Assembly (NCBI GenBank): GCA_029288805.1 | Contig: JARIGO010000024.1 | Location: 1 to 48,300 of the forward strand | Length of the DNA: 48,300 nt | DNA from: Candidatus Nomurabacteria bacterium | GTDB taxonomy: Bacteria; Patescibacteriota; Minisyncoccia; Phycocordibacterales; UBA9973 | Direction of reading: 5' to 3' | In this document: piece by piece, positions 1 to 48,300 of the stretch | Layout of the letters: each line of letters starts with the position of its first letter | How positions within the stretch are numbered: position 1 is the first letter of the stretch | Notes under the pieces: generated by a model | What the model was told of the DNA's origin: nothing | What the model saw: only the letters and a program-made list of their open reading frames with translations | Databases searched by the model: none | Made by a program: the position numbers and the translations under genes

Positions 1-23
1 CCCTTTGCAGTTCCTGCAAAGGG
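1..23. other. Perfect 10-bp hairpin at window edge
   Basis: Positions 1-10 are exactly complementary to 14-23 around a 3-nt loop. No T tract follows on the plus strand, so it is not an obvious intrinsic terminator in that direction. It could be a terminator read from the other strand or the edge of a GC-rich palindrome. Positions 24-111 hold nothing else that I recognise. Confidence 0.5.
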
Positions 24-111
24 CGCTGCCTCGCACGCCGCAGCCGCGGCATCGTTCTGGGAAAAATAAGTTCAATACGGTCTCAATCATAGGAAAAACC
101 AGTTTTTACGT

Positions 112-117
112 TATACT
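112..117 (+). promoter_or_regulatory. -10 element of the pilus operon
   Basis: TATACT lies 8 nt before the pilM ATG, which predicts a transcript with almost no 5' leader. No good -35 is visible. Confidence 0.5.
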
Positions 118-125
118 ATTCATAT

Positions 126-1256
126 ATGGATAGTATCCTATCTGGCATAAAGAATATCTTTTCCGGTATTTTGGGCAAAGCAGGCGATGACCGAGCGGTA
201 GGCATTGATATTGGTACCTCATCTATCAAAGTAGTGGAGCTTAAAAAAGAAGGAAGTCGCGTCGTGCTTGATACGTACGGAGCTTTGGCATTGGGACAAT
301 ATAATGAAGGCGGCAAGGTGGGGCAGGTTACCAACCTCAGCCCGGAAATTCTCACGAAGGCTTTGACGGATGTTCTAAAGGAAACAAACATTACCAGCAC
401 CAATGTCGTCTTTGGCATTCCTTCAATGTCATGCATTATTTTCATCTTGCAATTGCCAACAGAAATTGAGGAAAAGAATCTTCCGACTGTCATTCCAAAT
501 GAATCAAAGAAATTCATTCCGGTACCGATAGAGGACGTCACTTTGGATTGGTACGTCTTGCCTCGTCACGAGGATTCAGGCACGGAAGCTCGAGTGCTGT
601 CAGAAACAGGCGGCGCATCAAGCATGTCTATTTTGGTGGTGGCAACGCTCAATGAGACGCTTACCAAATACACCGACGTTATTCAAAAAGCAGGATTGCC
701 AATCGACAGTTTGGAAATCGAAGTCTTCAGTCATATTCGTTCTGTCATGACTCGTGAACTCTATCCAGTCATGATCGTTGATATTGGTGCTTCAAAAACA
801 AAACTCACTATCGTGGAACATGGCATTGTGGAAACATTTCGTTTGGTAAACCGCGGTGCCCAAGACATTACCTTGGCTATCAGTCGAGCATTGGAGCTTT
901 CATTTGAGCAGGCGGAGAATCTTAAAAAAGAGCATGGCTTGGTACCGGTAGCGGAATACCCTCGTATGGTTGAGCCGATAAAGACCCAGTTGGCTGATAT
1001 TTTCCAGGAAACCAATGCCACTATCTTGGCATTTGAAAAACGCTACAACAAAAACATCGGTAAGATCATTTTCACCGGCGGAGGTTCCATGATGCAAGGA
1101 TTGGTGGAATATGCAAAGCAAAGTTTTGCCGCAGAGCTCGCTATCGCTGACCCATTTGCCAAAGTTGAATCACCAGTATTCTTGGCCGGCGTCCTAAAAA
1201 ACACCGGACCGGAGTTTTCAGCTGCTATTGGATTAGCATTGCGAAAAATTCAATGA
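126..1256 (+). CDS. pilM: Type IV pilus assembly protein PilM
   Basis: PilM is the actin-like cytoplasmic ATPase of the type IV pilus alignment subcomplex; it binds the cytoplasmic N-terminus of PilN. The actin-fold phosphate loop is visible as GIDIGTSS at residues 26-33. A second phosphate motif (VDIGASKTKL) lies near residue 217 and the adenosine motif FTGGGSMMQG near 316. At 376 aa it is slightly longer than typical PilM (about 350 aa) because of an amphipathic N-terminal 20 residues. It is followed after 16 nt by a PilN-like gene and heads the whole pil cluster. ATG 126 was chosen because a TATACT box sits just upstream and the conserved domain starts soon after. The family assignment is firm. 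Confidence 0.95.
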   Translation: MDSILSGIKNIFSGILGKAGDDRAVGIDIGTSSIKVVELKKEGSRVVLDTYGALALGQYNEGGKVGQVTNLSPEILTKALTDVLKETNITSTNVVFGIPSMSCIIFILQLPTEIEEKNLPTVIPNESKKFIPVPIEDVTLDWYVLPRHEDSGTEARVLSETGGASSMSILVVATLNETLTKYTDVIQKAGLPIDSLEIEVFSHIRSVMTRELYPVMIVDIGASKTKLTIVEHGIVETFRLVNRGAQDITLAISRALELSFEQAENLKKEHGLVPVAEYPRMVEPIKTQLADIFQETNATILAFEKRYNKNIGKIIFTGGGSMMQGLVEYAKQSFAAELAIADPFAKVESPVFLAGVLKNTGPEFSAAIGLALRKIQ

Positions 1257-1272
1257 TATAATTTTTATATCA

Positions 1273-1956
1273 ATGGAACCAATTGTCTCAACATCGTTCA
1301 TTCCAAAACGCCCTGTCTCAACTGAACCGGTTGCTCCAAAGCAACGAAGTGGAGCAGTTGGGCTTTTGTCGTTCATTACTTTTATTATTGTCCTCGGTAC
1401 GGCTGTTGCATTTGTTGGTGTGTACCTGTATGGCAAGTCACTCGATTCACAAAAGGCACAATTGCAATCTCAGCTTGCTCAGGCAGAAAACGGATTGGGA
1501 AGCAGTTTCATTTCCGACATGCAACGTCTCAGCCAGCGCATTACCGGCGTGAAGACACTGATCAACAATCACGTTGTGGTCTCTCCGATCTTTGCAGCAT
1601 TACAGGCCACAACGCTGCAATCAGTACAGTATAAAAACTTTACATACCAATTTGTAACTGACCCTACTACTAGTGCAAAAATGGTGCAGGTAACAATTAC
1701 CGGCGTTGCCAAAAACTACGCGACACTTGCATTGCAGTCTGATGCGTACGCGAAGAGCAGCATCATTCGCAATCCTGTATTTTCAGACCTGACCGTTGAA
1801 GACAAGACACAAAACATCGATTTCAAACTGATCTTCAGCGTTGCCGCAAGCGATTTGTCATACACTACATTTATTAATAACCTTACCCAGCAGGGAGTGG
1901 TGCCAGCAACCGATGTAACCAATGGTGCCGTAACGCCTGCCACGGCTACACAATAA
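1273..1956 (+). CDS. pilN: PilN-like pilus assembly protein
   Basis: Bitopic inner-membrane protein of the PilMNO alignment complex. It has a cytoplasmic N-terminus of about 30 residues (proline and basic, where PilN would contact PilM) and one transmembrane segment at residues 30-53. A coiled-coil-like stretch (KAQLQSQLAQAENGL) leads into a C-terminal globular domain. The sequence itself is weakly conserved, as is usual for PilN; the call rests on topology, length (227 aa) and its place between pilM and pilO. A TATAAT at 1257-1262 overlaps the pilM stop and lies 10 nt before this ATG, so an internal promoter is possible. No Shine-Dalgarno is seen. Confidence 0.8.
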   Translation: MEPIVSTSFIPKRPVSTEPVAPKQRSGAVGLLSFITFIIVLGTAVAFVGVYLYGKSLDSQKAQLQSQLAQAENGLGSSFISDMQRLSQRITGVKTLINNHVVVSPIFAALQATTLQSVQYKNFTYQFVTDPTTSAKMVQVTITGVAKNYATLALQSDAYAKSSIIRNPVFSDLTVEDKTQNIDFKLIFSVAASDLSYTTFINNLTQQGVVPATDVTNGAVTPATATQ

Positions 1957-1957
1957 T

Positions 1958-2563
1958 ATGAGATATTTTTTCCTACTATTACTCATAGTCGCTTCAATCG
2001 GAATTTTCATTGCGATTATTATTCCTCGGTATGACGTTGTGAAGACACAGCGCACTGACATCGCCTCATATCAGGCAAACCTTGATACTGCAAAACAATT
2101 GCAGCAGTCTCGCGATTCGCTCATTGCTCAATACAACAATATCTCTCAGACAGATCTTTCCAACCTTCAAACATTGCTTCCTGACAGCGTCAACAATATT
2201 CGCCTCATCATTCAGATCGACTCATTGGCAACAAAGAACAACCTGTCTTCATTGCGAAACGTAGACTACAGTCCTGACCAGATCGCTGCTGCAACTCCGG
2301 GCACTGCTGGTGCCACAACCACCGCTGCCGCTACAACTGATGCCGCCACTGCCAATAAGCCATACGGTCAGTTTGTAATGTCATTCCAAACTTCCGGTTC
2401 ATATGCAAACTTCCTATCATTCCTTTCTGACTTGGAGCAAAACCTTCGCCTTGTTGATATTACTGACATTGAATTCACTCCAGACACCGCTGTCGGTACG
2501 CAAACTGCGGGAAGTACTATAGACTATAAGGTAACCATCCAAACCTATTGGTTAAAGAAATAA
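1958..2563 (+). CDS. pilO: PilO-like pilus assembly protein
   Basis: A 201-aa bitopic membrane protein with a transmembrane segment at residues 4-21, a coiled coil (around residues 30-65) and a C-terminal ferredoxin-like domain, which is the PilO/GspM plan. PilO heterodimerises with PilN in the periplasm or its equivalent to align the pilus. An Ala/Thr-rich low-complexity linker lies near residues 110-130. The ATG follows the pilN stop by 1 nt, and the next gene starts 1 nt after this one ends, so the genes are tightly coupled. No Shine-Dalgarno is visible. Confidence 0.8.
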   Translation: MRYFFLLLLIVASIGIFIAIIIPRYDVVKTQRTDIASYQANLDTAKQLQQSRDSLIAQYNNISQTDLSNLQTLLPDSVNNIRLIIQIDSLATKNNLSSLRNVDYSPDQIAAATPGTAGATTTAAATTDAATANKPYGQFVMSFQTSGSYANFLSFLSDLEQNLRLVDITDIEFTPDTAVGTQTAGSTIDYKVTIQTYWLKK

Positions 2564-2564
2564 T

Positions 2565-3233
2565 ATGAGTAAAACAGTTAAAATCTTTGCAATAGTTGTC
2601 GGTATAATCATTGTCTTGATTCTTGCTTTTACCTATCTTGGTAATAGCAGTAACACTGCAACCAGTTCTACTCCTGCTGATACAGGGCTTTCCAGTTCTG
2701 TGCCAATGCAAACTGCTGCTACTTCAACTGGTGAAGGGGCAGAAGCTGCGCCTATTAGCAATGCCAACTTCACAATACTGCTTTCTAGTATCAAGAGCAT
2801 CACGTTGGATACTTCCATCTTTTCTAACCCAGGGTACAAGGCATTGCGTGACAATCCGATATCGCTCGGTACTGCCGTTATCGGTCGTCAAAATCCATTT
2901 GCACCAATCGGTGTTGATAGTACGACTGGACAAAGTACCGGTACTCTAGCGGTACAGACATTAACGCCAACTAAGGTCACAGCAACCACTGCGCAGTTTG
3001 GTGCATTGGTCAGTGCAGGAAGCATGGCTGGCACGAGTGTGGTGTTTCAATACGGTACTGATGATACGCTGAGTTCAGCCACTGGTCCTGTTAATGTCAC
3101 ATCAACAGGCACTGCATTGTTTAATGTTACCGGTCTCACTCCGGCAACAACGTATTATGTCAACACGACTGCAGTACAAGGGTCGAATACTGCCACCGGT
3201 ACTATCATGACATTCACTACTCCAAAAAAGTAG
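2565..3233 (+). CDS. PilP-like pilus protein with fibronectin type III domain
   Basis: 222 aa with an N-terminal membrane anchor (residues 6-25), a Ser/Thr-rich linker, then a region ending in GRQNPFAPIG (near residue 110). That motif resembles the conserved motif seen in PilP/PulC-like partners of PilO. The C-terminal 90 residues (LTPTKVTATTAQFGA through TGLTPATTYYVNTTAV) look like a fibronectin type III or similar Ig-fold domain. Its slot after pilO and before pilB is where pilP is expected. The PilP role is inferred from position and the NPF motif; the FN3-like domain is the visible novelty and could bind a partner outside the membrane. Confidence 0.6.
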   Translation: MSKTVKIFAIVVGIIIVLILAFTYLGNSSNTATSSTPADTGLSSSVPMQTAATSTGEGAEAAPISNANFTILLSSIKSITLDTSIFSNPGYKALRDNPISLGTAVIGRQNPFAPIGVDSTTGQSTGTLAVQTLTPTKVTATTAQFGALVSAGSMAGTSVVFQYGTDDTLSSATGPVNVTSTGTALFNVTGLTPATTYYVNTTAVQGSNTATGTIMTFTTPKK

Positions 3234-3240
3234 CCGTACA

Positions 3241-4995
3241 ATGTTTCTCGACTTTCTTCTTTCCCAACACATCATTACGGAGTTCCAATACAATCGCGTA
3301 ATGGCTGAACTCGATCACGAGTATCATGGCGATATGACGGCAGCGCTTGTCGCTATTGGTCTGACTGAAGATGCGGTCACGCAAGCCAAGGCAACGTTTT
3401 ACCGATTGCCATACATCAAGCTTGATCCCAATAAGGTTTTTGCGGAAGCGGTGAAGTACATTCCTGAGGAAGCTGCCAAGCAATACAAGTTTATTCCTAT
3501 CGCATTCAGTGATGGGGTGCTTTCTATTGGGGTGACAGAACCGGAAAACATGGAGGCTATGAATGCCTTGCAGTTTATCTCTGTAAAACTTGGTGTGCCG
3601 TTCAAGATTTTCCTCATTTCTCCAAGTGATTTGGCAAAAGTTATGGAAGGGTACAAGGCTGCTACTACTCAGAATGAAGGTGACAAGGAAGTCAATGAAT
3701 TAAACAGTGAGCTTGAATTGGCCAATAAGCCCGATGCGCCGATTATCGGCACTGCTGGTGCAAAAAACTTTCTCAAAACTGACGGTCCGGTAAAGCAGGA
3801 GGAAAAAATCGTTGAAGATGCGCCGATTATTAAAATCGTAGCAATCATTATTGATCATGCTGTAGAAGGTGGTGCTTCCGATATTCACATTGAAAACAAT
3901 GGTAAGGCAGTGAATGTGCGATATCGTGTGGATGGAACGTTGCATACCACGCTGGTGCTGCCACTCAGTAGCTTCGACGGCATCATTGCTCGTATCAAGA
4001 TTTTGGCGAAACTGCGTTTGGATGAAAAGCGCAAGCCACAGGATGGAAGTTTCTCTACAACTGTTGATGGTAGAAAGATTGAGTTCCGTACTTCCACATT
4101 TCCTGCGTACTACGGTGAAAAGGTTGTGCTTCGTATTTTGGACTCTGAGCATGGTGTAAAAGGCTTGGATGACATTGATATGGCGCCCGAAGATTTGGCC
4201 ATGATCAAAGAGAGTCTTCGCAGACCGTATGGTTTGATTTTGATTTCCGGTCCGACCGGTTCAGGTAAAAGTACGACCTTGTACTCTATGCTTGGTCAGG
4301 TTGATCGCGAGGGAAGTAACGTTGTGTCGTTGGAAGATCCAGTGGAATATCAGATTCCGGGGGTGACACAGTCACAGGTCATGCCGGAAATTGGCTATAC
4401 CTTTGCTTCCGGTCTTCGTTCTATCCTGCGTCAGGACCCGAACATTATCATGGTGGGAGAAATACGTGATAAGGAAACTGCCGAGCTCGCCATTCAGGCA
4501 GCGCTCACTGGTCACATGGTGCTTTCTACTATCCACACCAACAGTGCTATTGGTATTATTCCGCGTTTGGTGGATATGGGTATCGATCCGTATTTGATCG
4601 CGCCAACGTTGGTCTTGGCCATTGCGCAACGCTTGGTGCACGGTGTGCATGAAAGTTCACGCCATCAGGTGCCAATGGATGAGGCGACAAAGGAATTCAT
4701 CGCCAAAGAGTTTGCTGACTATCCGGCTGATAAGTTCGCTGAATTGAAGCTTCCTACCGACACTATGTACGAAGTCCGTCCTTCTTCAGAAGCGCCGTCC
4801 GGGCTAAAAGGACGTGAAGCGGTTTTTGAAATGTTTACTGTTGATCGAGAATTACAGCAGATCATCTTGAAGAGTCCGACTGAACCTGAAATTTATAAGG
4901 CCGTTCGCGCCAGGGGTATGCTTACCATGAAAGAAGATGCGTTGCGCAAGGCACTTGAAGGGAAGGTGCCAATGCAGGAAGTGTTCGGTTTATAA
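3241..4995 (+). CDS. pilB: Type IV pilus extension ATPase PilB
   Basis: GspE/PilB-family hexameric ATPase that powers pilus polymerisation from the cytoplasmic side. It has an N-terminal MshEN-type domain (residues 1 to about 150), then the ATPase core with Walker A GPTGSGKST near residue 338, an Asp box, Walker B IIMVGEIRD near 402 and the His box STIHTNSA. At 584 aa it is of normal length. The tetracysteine zinc motif usually found late in PilB/GspE is absent; the equivalent stretch (around residues 470-520) has no cysteines. The start ATG follows the preceding stop by 7 nt. Function is well supported. Confidence 0.95.
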   Translation: MFLDFLLSQHIITEFQYNRVMAELDHEYHGDMTAALVAIGLTEDAVTQAKATFYRLPYIKLDPNKVFAEAVKYIPEEAAKQYKFIPIAFSDGVLSIGVTEPENMEAMNALQFISVKLGVPFKIFLISPSDLAKVMEGYKAATTQNEGDKEVNELNSELELANKPDAPIIGTAGAKNFLKTDGPVKQEEKIVEDAPIIKIVAIIIDHAVEGGASDIHIENNGKAVNVRYRVDGTLHTTLVLPLSSFDGIIARIKILAKLRLDEKRKPQDGSFSTTVDGRKIEFRTSTFPAYYGEKVVLRILDSEHGVKGLDDIDMAPEDLAMIKESLRRPYGLILISGPTGSGKSTTLYSMLGQVDREGSNVVSLEDPVEYQIPGVTQSQVMPEIGYTFASGLRSILRQDPNIIMVGEIRDKETAELAIQAALTGHMVLSTIHTNSAIGIIPRLVDMGIDPYLIAPTLVLAIAQRLVHGVHESSRHQVPMDEATKEFIAKEFADYPADKFAELKLPTDTMYEVRPSSEAPSGLKGREAVFEMFTVDRELQQIILKSPTEPEIYKAVRARGMLTMKEDALRKALEGKVPMQEVFGL

Positions 4996-5038
4996 AGAAA
5001 TAATAAAAAGGTACCTGGTACTATTTATAACTCCACGC

Positions 5039-5044
5039 TATACT
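5039..5044 (+). promoter_or_regulatory. -10 element before pilT
   Basis: TATACT lies 9 nt before the pilT ATG, suggesting an internal promoter with a leader of only a few nucleotides. Confidence 0.4.
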
Positions 5045-5053
5045 ACATACAAC

Positions 5054-6199
5054 ATGGATTATAAAAAATCATTTGAGGATCTCTTGGACATTTTGGTACG
5101 TGAAGGCGGTTCAGACCTTCACTTGGCTGCAGGTCGCGTACCGGCCGTGCGCGTAAACGGGGAATTGGTTTTTTTGCTCAATCATCCTGTAGAAAGCCAG
5201 GAAGATCTTTCCGGTATTCTCAAGGCTATTCTTACAGAAGATCACTATAAGCACTTCATGGAAGTGGAAGAGCTGGACTTTTCATACGAATATCATCCCG
5301 CGTCGGCTGCTGCACCGGTCAGCATGCCTACTATTGATCCTGCTACTGGCATCCCGCAGGCTCCCCAAGCTGCCGTTGATACAAAGCCTCTTCGTCTCCG
5401 TGGAAATGCATTCATTCAGCAAGGCAGAATTGGTTTAGTGTTTCGTCTCATTCCCGAGGTGAAGTCATTTGAAGAGTTGGGACTTCCACCGATTTTGGCA
5501 GAATTCGCTCGTAAGCGACAAGGGTTCTTTCTTGTGGTTGGTCCGGTAGGACAAGGTAAGTCAGCAACTATGGCTGCCATGGTTCGCCTCATCAACGAAG
5601 AACGTTCAGCACACATTTTGACTATTGAAGATCCTGTTGAGTATACCTATCCACAAGGCAAGTCCATTATTGACCAGCGTGAAGTCGGTATTGATACCGC
5701 AGACTTTGCCATTGCCTTGAAACAAGCCCTTCGTCAGGACGTGAATGCCATCTTGGTGGGAGAAATGCGCAATGCAGAAACCATCGGTACTGCAGTGACC
5801 GCTGCCGAAACTGGACACTTGGTGCTCTCAACACTTCACACCAACAACGCGTCACAAACTGTTGACCGTATCATCGACTCATTCCCGGCAGGGCAGCAGG
5901 ACCAGGTTCGCGTACAGCTTGCAAGTTCATTGCTTGGCATCTTCTCTCAGCGTTTGATCCCTCGCATTTCTGGAGGACGTATTCCTGCATATGAATTACT
6001 CATCAACAACAATGCCGTGGCAAACCTCATTCGTGAAAAACGCACTCATGAAATAGACATGGTCATTGAAACTGGCTCCGAGTCCGGCATGATCGACATG
6101 AATCGCTGTCTTATTGACTTGGTACGACGTGGGGAAATCACCATCGAAAACGCGTACACATACTCATTCAATCCTACTAACTTGCAGCGTCTTCTATAG
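5054..6199 (+). CDS. pilT: Pilus retraction ATPase PilT
   Basis: PilT/PilU-family ATPase (381 aa) that depolymerises pili for twitching and DNA uptake. N-terminal PAS-like domain signature is GGSDLHLAAGRVPAVRVNG. Walker A is GPVGQGKS (near residue 162; the usual form is GPTGSGKS), Walker B is ILVGEMRNAE (near 234) and the His box is STLHTNNA. An Ala/Pro-rich insertion (about residues 80-110) separates the two domains. I chose ATG 5054 over longer in-frame starts because homology begins at MDYKKSFEDLL and a TATACT box lies 9 nt upstream; longer versions would overlap pilB. Together with pilB it suggests dynamic, retractable pili. Confidence 0.93.
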   Translation: MDYKKSFEDLLDILVREGGSDLHLAAGRVPAVRVNGELVFLLNHPVESQEDLSGILKAILTEDHYKHFMEVEELDFSYEYHPASAAAPVSMPTIDPATGIPQAPQAAVDTKPLRLRGNAFIQQGRIGLVFRLIPEVKSFEELGLPPILAEFARKRQGFFLVVGPVGQGKSATMAAMVRLINEERSAHILTIEDPVEYTYPQGKSIIDQREVGIDTADFAIALKQALRQDVNAILVGEMRNAETIGTAVTAAETGHLVLSTLHTNNASQTVDRIIDSFPAGQQDQVRVQLASSLLGIFSQRLIPRISGGRIPAYELLINNNAVANLIREKRTHEIDMVIETGSESGMIDMNRCLIDLVRRGEITIENAYTYSFNPTNLQRLL

Positions 6200-6202
6200 C
6201 AT

Positions 6203-7408
6203 ATGAATTACGTTTACACTGCTATCACTGATAAGGGAGAAAAACGCGAAGGAATGATTGAGGCAGTCAATCAGGAACTTGCCATTGCCGGACTACAACG
6301 CCGTGGCTTAATCGTTACCTCCATCAAGGACGAAGAGCATGCCAAGAAATGGTTTGAGATCACATTGTTTGAGCACGTACCAATGAAGGACGTGGTGATC
6401 TTTTCTCGTCAGGTATCGACATTGTTTGAAGCCCAGGTTTCAGCCTTGAAAGCCTTCACATTGCTTTCAGAAAACACTGAAAACAAGCTCTTGGGCCGAA
6501 AGCTCAGTACTATCGTTTCTGATTTGCAGGCCGGCTCATCAATTGCCGGAGCCATGGCGAAACAAAGCGATGTCTTTTCTGACTTCTATGTGAACATGGT
6601 CAAGGCCGGGGAAGAGTCCGGTAAGCTTACTCAGGTTTTCTCATTCTTGGCTGATTATTTGGACCGTCAGTATGCTCTTACTACCAAGACAAAAAACGCA
6701 TTCGTATATCCGATTTTCGTTATCAGCGTCTTTTTCATCGTGATGATCTTGATGTTCACGGTCATTGTGCCGAAGCTGTCAGACATTATTACGCAGTCTG
6801 GTCAGCCTATCCCAGTCTATACGCAAATAGTCTTTGCCATCAGTAATATTTTTATAAATTACGGTATCTTCATGCTGATCTTCGTGGTGCTGGCAGTAGC
6901 TGCTCTCATTTACATGGCTCGTACTCCAAAGGGCAAACAGGTTGTGGATGACATCAAGTTCGGTTTTCCTGTTGTAGGCAACCTATACAGCAAGCTCTAT
7001 CTCGCTCGTATTGCCGACAACATGGATACCATGCTTTCTTCCGGTATTCCTATTGTGCGTGCCATTGAAATTACCGCTCAAGTGGTGGGTAATAAGCGTT
7101 ACCAGGGTATCATGATGAATACCATGGAAGGAGTGAAGGCAGGTAAGTCCTTTTCGCAAGCATTGGCAGAACATCCGGAAATACCAAAGCTCATGCCACA
7201 GATTATTCGCGTTGGTGAGGAAACAGGTTCAGTTGGCTCTATCTTGAAAATGTTGGCGAAGTTTTACAATCGTGAAGTGGACCAGGCTATTGATACGCTC
7301 GTCGGTTTGATTGAGCCGTTTATGATCGTCTTCCTTGGTATTGGTGTTGGTATTCTGCTTGTTTCAATCCTTGTGCCGATTTATAACATTGCTGGTGGTA
7401 TTCAGTAA
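6203..7408 (+). CDS. pilC: Type IV pilus platform protein PilC
   Basis: GspF/PilC inner-membrane platform protein (401 aa) with two repeated GspF domains (conserved FSRQVSTLFEAQV near residue 68 and LYLARIADNMDTMLSSGIP near 270). Transmembrane segments lie near residues 165-190, 215-240 and 370-395. It couples the PilB/PilT motors to pilin insertion. It starts 3 nt after pilT and ends upstream of the first pilin, completing the core machine genes. Confidence 0.94.
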   Translation: MNYVYTAITDKGEKREGMIEAVNQELAIAGLQRRGLIVTSIKDEEHAKKWFEITLFEHVPMKDVVIFSRQVSTLFEAQVSALKAFTLLSENTENKLLGRKLSTIVSDLQAGSSIAGAMAKQSDVFSDFYVNMVKAGEESGKLTQVFSFLADYLDRQYALTTKTKNAFVYPIFVISVFFIVMILMFTVIVPKLSDIITQSGQPIPVYTQIVFAISNIFINYGIFMLIFVVLAVAALIYMARTPKGKQVVDDIKFGFPVVGNLYSKLYLARIADNMDTMLSSGIPIVRAIEITAQVVGNKRYQGIMMNTMEGVKAGKSFSQALAEHPEIPKLMPQIIRVGEETGSVGSILKMLAKFYNREVDQAIDTLVGLIEPFMIVFLGIGVGILLVSILVPIYNIAGGIQ

Positions 7409-7412
7409 GTGG

Positions 7413-7440
7413 TATACTTTTAGCATTACATTTTTGTAAT
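7413..7440 (+). promoter_or_regulatory. Pilin 1 promoter with 5'-end hairpin
   Basis: An extended -10 (TGG then TATACT, 7413-7418) predicts a start near 7425. Exactly there a 6-bp hairpin begins: ATTACA 7425-7430, loop TTTT, TGTAAT 7435-7440. The leader to the pilin ATG is about 50 nt. Confidence 0.55.
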
Positions 7441-7473
7441 ACTTACATTATTAATAAGATCCTTGGAATTTTT

Positions 7474-7941
7474 ATGAAGAAAACACTACAACGTGGTTTC
7501 ACTCTTATCGAACTTTTGGTGGTTATCGCCATCATCGGTATTCTCGCATCCGTGATCTTGGCATCGCTGAACTCAGCGCGTGCAAAGGGAACTGACGCAG
7601 CAGTGAAATCCGACCTTGAAAATGCTCGCCCTCAGGCGGAAATTTATTATGATGGTAAGGGCAATACATACCTTTCTGCATGTTCTACCGCTACATCGGC
7701 AACTCCTGTTGGTGGTATCAATACCATGATGACAGACGCTGCTAGTAAAAACGGTACTACGCTCGTAACAACGCTTGCAACCGCTGGAACAGCAACAACC
7801 ACAGTATGTCACGACAGTGCTACTGGCTGGGCAGCCGCTGCTCCTACGAAGTCAGTGACCGGCTACTGGTGCGTGGACTCAACAGGAAAGGCGGAGCAGA
7901 CAACATCCGTGCTTGCTGCTAGTTCTGTAACGTGTCCATAA
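7474..7941 (+). CDS. Type IV pilin, copy 1
   Basis: Major-pilin-like protein (155 aa) with a class III signal peptide: MKKTLQRG, cleavage before F, then the hydrophobic N-terminal helix FTLIELLVVIAIIGILASV with Glu at mature position 5. Two cysteines in the first half (SACST, VCHDS) and two near the end (YWCVD, VTCP) could form disulfides. It has its own promoter and a leader hairpin, is followed by a strong terminator, and is 80-90% similar to the next gene. It is the likely PilD substrate and pilus fibre subunit. Confidence 0.93.
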   Translation: MKKTLQRGFTLIELLVVIAIIGILASVILASLNSARAKGTDAAVKSDLENARPQAEIYYDGKGNTYLSACSTATSATPVGGINTMMTDAASKNGTTLVTTLATAGTATTTVCHDSATGWAAAAPTKSVTGYWCVDSTGKAEQTTSVLAASSVTCP

Positions 7942-7965
7942 GCGCTACAAAAGATTAGATATCCA

Positions 7966-8004
7966 CATAAAACCTCCTGAAATAGGGAGGTTTTATGCTT
8001 TTAT
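7966..8004 (+). terminator. Intrinsic terminator after pilin 1
   Basis: 12-bp perfect stem (7966-7977 with 7986-7997) around an 8-nt loop, with T-rich flanks. It separates the two pilin transcripts. Confidence 0.8.
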
Positions 8005-8019
8005 TAGGCCTTATCATGC

Positions 8020-8048
8020 TATAATTTGTCTGTTACAAGTCATTGTAA
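8020..8048 (+). promoter_or_regulatory. Pilin 2 promoter with 5'-end hairpin
   Basis: An extended -10 (TGC then TATAAT, 8020-8025) is followed at the predicted start by a 6-bp hairpin: TTACAA 8033-8038, a 4-nt loop, TTGTAA 8043-8048. This is the same design as pilin 1 with a different sequence. Confidence 0.55.
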
Positions 8049-8092
8049 TAATCGATTATTATTTATTAATTAAACGTTCTAAAACTATTTCT

Positions 8093-8557
8093 ATGAAGAA
8101 AGCTTTAAACAAAGGTTTCACCCTGATCGAACTTTTGGTGGTTATCGCCATCATCGGTATTTTGGCATCAGTTATTCTTGCGTCTCTTAACTCAGCTCGT
8201 GCCAAGGGTACTGATGCTGCCGTAAAGTCAGACCTTGAAAATGCTCGCCCTCAGGCGGAAATCTTCTACGATGCAAGTAACAACTCATATGCTGGTGCTT
8301 GTACCGCTGCAACAAGTGCAACTCCAGGTGGTATCAACACCATGATGAGTGATGCTGCTAGTAAGATCGGCGGAACACTTGTGACAACATTTGCAACGGC
8401 TGGTACGTCTACTACTGTTGTATGTCATGACTCAGCTGCCGGCTGGGCAGCCGCTGCTCCTACGAAGTCAGTGACCGGCTACTGGTGCGTGGACTCAACA
8501 GGAAAGGCGGAGCAGACAACTACTGCTCTTGCTGCTTCATCAATTACTTGTCCATAA
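8093..8557 (+). CDS. Type IV pilin, copy 2
   Basis: Second pilin (154 aa), with class III signal peptide MKKALNKG before FTLIELL and the same four-cysteine layout as copy 1. The 80 nt at 8441-8520 are identical to 7825-7904 in copy 1, although other parts differ at many synonymous sites. It has its own promoter and a strong terminator, so the ratio of the two pilins may be set independently. Whether one copy is the major subunit cannot be told from sequence. Confidence 0.93.
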   Translation: MKKALNKGFTLIELLVVIAIIGILASVILASLNSARAKGTDAAVKSDLENARPQAEIFYDASNNSYAGACTAATSATPGGINTMMSDAASKIGGTLVTTFATAGTSTTVVCHDSAAGWAAAAPTKSVTGYWCVDSTGKAEQTTTALAASSITCP

Positions 8558-8576
8558 TCTTAGGCAGGTAAGTGCA

Positions 8577-8613
8577 AAAAGAGCCGATCACTGCGTGATC
8601 GGCTCTTTTGCTA
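8577..8613 (+). terminator. Intrinsic terminator after pilin 2
   Basis: 15-bp perfect stem (8577-8591 with 8595-8609) and a 3-nt loop, with A/T flanks of bidirectional type. Confidence 0.85.
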
Positions 8614-8636
8614 TTTTGTTTCACTCTAATACTTGT

Positions 8637-8642
8637 TACAAT
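8637..8642 (+). promoter_or_regulatory. Leaderless-type promoter of pilD
   Basis: TACAAT preceded by TGT (extended -10), exactly 6 nt before the ATG. Confidence 0.5.
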
Positions 8643-8648
8643 GTATGC

Positions 8649-9440
8649 ATGTTACTTCTTCCGATTTTTATATTCATTCTCGGACTGATCATCGGAAGCT
8701 TTTTGAATGTCGTGATCCTGCGCATCAACACCGGCCGCAGTATTGCCAAGGGCCGCTCCATCTGTTTTCGCTGCAGTAAGGAACTTTCCTGGTACGAACT
8801 CATTCCTGTATTTTCATTTCTTGGATTGCGAGGGAAGTGCAAGACGTGCAAGGCTCCCATCTCATTTCAGTATCCGTTAGTGGAGCTTGTCACCGCTATT
8901 ACCTTCACTGTTCTCTATACTACTGCTATCACCAGTTTTGGTTTTAGTCTGATGGCGCTGCTAAGCTTCCTATTTTCAGCAACAGTGGCTTCGCTGCTTA
9001 TCGTTATATTTGTGTATGACATCAAACACACCATCATTCCTGACATGATCGTGTATCTGTTCATCATCCTTTCTCTCGTTTCAATATTATGGCAGGCATT
9101 AACCATTCCTCATTTCGGCATTCTTAATGCATTGTTTGCGGGAGTATTTGTAGCGTTGCCATTTTTCTTGTTGTGGGCATTTTCCAAAGGACGCTTTATG
9201 GGCTTTGGTGATGTGAAGCTTGCGCTTGGCATGGGATGGCTGTTGGGATTGGTTGGCGGCTACAGTGCCGTACTCTTCTCGTTTTGGATCGGCGGCATTG
9301 TGGGCATTATTTTATTGGCATTGTCCCGCAAGTATTCCATGCGCTCTCAAATCCCATTTGCTCCATTTCTCATCGCAGGAACATTTATCGTTGGCGTATG
9401 TGGCATTACTATTCTTTCATTGTTCCAAATATGGTCATAA
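8649..9440 (+). CDS. pilD: Prepilin peptidase PilD
   Basis: Membrane aspartyl protease that cleaves class III signal peptides of pilins and may N-methylate the new N-terminus. The N-terminal domain has the GSFLNVVI motif and two CxxC pairs (CFRCS and CKTCK). The catalytic Asp residues are in the FVYDIKHTIIPD and GFGDVKLALG motifs. It has about seven to eight membrane segments in 263 aa. I chose ATG 8649 because the hydrophobic prepilin-peptidase start MLLLPIFIFILGLIIGSFLN begins there and an extended -10 lies 6 nt upstream; the longer frame runs back into the terminator. It overlaps the next gene by 10 nt. Confidence 0.95.
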   Translation: MLLLPIFIFILGLIIGSFLNVVILRINTGRSIAKGRSICFRCSKELSWYELIPVFSFLGLRGKCKTCKAPISFQYPLVELVTAITFTVLYTTAITSFGFSLMALLSFLFSATVASLLIVIFVYDIKHTIIPDMIVYLFIILSLVSILWQALTIPHFGILNALFAGVFVALPFFLLWAFSKGRFMGFGDVKLALGMGWLLGLVGGYSAVLFSFWIGGIVGIILLALSRKYSMRSQIPFAPFLIAGTFIVGVCGITILSLFQIWS

Positions 9441-10114
9441 GAAATGCACAATCAGGCTTTACCCTTGTCGAAATGCTGATAGTCATCGCTATTGTGGCTG
9501 TCATGGCAACCGTACTGCTCTTTAATTATTCCGACTTCAGTACGGGGGTAGGGATTCGTAACCTGGCAGAACAAATGGGACTCAGCATTCGTGAAGCGCA
9601 AAGTTATGCAACCAGTGTTCGCAGTATTAACGGTACCGCTGGTATCTATAGTGATACGTACCCTGCCTATGGCATCAGTTTTTCCGTAAACGGTACCGCT
9701 CAACAAATGTACAGCCCTAGCACTACTAACTTCGCATTATTTGTCGATGTTTCTCCTAGCAACTTAGGAACAGATAACGACAAATTGTACGGTAATGACG
9801 GCATATGCGGCTCACCGACAAATGATGGTCATCAGGAGTGCGTTGAAAACTTTGCATTGGCCGGAGGCAATACTATCACATCACTGTGTACCGATGCGCC
9901 AACTCAAAATAGCTGCTTCACTTCAACCAATCCTGGCACGGTGAACGTGGTATTTCATCGTCCAAATCCTGACGCATACATTTGTGTAGTGAATAGTACA
10001 GGGGATAGCTGTATTGATCAGCAGGCGTCATACTTAAAAGTGACGGTGCAATCCATTAAAGGTCTGCAGCGTACGGTAACAATCTGGAATACTGGCCAGA
10101 TAAGTGTCAATTAA
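9431..10114 (+). CDS. Minor pilin / pseudopilin, GspH-like
   Basis: 227-aa prepilin with signal MVIRNAQSG before FTLVEMLIVIAIVAVMATVLL. The remainder has GspH/FimT character (AEQMGLSIREAQSYATSVR after the helix). Several cysteines lie in the C-terminal half. The true start is ATG 9431 inside the pilD 3' end, because this is where a normal class III leader begins. It is probably one of the minor pilins that prime the pilus tip, together with the next three genes. Confidence 0.85.
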   Translation: MVIRNAQSGFTLVEMLIVIAIVAVMATVLLFNYSDFSTGVGIRNLAEQMGLSIREAQSYATSVRSINGTAGIYSDTYPAYGISFSVNGTAQQMYSPSTTNFALFVDVSPSNLGTDNDKLYGNDGICGSPTNDGHQECVENFALAGGNTITSLCTDAPTQNSCFTSTNPGTVNVVFHRPNPDAYICVVNSTGDSCIDQQASYLKVTVQSIKGLQRTVTIWNTGQISVN

Positions 10115-10115
10115 T

Positions 10116-10709
10116 ATGAAGAATCAAGACGGATTTACATTAGTAGAATTATTGGTATCGCTGGCATTGTTCAGTATCGTTGTCATTGCCGCCATTGGAT
10201 CCTTGTATACTATTAATGAAGCTTCTCAACGCGTCACTGCCATGCGTACGGTGCTGGATAACTTGAACTTTGCCACTGAATCCATGACACGCACTATCCG
10301 TACCGGAGATACTATTGTATGTGGAGGGGTGGAATCAAGCTTTGGCAGTGCTGGTGAGGCAAACTGTCCGCTTGGTAGCAGCGATGGTTCAGATACGATT
10401 TCTCTCAACAGTACTATTGATGGCAGTGGCATTGAATACCGTTGGCGTCAGGATACTGTTACCAATAACCGAGAAATACAGAAGTGTACGCTTACTGACA
10501 GCGGTCAGCTCGATACTGATAAGTGTGTTGCCATTACTGATCCTCAGATCGACATTACAAACTTTAAGTTCTACGTTGACGGGGCTGATGCCAATGACGG
10601 CAAGCAGCCTGGTGTCAGTATCTTCATGCAGGGTGTTGCCAATGCCGGACCAAATAACGTTCAGCCATTTGCCATCCAAACATACGTATCGCAACGTGCG
10701 GGAGAATAA
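10116..10709 (+). CDS. Minor pilin / pseudopilin, PilW/GspJ-like
   Basis: 197 aa with the class III signal MKNQDG before FTLVELLVSLALFSIVVIAAIG, then a PilW/GspJ-style region (LDNLNFATESMTRTIRTGD) and an all-beta C-terminal half with four cysteines. ATG 10116 gives a standard short leader; an in-frame ATG at 10104 would overlap the previous stop and adds MSIN. It is part of the minor-pilin run and its promoter is probably shared. Confidence 0.85.
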   Translation: MKNQDGFTLVELLVSLALFSIVVIAAIGSLYTINEASQRVTAMRTVLDNLNFATESMTRTIRTGDTIVCGGVESSFGSAGEANCPLGSSDGSDTISLNSTIDGSGIEYRWRQDTVTNNREIQKCTLTDSGQLDTDKCVAITDPQIDITNFKFYVDGADANDGKQPGVSIFMQGVANAGPNNVQPFAIQTYVSQRAGE

Positions 10710-10712
10710 TAT

Positions 10713-11291
10713 ATGAATAAACAAGCAGGATTTACATTAATAGAAACGCTGATTGCCATCTTTATCTTGACGCTTACCATTGGCGGTCTTTTGACACTCG
10801 CTGCAAATGGCTATTATTCCGTTCGGTATTCTCGCAACCAAATTACTGCTAACGACCTCATCGAGGAATCATTGGAATACTTTCACAACAGTCGCGACAG
10901 TGCGGCACAGCAAGGTGTTGGCTGGTCTCAGTGGACTGCAGATTTTAATGTTTCTGATGACGGTACAGTGCTGGGTGGTTCCACTCCTCAGGGGTGCTAT
11001 GCTGATTCAGGCTGTACGGTTGATCTGTATACCACTAACAACCATGTTAAGGCATGCGACAGTACCTGTCCGTTTATTTATTACACGACGAATGGATACT
11101 ATGGATATGACAGTTCCTCATACCCGCTATCGATTGATGCTGGTACTCCTACCCTTACCACATATAAGCGCACCATTACCATGCACATGAATGGACCAGA
11201 CCAGCTTATCGTTACGTCGACAGTGACATGGATGAATGGCAATACTAGCAAGAGTGCTTCACAGTCCATCTTACTAACCAATTGGAAATAA
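10713..11291 (+). CDS. Minor pilin / pseudopilin, PilV/GspI-like
   Basis: 192 aa with the class III leader MNKQAG before FTLIETLIAIFILTLTIGGLL. This matches the PilV/GspI pattern, with Glu-5 followed by Thr and a short variable body with a cysteine cluster (CYADSGC, CDSTC). It lies 3 nt after the previous gene. A weak GGGAG lies upstream of the ATG, one of the few purine-rich sites in the cluster. Confidence 0.85.
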   Translation: MNKQAGFTLIETLIAIFILTLTIGGLLTLAANGYYSVRYSRNQITANDLIEESLEYFHNSRDSAAQQGVGWSQWTADFNVSDDGTVLGGSTPQGCYADSGCTVDLYTTNNHVKACDSTCPFIYYTTNGYYGYDSSSYPLSIDAGTPTLTTYKRTITMHMNGPDQLIVTSTVTWMNGNTSKSASQSILLTNWK

Positions 11292-11292
11292 C

Positions 11293-13787
<2,495 letters not shown>

Positions 13788-13793
13788 GTCTAC

Positions 13794-14081
13794 ATGAGTA
13801 CTAATCTTAGTAATGACGATATTAAAAGACTGGCGAATTTGGCGCGTTTGACTGTGCCGGAAGCGGAACTGGAAGCTGTGGGAAAGGACATAACCAATAT
13901 CCTCGGCTTTGTGGACACTATTCAGTCAGTGCAGCTCGGTGATGCAAACAACCAGGAGCCGGATCGTGCAAATATTTTTCGTGAAGATGTCGTGCAGCCA
14001 ATACAGCCATCACATGACCTTATCGAGGCAGCACCGTTGCATCAGGATCATTTTGTAAAAGTGCCAAAAGTTATTGAATGA
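13794..14081 (+). CDS. gatC: Aspartyl/glutamyl-tRNA amidotransferase subunit C
   Basis: 95-aa GatC, which stabilises GatA in the GatCAB complex that makes Gln-tRNA(Gln) and/or Asn-tRNA(Asn) from mischarged tRNAs. Family features are DDIKRLANLARLTVPEAE at the N-terminus, the ILGFVDTIQSV helix and a C-terminal DHFVKVPKVIE. ATG 13794 was chosen because the family starts here and an extended -10 is 6 nt upstream. It is adjacent to gatA; gatB is not in the window. Confidence 0.95.
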   Translation: MSTNLSNDDIKRLANLARLTVPEAELEAVGKDITNILGFVDTIQSVQLGDANNQEPDRANIFREDVVQPIQPSHDLIEAAPLHQDHFVKVPKVIE

Positions 14082-14082
14082 T

Positions 14083-15480
14083 ATGGAATACCCAACAATA
14101 GAACAATTGCATACGAAACTCGTGAACGGAGAAGTGACTGTCGCTGCTCTTGTCGGTGAATACGTGACACGTGCCAAGGCTAGTGACTTGAATGCCTTCC
14201 GAGAAATTTTTTCTGATGAAGATATTGCAGGGCAGATAGCAAAAGCTGAAGCCATGTTTAAAGACGGTACCGCTACAACACTAACCGGTATTCCTATTGC
14301 AATTAAGGACAACATTTTATTTGCTGAACATACGGTGAGTGGTAGTTCAAAAATGCTTGAACACTATAAGGCTTCATATGATGCTACTGTTATCACAAAG
14401 ATGAAAGCAGCTGGAGCTGTCATCATTGGCCGCACCAATATGGACGAATTTGCCATGGGTTCTTCTACTGAAAACTCTGCATATGGCGTGACAAAAAATC
14501 CTCATGACACAAGCAAGGTTCCGGGCGGTTCATCCGGTGGTTCTGCGGCTGCAGTAGCAGCAGGATTTTGCGTGGCTGCATTTGGTTCAGACACTGGAGG
14601 CTCCATTAGACAACCCGCTGCATTCTGCGGCATCGTTGGCATGCTTCCGACATACGGTACTGTTTCTCGTCATGGCTTGATGGCTATGGGATCGTCATTG
14701 GACGTTATTGGTCCCTTTGCTCATACAGTGGGTGATGCAGAAATTTTTTACAATACTTTCAAGGGCGATGATATGTATGATGGCACATCAGCGGTAGAAG
14801 CTTCATCAGTAAGTTTGAAAAAGCGATTGGCTATTCCGAAAGGCGTATTGGGAAACGGGGGATTGGATGCAGAAGTCGAAGCTAATTTCAAAGACATGGT
14901 TGAAAAGCTGAAAGGCCAAGGATATACCATCGATGAAATTGACTTGCCGCACTTTGCTGATTCTTTGGCTGTCTACTATATCTTGATGCCTGCAGAAGTG
15001 TCTTCAAACTTGGCGCGTCTCGACGGTATTCGGTATGGCGATCGTGCAGAGAGTGCGTCTATCAATGATGTGTATGGTGATACGCGCGGCGCATTGTTTG
15101 GCGCTGAAACTCGTCGCCGTATCTTGCTTGGAACATATGTGCTTTCACATGGATATTATGATGCGTACTACAACAAAGCCGTGGCGTTGCGCAGTACTAT
15201 TCGCAAGGAATTAGAGAATGCATTGCAGAACTACGATGCCATCCTCACTCCAACCACTCCAACTCCGGCATTCGGCATTGGCGAAAAGGTAAATGATCCC
15301 GTCAGCATGTACCTGTCTGACTTGTTTACCGTACCTGCAAACATTGCGCATCATCCCGCTATTTCTGTGCCATCAGGCAAAAGCAGTGCCGGCCTACCAT
15401 TCGGTATTCAGTTCATCGGTCCACGATATGGTGAAGACCTACTCTTTACCCTTGGCAAAGTCATAGAAGATATACGATAA
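14083..15480 (+). CDS. gatA: Aspartyl/glutamyl-tRNA amidotransferase subunit A
   Basis: 465-aa amidase-signature enzyme that releases ammonia from glutamine for GatB. The Ser-cis-Ser-Lys triad is visible: Lys in GIPIAIKDNIL (about residue 75), Ser in GGSSGGSAAAVAAG (near 150) and Ser in GSDTGGSIRQPA (near 172). ATG 14083 was preferred over a TTG at 14074 that would overlap gatC; there is no Shine-Dalgarno to decide. tRNA-Gln lies elsewhere in the window and could be a substrate of the pathway. Confidence 0.96.
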   Translation: MEYPTIEQLHTKLVNGEVTVAALVGEYVTRAKASDLNAFREIFSDEDIAGQIAKAEAMFKDGTATTLTGIPIAIKDNILFAEHTVSGSSKMLEHYKASYDATVITKMKAAGAVIIGRTNMDEFAMGSSTENSAYGVTKNPHDTSKVPGGSSGGSAAAVAAGFCVAAFGSDTGGSIRQPAAFCGIVGMLPTYGTVSRHGLMAMGSSLDVIGPFAHTVGDAEIFYNTFKGDDMYDGTSAVEASSVSLKKRLAIPKGVLGNGGLDAEVEANFKDMVEKLKGQGYTIDEIDLPHFADSLAVYYILMPAEVSSNLARLDGIRYGDRAESASINDVYGDTRGALFGAETRRRILLGTYVLSHGYYDAYYNKAVALRSTIRKELENALQNYDAILTPTTPTPAFGIGEKVNDPVSMYLSDLFTVPANIAHHPAISVPSGKSSAGLPFGIQFIGPRYGEDLLFTLGKVIEDIR

Positions 15481-15487
15481 TACTATC

Positions 15488-16096
15488 GTGCAGCCTGTCC
15501 CTACATATACTCAGTCAGACCCTATAAGCTTCCATCCGCTTGTAGTCTTTGCTCAGCATGTCTTTGCAGATATTTTTTCTGCAGGTTTTTTGTATTTTAT
15601 ATATGTAGTGGCGGCAATCATACTGGTTGCATTAATCACGCTTACCATATGGCTCTTTATTCGCATGTATGAAATTCGCGAGGAAGATAAGAAAAAGAAA
15701 AAACCCGTTGTCATAACAGCTACCACCACTACTCATATGCAAGGTGATACGATTGAAATTGCTGGCCTGCCAGTAGAAAAGGACAATCCCACATGGAAAC
15801 ATATTCGCCAGGAACTGCTTTCTGAAAATCCTGCTGATTGGAAGTTAGCCATTATAGAAGGGGACATATATCTGGACAAGGTGCTTGATGATAAGGGCTT
15901 TCATGGAGATACGACCAGTGACAAATTGAAACAGGTTACTCCCGACAAGTTGCCTTCAATACAGCTTGCTCGCGAAGTGCACTTTATCCGTAACCGCATT
16001 GCCCATGATGGCGCGGCCTTTGTCCTGACCATGCCAGAAGCGCGACGACTGCTTTCATCATATGAAATTGTCTTTACTGATTTGGGAGTAATATAG
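15488..16096 (+). CDS. Membrane-anchored HEPN-like protein
   Basis: 202 aa starting at GTG 15488, with a GATAAT box exactly 6 nt upstream. It has one strong transmembrane segment (about residues 35-60), a highly basic cytoplasmic turn (EEDKKKKKPVV), then an alpha-helical domain. Near the C-terminus REVHFIRNRIAHDGAAF contains RNRIAH, matching the R-x4-H motif of HEPN domains. HEPN proteins are often ribonucleases or toxins; a membrane-tethered one could be a housekeeping RNA-processing factor or a defence element. The function is unproven. It follows gatA closely. Confidence 0.6.
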   Translation: MQPVPTYTQSDPISFHPLVVFAQHVFADIFSAGFLYFIYVVAAIILVALITLTIWLFIRMYEIREEDKKKKKPVVITATTTTHMQGDTIEIAGLPVEKDNPTWKHIRQELLSENPADWKLAIIEGDIYLDKVLDDKGFHGDTTSDKLKQVTPDKLPSIQLAREVHFIRNRIAHDGAAFVLTMPEARRLLSSYEIVFTDLGVI

Positions 16097-16098
16097 GC

Positions 16099-16127
16099 TT
16101 GCAATATTTCTGAGGTAATTGTAGAAT
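16099..16127 (+). promoter_or_regulatory. Promoter of initiator tRNA-Met
   Basis: TTGCAA (16099-16104), 17-nt spacer, TAGAAT (16122-16127), ending 14 nt before the tRNA. Confidence 0.6.
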
Positions 16128-16141
16128 GCAGACCTATACAT

Positions 16142-16212
16142 CGCGGGGTAGAGAAGTGGTATCTCGTAAGGCTCATAACCTTAAGGCAGCTGTTCGATTC
16201 AGCTCCCCGCAA
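16142..16212 (+). tRNA. tRNA-Met (CAT), initiator type
   Basis: Cloverleaf with acceptor CGCGGGG/CCCCGCA that leaves a C1 x A72 mismatch, the hallmark of bacterial initiator tRNA. The D-arm is GAGA/TCTC, the anticodon loop CTCATAA, and the T-arm AGCTG-TTCGATT-CAGCT. CCA is not encoded. The anticodon stem TAAGG/CCTTA has only two of the usual three consecutive G-C pairs next to the loop. Confidence 0.9.
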
Positions 16213-16220
16213 CAATACGC

Positions 16221-16256
16221 AAAAGGGCTTTTCCTTACAGGAAAAGCCCTTTTGCT
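16221..16256 (+). terminator. Intrinsic terminator after initiator tRNA
   Basis: 14-bp perfect stem (16221-16234 with 16240-16253), a 5-nt loop, A-rich before and T-rich after. Confidence 0.85.
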
Positions 16257-16259
16257 ATC

Positions 16260-16287
16260 TTGAAATATCGTTTATATATGCTATAGT
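16260..16287 (+). promoter_or_regulatory. Promoter of second CAT tRNA
   Basis: TTGAAA (16260-16265), 16-nt spacer, TATAGT (16282-16287) with a TGC extension. Confidence 0.55.
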
Positions 16288-16315
16288 CTTGTGGCACTAA
16301 TACAAAAAGAGATAT

Positions 16316-16392
16316 GTCGGCGTAGCTCAGTTGGTTAGAGCGTAGCACTCATAAAGCTAAGGTCGGAGGATCGTTCCCTCCCGCCGACACCA
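16316..16392 (+). tRNA. tRNA with CAT anticodon (elongator Met or lysidine-Ile)
   Basis: Seven perfect acceptor pairs GTCGGCG/CGCCGAC, D-arm GCTC/GAGC, anticodon loop CTCATAA, encoded CCA. Elongator tRNA-Met or tRNA-Ile2 (CAT modified to lysidine) cannot be separated here. Two oddities are an A-A mismatch closing the anticodon loop, and a T-loop reading ATCGTTC where TTCRANY is expected, so the T54-A58 pair is inverted to A54-T58. Confidence 0.85.
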
Positions 16393-16408
16393 TACCGGAT
16401 TTATCTGG

Positions 16409-16447
16409 TATAATCGAAAAACGTACAGCATGCACCAGCCGCTGTAC
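16409..16447 (+). promoter_or_regulatory. Probable original promoter of the tRNA-Asp locus
   Basis: TATAAT (16409-16414) with TGG extension. A 7-bp hairpin follows near the predicted start (GTACAGC 16423-16429 with GCTGTAC 16441-16447). It precedes the broken tRNA-Asp copy, the GIY-YIG gene and the intact tRNA-Asp. Confidence 0.45.
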
Positions 16448-16455
16448 CTACATAC

Positions 16456-16533
16456 TTGCGGTCGTACCCGCCCGAACGACGTTCAGTCGGGCGGGGCTCA
16501 GCTGGTTAGAGCTTGCCCGAATGTGCGGGCGAG
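16456..16533 (+). pseudogene. Broken 5' copy of tRNA-Asp interrupted by a palindrome
   Basis: Positions 16456-16466 repeat the start of the downstream tRNA-Asp exactly (TTGCGGTCGTA, also at 16780-16790). Positions 16496-16512 repeat its D-arm exactly (GCTCAGCTGGTTAGAGC). Between them sits a 29-nt insertion (16467-16495) that is a 9-bp GC-rich inverted repeat. After the D-arm the sequence diverges into GCCCG-AATGTG-CGGGC, a non-functional anticodon-arm-like hairpin. There is no T-arm or 3' acceptor, so it cannot be a working tRNA. Confidence 0.7.
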
Positions 16534-16551
16534 TGTCCGTCGATAAAATAT

Positions 16552-16791
16552 ATGTTTATTGTCTACGTCTTACAAGATGAAAATGGTAAATTCTATAAAG
16601 GGTTTACAAATGATCTTGCAAGACGTTTCAGCGAACATGTTTCCGGGCAAACAAAAACAACCAGAAAAATGCCCGGTTTAAAAATTGTCTATACTGAAGA
16701 GTACGAAACTTTAACAGAGGCTCGTGCGAGAGAAGTCTATTTTAAGACTGCTGCAGGTAGAAAATTTTTAAAAAACAAATTGCGGTCGTAG
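16552..16791 (+). CDS. GIY-YIG nuclease-domain protein, ends inside tRNA-Asp
   Basis: 79-aa single-domain GIY-YIG protein of the UPF0213/YhbQ-like type. Y4-V-Y/L and Y17-K-G-F form the GIY-YIG signature (FIVYVL then FYKGFTNDLARRFSEH), and a catalytic Glu follows in TEARAREVYFK; the C-terminus RKFLKNKLRS is typical. Small GIY-YIG genes are common in CPR genomes. I start it at ATG 16552; a longer TTG start would translate the tRNA remnant. Its last codons CGG-TCG and stop TAG are bases of the tRNA-Asp gene, so gene and tRNA overlap by 10 nt. It could be a homing-type selfish nuclease or a domesticated repair protein. Confidence 0.85.
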   Translation: MFIVYVLQDENGKFYKGFTNDLARRFSEHVSGQTKTTRKMPGLKIVYTEEYETLTEARAREVYFKTAAGRKFLKNKLRS

Positions 16792-16855
16792 CTCAGCTGG
16801 TTAGAGCGCCCGCCTGTCACGCGGGAGGTCGGCGGTTCGAGCCCGCTCGATCGCG
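16782..16855 (+). tRNA. tRNA-Asp (GTC)
   Basis: Complete cloverleaf: acceptor GCGGTCG/CGATCGC (one G-T pair), D-arm GCTC/GAGC, anticodon stem CCCGC/GCGGG with loop CTGTCAC, T-arm GGCGG-TTCGAGC-CCGCT, discriminator G73 as expected for Asp. CCA is not encoded. Its first ten bases provide the end of the GIY-YIG reading frame. Confidence 0.95.
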
Positions 16856-16860
16856 CAAAG

Positions 16861-16892
16861 AAAAACACCTTGTATTATCAAGGTGTTTTTCT
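16861..16892 (+). terminator. Intrinsic terminator after tRNA-Asp
   Basis: 12-bp perfect stem (16861-16872 with 16879-16890) around a 6-nt loop, ending in five Ts. Confidence 0.85.
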
Positions 16893-16982
16893 GTAGACCT
16901 AATGGACGCTGGAACCAAAGGGTTTTAAAGGAAAGTGTGGTAACGCCCCCGCAACCTTTTAGTGCCATTTTTACCTCCGAAA

Positions 16983-17084
16983 ATGCAACGTAATCCTTCA
17001 AATTCGTTTCAAGTTGCATGTCCAAGCGCCGTTTGAGCCTTTAAAATGGGCACACTGTTTCCGAGTTGGTCCCTAAAATGCAAC
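16983..17084. repeat. Three ATGCAAC sites upstream of the HTH gene
   Basis: ATGCAAC at 16983-16989 and 17078-17084, and the reverse complement GTTGCAT at 17013-17019. The first two form an inverted repeat with a 23-nt spacer. They are possible operators for the HTH protein that starts at 17106. The rest of 16893-17105 has no gene that I can support. Confidence 0.4.
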
Positions 17085-17105
17085 TTGGTATGCTACTGTA
17101 CTCCA

Positions 17106-17402
17106 ATGAATGAAGAAACAAATAAAACAGGGGAACAGGTCGAGTACTGGCCGACATCAGCGATAGCATGTCTGCTAAATGCGAACAGGACGACCATCTT
17201 CCGTAACATTCGGTCAGGGAAGCTTGCTGCAATAAAGGAGAAGGGCGACTACTGGGTCTCAATCGAGGATGCCGAATACTTCAGCTTTCGCTACAAGCAC
17301 CCCAAGGCATACAGGAGGGCAAGGGAACTTCTCCGTCCGATGGTTCAGGAACTCATCGCCACCGTCTCCGAGGAGAATCTTGAAGAGGTAGGAAATAAGT
17401 AA
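17106..17402 (+). CDS. Excisionase-like HTH DNA-binding protein
   Basis: 98 aa. The region YWPTSAIACLLNANRTTIFRNIRSGKLAA (described from residue 14) followed by YWVSIEDAEYF is the winged-helix plan of excisionase/MerR-type HTH proteins (helix-turn-helix, then wing reading a sentence-like VSIEDAE). The C-terminal 35 residues are helical and charged. ATG 17106 was chosen over a longer in-frame start because the domain begins soon after, and a TACTGT lies 6 nt upstream. Its place beside a tRNA and a structured RNA fits an integrative element or a small regulator. No integrase gene is present nearby. Confidence 0.7.
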   Translation: MNEETNKTGEQVEYWPTSAIACLLNANRTTIFRNIRSGKLAAIKEKGDYWVSIEDAEYFSFRYKHPKAYRRARELLRPMVQELIATVSEENLEEVGNK

Positions 17403-17434
17403 ATCTGATATAGGTGACCAGCGCATTTTTTTTC

Positions 17435-17463
17435 TTGACTCTCATTTTTTTACTTGCGATAAT
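17435..17463 (+). promoter_or_regulatory. Strong promoter of structured RNA
   Basis: TTGACT (17435-17440), 17-nt spacer, GATAAT (17458-17463) with a TGC extension: the best two-box promoter in the window. Confidence 0.7.
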
Positions 17464-17468
17464 AGTAT

Positions 17469-17710
17469 TGTTCTCATGTAAGACAAATACATGAGCTTGG
17501 CCGAAAGGTAACGAACAGTACTCATAAAACTATTTACTAGAATATTTAAGAACTCTACAATTATAGAACCATTATTTTGACTAGTACTTAGGCAGGAGGA
17601 GAACCGAAGGGTTCGAATCCAAGTCTTAGTTTGTCCCTAAAATTTGGGCGTTCGGCTGCAGTGCCTAACTCCTGAATGAGTACTGTTCAAAGTTGATGGT
17701 TCTTTTTTTT
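17469..17710 (+). ncRNA. Candidate structured non-coding RNA, about 240 nt
   Basis: It directly follows a strong promoter and has no convincing ORF. Visible helices are: an 8-bp hairpin (17473-17480 with 17488-17495); a 13-bp perfect long-range stem (17513-17525 with 17676-17688); a 7-bp inner stem (17588-17594 with 17662-17668); and a 5-bp hairpin with a GAAG loop (17601-17605 with 17610-17614). A further 8-bp pairing (17565-17572 with 17696-17703) crosses the 13-bp stem, so it is a pseudoknot or an alternative fold; its 3' arm runs into a T8 tract. It does not match what I know of tmRNA, RNase P, SRP or 6S RNA. The family is unknown. Confidence 0.6.
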
Positions 17711-17770
17711 GTGCGTGGTTTAAAAATCATAAGCTAGTTGAAAGCACCACAAGAAATAATTTTCTAAGAA

Positions 17771-17908
17771 ATGAACAAAAAACAAACTAGTACAAAAGTA
17801 GCCACAATAGCTTCGCATGAGGCTAAAGGCAAGAAAACAACACAGAAACAAAAAATGTCTGTGATCATGAGCGATCTAGCTCAAGCCCGAGGTAAGGGTA
17901 AAAAATAA
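17771..17908 (+). CDS. Basic micro-protein, 45 aa
   Basis: ATG 17771 to TAA 17908. It is rich in Lys, Gln, Ser and Thr (MNKKQTSTKVATIASHEAKG at the start, ARGKGKK at the end) with no hydrophobic segment. The opening KKQTSTKVATIAS resembles a class of short basic proteins widespread in bacteria that I cannot name. It lies about 60 nt after the structured RNA, likely on the same transcript by read-through. There is no Shine-Dalgarno. It is too short for certainty but codon use is plausible. Confidence 0.5.
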   Translation: MNKKQTSTKVATIASHEAKGKKTTQKQKMSVIMSDLAQARGKGKK

Positions 17909-17989
17909 ATCAATAAATGTAAATGCTTTCCCGTGTTGGATTAATCACTTTGCTAAGCTAGTCAGAAGCGACAAGTAAGTTTTACACTC

Positions 17990-18130
17990 ATGATTTACGT
18001 TCATTGTGTCATCCAGCCGGATGGCAAGGTACGATGTCAGCACTTTGACGGCACTTGGTGGCCTGAGGAGAGCAATGCTGGTCAAAAAGAAAAAGACTCG
18101 ACGGGAAGCGAGTCTAATTCAAGAAAATAA
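17990..18130 (+). CDS. Micro-protein with two cysteines, 46 aa
   Basis: ATG 17990 to TAA 18130. The first half (MIYVHCVIQPDGKVRCQHFD, then GTWWPEE) looks like a small beta-type fold with two cysteines and paired tryptophans; the second half is polar and disordered. A hairpin (GACTCG ... CGAGTC, 18095-18114) lies inside the 3' part. I recognise no family. It could be a true small gene of the accessory stretch or a chance frame. Confidence 0.4.
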   Translation: MIYVHCVIQPDGKVRCQHFDGTWWPEESNAGQKEKDSTGSESNSRK

Positions 18131-18449
18131 AATTAAATAGTGACAAACACAAAGGCATTCGGAAACGGGTGCTTTTGTATTTTCATTATACCACCGACAA
18201 CGGTGTCGCCAACATATTACTTTTCCACAATGTTTTGTCAATCTTTTTCAGTAGTTTTCAGGTCTAATAAAATTTTTAAATACCCGTTTTGTGTTTTTTT
18301 CATTTAAAACCTGCACGTAGCATATGTTACTCTTACATCATCCACTAGCTACGCTCTGCTGAAAAAGCTAATTTTTATTCTCATTCTTCATGCCGTCTTC
18401 GGTTCCAACTCGTCCTCGTTCCTGACGTCCTCTATCAGGTTGCGCAACG
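18131..18449. other. Gene-free stretch with terminator-like hairpin
   Basis: A hairpin at about 18147-18175 (ACAAA..GCA with TGC..TTTGT) followed by TTTT could end the transcript from 17435. A short palindrome CGACA-ACGG-TGTCG lies near 18198. The rest is AT-rich with no ORF or RNA that I can support. Confidence 0.4.
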
Positions 18450-18482
18450 AAAAAGAACCCAATTTCTAGGGTTCTTTTTCTT
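18450..18482. terminator. Intrinsic terminator, bidirectional type
   Basis: 11-bp perfect stem (18450-18460 with 18469-18479), an 8-nt loop, A5 before and T5 after. Confidence 0.8.
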
Positions 18483-18507
18483 TAGGGTCAAACGGAATTT
18501 GAGCTGG

Positions 18508-18513
18508 TATACT
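18508..18513 (+). promoter_or_regulatory. Leaderless-type promoter of GNAT gene
   Basis: TGG-TATACT, exactly 6 nt before the ATG. Confidence 0.55.
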
Positions 18514-18519
18514 TTAAAG

Positions 18520-19020
18520 ATGTTAAAAACCCCAGAAACATCAAATGATTTTTTTCAAATTGCGGCTATTCACAATAAAGCTGTTATCCCATTTCTATCA
18601 ATTTATTCCGAAGAAGAAAAAAATGATAAGGGGCTATTCAATGAAACAGAGGAATCGATGATAGAAATGAGTCATTCAAGAAACATATTTTGTTTTGAAG
18701 ATAAAAATAACATTGTTGGGTATATTGCATTTAGAAAAAAGAATAATGATACTGCTTGGGTCAGTTCATTATATATAGATCCACAATCACAAGGTAAGGG
18801 AATCGGTTCAGAATTATTGAAAGCAGTAGAAATATTTGCAAAAGAACAAGGCTGTATTGTTGTAGCCTTAGAAACACATAAAGATGCAACATGGGCTCTC
18901 AATTTTTATGAAAAAAATGGATATAAAATCATAAATGATGAAATTTCTTCCTACCCATATAATAAGATTTTAGATAAACCCCCGGTACCTAATAGGCCAT
19001 TGTTGGCAAAGGTTCTATAA
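18520..19020 (+). CDS. GNAT-family N-acetyltransferase
   Basis: 166-aa single-domain acetyltransferase. Motif A, the acetyl-CoA pyrophosphate loop, is SSLYIDPQSQGKGIGSELLK (Q/RxxGxG/A with QGKGIG). Motif B is WALNFYEKNGYKII. The N-terminal helix is of the RimI/YiiD type. The substrate cannot be read from sequence. It is AT-rich compared with the pilus genes (Lys/Asn/Ile-rich codon use), hinting at a different origin. ATG 18520 is set by the TATACT box 6 nt upstream and by the family start. It is flanked by terminators, so it is a single-gene unit. Confidence 0.85.
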   Translation: MLKTPETSNDFFQIAAIHNKAVIPFLSIYSEEEKNDKGLFNETEESMIEMSHSRNIFCFEDKNNIVGYIAFRKKNNDTAWVSSLYIDPQSQGKGIGSELLKAVEIFAKEQGCIVVALETHKDATWALNFYEKNGYKIINDEISSYPYNKILDKPPVPNRPLLAKVL

Positions 19021-19045
19021 TAATTTCCTCAAACAGGTCGCACAT

Positions 19046-19080
19046 AGAAAAAGAACCCTAGAAATGGGGTTTTTCTATAT
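19046..19080 (+). terminator. Imperfect terminator hairpin
   Basis: AGAAAAA..ACCC pairs imperfectly with GGGT..TTTTTCT across a 7-nt loop. Confidence 0.5.
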
Positions 19081-19101
19081 ATTCAATAAAACTTGAGCTG
19101 C

Positions 19102-19107
19102 TATACT
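19102..19107 (+). promoter_or_regulatory. Leaderless-type promoter of hydrolase gene
   Basis: TGC-TATACT, exactly 6 nt before the ATG. Confidence 0.55.
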
Positions 19108-19113
19108 AGATAT

Positions 19114-19989
19114 ATGAAAACATCGCTTCACCGAATACTCACAGAAGATGGTATTGAATTGGTCGGACTCTTGTATGAACCAGAAAATCCACCTACCAAG
19201 ATTCTTGTTCATGTCCATGGAATGGCAGGTAATTTCTATGAAAACCTTTTCCAGGATAACATTGCTCAAACACTGACTTTCAACGGGATTGCATTTTGTG
19301 TTTTTAACAATCGTGGCTGCGAATTTGTAAAAGACCTGACGAAGGTTGTGGACGGTAAGCGTACCATCGCCCGCTATGGAGATACATATGAAAGATTTGA
19401 AGATTGCTTGCTCGATATAAAACCAGTAATAGACTTTGCTGAGTCAAAGGGGTTTTCAGACATTCATCTTTCAGGGCACAGCCTCGCTAGTTCAAAGGTC
19501 GCATATTATGCCGCTGAACAAAACGATAAGCGCATAAAGTCTGTTACATTCTTATCTCCTGCAGACATGGTTGGCTTGGCAAAAGTAGAACCAGAATATA
19601 AGCGAGATATTGAAACTGTGGAGAAAATGGTTGCAGAGGGAAAAGGGGAAGAACTCATGCCGTTTCTTGTATGGGGAGAATGTCTCATGACGCCAAACAC
19701 TTACATAAGTATTGCTCATGAAAGTTCAAAAGTTGCTATCTTCAATTTTTATAATCCTAACGACTCCTTTTCTGTTCTTGGAAAAATCACTATTCCTAGC
19801 CTAACAGTTATTGGTAGAAACGATTACGCTATGACAATTCCAATTGAAGAAACAATGGAAAAGATTAAGAAAGCAATGGTAAATTCTCCAAAAGTTGAGA
19901 CTACGATTCTAGGAGATTCTGACCATGGTTTTCACGGCTATGAACAGCAACTGGCAGACGTCATAAATAATTGGATTAAGGAATCCTAA
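19114..19989 (+). CDS. Alpha/beta hydrolase, DUF1749-like
   Basis: 291 aa. The oxyanion-region HVHGMAGNFYE is near residue 32. The nucleophile elbow GHSLASS is near 122 (a GxSxxxS variant of GxSxG). The acid is in VIGRNDYAM and the catalytic His in DSDHGFHGYE. The order Ser-Asp-His and the GNxxE segment match the DUF1749/siderophore-esterase-like group. It is probably a cytoplasmic esterase; there is no signal peptide. The substrate is unknown. It stands ahead of a small membrane protein and a NUDIX gene. Confidence 0.85.
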   Translation: MKTSLHRILTEDGIELVGLLYEPENPPTKILVHVHGMAGNFYENLFQDNIAQTLTFNGIAFCVFNNRGCEFVKDLTKVVDGKRTIARYGDTYERFEDCLLDIKPVIDFAESKGFSDIHLSGHSLASSKVAYYAAEQNDKRIKSVTFLSPADMVGLAKVEPEYKRDIETVEKMVAEGKGEELMPFLVWGECLMTPNTYISIAHESSKVAIFNFYNPNDSFSVLGKITIPSLTVIGRNDYAMTIPIEETMEKIKKAMVNSPKVETTILGDSDHGFHGYEQQLADVINNWIKES

Positions 19990-20001
19990 AAACGCCCTAA
20001 C

Positions 20002-20523
20002 ATGCTTACAAAAATACTATTTCTTATTGTTACGCTCGTGATTCAGGAAGTAGTGCTGCTCAACAGTCTTTTTCTCGCAACTCATAATGGTTTGTATTCG
20101 CCAGTAGTGATATTCATACTGTTTGTCGTAGCAACGACACTCGATATCTGCATCGGTTTCCTTATCGGAAAGCAACTTCGACGAAAGACTGCCAACACCA
20201 AATTTGCCCGATATATACAAAAACAGTCTGAACGATTTTCCCTTTCAAAGGAATCCAAGAAGCGATGGTTTGCCTTTCTTGTGCTAGGGAATATTAGCTT
20301 CTGCTATATCAATGCCGCAGTTGCTGGATATCTAGATCTACCGTTTTGGGAAAGCCAGGCCTATAACTTTTTCGGCAACATATTGTCATATGTTCTCCTG
20401 TGGTATGCCGTCGGCAGCATATCCTCATTGTTTGGAAATCAATATACAGCCGCGGTTGCTGTAATAGCCATAACCGTTGTTTTGCTTTTAATACTAAGAA
20501 AGATGCACATAAAAAAGGTATAA
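20002..20523 (+). CDS. Small polytopic membrane protein
   Basis: 173 aa with four or five membrane segments (about residues 4-24, 32-55, 88-108, 115-140 and 148-166) and a basic loop near residues 58-85. There is a weak resemblance to DedA/VTT-type small membrane proteins (GNILSYVLLWYAVGS), but no diagnostic motif. It lies 12 nt after the hydrolase and is likely cotranscribed with it. Function unknown. Confidence 0.65.
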   Translation: MLTKILFLIVTLVIQEVVLLNSLFLATHNGLYSPVVIFILFVVATTLDICIGFLIGKQLRRKTANTKFARYIQKQSERFSLSKESKKRWFAFLVLGNISFCYINAAVAGYLDLPFWESQAYNFFGNILSYVLLWYAVGSISSLFGNQYTAAVAVIAITVVLLLILRKMHIKKV

Positions 20524-20529
20524 AACTGA

Positions 20530-20535
20530 TATACT
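20530..20535 (+). promoter_or_regulatory. Leaderless-type promoter of NUDIX gene
   Basis: TGA-TATACT, exactly 6 nt before the ATG. Confidence 0.55.
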
Positions 20536-20541
20536 AATTAT

Positions 20542-21141
20542 ATGAATAAGCGCCCCTTGCCTCCAGGAACAAAACTACATTCAGAGCATTCAAAGAAAGT
20601 GTTTGAAGGTGTTCGCTGGGACATATATCAATGGGAGCAACCTCAGTTTGATGGAAGCGTTGCTACATTTGAAATAGCAAAACGAGATGATACAGTCATT
20701 ATTATTCCTATGATTGACGATGAACATGTTCTTGCTGTAAGTGAACGTCAACCTCACTGGGAGAAGGATGGCTTGGTACTTGTTGCCGGCATGGTTAAAA
20801 AAGAAGAGGATCTTGAGCTTGCAGCTCGGAGAGAATTAGAGGAGGAAACGGGATATGTGCTCAAGGACTTTTATCTTGTTGATATTGAGTATCCTACCCC
20901 GGGAGTAGAATGGGGAACATATACTTATATAGCAAAAAACCTTATTGAGCAGAAAGAAAAAACACTTGATCCTGGTGAACAAAACAGTATCGTCATTCTT
21001 TCAATTGAAGAACTAATTAAAAAAACTAGAGAACAAGCCTTTCTGTTTCGTCCTGCATATATTGAAAACTTTTTCGTTCGGGATGACATTCAGGGTTTTT
21101 TGGATGTATTGAAGGATCCTGAGAAGTTTGAATTAAAATAA
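20542..21141 (+). CDS. NUDIX hydrolase, ADP-ribose pyrophosphatase-like
   Basis: 199 aa with a complete Nudix box (GMVKKEED, then ARRELEEETGYV, near residues 91-114) that binds Mg2+ and hydrolyses nucleoside diphosphates linked to another group. The preceding beta-sheet region (WDIYQWEQPQFDGS, VIIIPMIDDEHVL) and length resemble ADP-ribose pyrophosphatases. The stretch EYPTPGVEWGTYTYIAKNL follows the box. It likely cleans up nucleotide derivatives. The next gene follows after 1 nt. Confidence 0.85.
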   Translation: MNKRPLPPGTKLHSEHSKKVFEGVRWDIYQWEQPQFDGSVATFEIAKRDDTVIIIPMIDDEHVLAVSERQPHWEKDGLVLVAGMVKKEEDLELAARRELEEETGYVLKDFYLVDIEYPTPGVEWGTYTYIAKNLIEQKEKTLDPGEQNSIVILSIEELIKKTREQAFLFRPAYIENFFVRDDIQGFLDVLKDPEKFELK

Positions 21142-21142
21142 T

Positions 21143-21472
21143 ATGGAATCAAAAAAACGTTACAAAATAGTTCTCTATGTTCCAGAGTCGCATTCAGAAC
21201 AGCTTCGCGAAGCTATCGGCAATGCGGGCGCTGGGATAATCGGAAATTATTCTCACTGTACTTTTACCATAAAAGGTACCGGTAGGTTTAAGCCGTTAGA
21301 CGGCGCGAATCCAACCATTGGAGAAGTTGGAAAGCTTGAGGAAGTGCAGGAAGATCGTATTGAAACAGTTTGTGAAGAAGATAAACTCAAAGCTGTTCTA
21401 AAAGCCATTAAGGATGTTCATCCGTACGAGGAACCGGCAACCGACGTTTATCCAATTGAAGTTATTGAATAA
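21143..21472 (+). CDS. NIF3/YqfO-type domain protein
   Basis: 109 aa matching the YqfO insert or stand-alone domain of the NIF3 family: YKIVLYVPESHSEQLREAIG at the start, GNYSHCTFTIKGTGRFKPL in the middle, and VHPYEEPATDVYPIE at the end. This CutA/PII-like fold usually sits inside NIF3 metal proteins; here it is alone. It may bind metal or nucleotide. It is cotranscribed with the NUDIX gene and abuts the next gene. Confidence 0.8.
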   Translation: MESKKRYKIVLYVPESHSEQLREAIGNAGAGIIGNYSHCTFTIKGTGRFKPLDGANPTIGEVGKLEEVQEDRIETVCEEDKLKAVLKAIKDVHPYEEPATDVYPIEVIE

Positions 21473-21473
21473 G

Positions 21474-22391
21474 ATGCAAGAAAACACACAGCGATCTGAC
21501 GAGATTGCTAAACTTATAAGTGGCAATGGGTATAATAAACAGGTAAGCGAGATATCAGTTTCTATTATTGATCTCAAAAACCCTTCAGAAATTTTTGGAA
21601 CAAACATGGATTTGTTTATGTATCCTGCAAGTGTCTTTAAGATTTTTATTGGAGCTGAAATATTACGACAAATAGAAATAGGGAAATACAGTCTTGATCA
21701 GGAAATTACAATAAAGCCTCTCAATGGAATACCCAAGGAGCTCAAGTTGTATCCTGACCCAAGAACAACGTTAAAAACTGGAGACAAGGTCAGCATTGAT
21801 CATGCGCTCTACCTTATGCTTGCCGTCAGCGATAACACCGCATCAAATGCTTTATATGAATTAGTAGGAGTGGAAAGCATTGTAGAAAACGCCATTGAAC
21901 CCAATGGTTGGAACGGTACCGGTCCTACTAAATATTTTCTTGGTCGGTTAAAAGCTCGCAAGCCATATCGTCATACGGAAATGATACAAACATCCGCTCG
22001 GCATGTTGCCGAATTCTTTGCTCTGGTTGAACAGGAAAAGCTTATCAGTCCGTTTGTTTCGGAAAAGCTCAAGGACCACATGTCAAAATACGACAAGACC
22101 GTAAAGCGTGGATATTCCATTCCTCACTTTCTTCAATATCACAAGAGCGGCTATTTGGAAACGAATCTCTACACTTCGAAAAGATTTGGTTCGCTTGTCA
22201 AAAATGTCATCACCAAGGGGTGGGCGTTCCAGCGATATATGCATGATGCTGGGGTGGTGAAAGGGCAGAATTCTCATTATGTCATTGCCATTTTCACCCT
22301 TTCAAAACAGCTTAATCCAAGAAAGTATTTTCACATGGATAGGTTGGCGAAGGATATTTTTGAGTATATGGAAAATAAAAATGAGTCGTAA
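21474..22391 (+). CDS. Beta-lactamase-fold serine hydrolase
   Basis: 305 aa with all three class A beta-lactamase/DD-peptidase motifs: SVFK at residues 53-56 (SxxK nucleophile), SDN at 119-121 and KSG near 224. The surrounding PASVFKIFIGAEILRQIE and MLAVSDNTASNALYEL match PF13354-type beta-lactamase2 proteins. No signal peptide is seen when started at ATG 21474, and the longer frame overlaps the previous gene without adding one. It could be a peptidoglycan carboxypeptidase-like enzyme, given alr and murB just downstream; antibiotic hydrolysis is not shown. Confidence 0.85.
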   Translation: MQENTQRSDEIAKLISGNGYNKQVSEISVSIIDLKNPSEIFGTNMDLFMYPASVFKIFIGAEILRQIEIGKYSLDQEITIKPLNGIPKELKLYPDPRTTLKTGDKVSIDHALYLMLAVSDNTASNALYELVGVESIVENAIEPNGWNGTGPTKYFLGRLKARKPYRHTEMIQTSARHVAEFFALVEQEKLISPFVSEKLKDHMSKYDKTVKRGYSIPHFLQYHKSGYLETNLYTSKRFGSLVKNVITKGWAFQRYMHDAGVVKGQNSHYVIAIFTLSKQLNPRKYFHMDRLAKDIFEYMENKNES

Positions 22392-22410
22392 TAAACGACT
22401 CATTATTTTT
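22381..22410. terminator. Bidirectional terminator
   Basis: 9-bp perfect stem (22381-22389 with 22395-22403), a 5-nt loop, then T-rich. It overlaps the end of the serine hydrolase gene and faces the convergent small gene. Confidence 0.75.
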
Positions 22411-22651
22411 AAAAATTTGTTTCCTTAAAGGTGGTGTCAACGATAGCTTGAATTATTTCATCCATCTCCTTAAGCTCCTCTTTCCTTTGCTTTTCTTGGT
22501 CATACGAAGGACCACTTCCTTTATTTAAAAAAGTTCCATGAGTACCATCGGGTACTAGACGTGTTTGGTAATGCAAAACGGGCTTACCCTTGCTTCCAAA
22601 AGTACCTCCATATGTTAGTACTTTCACTTTTCTATGATTGCTATTGTCCAT
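22409..22651 (-). CDS. Small hypothetical protein, 80 aa
   Basis: Minus-strand frame from ATG 22651 to the shared terminator. The first half is polar with glycine turns (VLTYGGTFGSKGKPVLHYQT), the C-terminal half is a charged helix (QEKQRKEELKEMDEIIQAIV). No family is recognised. A TTGACA at 22689-22694 on the minus strand with a weak TAGAGT gives a possible promoter. Convergent position and the shared terminator support it being real. Confidence 0.55.
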   Translation of the reverse strand: MDNSNHRKVKVLTYGGTFGSKGKPVLHYQTRLVPDGTHGTFLNKGSGPSYDQEKQRKEELKEMDEIIQAIVDTTFKETNF

Positions 22652-22752
22652 ATACTATTTTTTCTAACTCTACTTTATTGGAGAACTTTGTCAATTTAAA
22701 GATTAACTGTATAGACAAAACCTAGCAGTAGGCTAAGTTTTTCTTTTCATGG

Positions 22753-22758
22753 TATCGT
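22753..22758 (+). promoter_or_regulatory. Leaderless-type promoter
   Basis: TGG-TATCGT, exactly 6 nt before the ATG of the CBU_0592-like gene. Confidence 0.45.
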
Positions 22759-22764
22759 TTATAT

Positions 22765-23007
22765 ATGAAAAATAAATTCATCAGTTTTCTTGGATGGTAT
22801 GGGCTTGTGACGGTGGTAGGGGCGTATGTTTTGGTGAGCTTTTCTCTGGTTGGTCCAACCAATCTCGTATACCAGCTTTTGAATTTCACCGGTTCGATCG
22901 GTATTACTATTGAAACCTGGTATAAGAAAGACTATCAGCCGTTTTGGCTCAATCTTATTTGGGCATTGATCGCATTGGTGGCCATGGCAAGTGTTTTTGT
23001 TAAGTAA
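22765..23007 (+). CDS. CBU_0592-like small membrane protein
   Basis: 80 aa with three membrane segments. The pattern GPTNLVYQLLNFTGSIGITI, then YKKDYQPFWLNLIWALIAL, matches the CBU_0592-type domain found in many short proteins and at the ends of transporters. Function unknown. It precedes alr by 6 nt and may share its transcript. Confidence 0.75.
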   Translation: MKNKFISFLGWYGLVTVVGAYVLVSFSLVGPTNLVYQLLNFTGSIGITIETWYKKDYQPFWLNLIWALIALVAMASVFVK

Positions 23008-23013
23008 CGATCC

Positions 23014-24126
23014 ATGAAAAATTTTCTCGCACACATAGAACTCTCGAAGGAAAACCTTCTTCACAATATAGCCGCTTTTCGTTCCGTTCTCGGAGTTGAG
23101 AAAAAGCTGGTTGCCGTAGTAAAAGCAAATGCCTATGGTCATGGGGTGAAGGAGGTAGTCGCCATGCTTGAGGGTCATGTTGATTATTTCCAAGTTGACG
23201 ACATTGAAGAGTTACGGGAGCTAAGAAAAATCACAGACATGCCGACCCTCGTTTTAGGGTATGTACTAAAAGATGATCTTGAAGAACTTGTAAAACTAAA
23301 TGGCATTGCCACAATTTTTGATTGGGAGAGAATGCAAATTTTAAATGATATAGGCAAGAAAAATAATCAAAAAGTAATTGTGCATGTAGAGGTAGATGCG
23401 TTGTTGGGAAGACTTGGTTTGCTCGCAAATGAAGTAGAAGAGTTTGTCTTGAAAGCTAAGGAACTTGAATTCGTATCGATTGAGTCATTATATGCACACT
23501 TTGCCGATATTGAGGATTCAGAAAATCTTATTCATGCAAACAACCAGCAAGCATTGATTAAGTCTGTCGCCGAGAGGCTCAAGTTGCCATTTCATATATC
23601 TGCTACGGCAGGAGTATTAAGCGATCCTTCAAATAACTGGGGTGGGCATATATTGCGATTGGGGATAGGGATGTATGGATTATGGCCTTCGAAAAGACTG
23701 GAAGATGAATGGAAAGGAAAGGTTGATTTGGAACCAGTGTTGGGTTGGAAGACTAAGATTGCTCAAATCAAAACATTGCCCTCAGGTTATCCTATTGGAT
23801 ATGGATGTACCTATATCACTACCAAGAAAACTGTTATTGCGATTATTCCGCAAGGATACAGTGATGGATATGACAGAAAGCTTTCTAATAATGGCGAAGT
23901 CCTGATAGGTGGAAAACGTTGTCCAGTTTTGGGAAGAGTTGCAATGAACATGTTTACTGTAGATGTCACTGATGTACAAGAAGTTTCCGTGGAACAAGAA
24001 GTTGTACTTTTAGGGAAGCAGGGATCAGAAGAGATTACTGCTACCGAACTTGATGAGAGAATTGGAACGATTAGTTATGAGGTTGTCGCTAGAATCTCTC
24101 CACTTTTAAATAGAATTACGATATAA
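23014..24126 (+). CDS. alr: Alanine racemase
   Basis: 370-aa PLP enzyme that makes D-alanine for peptidoglycan. The PLP lysine is K37 in VVKANAYGHG. The second catalytic residue is Tyr in GCTYITTK (near residue 268). The substrate/phosphate region is GIGMYGLWP and the C-terminal beta-domain is GRVAMNMFTVDVTDV. Length is normal. With murB directly downstream (2-nt gap) it forms a cell-wall precursor operon, meaning this organism makes at least part of its own peptidoglycan. Confidence 0.95.
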   Translation: MKNFLAHIELSKENLLHNIAAFRSVLGVEKKLVAVVKANAYGHGVKEVVAMLEGHVDYFQVDDIEELRELRKITDMPTLVLGYVLKDDLEELVKLNGIATIFDWERMQILNDIGKKNNQKVIVHVEVDALLGRLGLLANEVEEFVLKAKELEFVSIESLYAHFADIEDSENLIHANNQQALIKSVAERLKLPFHISATAGVLSDPSNNWGGHILRLGIGMYGLWPSKRLEDEWKGKVDLEPVLGWKTKIAQIKTLPSGYPIGYGCTYITTKKTVIAIIPQGYSDGYDRKLSNNGEVLIGGKRCPVLGRVAMNMFTVDVTDVQEVSVEQEVVLLGKQGSEEITATELDERIGTISYEVVARISPLLNRITI

Positions 24127-24128
24127 AC

Positions 24129-25025
24129 ATGCTATCTATTCCTAATCTCAAAACAGGGGAAATTCTTGCTCCCTATACTACCTATAAAATAGGCGGTCCA
24201 GCTGATTATTTTGTTGTTGTAAAAAATCAAGAAGAACTGGTCAATGCTGTTATAGAAGCAAGAAAAAATAATATTCCATATTTTATCCTCGGCACAGGAG
24301 CAAACATTCTTTTTGGTGATAAAGGCTTTCGAGGGCTGGTCATTAAGAATGAAGCTGATAATTTTAGATTTGAGAATACTGATCTCATAGCAGAGAGTGG
24401 TGTGACAATTGCTGACTTGATAATGGAAACTGCAAGGCAAGGGCTGTCTGGCTTTGAACATTTTGCAGGCATACCAAGCACTGTAGGGGGAGCTATGTGG
24501 CAAAACTTGCACTTCCTTTCTCCCGATAGAACGCGAACAGTTTTTATAGAAGAAATACTTCATAGCGCAAAACTTTTAAATGAGGACAATGAAATAATTA
24601 CGGTAAGCAAGGATTTTTTTAAATTTGATTATGACTATTCAATTCTTCACGATCAAAAGTTTGTTGTCATCGAGGCGGTTTTTAGATTGGAACAAAAGCC
24701 GCAAGAAGAAATACTAAAACAAATCAAAGACAATCTTGAATGGAGAAATGAGAAGCAGCCTTCCGTAGAACAGTATCCTTCATGCGGCTCAGTCTTCAAA
24801 AAGATTGAAGGAGTAGGGGCGGGAAGGCTCATTGAGAGAGTCGGCTTGAAAGGATATAAAATGGGCGGAATTCAGTCCTCACCTCAGCATGCTAACTTCT
24901 TGTTTAATATAGGAGAAGGTACCGCCGCTGATGTAATCGCTTTAATAAAACTTATTCAGGAAAAAGTGAAAAAAGAAACTGGATATGAATTGGAAACAGA
25001 GATTAGTTTCGTAGGAGATTTTTAG
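24129..25025 (+). CDS. murB: UDP-N-acetylenolpyruvoylglucosamine reductase
   Basis: 298-aa FAD enzyme that completes UDP-MurNAc synthesis. The FAD-binding PP-loop-like region is YTTYKIGGPADYF, then FILGTGANILFGDKGF; AGIPSTVGGAMWQN follows. The catalytic Ser is in YPSCGSVFKK, and C-terminal GGIQSSPQHANFLFN and ETEISFVGDF are typical of type II MurB. It is coupled to alr. There is no Shine-Dalgarno. Confidence 0.95.
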   Translation: MLSIPNLKTGEILAPYTTYKIGGPADYFVVVKNQEELVNAVIEARKNNIPYFILGTGANILFGDKGFRGLVIKNEADNFRFENTDLIAESGVTIADLIMETARQGLSGFEHFAGIPSTVGGAMWQNLHFLSPDRTRTVFIEEILHSAKLLNEDNEIITVSKDFFKFDYDYSILHDQKFVVIEAVFRLEQKPQEEILKQIKDNLEWRNEKQPSVEQYPSCGSVFKKIEGVGAGRLIERVGLKGYKMGGIQSSPQHANFLFNIGEGTAADVIALIKLIQEKVKKETGYELETEISFVGDF

Positions 25026-25098
25026 CAAGGATAGCAAGAAACATGCGGAGCGATACGTATGATATAATGACAGTATTAGCAGGTAACGATTAATCTAT

Positions 25099-25359
25099 AT
25101 GTATTACGGAATTTTTGACCCTATTAGTATTCTTTTCCATGTTGTTTTCTGGATCCTCTTTGTTTGGTTCGTTGTGTGGCTTATTCGAGGAGCGCATCGC
25201 CGTCGCGGCATGATGGGCTATCGAGGACACTGGCACACTGATGAAAATTGTGACCACCCAAGTCATGGTGGCCGCGCCCTTGAAATGCTCAAGGAACGCT
25301 TTGTAAAAGGCGAAATCAGCAAAGAAGAATTTGAAGAAAAGAAGAACGCACTTATGTAA
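25099..25359 (+). CDS. SHOCT-domain membrane protein
   Basis: 86 aa with one or two N-terminal membrane segments (residues 8-30), a basic/His-rich linker (HRRRGMMGYRGHWHTDENCD) and a C-terminal SHOCT domain (ALEMLKERFVKGEISKEEFEEKK). SHOCT helices often mediate oligomerisation. A TATAAT lies about 30 nt upstream. A strong terminator follows directly. Confidence 0.8.
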   Translation: MYYGIFDPISILFHVVFWILFVWFVVWLIRGAHRRRGMMGYRGHWHTDENCDHPSHGGRALEMLKERFVKGEISKEEFEEKKNALM

Positions 25360-25360
25360 T

Positions 25361-25389
25361 AAAAAGCCAGCACTTGTGCTGGCTTTTTA
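25361..25389. terminator. Intrinsic terminator
   Basis: 11- to 13-bp stem (25361-25373 with 25376-25388), A5 before and T5 after. Confidence 0.85.
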
Positions 25390-25400
25390 CATCCGATTTT

Positions 25401-26090
25401 ATGGCAGCAGACAAGCACAATCATACATGGGATGTTACGCCTACCGAAGCAGTGCAGATTCAGCGTGACTTGCAAGAGCAGGTACGCTTACAGCCGCTGA
25501 CAAAACCGATTCGTATCATTGCCGGTGTTGATGTCTCGCTCAATATGTTTGAGAAGGACATTTACGCAGGAGTTGTGTTGCTATCGTACCCAGACATGAT
25601 GGTTGTCGGACACAGCGTCGTTAAAAGTCGTACTGACTTTCCGTACATACCAGGACTGCTTTCATTTCGAGAAATTCCAGCATTGCTTGAGTGCTTTGAG
25701 AAACTTTCTGAAATGCCGGACGTAGTAATGGTAGATGGGCAAGGCATTGCTCATCCCAGACATTTCGGCATAGCGTCGCATCTCGGTGTACTGCTTGATA
25801 TGCCAACAATCGGTTGTGGCAAAAGCAGACTCTATGGCGCATACGTTGAACCGGAAGTAGTGGGGCAAGCCGAAGACATTATTGATCCCAAAACAAAAGA
25901 ACTTTTAGGTAAGGCATTAAAAAGCAAGAATCGCTCCAAGCCATTACTGATCTCACCAGGAAACAAGATAACCGTGGACGAAGCATTGTCTGTCGCACAA
26001 CACTGCTTACAGGGATATCGTTTACCAGAACCGACTCGACAGGCACATCTACTGGTCAATGCCTTTCGTCGAGGAGAAATAACGGAATAA
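25401..26090 (+). CDS. nfi: Endonuclease V
   Basis: 229-aa deoxyinosine-specific endonuclease. The metal-binding Asp is in IIAGVDVSL (near residue 43), the conserved region FPYIPGLLSFREIPALL includes the Tyr/Pro wedge region, and the second Asp is in VVMVDGQGIAHPRHFGIASH. C-terminal GYRLPEPTRQAHLLVN matches the family. It repairs deaminated adenine. ATG 25401 was taken as start because an upstream frame would run into the terminator. It is followed by the FAD gene after 3 nt. Confidence 0.93.
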   Translation: MAADKHNHTWDVTPTEAVQIQRDLQEQVRLQPLTKPIRIIAGVDVSLNMFEKDIYAGVVLLSYPDMMVVGHSVVKSRTDFPYIPGLLSFREIPALLECFEKLSEMPDVVMVDGQGIAHPRHFGIASHLGVLLDMPTIGCGKSRLYGAYVEPEVVGQAEDIIDPKTKELLGKALKSKNRSKPLLISPGNKITVDEALSVAQHCLQGYRLPEPTRQAHLLVNAFRRGEITE

Positions 26091-26093
26091 CAC

Positions 26094-27329
26094 ATGAATA
26101 TACAATCAACGTGGCAAGAAGTATCTGCAATATCAGCACCAACGCTTGAAGGTAGTACGCAAACAGAGGTTATCATTATCGGTGGCGGTATTGCCGGCAT
26201 CACTACAGCATACTTACTCGCTAAGGCAGGGAAGAAGGTTGTAGTGGTAGAAAAGGGGAATACGCATGACAGCAGTGTCACTGCCTATACTACTGCATTC
26301 CTTACGCACTCTCTCGATACAGATCTTGTAGACCTCAAAAAAATATTTGGCACGCGTGATACCAAGAAAATCCTGCAATCACATGAAGACGCTATCGATT
26401 TGGTAGAAAAAATTATCAAGGATGAACATATTGAGTGTGGTTTTGTGAAGGCACCGCATTATTCAATCGCGCTCTCACAATCTGGCGCTGAGGACTTTAA
26501 AAAAGAAAAAGACCTTTCCAACCAGTTAGGATTTACCGCTACGTGGAAAGAGTCTTCATTCTTTCCGTTTCAAAACTATGGCGCCATGGTGTTGGACAAG
26601 CAAGCCATGTTTCACCCCTTGAAATACATCAATGGTGTTCGTGCGGCGTTTGAAAAAATGGGAGGAACGTATTTTGATAATACAGAAGCCAAAGCCATTG
26701 AAGGTGATATCAGGGCCACTGTTACTACTAATCACGGCACTGTCACCGGAAATGCAGTTGTTATCGCTACATACAATACATTCATCCAACCCTGGTGGTA
26801 CATATTTAAGAAAGGCATGTACAAGTCATATGTGTATGAGCTAACGATTCCCAAAGGCAGTATTCCAGACGGCATGTATGAAGATGAGGAAAATCCGTAT
26901 CACTACTTTCGCGTTGAAGGTGAGCGCATGATTGTTGGAGGAGAAGATCATCGTATTGAGATTAAGTTTGACCCTGAAAATGCCTACAGTAGATTGCGAA
27001 AGTATGTTGAAGAGAAGCTTGGTATTGTTGACTACAAGATAGTGCACAAATGGAGCGGTCCAATTTTGGAGCAAGTCGATGGCATACCGCTCATTGGCTT
27101 GTATAGTGGCTCGTACAAAAACAGATATGTAGAAACGGCCTTTTCAGGAAACGGTATGACTAACGGCACTATTGCCGCAATGGTTGTCAGTGACCTTATT
27201 CTTGGCAAAAAGAATACCTATGCTCAGCTCTATAGTCCGAGTCGTCGCATACGGTTAATGGCAATACTAGTGAAGAGTAGAGATTACATTCAAGAATTTT
27301 TTAACGCCCCATTTGACAAGAAAAATTAA
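26094..27329 (+). CDS. FAD-dependent oxidoreductase (DAO family)
   Basis: 411 aa with an N-terminal Rossmann dinucleotide motif (VIIIGGGIAGITTAYLLAKA), an Asp/Glu ribose contact (VVVEKG) and a C-terminal DAO segment (YVETAFSGNGMTNGTIAAMV). The Ser/Thr-rich stretch SSVTAYTTAFLTHSLDT matches the DAO/YgaF-type branch that often carries a C-terminal Rieske domain; no Rieske cysteines are present here. The substrate is unknown. Confidence 0.85.
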   Translation: MNIQSTWQEVSAISAPTLEGSTQTEVIIIGGGIAGITTAYLLAKAGKKVVVVEKGNTHDSSVTAYTTAFLTHSLDTDLVDLKKIFGTRDTKKILQSHEDAIDLVEKIIKDEHIECGFVKAPHYSIALSQSGAEDFKKEKDLSNQLGFTATWKESSFFPFQNYGAMVLDKQAMFHPLKYINGVRAAFEKMGGTYFDNTEAKAIEGDIRATVTTNHGTVTGNAVVIATYNTFIQPWWYIFKKGMYKSYVYELTIPKGSIPDGMYEDEENPYHYFRVEGERMIVGGEDHRIEIKFDPENAYSRLRKYVEEKLGIVDYKIVHKWSGPILEQVDGIPLIGLYSGSYKNRYVETAFSGNGMTNGTIAAMVVSDLILGKKNTYAQLYSPSRRIRLMAILVKSRDYIQEFFNAPFDKKN

Positions 27330-27341
27330 TAATGTTATCAT
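27313..27341 (+). promoter_or_regulatory. Promoter of DEAD-box helicase
   Basis: TTGACA (27313-27318), 17-nt spacer, TATCAT (27336-27341); the -35 lies in the end of the previous gene. It leaves a leader of about 70 nt, unusually long here. Confidence 0.65.
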
Positions 27342-27416
27342 ATTGGCATTACTTAAACGTATTGTGTTATTGACTATCTGAGTCTGAATGACACAGTAAT
27401 AGAAAATAATATAAAT

Positions 27417-28751
27417 ATGACTATGAAAACAGCCGTTCGCGGCAACAGCTTCTCTCGTTCAGAGGGAAGTTCTAGAGGTCCACGTCCGGCTCGTTCTGGT
27501 GGTGGTTCATCACAAGGCTCTTCTTTTGGCCGTCGCCCAAGCGCCGGAGGTTTCTCATCACGTGGACCGCGTCCAATGGCTGGTGGATACCGCGGCGGTA
27601 ACGGAGGAGGACGATCATTTGGTGGCGGTAAGCGCCGTTCATTTAAGGGTGACGCAATCGATACTTCACGATTCATTAATCGTGCTGTTGACGCAGTAGA
27701 AGAAGTGGCACACGTCGCAAAGCATACGTTTGCAGACTTCGGTGTGCATGAATTGCTTGCAAAAAACTTGGTACAAAAAGGATACGTACAACCTTCACCA
27801 ATTCAAGATCAGGCTATTCCTGTAGCGTTGAAAGGAGGGGATGTGATCGGTATTGCAAATACTGGTACTGGTAAGACAGCAGCATTTCTTATTCCTATCA
27901 TTAACAAGCTTGTCAGTGACAAAAACCATAAGGCTATGGTACTGACACCAACTCGTGAATTGGCTCAGCAAATCGAACAGGAATTCCGTTCAATGACTGT
28001 CGGCATGCGCTTGTGGACTGTAGCTGCGGTTGGAGGACTTCCAATCATGCGTCAGATTCGCTCTCTTGAAATGGGGGTAAATATCGTTATCGGTACTCCA
28101 GGTCGCGTGAAGGATTTGATTGCTCGCAACAAGATCGTTATGTCTCAGTACAACACTATTGTGCTTGATGAAGCGGACCGTATGCTTGATATGGGATTCA
28201 TCGACGACATGCGCGTGATCTTGGGTGCGATGCCAAAAGAGAAGCAGGGCCTCTTCTTCTCAGCGACATTCTCTCCAGAAATCAAGGCATTGTGCAGTGA
28301 CTTCTTGAAAGATCCTATCACTGTTGCCATCAAGACTCGTGATACTGCTGCAAGTGTTGATCAGGATGTCATTCATGCGCATCCTTCTGAAAAGCTTGAT
28401 AAGCTTCATGACTTGCTCAACAAGCCCGACTTCAAGAAAGTGCTGATCTTCCGCGAAACAAAGCATCACACTGATGAATTGGCTCGTGAATTGCGTGATC
28501 GTGGATTTGCAGTTTCTGCATTGCACGGTGACATGCGTTCTCGCGAACGTTCTCGCGCTGTTGAAGCGTTGTCAAAGGGCCAGATCCAGGCAGTAATCGC
28601 AACTGACGTTGCCGCTCGTGGTATTGATATTCCTGACATCACTCACGTTATCAACTACGATACTCCGTCTACCTATGACACCTATGTTCACCGTATCGGC
28701 CGTACCGGCCGCGGTAACAAGAAGGGTGTTGCACTGACATTCGTTCGATAA
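27417..28751 (+). CDS. DEAD-box RNA helicase
   Basis: 444 aa. An N-terminal 80 residues rich in Gly, Arg and Ser (several RGG-like turns) precede a standard helicase core: Q motif (GYVQPSPIQDQAIP), Walker A ANTGTGKTAAF, motif II VLDEADRMLD, motif III FFSATF and motif VI HRIGRTGRG. It ends right after motif VI without a C-terminal extension, so the RNA-binding tail has in effect been moved to the front. It likely unwinds mRNA or assists ribosome assembly. The long leader suggests cold-shock-like regulation (inference). Confidence 0.93.
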   Translation: MTMKTAVRGNSFSRSEGSSRGPRPARSGGGSSQGSSFGRRPSAGGFSSRGPRPMAGGYRGGNGGGRSFGGGKRRSFKGDAIDTSRFINRAVDAVEEVAHVAKHTFADFGVHELLAKNLVQKGYVQPSPIQDQAIPVALKGGDVIGIANTGTGKTAAFLIPIINKLVSDKNHKAMVLTPTRELAQQIEQEFRSMTVGMRLWTVAAVGGLPIMRQIRSLEMGVNIVIGTPGRVKDLIARNKIVMSQYNTIVLDEADRMLDMGFIDDMRVILGAMPKEKQGLFFSATFSPEIKALCSDFLKDPITVAIKTRDTAASVDQDVIHAHPSEKLDKLHDLLNKPDFKKVLIFRETKHHTDELARELRDRGFAVSALHGDMRSRERSRAVEALSKGQIQAVIATDVAARGIDIPDITHVINYDTPSTYDTYVHRIGRTGRGNKKGVALTFVR

Positions 28752-28754
28752 GTA

Positions 28755-28788
28755 AAAGGCCGATCACTACGTGATCGGCCTTTTATAT
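28755..28788 (+). terminator. Intrinsic terminator
   Basis: 14-bp perfect stem (28755-28768 with 28772-28785), a 3-nt loop, T tract. Confidence 0.85.
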
Positions 28789-28842
28789 TGAAAATATCTT
28801 CTTTTGTGGTATCTTTTAAGGCGAGCAGGAATTATTTCGCTG

Positions 28843-28870
28843 GCCATTGTAAGTAGAGCTTCCAATGGCT
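28843..28870 (+). pseudogene. Acceptor-stem mini-remnant of tRNA-Thr
   Basis: GCCATTG (28843-28849) and CAATGGC (28863-28869) are the exact two acceptor strands of the tRNA-Thr 45 nt downstream, separated by only 13 nt that retain GTAGAGC of the D-arm. It looks like a tRNA-Thr copy with the D/anticodon/T arms deleted. Confidence 0.55.
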
Positions 28871-28914
28871 TCGCTCGGACACTGAGTAAGCAAGCTTTCT
28901 CGTGCTCCTCGCTC

Positions 28915-28990
28915 GCCATTGTAGCTCAGTTGGTAGAGCACTCCATTGGTAATGGGGAGGTCTCCGGTTCAATCCCGGACAATGGCTCCA
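28915..28990 (+). tRNA. tRNA-Thr (GGT)
   Basis: Acceptor GCCATTG/CAATGGC, D-arm GCTC/GAGC, anticodon loop TTGGTAA, T-arm TCCGG-TTCAATC-CCGGA, discriminator T, encoded CCA. An inverted repeat (28820-28830 with 28906-28917) spans the leader and reaches into the first bases of the tRNA. Confidence 0.93.
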
Positions 28991-29005
28991 CGTAAAAGAA
29001 TAGTA

Positions 29006-29033
29006 AAACCCCCGTTACGGATAACGAGGGTTT
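29006..29033. terminator. Bidirectional terminator
   Basis: 11-bp stem with one mismatch (29006-29017 with 29022-29033). It serves tRNA-Thr and the convergent YdcF-like gene. Confidence 0.75.
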
Positions 29034-29037
29034 AAAG

Positions 29038-29676
29038 CTACGCGTACTGCACGAGAGGTTCTCTGCGATAACGCTTAGTAACTACGATCTTTTTCACCTT
29101 TTGCAGCAGCCTTCTGCAAAGCACTGTGATACCACGCCATAGCAGTTTGCATGTTGCGGCAATTTCATAACATATAGAAATAAATATTTCTATACAGTTG
29201 TCCGCTTTGTCATACGTTGCGGTGGTACCAACACAATGCATTTTGAATGTGCCCATGAATTTCCAGATCAGCCATATTCGGGGAATATGACACCCTGAAG
29301 AAACAACATAGATTTCGTGTGCATCTTCAGTTTGCAACATTGTTGCCATGGCCTGAGTTTCTTGAAAAGTGTTCCAGGTAGTTTCGGTACCGATGCAGGC
29401 AATTTCAGGAACTCTTCGAATGGTACCTTTTGCCTTTTCAGTTTCAAGCCGGTGCTTGCATTGCAGTCTCATTGCTTCGCGAAAAGTCCTTTTCCACCCA
29501 GCCTTAGGTTTTTGGCCCGCCGCAAGATAGATCGTAAAAAGAGTGTTTGGGTCAGTCTTGGTGAGGCTGATTACCAGGTCTACAGCCCTGCGAAGTCTTC
29601 GCTGGGTTTTGGGGCCACAAAATGGGACGTTCTGTCGGCTATCACCGGCATAAACGAGGATGCGAATCTTTTTCAA
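29038..29676 (-). CDS. YdcF/SanA/ElyC-family protein (DUF218)
   Basis: 212 aa, minus strand, start TTG 29676. The DUF218 pattern is visible: an N-terminal strand (IRILVYAGD), the ETTWNTFQETQAMATML helix (ExxSxNTxEN-like) and EIYVVSSGCHIPRIWLIWKF (VTSxYHxPR-like). In other bacteria this fold acts on envelope polysaccharide precursors or vancomycin sensitivity. There is no N-terminal membrane segment. The C-terminus is very basic. No better ATG fits the domain start. Confidence 0.7.
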   Translation of the reverse strand: MKKIRILVYAGDSRQNVPFCGPKTQRRLRRAVDLVISLTKTDPNTLFTIYLAAGQKPKAGWKRTFREAMRLQCKHRLETEKAKGTIRRVPEIACIGTETTWNTFQETQAMATMLQTEDAHEIYVVSSGCHIPRIWLIWKFMGTFKMHCVGTTATYDKADNCIEIFISICYEIAATCKLLWRGITVLCRRLLQKVKKIVVTKRYRREPLVQYA

Positions 29677-29755
29677 GGTTAAAATTGGTTTTTCTTAAGA
29701 TTACTATTTTTATAGCCCTCGTCAAGGGAAAACTTTATTTTTTTGAAAATTCATG

Positions 29756-29761
29756 TATAAT
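29756..29761 (+). promoter_or_regulatory. -10 element of typA
   Basis: TATAAT, 10 nt before the ATG; predicted leader of 3-4 nt. Confidence 0.5.
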
Positions 29762-29771
29762 AACGGCTCTT

Positions 29772-31568
29772 ATGGAAATTCGAAACATTGCTATCATTGC
29801 ACACGTTGACCACGGAAAAACCACACTAACCGACAAAATGTTGGCTTTTTGTGGTGAAATCCTGGATGGCGGTTCAATGGACTCAAATCAAATTGAACGC
29901 GAGCGCGGCATTACTATTTATGCAAAAAACACCGCAGTAACGTACAAGGGTACTAAGATTAATATTGTGGACACACCAGGTCACGCCGACTTCGGTTCAG
30001 AAGTGGAGCGCGTCCTTCGTTCAATCGACTCAGTGTTGCTAATCGTTGATGCTCAGGAAGGTCCAATGCCGCAGACTCGCTTCGTGTTGAAGAAGTCTCT
30101 TGAACTCGGCCTGAAGCCAATCGTTGTTATCAACAAGATCGACAAGCCAGGTTCAGATGTTGCCGCAACTCATGATGCTGTTTTCGAACTTTTTATGGAG
30201 CTTGGTGCCAATGATGAACAGCTCGACTTCACGACTGTGTACGCTATTGGTCGCGATGGCGTTGCCATGATCAAACCTGATGATGAGCGCAAGGACCTTA
30301 CACCGCTCTTTGAAACTATTTTGGAAAAAGTTCCTGTTGCTGCAAACGACACAACGAAAACATTCCGTATGCAGGCATTCAACTTGGCGTATGACAACTT
30401 CTTGGGACGTTTGGCTGTTGGTCGCGTTTATGAAGGTGTCGTGAAAAGTGGCGATACTGTGTACATCAAAAGTGAAGGCACAGAAACTCGCACTGCAAAA
30501 ATCACCAAGCTCTTTACCTTCCACGGCTTTACTCGTGAAGAAGCCTCTGAAGCTCAGGCAGGTGACATTGTAATGCTTGCGGGTATTCCTGACATTTTCA
30601 TTGGTGAGACTATTAGTACCGTGAAGGAAATGGAATTGCTTCCCGCCATCACTATCGATGAACCGACTATCGTGTTGGACTTCTTGGTTAACAACTCTCC
30701 ATTTGCCGGTAAGGAAGGAAAGTTCGTGACATCCCGTCAGCTTCGTGAGCGCCTAGAGCGCGAGCTTGAAGTGAACGTTGGTTTGAAGGTGGACTTTTCT
30801 CCTGATGAAAATCGTATTGCTGAAGGCTTCAAGGTCTTTGGTCGCGGTGAAATGCACATTGCTGTCTTGCTCGAAACCATGCGTCGTGAAGGATATGAAA
30901 TCCAGATCTCTCAGCCGCAGGTTATCATCAAGGAAGTTGATGGCGTGAAAAGTGAACCGTTTGAAGAAGTTACCATCGATGCTCCAGCGGAACATCAGGG
31001 TATCGTTATTGAAAAGCTCGGCATGCGCGGCTTCATCATGGCTGACATGAACCTGAAGAACAACACTGTACGCATGGTCTTCACTGGTCCAACTCGTGGC
31101 TTGCTCGGATACCGTAACCAGTTCCTCGTTGATACAAAGGGTGAGGGTATCATGTCTTCTCGCGTGGTTGGCTTCCGTCCATATGCCGGGGAAATTACTC
31201 GTCGCCAGGTTGGCTCTATGATTTCTATGGAGTCAGGAAAGGCATTGGCATTCGCACTCTGGGGTCTTCAGGATCGTGGCGTACTGTATATCACTCCTAC
31301 AACAGAAGTGTATGAAGGTATGGTCATCGGTAACACTTCAAAGGGCGAGGAAATGAAAGTGAACCCTACCAAAGGTAAGCAGCTTACCAACATGCGCGCA
31401 TCAGGTTCTGATGAAGCGGTGACTATCATCCCGCCATGGCTTATGACTATCGAACGTGGCTTGGAAGTGATGCAGGATGATGAATTTCTAGAAGTGACAC
31501 CGCTCTCAGTTCGTCTTCGCAAACAATACTTGAACGAAAACGACCGCGTTAAGGCACGAAGAAAATAA
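29772..31568 (+). CDS. typA: Translational GTPase TypA/BipA
   Basis: 598-aa ribosome-associated GTPase involved in assembly and stress adaptation. G1 is [12 protein letters not shown] (residues 9-20), switch I is [13 protein letters not shown]3 is [10 protein letters not shown]4 is NKIDKPG. The C-terminal BipA-specific region has [16 protein letters not shown] and [19 protein letters not shown] 29772 was chosen because homology begins there and TATAAT lies 10 nt upstream; the long upstream frame is not conserved-looking. Length is normal. Confidence 0.95.
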
Positions 31569-31601
31569 AAAATGTGCAACATTTGATGTTGCACATTTTG
31601 C
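31569..31601 (+). terminator. Intrinsic terminator
   Basis: 14-bp perfect stem (31569-31582 with 31586-31599) and a 3-nt loop; it directly abuts the next gene's promoter. Confidence 0.8.
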
Positions 31602-31607
31602 TATACT
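31602..31607 (+). promoter_or_regulatory. Leaderless-type promoter of methyltransferase
   Basis: TGC-TATACT, exactly 6 nt before the ATG. Confidence 0.55.
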
Positions 31608-31613
31608 AAACAT

Positions 31614-32321
31614 ATGAACGAAAAGCGCTTAAAGGAATTTTGGAATCAGGAATATAAGGATCCGGAGTTTTTCGCATTGTCGGACGAGGCAAGTAGTGAC
31701 TTGCAGAAGTTCACGCGATGGCTGCAGAAGGAATACGGAAAGGATGTCTTGCGTCCTGACATAACAGTGCTGGATGCTGGTTGTGGAAACGGTCGTAATC
31801 TCTTGTGGCTCAATGACACGTTTCGCGTCAGAGGCTTTGGCTATGACATTTCCGATGTGGCTATTCGTCAGGCCACTGTTGCTGCAGAAAAGCAGAAGTG
31901 GGGAAGCAAGCTCGTATTCAAGACGCATTCAATCGCTTTGGATATTCCATTGCCGGATGAAAGTGTGGACATCGTGCTTGATATGATGGCGTCACACTTT
32001 CTCAAGGAAAAGGAACGCGCGATCTATTTCAAGGAAGTGGCGCGCGTTCTCAAGCCGCAAGGAGTGCTGTTCTTCAAGTCGTTTTACATGCAGGGTGACC
32101 AGCATGCCAAGGACCTGATCAAGAATGAAAGTGCAGGTGAGGAAAACGCCTACATCCATCCTCGTTTGAAAGTATACGAATACGTGTGGAGTGACGAAGC
32201 TATCGAAAAGCAATTTGAAAATGACTTTATCCTGCAGCACAAGGAAGCGTCACACAAACACAACATTCGTGGCAAGCCAAACAAGCGCCGTTCAGTTGTT
32301 TGTTATTTTGAGAAGAAATAA
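31614..32321 (+). CDS. Class I SAM-dependent methyltransferase
   Basis: 235 aa. Motif I is VLDAGCGNGRNLLWL (near residue 52), an acidic residue in GYDISDVAI, motif II/post-I in SVDIVLDMMASH and motif III in VLKPQGVLFFKSF. The N-terminal KEFWNQEYKDPEFF is of the type seen in tellurite/TehB-like and Methyltransf_11/25 proteins. The substrate is unknown. It is monocistronic between terminators. Confidence 0.85.
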   Translation: MNEKRLKEFWNQEYKDPEFFALSDEASSDLQKFTRWLQKEYGKDVLRPDITVLDAGCGNGRNLLWLNDTFRVRGFGYDISDVAIRQATVAAEKQKWGSKLVFKTHSIALDIPLPDESVDIVLDMMASHFLKEKERAIYFKEVARVLKPQGVLFFKSFYMQGDQHAKDLIKNESAGEENAYIHPRLKVYEYVWSDEAIEKQFENDFILQHKEASHKHNIRGKPNKRRSVVCYFEKK

Positions 32322-32324
32322 AAA

Positions 32325-32352
32325 AGCCGCGCTCTACGCGCGGTTTTTCTCA
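32325..32352. terminator. Bidirectional terminator
   Basis: CCGCGC/GCGCGG stem extended by A-T pairs, with a 5-nt loop; shared with the convergent micro-gene. Confidence 0.7.
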
Positions 32353-32502
32353 AGCACAATGTGGATGTTCCGCCCAGTCCTGCATTGCAGGACTGTTGCG
32401 GTCATCGTCGATGTCTTTGACTTCTCCTTCCTTTGGTGTCATCGGAATGATCGGTGTCGCATCGATGTGCGTTTGATTTTCTTGGTACTCAGAATAACTC
32501 AT
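32350..32502 (-). CDS. Acidic micro-protein, 50 aa
   Basis: Minus-strand frame ATG 32502 to TGA 32350. It is acidic and polar (MSYSEYQENQTHIDATPIIP start, DIDDDRNSPAMQDWAEHPH near the end). It fills the gap between the methyltransferase terminator and the tRNA-Thr promoter. No family is recognised and there is no Shine-Dalgarno. Plausible but unproven. Confidence 0.45.
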   Translation of the reverse strand: MSYSEYQENQTHIDATPIIPMTPKEGEVKDIDDDRNSPAMQDWAEHPHCA

Positions 32503-32506
32503 AGTT

Positions 32507-32535
32507 TTGTAATTGGGATTTTATGTTACTATAAT
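32507..32535 (+). promoter_or_regulatory. Promoter of tRNA-Thr (CGT)
   Basis: TTGTAA (32507-32512), 17-nt spacer, TATAAT (32530-32535), 21 nt before the tRNA. Confidence 0.65.
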
Positions 32536-32556
32536 CTTTTGATAATCAAAGTCAAT

Positions 32557-32629
32557 GCCACCTTAGCTCAGCTGGTAGAGCACCGGTATCGTAAACCGTA
32601 GGTCCCGAGTTCGATTCTCGGAGGTGGCT
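32557..32629 (+). tRNA. tRNA-Thr (CGT)
   Basis: Acceptor GCCACCT/AGGTGGC, D-arm GCTC/GAGC, anticodon loop ATCGTAA, T-arm CCGAG-TTCGATT-CTCGG, discriminator T. CCA is not encoded, unlike the other tRNA-Thr. The outermost pair of the anticodon stem is a C-T mismatch. Confidence 0.92.
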
Positions 32630-32635
32630 CAAATG

Positions 32636-32671
32636 AAAATCCCCACATAACAAGGTTATGTGGGGATTTTT
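32636..32671. terminator. Bidirectional terminator
   Basis: 16-bp perfect stem (32636-32651 with 32655-32670), a 3-nt loop; shared by tRNA-Thr and the convergent gene. Confidence 0.9.
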
Positions 32672-33231
32672 TAGGCTGCCTTGGCATGAATAAGTGGAAG
32701 ATGAAACACCTTCGCAACATTCTGTAGCTGGTTAGCAAACATGTGTAATTTCAAAAGCATCTTTTTGCGCAATGAAAAAGGTTCTCGCTCATAGAAAACA
32801 TCTTTTAAAAACGACAGAGCTTTCTTGTTTGGCACAGCGCTGTTGCTGAAGTAGCCTAACTGTTTCTGATTGGCTCGAATAATCAATCTTGTTTCCTGGT
32901 GGTCGTAATAATAAATTCTCTTCTGCGCTAATACATGTACAAATGTACGGTTCCTTTTTAAGGATTGAGTCAGCATTTGTTCAGGGATAAGCGACATGTT
33001 GCAAGGATGAGAATCCTTTCTAAGTTTGTCGGCGGCATTGCGGGTCAGTAAAACAAAATTGTCCCCATAGTTTTTTAGATGAGAAGTTCTAATAACGGCT
33101 ATGTAATAAAAATTCTGATACGGCTGACTTTTGTCATATCCGTATATGGCATTTACTAATTCATGGCTGTTTTTAGCAACATCAGAATACATCTGAATGT
33201 TAATCGAGTCTTCTTTCAGATAATTTTTCAT
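32671..33231 (-). CDS. Hypothetical protein, 186 aa
   Basis: Minus strand, ATG 33231, stop directly at the shared terminator. A basic, tyrosine-rich soluble protein with no membrane segment or signal peptide (YGYDKSQPYQNFYYIAVIRT, FVHVLAQKRIYYYDHQETRL). The C-terminal 40 residues are basic and helical. A TTGTAA ... TATACT pair upstream could be its promoter. I recognise no family. Confidence 0.65.
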   Translation of the reverse strand: MKNYLKEDSINIQMYSDVAKNSHELVNAIYGYDKSQPYQNFYYIAVIRTSHLKNYGDNFVLLTRNAADKLRKDSHPCNMSLIPEQMLTQSLKRNRTFVHVLAQKRIYYYDHQETRLIIRANQKQLGYFSNSAVPNKKALSFLKDVFYEREPFSLRKKMLLKLHMFANQLQNVAKVFHLPLIHAKAA

Positions 33232-33305
33232 AATTAAGGAATTTTTTATAAGTATACAACTTATTTTTTACAAGTAAATAAGGAGCAAAAATGGTATTTT
33301 TTTGG

Positions 33306-33311
33306 TACAGT
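33306..33311 (+). promoter_or_regulatory. Leaderless-type promoter of prfB
   Basis: TGG-TACAGT, exactly 6 nt before ATG 33318. Confidence 0.5.
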
Positions 33312-33317
33312 ACATGC

Positions 33318-34199
33318 ATGAACAAAGAGACAATTGCGGCTCGCATAACGGAAATTGAAACTGCCATGGGGCAGGCGGATTTTTGGAGTGACAAAAATGC
33401 GGCACAGGCAATGATCAAGGAATTGCAGGAATTGAAGGAGTCACTGGAAGGTCTTGGCAAGTACGACAAGGGTAATGCGGTCATTACTATTTTTGCCGGA
33501 GCAGGCGGGGACGACGCGGAAGATTTTGTCGGCATGTTGCTGACCATGTACATGCGCTACGCGGAAAAGAAAGGATGGCATATTGCATCACTTGAACAGC
33601 ATGCCAACGACCATGGAGGATATCGCAATGTCATGATCAGTGTGGAAGGCAAGCGCGCATACGGCACGCTCAAGAATGAGTCCGGCGTGCATCGTCTGGT
33701 ACGCATCTCGCCGTTCAATGCCAATGGTAAGCGTCAGACATCGTTTGCCATGGTGGAAGTCATTCCGGAATTTTCAAAAACTGATACTGAGATTGTCATC
33801 CCAGAAGGAGATCTTGAATATTCATTTGCCCGTGCTGGTGGTCCTGGTGGACAAAACGTGAACAAGCGAGAGACGGCAGTGCGTATCGTGCACAAGCCTA
33901 CTGGACTATCCGTGCATGTCACCAGCGAACGCAGTCAGGAGCAAAATAAGGAAAAGGGTTTGGAATTGCTGAAAGGAAAGATATACAAGCGTCAGGAAGA
34001 GGAACGCAAAGCCGCAGAGCACGGCATGCATATTTCCAAGACCACCGATAACGAATGGGGCAGTCAGATGCGTTCATATACTTTGCATCCTGATAAACGC
34101 ATTAAAGATCACCGCACTGGCGTGGAAGTAACAAACACCGAAAACGTTTTGGAAAAAGGCGACATTGATGTATTTGTGGAAGCCGAGGCTTCCTTGTAG
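33318..34199 (+). CDS. prfB: Peptide chain release factor 2, compact
   Basis: 293-aa class I release factor. The stop-codon-reading tripeptide is SPF ([12 protein letters not shown]), the RF2 form that reads UGA and UAA, and the GGQ motif is in [15 protein letters not shown]. Canonical RF2 is about 365 aa; most of the N-terminal domain 1 is missing and the protein goes straight from a short helix into the domain 2 region [15 protein letters not shown]. There is no sign of the usual programmed +1 frameshift. ATG 33318 is supported by an extended -10 6 nt upstream. Confidence 0.93.
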
Positions 34200-34210
34200 T
34201 AGCGATATGG

Positions 34211-34216
34211 TATACT
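34211..34216 (+). promoter_or_regulatory. Near-leaderless promoter of ftsE
   Basis: TGG-TATACT, 8 nt before the ATG. Confidence 0.5.
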
Positions 34217-34224
34217 AAAAACTC

Positions 34225-34905
34225 ATGATTAAGTTTGTAAATGTATCAAAAGCTTACCCTAATGGTGCTGTAGCACTGGAAAATGTTAATTTGGAAATTG
34301 AAAAGGGTGAATTCGTTACCGTTGTTGGTCCGTCAGGAGCAGGGAAGACTACGCTCAATAAATTAATTATCGCGGAAGAAGAGCCGACAGAAGGAACAGT
34401 ACTATTTGAGAATCAGGACATTGATGCCTTTAACAGTGGGCAGGTGACCCGTCTTCGCCGTCGCATCGGTATGGTCTTTCAGGATTTTCGCTTGCTTTCA
34501 AATAAGACAGCATATGAAAACATTGCCTTTGCCATGGAAGCGTCAGGCAAGAGTGATGAGGAAATCGTTTCAGACGTACCGCACGTATTGCAGCTCGTGG
34601 ATCTTCAGGATCGCATGTTCCACTTTCCTGGGCAGCTATCTGGTGGAGAAAAGCAGCGTTTGGCAATTGCTCGCGCCATCATCAATCAGCCTGAAGTGTT
34701 GATTGCCGATGAGCCGACTGGCAACTTGGATGGCAAGAACACTATGGAGGTGATTGAAATCTTGAAAAAGATTAATGACTTGGGTACAACGGTCATTTTG
34801 ACTACGCATGATCAGCAGATGATCAAGGCAGTAGGGCAGCGCATTATCAGCATGGAGCGTGGACGTGTCGTAGGAGACGAGCAAAAAGCGCAAGTTAAGC
34901 TATAA
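34225..34905 (+). CDS. ftsE: Cell-division ABC ATPase FtsE
   Basis: 226 aa: Walker A GPSGAGKTTLNK, Q loop FQDFRLL, signature LSGGEKQRLAIARA, Walker B VLIADEPTGNLDG, H loop TTHDQ. FtsEX regulates peptidoglycan hydrolases at the division site. It directly precedes ftsX (7-nt gap). Length is normal. Confidence 0.95.
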   Translation: MIKFVNVSKAYPNGAVALENVNLEIEKGEFVTVVGPSGAGKTTLNKLIIAEEEPTEGTVLFENQDIDAFNSGQVTRLRRRIGMVFQDFRLLSNKTAYENIAFAMEASGKSDEEIVSDVPHVLQLVDLQDRMFHFPGQLSGGEKQRLAIARAIINQPEVLIADEPTGNLDGKNTMEVIEILKKINDLGTTVILTTHDQQMIKAVGQRIISMERGRVVGDEQKAQVKL

Positions 34906-34906
34906 T
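34901..34906 (+). promoter_or_regulatory. Leaderless-type promoter of ftsX
   Basis: TATAAT exactly 6 nt before the ftsX ATG, overlapping the ftsE stop. It lacks the TGN extension. Confidence 0.4.
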
Positions 34907-34912
34907 ACATAT

Positions 34913-35836
34913 ATGTTTTGGGTACGACTAAAAAGAGTTATAAAATCTGGATGGGTAAACTTTCGCCGCAATAGTGTTGTGTCATACGCAGCTATTTTGG
35001 TTACTACTATAACGCTCACCGTTGTGACAGCGTTGTTTGTATTCCAGGCTATTTTGAATGCAGGTATTGCTCAGGTACAAAGCAAAGTTGATATTGCCGT
35101 GTACTTTACGGTCAACGCTCCGGAAGACCAGATCTTGGCACTTGAAGGCAATTTACAAAAGCTTCCTGAAGTGGCTTCTGTTCAATATATTTCTGCTGAC
35201 CAGCAAGTTTTGGCATTCCGTGATCGTCACAGTGATGACTATCTGACACTGCAGGCCCTTGATGAGCTTGGGGACAACCCGTTTGGCGGTCTGCTTCAGA
35301 TTACTGCAAAGGATTCCAGTCAGTACGATGCCATTGCTCAGGTACTTGAAGGGAACACACCGATTGCTCAGGACAATTCTCAGATCATCTCTCGCATCAA
35401 CTACTCACAAAACAAGGAAGTTATTGATAACTTAAACTCACTGATCTTTGACGCACGACGTGTCGGTTTGGTTTTAACATTGGTATTGTCTTTGATCTCT
35501 GTCATCATCATGTACACCACTATTCGTCTCACTATCTACATGGCACGAGATGAAATCGGCATTATGCGTCTTGTGGGCGCCAGCGGCTCATATGTTCGCG
35601 CACCGTTCTTGGTCCAGGGTATCTTGTACGGCGTATTTGCATGGCTGGTAACCAATCTTATCTTCTTCCCATTAACGTACCTTGCTGGTGTAAAACTTAC
35701 GAACGTACTCGGTATCAACCTCTACAGTTACTACACAAGTCACCTCTTCTCAGTCAGCGGCCTGGTGCTTGTGATCGGTGTACTGCTCGGCATGATTTCC
35801 AGCCTGCTTGCGGTTCGACGATACCTGAACGTCTAA
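34913..35836 (+). CDS. ftsX: Cell-division permease FtsX
   Basis: 307 aa with four membrane segments (near residues 22-45, 178-200, 225-250 and 275-298) and an extracytoplasmic domain between the first two (DIAVYFTVNAPEDQILALEG, typical of FtsX). It carries the FtsE signal outward to cell-wall hydrolases or their activators. Confidence 0.94.
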   Translation: MFWVRLKRVIKSGWVNFRRNSVVSYAAILVTTITLTVVTALFVFQAILNAGIAQVQSKVDIAVYFTVNAPEDQILALEGNLQKLPEVASVQYISADQQVLAFRDRHSDDYLTLQALDELGDNPFGGLLQITAKDSSQYDAIAQVLEGNTPIAQDNSQIISRINYSQNKEVIDNLNSLIFDARRVGLVLTLVLSLISVIIMYTTIRLTIYMARDEIGIMRLVGASGSYVRAPFLVQGILYGVFAWLVTNLIFFPLTYLAGVKLTNVLGINLYSYYTSHLFSVSGLVLVIGVLLGMISSLLAVRRYLNV

Positions 35837-35850
35837 CGGGAAACAGCATA

Positions 35851-35888
35851 AAAGGCGCGATGCATATGCATCGCGCCTTGTTTGTTTT
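35851..35888. terminator. Palindromic bidirectional terminator
   Basis: A perfect 28-nt palindrome (35852-35879) followed by a T-rich tract. Confidence 0.85.
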
Positions 35889-36164
35889 TTACGAACCCGC
35901 ATCTTCATTATCGCTTATCTCTCCTTCGCTTAGCAATGCAGCGCCTACGAGAGCACTCGGAGCAATGCCGACATCACTGTACGCTTCTTCATCAGCAGTG
36001 TCATTTTGATACGCCCGAATACTTATCGCTACAATGGCCACGATAGCGGCGAAACAAATACAAATCCCCGCAATCGTATATAGCAAGGGTTGGTGCTCCT
36101 TATGAATGGCAGCAAATTCATGGGTTTGCGAAAATACCTGCAAAAGTTGATATGGTTTTTTCAT
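35889..36164 (-). CDS. Small membrane protein, 91 aa
   Basis: Minus strand from ATG 36164. A hydrophilic N-terminus (residues 1-25), one strong membrane segment (LLYTIAGICICFAAIVAIVA, near 27-47) and an acidic C-terminal tail (DNEDAGS). No family is recognised. It ends exactly at the shared terminator, which supports it being real. Confidence 0.6.
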   Translation of the reverse strand: MKKPYQLLQVFSQTHEFAAIHKEHQPLLYTIAGICICFAAIVAIVAISIRAYQNDTADEEAYSDVGIAPSALVGAALLSEGEISDNEDAGS

Positions 36165-36241
36165 TATTCAAAATTTTAACTACTGTAAGGCATATCGTAA
36201 AAAGAAGCAACGTATCTCTTGTATGATAGGTAAGAGGTATA

Positions 36242-36270
36242 TTGACTTTTTTACCAAAGTATGTTACTAT
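36242..36270 (+). promoter_or_regulatory. Two-box promoter of the lipoprotein-like gene
   Basis: TTGACT (36242-36247), 17-nt spacer, TACTAT (36265-36270). The leader is about 40 nt. Confidence 0.6.
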
Positions 36271-36317
36271 AATAACAAAGTAAAAAACCTCACATTCTTT
36301 AAAAAACTTTAGAAAAA

Positions 36318-36950
36318 ATGAAAAAAAGCTTGTTTTTGCTACTTATTGCAGTAGCGTTTGCATCCTGCACAAAGGAAGTTATTGAAATACATAAAACATG
36401 TACGAATAAGCCGTCTACCGGCACGCCACAAGACACTATGAAGTATGTATCCGGTATTAATGTTACCTCAAATGGTGCCACAACCATTACTTATTCAAAT
36501 CCAGGTGGTTCACAAGTGCACGGTACATCAACAATGGTTATTCCGTTCGCTGTCACTGCATTTGGTAAAAACTGGTACATGTCATCAGCTACTCAGCGTG
36601 TAATTGTAGGATCAGTAAATGCTCCCACAGCTACGGCTGGCAACTACATTCAGTATGCTGTAGATAATGGCTCTACGTTGTCCCAAAATGGTGATATTGC
36701 TTCTGCTACTATTACCTATACAGGCAACGATGTCCTTACGGTAGATGCAAACGGCAACTATCAGATTCCTGTTGGTCAGACCAAGACATTCAACCTGGTG
36801 ATCACGTATACCGCAGCTACTACTGGTTCATACCGCGGTCAATTGGTAAATGTAAATGCAAACTCAACGGATTCAGGTAGCGACTATATTTCATTTTCGA
36901 GCCTATTGAACAGCAACCTGTTTCGCACGGGATACGTAGCTGCCCAATAG
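36318..36950 (+). CDS. Exported lipoprotein-like protein
   Basis: 210 aa with signal peptide MKKSLFLLLIAVAFASC; the Cys-17 after FAS resembles a relaxed lipobox as found in Bacteroidota. The mature part is Thr/Asn/Ser/Gly-rich and predicted all-beta, with a central repeat-like strand pattern (AVDNGSTLSQNGDIASATIT). No family is recognised. It has its own two-box promoter with leader, unlike its neighbours, and a terminator. Acquisition from another phylum is possible. Confidence 0.7.
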   Translation: MKKSLFLLLIAVAFASCTKEVIEIHKTCTNKPSTGTPQDTMKYVSGINVTSNGATTITYSNPGGSQVHGTSTMVIPFAVTAFGKNWYMSSATQRVIVGSVNAPTATAGNYIQYAVDNGSTLSQNGDIASATITYTGNDVLTVDANGNYQIPVGQTKTFNLVITYTAATTGSYRGQLVNVNANSTDSGSDYISFSSLLNSNLFRTGYVAAQ

Positions 36951-36966
36951 CTTGGATAAAAAATTC

Positions 36967-37000
36967 AAATGCCCTTCACAGATGTGAAGGACATTTTTTG
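36967..37000 (+). terminator. Intrinsic terminator
   Basis: 12-bp stem with one mismatch (36967-36979 with 36984-36996), T tract. Confidence 0.8.
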
Positions 37001-37055
37001 TTGATTTTTATCCAAAAAAACGCTATTCTACATCAGCCTTTACAGGTCATTATAT

Positions 37056-37126
37056 TGCGGGTTCGTCTAATGGTAGGACTACGGTTTCTGGTACCGTCTA
37101 TTGGGGTTCGAGTCCCTGACCCGCAG
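37056..37126 (+). tRNA. tRNA-Gln (CTG)
   Basis: Acceptor TGCGGGT/ACCCGCA with the weak U1-A72 pair typical of tRNA-Gln, discriminator G73, anticodon loop TTCTGGT with stem ACGGT/ACCGT, T-loop TTCGAGT. CCA is not encoded. The next gene starts 3 nt after its 3' end. Confidence 0.92.
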
Positions 37127-37129
37127 CAA

Positions 37130-37585
37130 ATGTTTACAACACTAATTATTGCTCTCATAGTAATGACGGCTGCCGCATTTTTCTTGAGAGAATTTAGTGC
37201 TACTTCATCTCGACCAAAGCCAGATGCTTTTGGGAAAATGCTGTATAAACAGCGACGATTTCTTACAAAGTCAGAGCTTGATTTTTTTAGAACGCTTGAA
37301 GCGAAATATGCAAACGAATACTATATAGTTCCGCAAGTGCCCCTATCAAGTATCGTTGATGTTGATTTGCCAAAAAAATTTTATGCATACAAAGGCTATC
37401 GCTCAAAGATCGACAAGAAAACATTAGATTTTGTTCTATTTGAAAAAGTGAACCTTACCCCTGTGTTGGCATTTGAGTTGGATGACTATACCCATGAGAG
37501 GGAAGATAGAAAAGTTAGGGATGAGTTTGTTAACGTGGTAATGGAGAAAGTGGGTATTAAGCTTGAGAGAGTTAAGTCTTTCTAA
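37130..37585 (+). CDS. DUF2726 protein with membrane anchor
   Basis: 151 aa: an N-terminal membrane segment (FTTLIIALIVMTAAAFFL) then a DUF2726 domain of nuclease-like fold (LTKSELDFFRTLEAKY, DFVLFEKVNLTPVLAFELDD, HEREDRKVRDEFVN). DUF2726 is distantly related to restriction-endonuclease-like domains. ATG 37130 is 3 nt after tRNA-Gln, so the messenger probably becomes available by tRNA 3' processing. Longer frames would translate the tRNA and were rejected. Confidence 0.85.
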   Translation: MFTTLIIALIVMTAAAFFLREFSATSSRPKPDAFGKMLYKQRRFLTKSELDFFRTLEAKYANEYYIVPQVPLSSIVDVDLPKKFYAYKGYRSKIDKKTLDFVLFEKVNLTPVLAFELDDYTHEREDRKVRDEFVNVVMEKVGIKLERVKSF

Positions 37586-37640
37586 GAGAGCAAGGTTCCA
37601 AAATCGACCCAGACGGCCAGTCATATTTCTCTAAGGCTGA

Positions 37641-37646
37641 TATAAT
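37641..37646 (+). promoter_or_regulatory. Near-leaderless promoter
   Basis: TGA-TATAAT, 7 nt before the ATG of the ICMT-like gene. Confidence 0.5.
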
Positions 37647-37653
37647 TACCTCT

Positions 37654-38247
37654 ATGAAAATACAATCTCTAATCATACTAATTTCCTGGATATCGTTTGT
37701 GCTCTATTGGGCTGTTTCTTCCATTGGAGTCAAGAAGGATGTGGAAGGAAAGCGTTCATGGTTTTGGAGTACGCAAGGATTTATGCTCAGGTTGGCAGTG
37801 GCATTCGCCATTATTCTCTTTGCGGCGTTGCGAGGACATCTGCTCAATGCATATGACGTTGTGTTGCGCGGTCTTAGCGTATCGTCAGGTTCCGTGAGCA
37901 TGACTATAGGAACCATTCTAGTTGTGGTAGGTATCGGATATGCCATATGGGCGCGTGCGCATCTTGGAAGAAACTGGAGTTCCCATCCCGCATTGAAGGA
38001 ACATCCTGAACTTGTAACTTCTGGACCATATAGATATATTCGTCATCCTATTTACACCGGCATGCTTCTGGCCGTGCTCGGTTCAGCCATCGCAGTAAGC
38101 GTGTGGTGGTACATAATCCTGATCTTCGTAGGCGTCATGTTTGTGCGACGAGTATTCAAGGAAGAAGAGATCCTGACAAAGGAATTTTCAAACCAATATC
38201 TCGAATACAAAAAGAGAACCTGGGCGCTCATACCGTTTGTGTTTTAA
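37654..38247 (+). CDS. Isoprenylcysteine-methyltransferase-like membrane protein
   Basis: 197 aa with about five membrane segments. The C-terminal ICMT/PEMT signature is clear: GPYRYIRHPIYTGMLL, then EEEILTKEFSNQYLEYKKRT. This family methylates small molecules or proteins at the membrane using SAM; the bacterial substrates are mostly unknown. Confidence 0.85.
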   Translation: MKIQSLIILISWISFVLYWAVSSIGVKKDVEGKRSWFWSTQGFMLRLAVAFAIILFAALRGHLLNAYDVVLRGLSVSSGSVSMTIGTILVVVGIGYAIWARAHLGRNWSSHPALKEHPELVTSGPYRYIRHPIYTGMLLAVLGSAIAVSVWWYIILIFVGVMFVRRVFKEEEILTKEFSNQYLEYKKRTWALIPFVF

Positions 38248-38293
38248 AGACAAGTAATCGACAAAAAGCTAATTTACTGTACTATTTTGGTAT

Positions 38294-39052
38294 ATGAGTA
38301 AAAACATTGTTATCGGGATTTTAGTCGTCGTTATTTTAGGGGGCGGGTATCTTTTTTATAAACAGCAGCAAAAGGTACAGTCTATACAAGCAATTTCGCC
38401 GAGCGTTCCTACTGTCACCACTTCACAGGCGTCTAGTACCATGCCTTCTACAAAACAAATATCTTCTTCCGGCTCAGGGTCTTGTGGCACCGATATGGAC
38501 TGCTTTATCGCTCAAGCAAATACGTGCGGTCCGTCAAAGGTGGCCTTTTCTTTTCCTCTCTACGGTCATACTATTACTGCGAACTATGCTGTGAGTAAAA
38601 CAGCGACATCTGGCATGTGTTCATTTACGGACAGTGCCTATGGAACAAAGCAGGTATGTTCAGTGCCTTCAGCTGACCTGGTAGCGGTTCTTAAAAGATG
38701 GAAAGGCGGAACATTTGATTCTGGCGATTTGTCATCATACGCTTGCACCACCACAACTTCAGACGGAGCATCGTTTACTACTTCACCGACTTCTGGCGGA
38801 GCAGCTGTCTCAACCAGTGGGTACACGTACACGGAAACTGAACAAGTCGGAGGCTCGATGAGTGATACTGCGTTTTCATACAGCGTGTTGGCTATCGGAA
38901 CAAGTTCTGTGACTATGTCATTTACCAATAACCAAACTAATGAGACGGGAACAGTGACTGCGCAGCTTAACACTCCAGTTGTTGTTGCTGGATACACTAT
39001 TACCCTGAAAGGAATTACCGAAGACGGAGCAACGTTTACTATTAAGGAATAA
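38294..39052 (+). CDS. Membrane-anchored exported protein, 252 aa
   Basis: An N-terminal membrane anchor (residues 4-22), a Ser/Thr-rich linker, a cysteine-bearing middle region (GSCGTDMDCFIAQANTCGPS and others; six cysteines, likely disulfides) and an all-beta C-terminal domain (VTMSFTNNQTNETGTVTAQL, ITLKGITEDGATFTI). No family is recognised. It is probably surface exposed. The next gene follows after 4 nt. Confidence 0.65.
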   Translation: MSKNIVIGILVVVILGGGYLFYKQQQKVQSIQAISPSVPTVTTSQASSTMPSTKQISSSGSGSCGTDMDCFIAQANTCGPSKVAFSFPLYGHTITANYAVSKTATSGMCSFTDSAYGTKQVCSVPSADLVAVLKRWKGGTFDSGDLSSYACTTTTSDGASFTTSPTSGGAAVSTSGYTYTETEQVGGSMSDTAFSYSVLAIGTSSVTMSFTNNQTNETGTVTAQLNTPVVVAGYTITLKGITEDGATFTIKE

Positions 39053-39056
39053 TCAT

Positions 39057-39656
39057 ATGAACATACTAAAACAAACAAGTGACGAAATCGTAACGAAAGA
39101 CAATGGGGGAGGATATTTCATAGGCGTAGTATTTCTTCTCATCGGTCTCGGAGGAATATATTTTTATTACCATACGGCACAAAGCTCCATTGGCGCTCTC
39201 ATCGTTCCTGGTATTTTTGCCCTTGTCGCCATTTTTATGATTCTTATGAAAAAGACGATCGTTGTTGATATCAACAAATCTACGGGTAAGATTTCCTTCT
39301 CAAAGAAAAGTCTCCTGAGCAATCAGTCGTCTGAATATGACATTGCCAATGCTCAGTCTGTGGAGCTTCGTGAGGGCAGTTATATGACGACCAATGATAT
39401 CGATCAGCCACAAGGCATCTCTTACGGTAACAACTATAATACTCGTCGTGTCCTAACACATCAGACTGTTCTTGTAATGAAGGATGGAACAGAGTTACCG
39501 CTTGAGTCTATAAAAAATTCCAACTCACAACTTACCGTTATGGGAGTTCAGACTGGTACGTTGATGTCTGGGCGCGGAAAAGTCTTTGTCACCTCAAACA
39601 TGATCGCACAATTTCTCGGCGTTCCGTTTAACGACGTAAACGGGACTGGTTTTTAG
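39057..39656 (+). CDS. Two-segment membrane protein, 199 aa
   Basis: Two membrane segments (near residues 19-38 and 45-63), then a soluble beta-rich domain (VDINKSTGKISFSKKSLLSN, VLVMKDGTELPLES) reminiscent of bacterial PH-like domains. No closer assignment. It is followed after 1 nt by the NUDIX gene. Confidence 0.6.
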   Translation: MNILKQTSDEIVTKDNGGGYFIGVVFLLIGLGGIYFYYHTAQSSIGALIVPGIFALVAIFMILMKKTIVVDINKSTGKISFSKKSLLSNQSSEYDIANAQSVELREGSYMTTNDIDQPQGISYGNNYNTRRVLTHQTVLVMKDGTELPLESIKNSNSQLTVMGVQTGTLMSGRGKVFVTSNMIAQFLGVPFNDVNGTGF

Positions 39657-39657
39657 G

Positions 39658-40449
39658 ATGGAACTATTTTACAAATTCGCAAACTCAATCCGGCGCATCT
39701 ACTGGTTTGTTGTCCGACCAAATACGATTGGTGTAAAGTGTCTTGTTGAATGTGATGGAGAATATCTTTTAATACAGACTTCGTACTCCGGAAGGTACTG
39801 GACGCTTCCAGGTGGCGGTGTAAAGAAAAATGAAAAGCCAAGAGAAGCTGCGAAAAGGGAAGTAAAGGAAGAGCTTGGCATTGGAATAGAGACAATACAG
39901 GAGCTTGGTTTTTATGATAGTACTGCCGAATACAAGAAGGACACGATTTATCTTTTTCGCGCAAAGACGGTAAGTAAGGACTTTAAGAAAAATTACGAAG
40001 TGAGGGCGACGCAATGGTTTGCAAAAGACAAATTACCAGACCAGATATCTAGGGCAATTAAAGAAATTATTCCTTCAGTCCGAACGAGGGATTTGTATAT
40101 GAGACTAGAAGACGCTCCTGTTCAGGAAAAACCCGAAATATTTTTGGAATATTGTAATGAGTGCATTAGTCAAAAAAGTGAAGGGATATTACGAGCCGAA
40201 GGTGTCGCATATAAGATAACGGGATGTATTTTTATAAAGGAGTTAAATGACATTCCTGAAATAGGAACAGTCATTGACTTTGCGAGTGAGATGGAGATTC
40301 CGAGGGAGGCCCATGGAGGGTCAGGCCTAGGAGTCAGCGAGAAATGGACTCAAGAAGGTGCTGCGGTGTACAAGGAGAAGCAGTATCAGGAACTGCTGGT
40401 GTTAATAGAAAAAGTCAGGGGGAAGTACTTAGGATCAGTAGAGAAATAA
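39658..40449 (+). CDS. NUDIX hydrolase with C-terminal extension
   Basis: 263 aa. The Nudix box (PGGGVKKNEKPREAAKREVK then EELGI) is complete near residues 58-81. A C-terminal extension of roughly 110 residues (from about 150) has a separate alpha/beta look (EGVAYKITGCIFIKEL, VIDFASEME) and is unlike the other NUDIX gene here. It may sense or bind the substrate. Its start overlaps the leader of nothing else; a weak AGG precedes the ATG. Confidence 0.8.
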   Translation: MELFYKFANSIRRIYWFVVRPNTIGVKCLVECDGEYLLIQTSYSGRYWTLPGGGVKKNEKPREAAKREVKEELGIGIETIQELGFYDSTAEYKKDTIYLFRAKTVSKDFKKNYEVRATQWFAKDKLPDQISRAIKEIIPSVRTRDLYMRLEDAPVQEKPEIFLEYCNECISQKSEGILRAEGVAYKITGCIFIKELNDIPEIGTVIDFASEMEIPREAHGGSGLGVSEKWTQEGAAVYKEKQYQELLVLIEKVRGKYLGSVEK

Positions 40450-40500
40450 AAAAAGCCCCGTAACGGGGCTTTGGCGCTTATGAGTTTACTCATACGCGTT
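40450..40500. terminator. Double hairpin terminator of the convergent genes
   Basis: A 9-bp stem (40452-40460 with 40464-40472) and a second inverted repeat (about 40475-40498). Read on the minus strand the first ends in a T7 run, so it best serves the helicase. Confidence 0.8.
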
Positions 40501-42837
40501 TTAGTTTTTAACTGTAAGGAACTCATTCCATCCAGGAAAGTTTTTATAAAACTGATTTGGGTGCACTGGAAACTTTTTGTCTTCACGGAACCTTTTTTTA
40601 TAATCACCACTAGTCCTAATGCCTAGTGCTAAGGCAGCTTTTGACGCTTCCTCCCAAGTTTTATAGAAAACTTTCTTTTCTCTACCGAGAAACTTATCCC
40701 AACCCGGAAAATCTTTATAGGTTTTCTGAGGGGTCGATGATAGCCTCGGATCTTTCCTAAAACTTCTTTTAAATTCCTCCCTGCTAACATTTATCCCTAA
40801 TGCCCGTGCGGCACTGCTGGCCTCTTGCCATGTAGGATAGAAGTCTTCATCTTTTAAGCCAAAGAATATTCTGGCTCCCGGATAATCTTCATAGTAAGCA
40901 CCAGGATTGACAGGTAAGCGTGGGTCAATAGATTTAGCAACTTTTTCAAGTTCTATACCCATAGTAATCCCATTTTTTATTACAACAGCAGACGCCTCTT
41001 GCCATGTTGGATAAATATCTACTCCGAAAAACTTGTCCCATCCGAGCCAATCGGAATAAAACGAATCAGGATTTGAAGGAAGACGGTTATCCTCCTTGTA
41101 CCTTTGTGTGTACTCACGACCGGTTTTTATACTCAGTCTTTTAGCTGCTTCCATTGCGTCCTGCAGGGTAGGATAGAAGTCCTCTTCGCGGATTCCAAGA
41201 AATTTCCAGAAGCCCGGAAAATCTTTGTAATAGGAATGCGGTGTTGCAGGTAGACGGGGATCAAGTTTCCTTTTTTCTGCATACTGCACAGCAGTCTTCG
41301 GGCCCAAAGCTTTTGCCGCCTCAGATGCCTCTTGCCAGGTTTTATAGAAGTTTTTTTCTGCATATCCGAAGAAAATTGGACTGCCAGGAAAATCTTCATA
41401 ATACCTTGCAGGGTAACTTACAAGTTTAGGATCCTCCTTAAATCTTTCTCTGTACATTGTGTCACCAGTTATGCCAAGTTTTTTTACAGTCTCAGCAGCC
41501 TCTTGCCATGTTGCATAGTATCCAGATCTAATGATTTTAATCGCCTCAATAAGCGGTACGATTTTTTCCTTAAACTCTACAGTTTCAATATTTAGCACAA
41601 AGGGGCCAGGTGTATCCCTCTTTTTGCGTGAGGTAAAGTGTGATGCTACGCCTTGTAGGGTATCCACAAATAAACCAGGTTTCGTACTTGCTTCATATTT
41701 TATGCCGAACGACTCGGTCACAGATGGAGCATAAGTGCCGCTCTGTGTCTTTACCTTTGACCAAAGCTCATACACCTGCATGATGCGGTCGCAGTTTGCG
41801 ACAAAATCTAGTACTCTTACAACCTTCTTCCCTTCATATAGCCGGCACCCCCTCATTAGTTGTTGGTAGAACACGGTAAGAGAGTCAGTTGCTCGTAGAA
41901 ATACCACCATGTTTATCTGAGGAACATCAAGTGACTCATTGAACATGTCAACGGAAATCAATATCTTGAATATGCCTTGTCTGAACAGCTCCAATCTTGT
42001 TTTTCGTTCCGCTTTGGGAATTTTACTATGGATTGGGATTGATCCAGGAAGCATTTCCGCAAGAAGTTCTGCGTGATCAGTCGACGAAACATAAATCATG
42101 ACGCAAGGATTTTCAATCTCATCAATGTTTGATTGAATGATCTTTACTATCTCCTCGTCGCGTTTCGGCACAAACACTGTGCGATTGAGGTGGTTAATGC
42201 TTAACCGGCCTCTCTGTGTCTGTAGTTTCTTGAGTGACCCTATTTCGTCAGACATGACTCTGTAGTCGACGGGGCACAGTAGGTTTCTGCATAATGCATC
42301 AACGAACGGCAGCGAATACACTGGCTCCCCATATAGCTCTCGGATATCGCGCCCATCCATACGATCGGATGTAGCAGTGACTGCGAGGATGAAATGGGGC
42401 ATAAAATAGGTGACAACGTTCTCATGCGTCGGGGCCTTTGAATGGTGACTTTCGTCAACAACAATGATATCGAATTCCTCAGGATGAAACATATCGAGGT
42501 TTTCTCTCATTGTCTGAAAGCTAGCAAGAAGGATATTCACTTGGTGAGAAACTTTCTTATCACCAGTGAAATATCCGTAAGTAGCATTCGGCAGAACCTT
42601 GATGTAATCAGTTTCCGCCTGCTCAAGATTTTCAGTCAAATGGCTTAAGAACAAGCAGCGTTTCTCGTGGTAAGTTTCGAACCTATGCCTCACATATAAG
42701 GCACTTGTAATAGTCTTTCCAAGGCCGCCCGCTTTTACCACAAGAGCAGTGTCTTGATGTTTTTCAGCTTTTTTAAGTACATCCAAGCACTCTTGCTGGT
42801 AGGGAAAAGGCACTATGGCCGGGGCAGTAAGTATCAT
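40501..42837 (-). CDS. SF2 helicase with six C-terminal integrase-type repeats
   Basis: 778 aa, minus strand, ATG 42837, preceded by AAGGAGGT, a full Shine-Dalgarno. Residues 1 to about 420 are an SF2 helicase core: Walker A KAGGLGKTITS, motif II VVDESHHSK, motif III AVTATSDR, motif VI QQLMRGCRLYEGKK. Residues 440-778 are six tandem repeats of 54-58 aa (starting at 440, 497, 554, 608, 666, 724). Their core reads Y-x-TWQEAS-x-AA-x-LGI, then DPRLP, then YYKDFPGW-x-x-FLG. This resembles the phage-integrase repeat unit (INT_rpt type), probably DNA-binding. Divergent from a sigma factor gene with which it shares an operator. Confidence 0.88.
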   Translation of the reverse strand: MILTAPAIVPFPYQQECLDVLKKAEKHQDTALVVKAGGLGKTITSALYVRHRFETYHEKRCLFLSHLTENLEQAETDYIKVLPNATYGYFTGDKKVSHQVNILLASFQTMRENLDMFHPEEFDIIVVDESHHSKAPTHENVVTYFMPHFILAVTATSDRMDGRDIRELYGEPVYSLPFVDALCRNLLCPVDYRVMSDEIGSLKKLQTQRGRLSINHLNRTVFVPKRDEEIVKIIQSNIDEIENPCVMIYVSSTDHAELLAEMLPGSIPIHSKIPKAERKTRLELFRQGIFKILISVDMFNESLDVPQINMVVFLRATDSLTVFYQQLMRGCRLYEGKKVVRVLDFVANCDRIMQVYELWSKVKTQSGTYAPSVTESFGIKYEASTKPGLFVDTLQGVASHFTSRKKRDTPGPFVLNIETVEFKEKIVPLIEAIKIIRSGYYATWQEAAETVKKLGITGDTMYRERFKEDPKLVSYPARYYEDFPGSPIFFGYAEKNFYKTWQEASEAAKALGPKTAVQYAEKRKLDPRLPATPHSYYKDFPGFWKFLGIREEDFYPTLQDAMEAAKRLSIKTGREYTQRYKEDNRLPSNPDSFYSDWLGWDKFFGVDIYPTWQEASAVVIKNGITMGIELEKVAKSIDPRLPVNPGAYYEDYPGARIFFGLKDEDFYPTWQEASSAARALGINVSREEFKRSFRKDPRLSSTPQKTYKDFPGWDKFLGREKKVFYKTWEEASKAALALGIRTSGDYKKRFREDKKFPVHPNQFYKNFPGWNEFLTVKN
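40504..41520 (-). repeat. Six tandem protein repeats within the helicase gene
   Basis: The coding repeats of about 165-174 nt are diverged in DNA but conserved in protein. Repeat 6 is at the C-terminus and ends the protein; repeat 4 has the most divergent helix. Confidence 0.8.
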
Positions 42838-42841
42838 TTGT

Positions 42842-42849
42842 GACCTCCT
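42842..42849 (-). promoter_or_regulatory. Perfect Shine-Dalgarno of the repeat-helicase
   Basis: AAGGAGGT on the minus strand, a few nt before ATG 42837; the only full-length site in the window. Confidence 0.75.
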
Positions 42850-42895
42850 TTTAAATTGTTAATTTTCTTTTTTATAATTAAAGCATATTTAACAT

Positions 42896-42921
42896 AAAAG
42901 TCAATTAATGTATTGACTTTT
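42896..42921. promoter_or_regulatory. Symmetric divergent promoter/operator
   Basis: A perfect 10-bp inverted repeat (AAAAGTCAAT, 6-nt spacer, ATTGACTTTT). Each arm contains a TTGACT -35 hexamer pointing outward. On the plus strand TAATTT with a TGA extension (42935-42940) is a fair -10; the minus -10 is less clear. One regulator bound here could control both genes. Confidence 0.6.
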
Positions 42922-42957
42922 TAAAAAATCATGATAATTTAAAGAAAACTTTAAAAA

Positions 42958-44526
42958 ATGAAGACAGAAAGAAATTTAACAGGGACTACAAGCCCTCTTC
43001 CACCTCAAATGGGTGAGCTGACTAAGCGATCTCGTAAATTACTAAATCATGTTCTTCAAGTAAGGAACATTACAACTGAGCAGATCACCGAATTTATCCC
43101 TCGGGGTACCAAAGGTATATCGCTTACCAACGCCATTGTAGCTATCACACAATTCTTCACCGATCAGGGCATATTCATAACATACACTACTCCTAGTAAG
43201 ATCTTGCTAAGAATCGCTCACTTAAGATCTGTCGCTGTTCCATCGGATCAAAAAACAGTTGAAGCCGAGATTGCCCCTATGAAGATAATCGACAGGCCCA
43301 CTGTGATTAACCAGTTACAAACGCTCAGGTTTCAGTTAGGGGCAACTCCAACTTATTCCGATATTAAAAAATCCTCTGACGAAGGGTTAATAGTGTCGGT
43401 CTCAACGATCTTGAAAATGTTTGGAAGCTATGAGAACTTGTTAATCGATGCGGGTATTAATCCTAATTCATATAAGTATGATAGGGAGAGCTTAGTCGAT
43501 GACTTAAGGTTCATTTATTTGGAACTGAACAGGGTACCGTCCCCTGAGGATATCATTGCATATTCCGAGAAAGGTCTAACCGCGGAGTTTGGGGCTTTTC
43601 AGAAAATGTTTAAAGGAATGGAGGATATTCAGGCAATAATTGACCTATATGTCATGCCTGGGATTGAGGTACCTAACACAAAGGAAAAAGCTCTGGGCAG
43701 ACCTCGAAAGAACCCTCTTTTACTCACCAAGGATCAGGAAAAGATCGTTGCATTAAAAATCGCTACAGGCGATGACAAGGCACGAGAAGATTTTGCAAAA
43801 GCGAACCTTCGCCTCGTGTACTGGGTTGCAAAGAAGTTTTTCGGCGACTTTGTAGACAATTCTGAGTTCGGCATAACCATTGACGACCTGTTTCAGGAAG
43901 GGTATCGGGGACTGCTTAAGGCGATTGATAAGTTTGACCCAACTATGGATTATAAATTCTCAACTTACGCAGTCTGGTGGATAAGGCAGACTATAGAAAG
44001 AAGCTTTAATCACACCAGCGAGACGGTCCGCATCCCTGTCCATATGATCGAAAAAATGAGGAAGTACAATAAGTTTGTTGCCAAATATTTTCGTAGAAAT
44101 GGCGTTCCTCCTTATGACTCTGTAGTGGAGGCGGAACTTGGGCTAAGCAGTGAAGAGTTGCACGAGATATTGAACACTACTCAAATCGTTTCAATTAAAT
44201 TGGAAGGAAGCTCTTCTGCTGAAGAAGACACTCCTGCCCCAATTGATGTTATCGAAAGCGATATGTCAACACCACCCGATGAAGCGGTTGATCTGTCATT
44301 ACTTAAGGAAAAAATCAAACAGATTATTTCAAAAATTGGTTTATCGGAAAGAGACTATGAAATGCTCTCGTTAAGATTCGGTCTTGATGGAAAAGGTGAG
44401 CATACCCTTGAAGAGATCGGTGAAAAATTCAACCTGACTCGGGAAAGGGTACGGCAAATTAACGAAAAAATCCTTCTTAAAATGCGATCCCACTTTTTGT
44501 CTGCAGATCTAAAAATGTTCTTCTAG
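42958..44526 (+). CDS. Sigma-70-family factor with N-terminal homing-associated repeats
   Basis: 522 aa. Residues 250-522 are a complete sigma factor: region 1.2-like (LTKDQEKIVALKIATGDD), region 2 (NLRLVYWVAKKFF, DDLFQEGYRGLLKAIDKFDP, YKFSTYAVWWIRQTIERSF), region 3 (VRIPVHMIEKM) and region 4 (LSLRFGLDGKGEHTLEEIGE, then LTRERVRQINEK). Residues 116-168 and 178-230 are two repeats of the homing-endonuclease-associated HNH_repeat type (LRFQLGATPTYSDIKK then KMFGSYENLLIDAGI). Residues 1-100 are helical and unassigned. It is much longer in front than a normal housekeeping factor of this group. No Shine-Dalgarno; the promoter is shared with the helicase. Confidence 0.88.
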   Translation: MKTERNLTGTTSPLPPQMGELTKRSRKLLNHVLQVRNITTEQITEFIPRGTKGISLTNAIVAITQFFTDQGIFITYTTPSKILLRIAHLRSVAVPSDQKTVEAEIAPMKIIDRPTVINQLQTLRFQLGATPTYSDIKKSSDEGLIVSVSTILKMFGSYENLLIDAGINPNSYKYDRESLVDDLRFIYLELNRVPSPEDIIAYSEKGLTAEFGAFQKMFKGMEDIQAIIDLYVMPGIEVPNTKEKALGRPRKNPLLLTKDQEKIVALKIATGDDKAREDFAKANLRLVYWVAKKFFGDFVDNSEFGITIDDLFQEGYRGLLKAIDKFDPTMDYKFSTYAVWWIRQTIERSFNHTSETVRIPVHMIEKMRKYNKFVAKYFRRNGVPPYDSVVEAELGLSSEELHEILNTTQIVSIKLEGSSSAEEDTPAPIDVIESDMSTPPDEAVDLSLLKEKIKQIISKIGLSERDYEMLSLRFGLDGKGEHTLEEIGEKFNLTRERVRQINEKILLKMRSHFLSADLKMFF

Positions 44527-44532
44527 TAATTT

Positions 44533-44560
44533 AGCCCCTGGATATCCAGGGGCTTTTTAT
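44533..44560 (+). terminator. Palindromic terminator after the sigma factor
   Basis: Perfect 22-nt palindrome (44533-44554) followed by T5. Confidence 0.85.
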
Positions 44561-44623
44561 TTGTTTTGACCAACGTGTTTTGTGGCTTAACTCACGATGC
44601 AGCTATCTTTGGCGGCGAAGTGG

Positions 44624-44629
44624 TATGAT
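44624..44629 (+). promoter_or_regulatory. Leaderless-type promoter of VanZ gene
   Basis: TGG-TATGAT, exactly 6 nt before the ATG. Confidence 0.45.
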
Positions 44630-44635
44630 TGATGT

Positions 44636-45079
44636 ATGAACAAACGTCTCATTGCCATCATCATTCTCATCATCTACATTGCAATCCTGATCAATGTCGT
44701 GGTGTTTAAAAACATACCAACCATACATATCGGTCACATGATGTTTAGGTTTGGAGGAAGAGAGACGATTCATCCTGCAAACTTTGTACCGTTTAAAAAT
44801 ATTCTGTCATACCTGCTGGACAAGCACGGAATGATAATTGGATTTATTAATATAGCGGGAAATATTATTCCGTTCATACCGGTTGGCTTACTTATTCCTT
44901 TTGTATACAAAAACGTGACATGGCAGAAAGTGGTTCTCATCGCTCTTGCGCTCACGCTTGTTTTCGAACTGACAGAGGTAGTATTTCATATCGGCATATT
45001 TGATATTGATGACATTATCCTTAATACGTTTGGAGTGCTGATCGGCTATTGGGTATGGAAGTTGTTTGCTACAATCTAG
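44636..45079 (+). CDS. VanZ-family membrane protein
   Basis: 147 aa with four membrane segments. The VanZ pattern is visible: NFVPFKNILSYL, then NIAGNIIPFIPVGLLIPF, then FELTEVVFHIGIFDIDDIIL with NTFGVLIGYW. In other bacteria VanZ proteins give low-level teicoplanin tolerance; more generally they are membrane proteins of unknown role. The end overlaps the promoter of the next gene. Confidence 0.88.
   Translation: MNKRLIAIIILIIYIAILINVVVFKNIPTIHIGHMMFRFGGRETIHPANFVPFKNILSYLLDKHGMIIGFINIAGNIIPFIPVGLLIPFVYKNVTWQKVVLIALALTLVFELTEVVFHIGIFDIDDIILNTFGVLIGYWVWKLFATI
45070..45075 (+). promoter_or_regulatory. Leaderless-type promoter of VOC gene
   Basis: TGC-TACAAT, exactly 6 nt before ATG 45082, inside the end of the VanZ gene. 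Confidence 0.5.
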
Positions 45080-45081
45080 CT

Positions 45082-45543
45082 ATGATCAAAAAAATTACAC
45101 CGTTTCTTATGTACGACCATGACCTGAACGAGGTTATGGATTTTTATGCGTCAGTATTTAGTGATTTCAAGCTTATTCATTCCATGAATGGACCGGAAGG
45201 TAATGGCATGGTTGCCACATTTGAGATCAAGGGACAGCAGGTTTATTGTTACAACGGTGGTCCGCATTTTAAGTTCAGTGATGCGGCATCTCTATTTATA
45301 GATTGCGAGACACAGGAAGACGTCGACTATTTGTGGGAAAAATTGTCAGAAGGTGGTGCAAAGAGTGAGTGCGGCTGGCTGATCGACAAGTTTGGCGTAC
45401 GATGGCAGGTCATCCCAAGTATTCTTATGGAACTCCAAAAGGATCCCAATCCAGCAAAAGCCCATGCTGTCGTACAGGCCATGCTCAAGATGAGTAAGAT
45501 CGTAATCGCGGACTTGGAAGCAGCCTACGCATCAGTTGAATAA
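45082..45543 (+). CDS. VOC-family protein, PhnB/3-dmu-9_3-mt-like
   Basis: 153 aa starting with KITPFLMYDHDLNEVMDFYASVF, the standard opening of the PhnB-like VOC (glyoxalase-fold) branch; FEIKGQQVYCYNGGPHFKFS and WLIDKFGVRWQVIPSIL match the rest. Metal-binding positions of true glyoxalases are not obvious. Function unknown. ATG 45082 is set by the -10 box and domain start. Confidence 0.85.
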   Translation: MIKKITPFLMYDHDLNEVMDFYASVFSDFKLIHSMNGPEGNGMVATFEIKGQQVYCYNGGPHFKFSDAASLFIDCETQEDVDYLWEKLSEGGAKSECGWLIDKFGVRWQVIPSILMELQKDPNPAKAHAVVQAMLKMSKIVIADLEAAYASVE

Positions 45544-45559
45544 ATAACACATCATCTAT

Positions 45560-46303
45560 ATGAATACGAAAAACATACTTTCAAAAGTTCCGGAAGCCAC
45601 TGTCATTTTTTGGATTACCAAAGTGCTCACAACCGGTATGGGAGAGACGGCGTCAGATTACTTCGTTACGCATTTGGTGCCGGCTGTTGCAGTGGCTCTT
45701 GGTGCCATCGGACTGATCGTGGTACTGCTTCTGCAATTCTCAACCAAGCGATATGTACCGTGGGTGTACTGGCTCACTGTTGTCATGGTCAGTGTCTTTG
45801 GCACAATGGCGGCAGACATATTGCATGTCGGACTTGGCATCCCATATATTGTGTCCACTATTTTCTTTATAGTCGTACTTTCCCTGATATTCATCATTTG
45901 GTACAGCACAGAGAAAACGCTTTCCATTCACAGTATTACTACGCGTCGTCGTGAAGTATTTTACTGGCTGACGATATTGACGACATTTGCACTCGGTACC
46001 GCTACTGGTGACCTTACTGCCACTACGCTGCACCTGGGGTATCTTGCTTCCGGCATATTATTTGCCATAGCAATTGCCATTCCCGCGGTGCTCTATGCGG
46101 TATTTAAGTTAAATGAAATATTCACATTCTGGTTTGCTTATATCCTGACACGGCCACTCGGTGCGTCTTTTTCTGACTGGATGGCGGTGTCTCATGCACG
46201 CGGTGGTCTTGCATGGGGAAGTGGTTCAGTGACATTTGCCCTCACAATCTTGATCGTACTTTTTGTCGGCTACCTGACGCTTAGCGATTCTCCATCTTCT
46301 TAA
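45560..46303 (+). CDS. COG4705/DUF347-type membrane protein
   Basis: 247 aa with seven or eight membrane segments, built from repeated units with the motif WITKVLTTGMGETASDYF near the start, then YWLTILTTFALGTATGDL and FAYILTRPLGASFSDWMA. This is the DUF347 repeat pattern of COG4705 membrane-anchored proteins; possibly a manganese/metal or redox-related transporter in other genomes, but the role here is unknown. Its 3' end overlaps the convergent DUF1697 gene by 23 nt. Confidence 0.85.
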   Translation: MNTKNILSKVPEATVIFWITKVLTTGMGETASDYFVTHLVPAVAVALGAIGLIVVLLLQFSTKRYVPWVYWLTVVMVSVFGTMAADILHVGLGIPYIVSTIFFIVVLSLIFIIWYSTEKTLSIHSITTRRREVFYWLTILTTFALGTATGDLTATTLHLGYLASGILFAIAIAIPAVLYAVFKLNEIFTFWFAYILTRPLGASFSDWMAVSHARGGLAWGSGSVTFALTILIVLFVGYLTLSDSPSS

Positions 46304-46763
46304 GGATTCTCCCAACGGTTTTCCAGGTGCGAGTGGTAATGGCTTTGCCATGTTTCTTTTCAAGCCCTGACATGTAGCTTGTCGTAACCAAACCTTTGTC
46401 ATCAATGGTAAGGGTAGTGCACAGGTCTTTTTGTCTGTCTTTGAAAAATGTTACGACGAGATAGTTTGGCTTTTCATCTTTAATATTTTTAAATGGATTT
46501 TTCTTTACCAGCTTTTCGATTTCTTCACGGCTGCGAATGATAGTACTGCTGTTAAATCCAAGCTGAAGGGGAAGTTCCTTTTCTATTTTTGTCTCAAGCG
46601 CTGCGACATTGGTAGAAGGCGAATCAAACACCACATTGCCGCTGGCAATAACGGTTGCGACATTCTTGAAACCGAGTGATTCAAAAACAGCCTTGAGCTT
46701 CTCGCTCTTCATATTGGGGTTGGTGGGCATGATGCCTCGTAGGAGGGCGACGTAGGTGGTCAT
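46281..46763 (-). CDS. DUF1697 protein
   Basis: 160 aa, minus strand. The family opening MTTYVALLRGIMPTNPNMK (RGINVGG.-like), FESLGFKNVATVIASGNVVF and the C-terminal MSGLEKKHGKAITTRTWKTV are typical of DUF1697. I start at ATG 46763 because the domain begins there and TATCAT lies exactly 6 nt upstream (46770-46775); a longer frame would run through a terminator. The biochemical role is unknown. Confidence 0.85.
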   Translation of the reverse strand: MTTYVALLRGIMPTNPNMKSEKLKAVFESLGFKNVATVIASGNVVFDSPSTNVAALETKIEKELPLQLGFNSSTIIRSREEIEKLVKKNPFKNIKDEKPNYLVVTFFKDRQKDLCTTLTIDDKGLVTTSYMSGLEKKHGKAITTRTWKTVGRILKKMENR

Positions 46764-46779
46764 AGGGTAATGATACTGT

Positions 46780-46815
46780 AAAAGCCCCATCCATGAAATG
46801 GACGGGGCTTTTATG
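46780..46815. terminator. Intrinsic terminator of the basic micro-gene
   Basis: 14-bp stem with one mismatch (46780-46794 with 46798-46812) and a 3-nt loop; it separates the micro-gene from DUF1697 on the minus strand. Confidence 0.8.
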
Positions 46816-46950
46816 TTATTTTCTACTAGTTCGCTTTTTGCCTGTACTTTTTGCCGCAAGCATTTCCTTCTTGATTTCAAGGCGCTTTTTGGTCTTGTGG
46901 GACTTATTTGACTTTGGGTGAATTCCCAGTGTTTTATCTCGTTTTGCCAT
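46816..46950 (-). CDS. Very basic micro-protein, 44 aa
   Basis: Minus strand, ATG 46950 to TAA. Lys/Arg-rich throughout (MAKRDKTLGIHPKSNKSHKT, ending GKKRTSRK), resembling a small nucleic-acid- or ribosome-binding protein. TATAAT lies 9 nt upstream of the ATG on the same strand and a terminator follows, so it is a complete short transcription unit. No family is recognised. Confidence 0.65.
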   Translation of the reverse strand: MAKRDKTLGIHPKSNKSHKTKKRLEIKKEMLAAKSTGKKRTSRK

Positions 46951-47047
46951 ATGCGGACCATTATACACGAAATAAATCTAAAAGATATAGCGTAGTAATA
47001 TACAAATACCGTTCCTTTATTTATATTATCAGAATAGAAATATCATT

Positions 47048-47620
47048 ATGAAACTACTTTCAAGTATTATATTCTCATTGGTATTGCTGGTTGGCGTAGG
47101 ATTTGTTGCAACTGCCGCTCATGCTCAGACCGCCCCTACGACCTGTACCAGCACTTCCAGTGGTGTTACTTGTACCAACAGTAATGGCGTCACTACTACT
47201 AGTACCGCTAATGGCACAACAACGACCGCTCTTCCAGTAGGCTGTACCTCAACATCAGGATTCAGTACCACATCAGGCATGCCATGTAACAGTACTACTA
47301 CCGGAACAACCGGTGCCCTTAGTGTTGGTTCAAATGGATATATCAACGGCTGTACTTCCACCAGTGGAACCAGTACAGTAAGTGGCTATCCTTGTAACAC
47401 ACCTATTAACGGTGTCATTTATGCAGGTAATGGACAGACAGTGGTGGTAGATCCTGCAGCAGCAGGCATTTCAGTACCTACTACTCCTGTTGATACATCA
47501 TCACCAGGTCTTCCAACTACCGGTGCAGAAAATGTACCAGTAACTCTCGCAGTATTATTGGCTTCAGGTCTTGTTGCATTTTTCGGCGTTCGATACAGTA
47601 TTCGCCATGCGCGACAGTAA
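47048..47620 (+). CDS. LPXTG-anchored Ser/Thr-rich surface protein
   Basis: 190 aa: signal peptide (residues 1-26, cut after AHA), a Thr/Ser/Gly-rich mature region with six cysteines, and a cell-wall sorting signal LPTTG at 155-159 followed by a hydrophobic stretch and basic tail (RHARQ). Two clear internal repeats, GCTSTSG to PCN at 65-81 and 101-117, each carry two cysteines; a weaker third copy lies near residues 33-42. It sits directly before a sortase gene, its likely anchoring enzyme. Confidence 0.88.
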   Translation: MKLLSSIIFSLVLLVGVGFVATAAHAQTAPTTCTSTSSGVTCTNSNGVTTTSTANGTTTTALPVGCTSTSGFSTTSGMPCNSTTTGTTGALSVGSNGYINGCTSTSGTSTVSGYPCNTPINGVIYAGNGQTVVVDPAAAGISVPTTPVDTSSPGLPTTGAENVPVTLAVLLASGLVAFFGVRYSIRHARQ

Positions 47621-47633
47621 GTTACTATAAGAG

Positions 47634-47657
47634 ATGGATGCAGTCGCCTGTATCCAT
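47634..47657 (+). other. Hairpin between LPXTG gene and sortase
   Basis: 10-bp stem with one G-T pair (47634-47643 with 47648-47657) around TCGC, followed by a moderately T-rich stretch. A possible attenuator. Confidence 0.45.
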
Positions 47658-47675
47658 TTCTTATATTTAGTTACC

Positions 47676-48272
47676 ATGAAAAAAATTAAAAGAACAATTG
47701 TCTTCATCATCACAGTCATCGCTATTGTTGTATTTGCGACGGTGCTTGTTCATGCTATTTTTTATTCCACGCCAACTGATATTACGGTGCCGGATGCCAA
47801 GGATGCCATCACTGTTCCCAAGGGGGATTATCCAGTGACATTGTCTATTCCTGCATTGAAGATCAATGCCAAGGTTCAGCAGGTTGGTGTTACCGGTACA
47901 GGCAAGATGGCAGTACCGACAAACTATACTGATGTTGGGTGGTACAAGTATGGTCCGGAGCCAGGGCAAGCAGGTAGCGTTGTTATTGATGGGCATGTGG
48001 ATGACGGCTTGGCATTGCCGGGAGTGTTTAGCAACCTGTCAGATCTCAAGAAGGGGGATGATATCTACATCACCATGAAAGATGGCGAAGTTATTCATTA
48101 CGCCATGCTCAGCAGCCAGACGTATGACAAGGACGTTGCCGATACCCAAAATATTTTTAAGCAAAATGGTAGTGAGTACCTGAAGCTTATTACCTGTACA
48201 GGAACGTGGCTTCCGGCACTTCGCACGCACAATGAGCGATTGGTAGTGACGGCAGTGCTGCAAAAGAAGTAG
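47676..48272 (+). CDS. Sortase
   Basis: 198 aa with an N-terminal membrane anchor (residues 8-28) and a sortase barrel. The catalytic triad is visible: His-107 in VIDGHVDD, Cys-174 in LITCTGTW and Arg-188 in THNERLVV. Architecture and length fit the class D/E/F group. It would attach the upstream LPTTG protein to a surface component. ATG 47676 was chosen since the basic-hydrophobic anchor begins there. Confidence 0.9.
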   Translation: MKKIKRTIVFIITVIAIVVFATVLVHAIFYSTPTDITVPDAKDAITVPKGDYPVTLSIPALKINAKVQQVGVTGTGKMAVPTNYTDVGWYKYGPEPGQAGSVVIDGHVDDGLALPGVFSNLSDLKKGDDIYITMKDGEVIHYAMLSSQTYDKDVADTQNIFKQNGSEYLKLITCTGTWLPALRTHNERLVVTAVLQKK

Positions 48273-48283
48273 GGATAACAAAA

Positions 48284-48300
48284 GGGCGACACCGTAGGTG
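48284..48300 (+). terminator. Start of a terminator cut by the window edge
   Basis: AAAAGGGCGACACC followed by GTAGGTG looks like the 5' arm, loop and first pairs of a hairpin after the sortase. Confidence 0.4.

Follow-up and report, generated by a model that had tools for sequence, protein, structure and literature searches.

Organization of the locus

The window analysed here, the complete stretch of 48,300 nucleotides, is contig C15 of a patescibacterial genome of 0.68 Mb that is 96% complete. It carries two divergent genes separated by a gap of 120 bp, one for an SF2 ATPase on the minus strand and one for an extra sigma factor on the plus strand (Table 1). A terminator-like hairpin lies directly 3' of each gene, indicating that the two form a self-contained unit. 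Ordinary genes (NUDIX, VanZ, and sortase) flank this unit. We found no defence genes beside the pair, and neither an integrase nor a composition shift around it.

Table 1. Features of the divergent ATPase–sigma factor unit, in window coordinates
Feature	Position	Strand	Basis
Terminator-like hairpin 3' of the helicase gene	40452..40472	-	Sequence scan
SF2 dsDNA-translocase-like ATPase (SauUSI/RadD/XPB type) with C-terminal INT_rpt array	40501..42837	-	Pfam, PDB sequence profile, AlphaFold, fold search
Six INT_rpt units, aa 440-777, probable DNA-targeting array	40507..41520	-	PF14882, six stretches
SF2 ATPase core, aa 7-406	41620..42819	-	Profile of 10 relatives; conserved motifs
Helicase-side -10-like hexamer TTTAAT, preceded by TGC	42877..42882	-	16 nt from TTGACT; read from sequence
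Palindrome AAAGTCAAT-N6-ATTGACTTT, two back-to-back TTGACT -35 elements	42897..42920	.	Unique in genome; G014 copy
Sigma-side -10-like hexamer TAATTT, preceded by TG	42935..42940	+	16 nt from TTGACT; read from sequence; weak consensus match
Extra sigma factor, sigma-70 family, RpoD-derived, 522 aa	42958..44526	+	Pfam, NCBIfam; separate rpoD at G000:C18
N-terminal domain aa 16-88, common to G014 and G523 sigma factors; tentatively region 1.1-like	43003..43221	+	Weak, hhalign
Two HNH_repeat units, aa 113-170 and 176-235	43294..43662	+	PF18780 over cut-off
Sigma core, regions 2-4, FSTYAVWWIRQ and TRERVRQI intact	43720..44523	+	Pfam, motif reading
Terminator-like hairpin 3' of the sigma gene	44533..44554	+	Sequence scan

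An SF2 ATPase with exchangeable C-terminal modules

Pfam searches with the 778-residue helicase returned ResIII (E = 7.6e-28), Helicase_C (E = 2.5e-15), and INT_rpt (E = 8.6e-40), the last in six separate stretches. The two core domains, the Walker A and DExH motifs, and both intact arginines of motif VI (QQLMRGCR) place the protein among the ResIII-type SF2 ATPases. No nuclease or modified-base recognition domain was detected by Pfam in the 778 residues. The nearest solved structures in a PDB sequence profile search were 7clg (274 bits), RadD, an HsdR, and XPB. The AlphaFold model was confident in the core (pLDDT ~90) and showed the repeats as helical units (pLDDT ~60-70); Foldseek ranked SauUSI (7clg) and RadD at the top for this model. 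Over the core, VIA-align gave Z scores of 28.8 for RadD and ~27 for the XPB of TFIIH with other SF2 proteins close behind, and the score of 24.4 against Mfd on RNA polymerase represents general SF2 similarity. Thus, the fold alone cannot decide the function of the helicase. As judged from homology to SauUSI and XPB, the ATPase most likely translocates on double-stranded DNA; for SauUSI, the ATPase was reported to drive movement along DNA (PMC7913695).

Two more specific identities were considered and rejected. The protein scored 95.1 bits against the NCBIfam equivalog model of RadD, the cut-off of which is 720, and the result of the Pfam search does not fit a SauUSI-like type IV restriction enzyme, given the architecture described for SauUSI (PMC7913695).

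Within the helicase clade, the C-terminus varies by genome and carries HTHs, DUF4379 treble-clef zinc fingers, HNH_repeat, or INT_rpt. We therefore prefer to interpret the repeats as DNA-targeting modules that can be exchanged.

An extra sigma factor of the sigma-70 family

The divergent gene product matched Sigma70_r2 (E = 2.7e-15, 56 bits) and Sigma70_r4 (E = 1.1e-11, 44 bits) above the curated Pfam cut-offs, and region 3 weakly and below the cut-off (E = 0.005). It retains the aromatic motif of region 2.3 (FSTYAVWWIRQ) and the region 4.2 motif (TRERVRQI). Hence, it belongs to the sigma-70 family (group 1/2-like). Ahead of the sigma regions, HNH_repeat was found in two stretches, again above the curated Pfam cut-off (E = 4.1e-10). 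Both proteins were thus correctly described in the first-pass annotation, which had recognized a helicase with six integrase-type repeats and a sigma factor with two homing-endonuclease-associated repeats.

The protein is not the housekeeping RpoD. It reached 212.8 bits against an NCBIfam RpoD equivalog cut-off of 555, and a separate rpoD resides on contig C18, whose product is 38% identical over the core. The N-terminal domain matched RpoD region 1.1 weakly (hhalign P = 0.0024, probability 12%), and its G523 homologue gave an E-value of 6.7e-5 in a search of three sequences. This N-terminal part was matched in one of 146 other genomes of the family (G014), and the 11 other genomes of the genus contain no ortholog of the sigma factor. 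An AlphaFold model computed from three sequences was poor (pLDDT 44.7).

A symmetric promoter between the two genes

The palindrome in the intergenic region has no second exact copy in the 0.68 Mb genome; the next best site has three mismatches. Single ATTGACTTT arms are also present elsewhere in the window; the unusual feature is therefore their back-to-back arrangement. The start codon of the sigma gene lies ~18 nt past its -10-like hexamer, with no clear Shine-Dalgarno sequence discernible upstream, and the helicase gene start is provided with AGGAGG. The divergent pair of G014, a member of a different genus, has a palindrome with identical arms and spacing, and its helicase-side -10-like hexamer, in TGC-TAAAAT, is equally spaced. 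No further instance was found in the 1.23 Mb of non-viral DNA examined, and a regulon search across the genome with the palindrome as query matched only the promoter of the pair itself. The symmetric promoter proposed in the first-pass annotation is therefore real, and its conservation in another genus supports the joint control suggested there. The pair presumably controls its own divergent promoter.

Recurrence of the pairing across Patescibacteria

A profile built from ten relatives of the ATPase was searched with strict thresholds, and the neighbourhood of each match was read. The helicase clade was present in 11 of 380 sampled genomes of the phylum; in the class to which the window belongs it was present in 8 of 384, and in a further class in 19 of 393. 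An extra sigma gene lies beside the helicase gene or one gene away in the window and in G014, G219, G523, G863, and G1155. The G014 pair (contig C1) comprises a 564-aa sigma factor and an 804-aa INT_rpt helicase, which are 30% and 45% identical, respectively, to those of the window. Its sigma factor is devoid of HNH_repeats and carries a C-terminal DnaA DNA-binding domain (Bac_DnaA_C, E = 3.4e-22). A serine recombinase gene and a terminase-like gene, annotated by eye, are located near this pair. The sigma gene is also divergent in G523 and in G863, in the latter with RNase III in between; it is directly downstream of the helicase gene in G219, and upstream with one intervening gene in G1155. 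A protein composed of region 4 and an RNA polymerase alpha-CTD is encoded directly upstream of the helicase gene at L070. In G275, G235, and G576, the helicase gene adjoins dnaG-rpoD; these are recorded here but do not count among the paired extra sigma factors, because rpoD is the housekeeping gene. Some 30 of the 44 loci, including that of the other INT_rpt helicase encoded in this genome, have no adjacent sigma gene. Thus, a linked sigma factor is not indispensable to the ATPase.

The genomes hold two to seven genes with sigma region 2. With the number of genes taken as one per kb, the window excluded, and two rpoD neighbours included, ~0.36 adjacent sigma genes were expected in 43 loci, and the probability of at least five is ~3e-5, an approximate value that does not count fusions. 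Restricted to the three extra sigma factors, it is 0.005.

In the helicase tree, the window and G014 proteins are sisters (support 100/99). The paired members are scattered, and well-supported branches force the pairing label to change at least four times. The partner sigma factors are long-branched and fail to group as a single clade (AU p = 0.015). Both results are consistent with repeated coupling. RpoD-type sigma factors were likely recruited as partners more than once, an inference weakened by the long branches.

In two genomes, the two proteins are joined in one chain. The G182 fusion (contig C18, 1026 aa) consists of sigma regions 1.2, 2, 3, and 4, followed by ResIII/Helicase_C and four HNH_repeats. 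The G981 fusion (contig C3, 866 aa) begins with ResIII/Helicase_C and continues with a sigma part in which region 4 is intact and region 2 degenerate. No stop codon interrupts either reading frame, and a separate, normal rpoD is retained in each genome. The opposite domain order speaks for independent fusions in the two genomes. The promoter-melting motif is kept in the sigma parts of the window, G182, and G523. Much of region 2 is lost from the G981 fusion, whose sigma part may therefore be unable to open promoters. The helicase and the sigma factor of G219 share their last 67 residues (60% identity, E = 1e-22), by inspection a probable winged helix, which suggests that both proteins are sent to the same place.

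The domains added to the partner sigma factors also vary (HNH_repeats, a DnaA domain, a winged-helix-like domain, or none). The core of the system is best read as sigma factor plus translocase, with the repeats as interchangeable targeting modules. The conserved pairing in related genomes envisaged in the first-pass annotation was encountered in the neighbour survey, up to gene fusion; the repeats on which that reading centred are present, yet their role appears secondary, because the modules are swapped among relatives.

Discussion

The fusions in both orders and the recurrent adjacency make it very probable that, in some lineages, the ATPase works together with the sigma factor. The evidence for this functional coupling is good, and where the two proteins are not fused, they presumably contact each other physically.

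Our leading reading, held with about as much doubt as confidence, is that the pair constitutes a motor-assisted module, in which an extra RpoD-derived sigma factor with its own double-stranded DNA translocase serves site-targeted, ATP-driven auxiliary transcription initiation. Sigma factor and SF2 ATPase would act as one working unit, brought to particular DNA sites by the DNA-binding modules of both proteins. The sigma factor would recruit RNA polymerase to the sites so marked, and the ATPase would spend ATP to remodel the promoter complex, either by clearing roadblocks or by feeding DNA, or twisting it, into the polymerase. The outcome would be transcription from promoters that the housekeeping sigma factor serves poorly. 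We favour remodelling of the initiation complex because the window sigma factor keeps its melting and -35 motifs and because the ATPase falls among double-stranded DNA motors (PMC7913695). On this reading, the ATPase would help to open promoters. The initiation reading is opposed by the clade members that are unpaired and by the degenerate state of region 2 in the G981 fusion. Moreover, sigma-70 holoenzymes open promoters without ATP (PMC5505868), so that a motor would not obviously be needed.

Alternatively, the pair might respond to foreign DNA, with a nuclease-less SauUSI-like translocase that patrols DNA via its repeats and a sigma factor that activates or hijacks transcription upon invasion. 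The closest solved relative is indeed a type IV restriction enzyme, PADLOC profiles for type IV restriction enzymes and MzaA match the two cores, the distribution is patchy with absence from the 11 other genomes of the genus, and the G014 pair has its recombinase and terminase-like neighbours. However, the defence-model matches extend over nothing but the generic cores of the ATPase and the sigma factor, the window pair and most of the paired loci lack nucleases, methylases, and other effectors, and the window flanks are ordinary, which leaves this explanation unlikely. Patchiness and the first naming of the repeat families from integrases and homing enzymes would also suit a cargo of an integrating element that serves the expression or replication of that element. 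This is quite improbable, since neither an integrase nor a composition shift accompanies the unit and no close relatives were found in plasmids (best ~35% identity) or among 2.9 million viral contigs, where the best matches had 25-32% identity. A viral origin was likewise rejected: none of the viral-contig helicases is paired with a repeat-bearing sigma factor, and the phage records matched the cores only. The defence, competence, or mobile-element role raised in the first-pass annotation thus received no direct support.

Rather unlikely, too, is a function resembling that of Mfd or RapA, in which the translocase removes stalled complexes or recycles polymerase and the sigma part is a mere adaptor to RNA polymerase. 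The alignment of the core with Mfd, the intact region 4 beside a degenerate region 2 in the G981 fusion, and the L070 partner, built purely of polymerase- and DNA-binding parts, would fit this function. Against it stand the promoter-melting motif kept in three of the sigma factors and the fact that the sigma factor normally leaves the polymerase during elongation. That the two genes are unrelated accessory genes, divergent by accident, agrees with the unpaired state of most helicase relatives but is scarcely credible in view of two opposite-order fusions, a shared domain, a conserved palindrome, and recurrence beyond chance.

Compared with known systems, the motor-assisted module that we favour combines familiar parts in a different manner. 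SauUSI of Staphylococcus aureus, an ATP-dependent type IV restriction enzyme, has the closest SF2 ATPase by sequence profile and Foldseek and couples target recognition to ATP-driven movement along DNA (PMC7913695), as the window ATPase probably does. It possesses nuclease and methyl-recognition parts, whereas in the window protein the ATPase is followed by repeats alone and the partner is a sigma factor. The RadD/XPB-type ATPases, including TFIIH XPB and archaeal XPB, share the fold of the ATPase core and differ in their C-terminal parts. XPB is a double-stranded DNA motor in transcription initiation. While XPB acts with Pol II factors, the window ATPase would, if our reading is right, act with a bacterial sigma-70-family factor, making the module loosely analogous to XPB/TFIIH.

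The nearest precedent is the MZA anti-phage system, which includes a sigma-factor gene (PMC9523054) and links the sigma-70-family MzaA to ATPase genes. MzaA models of NCBIfam and PADLOC match the window sigma core, whose partner is, by contrast, an SF2 ResIII ATPase. Membership was rejected, as the MzaA score was 210 bits against a cut-off of 800, confined to generic sigma regions, and the neighbours are NUDIX and VanZ; none of mzaB-E was recognized near the pair. Mfd, RapA, and HelD are ATP-driven motors on RNA polymerase that belong to other motor subfamilies, and we know of none whose gene accompanies, or is fused to, that of a sigma factor. Sigma-54 and its AAA+ enhancer-binding proteins resemble the module in ATP-driven help with promoter opening (PMC5505868), but sigma factor and ATPase are both unrelated to the sigma-70-type and SF2 proteins described here, which in relatives are sometimes one chain.

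No account of an SF2 ATPase joined to a sigma-70 factor, by fusion or by pairing, was found in the literature searched, a collection of open papers with few subscription journals; within that literature, the two-gene system is undescribed, and the first-pass annotation likewise knew of none. With doubt somewhat outweighing confidence, we propose that Patescibacteria hold a class of motor-coupled sigma-70 factors, in which an XPB/SauUSI-like translocase and swappable sequence-reading modules provide ATP-driven, site-specific initiation. To our knowledge, sigma-54 is the only bacterial sigma factor that requires an ATPase. The module would then represent a second, unrelated way to power bacterial initiation and a bacterial counterpart of TFIIH, and would open a way to study gene regulation in the Patescibacteria, a large and mostly uncultured group. 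The fusions, being single-chain proteins, can be expressed and tested directly.

Candidate components and variant loci of the helicase clade

In G1155, a genome with an extra sigma gene upstream of the helicase, the uncharacterised protein encoded between the two is possibly a third component of the sigma/helicase unit. Proteins with sigma region 4 were observed at two further loci (see table). In a Saccharibacteria genome, the protein that joins this region to an RNA polymerase alpha C-terminal domain is encoded directly upstream of an HNH_repeat helicase. The other lies between the genes for RNase III and the paired sigma factor, and proteins of equal length with region 4 matches were found in all searched genomes of the genus.

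The window genome encodes a second INT_rpt helicase of the clade, with no adjoining sigma gene. In two unrelated lineages (loci L185, L216 and L184), a clade helicase adjoins the housekeeping dnaG-rpoD genes. A truncated copy of the window helicase (45% identity), overlapping a serine recombinase gene, was detected in MAGs labelled Clostridiales/Lachnospiraceae; it may reflect either transfer or a binning error.

Within the window, the leader of the sigma gene appears to be very short and to lack a Shine-Dalgarno sequence. The tandem pilin genes sit inside a type IV pilus gene cluster.

Coordinates of the features described
Feature	Length (aa)	Locus	Position
Sigma region 4/alpha C-terminal domain protein	234	L070	1778-2479
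Protein starting with sigma region 4	~350	L062	7414-8466
Uncharacterised protein, G1155	331	L225	9151-10143
Second INT_rpt helicase	669	L060 (G000:C17)	3270-5276
Truncated helicase		L076/L077	5992-6783
Sigma gene leader		window	42940-42958
Two near-identical pilin genes		window	7474-7938 and 8093-8554
Type IV pilus cluster		window	about 1-11800
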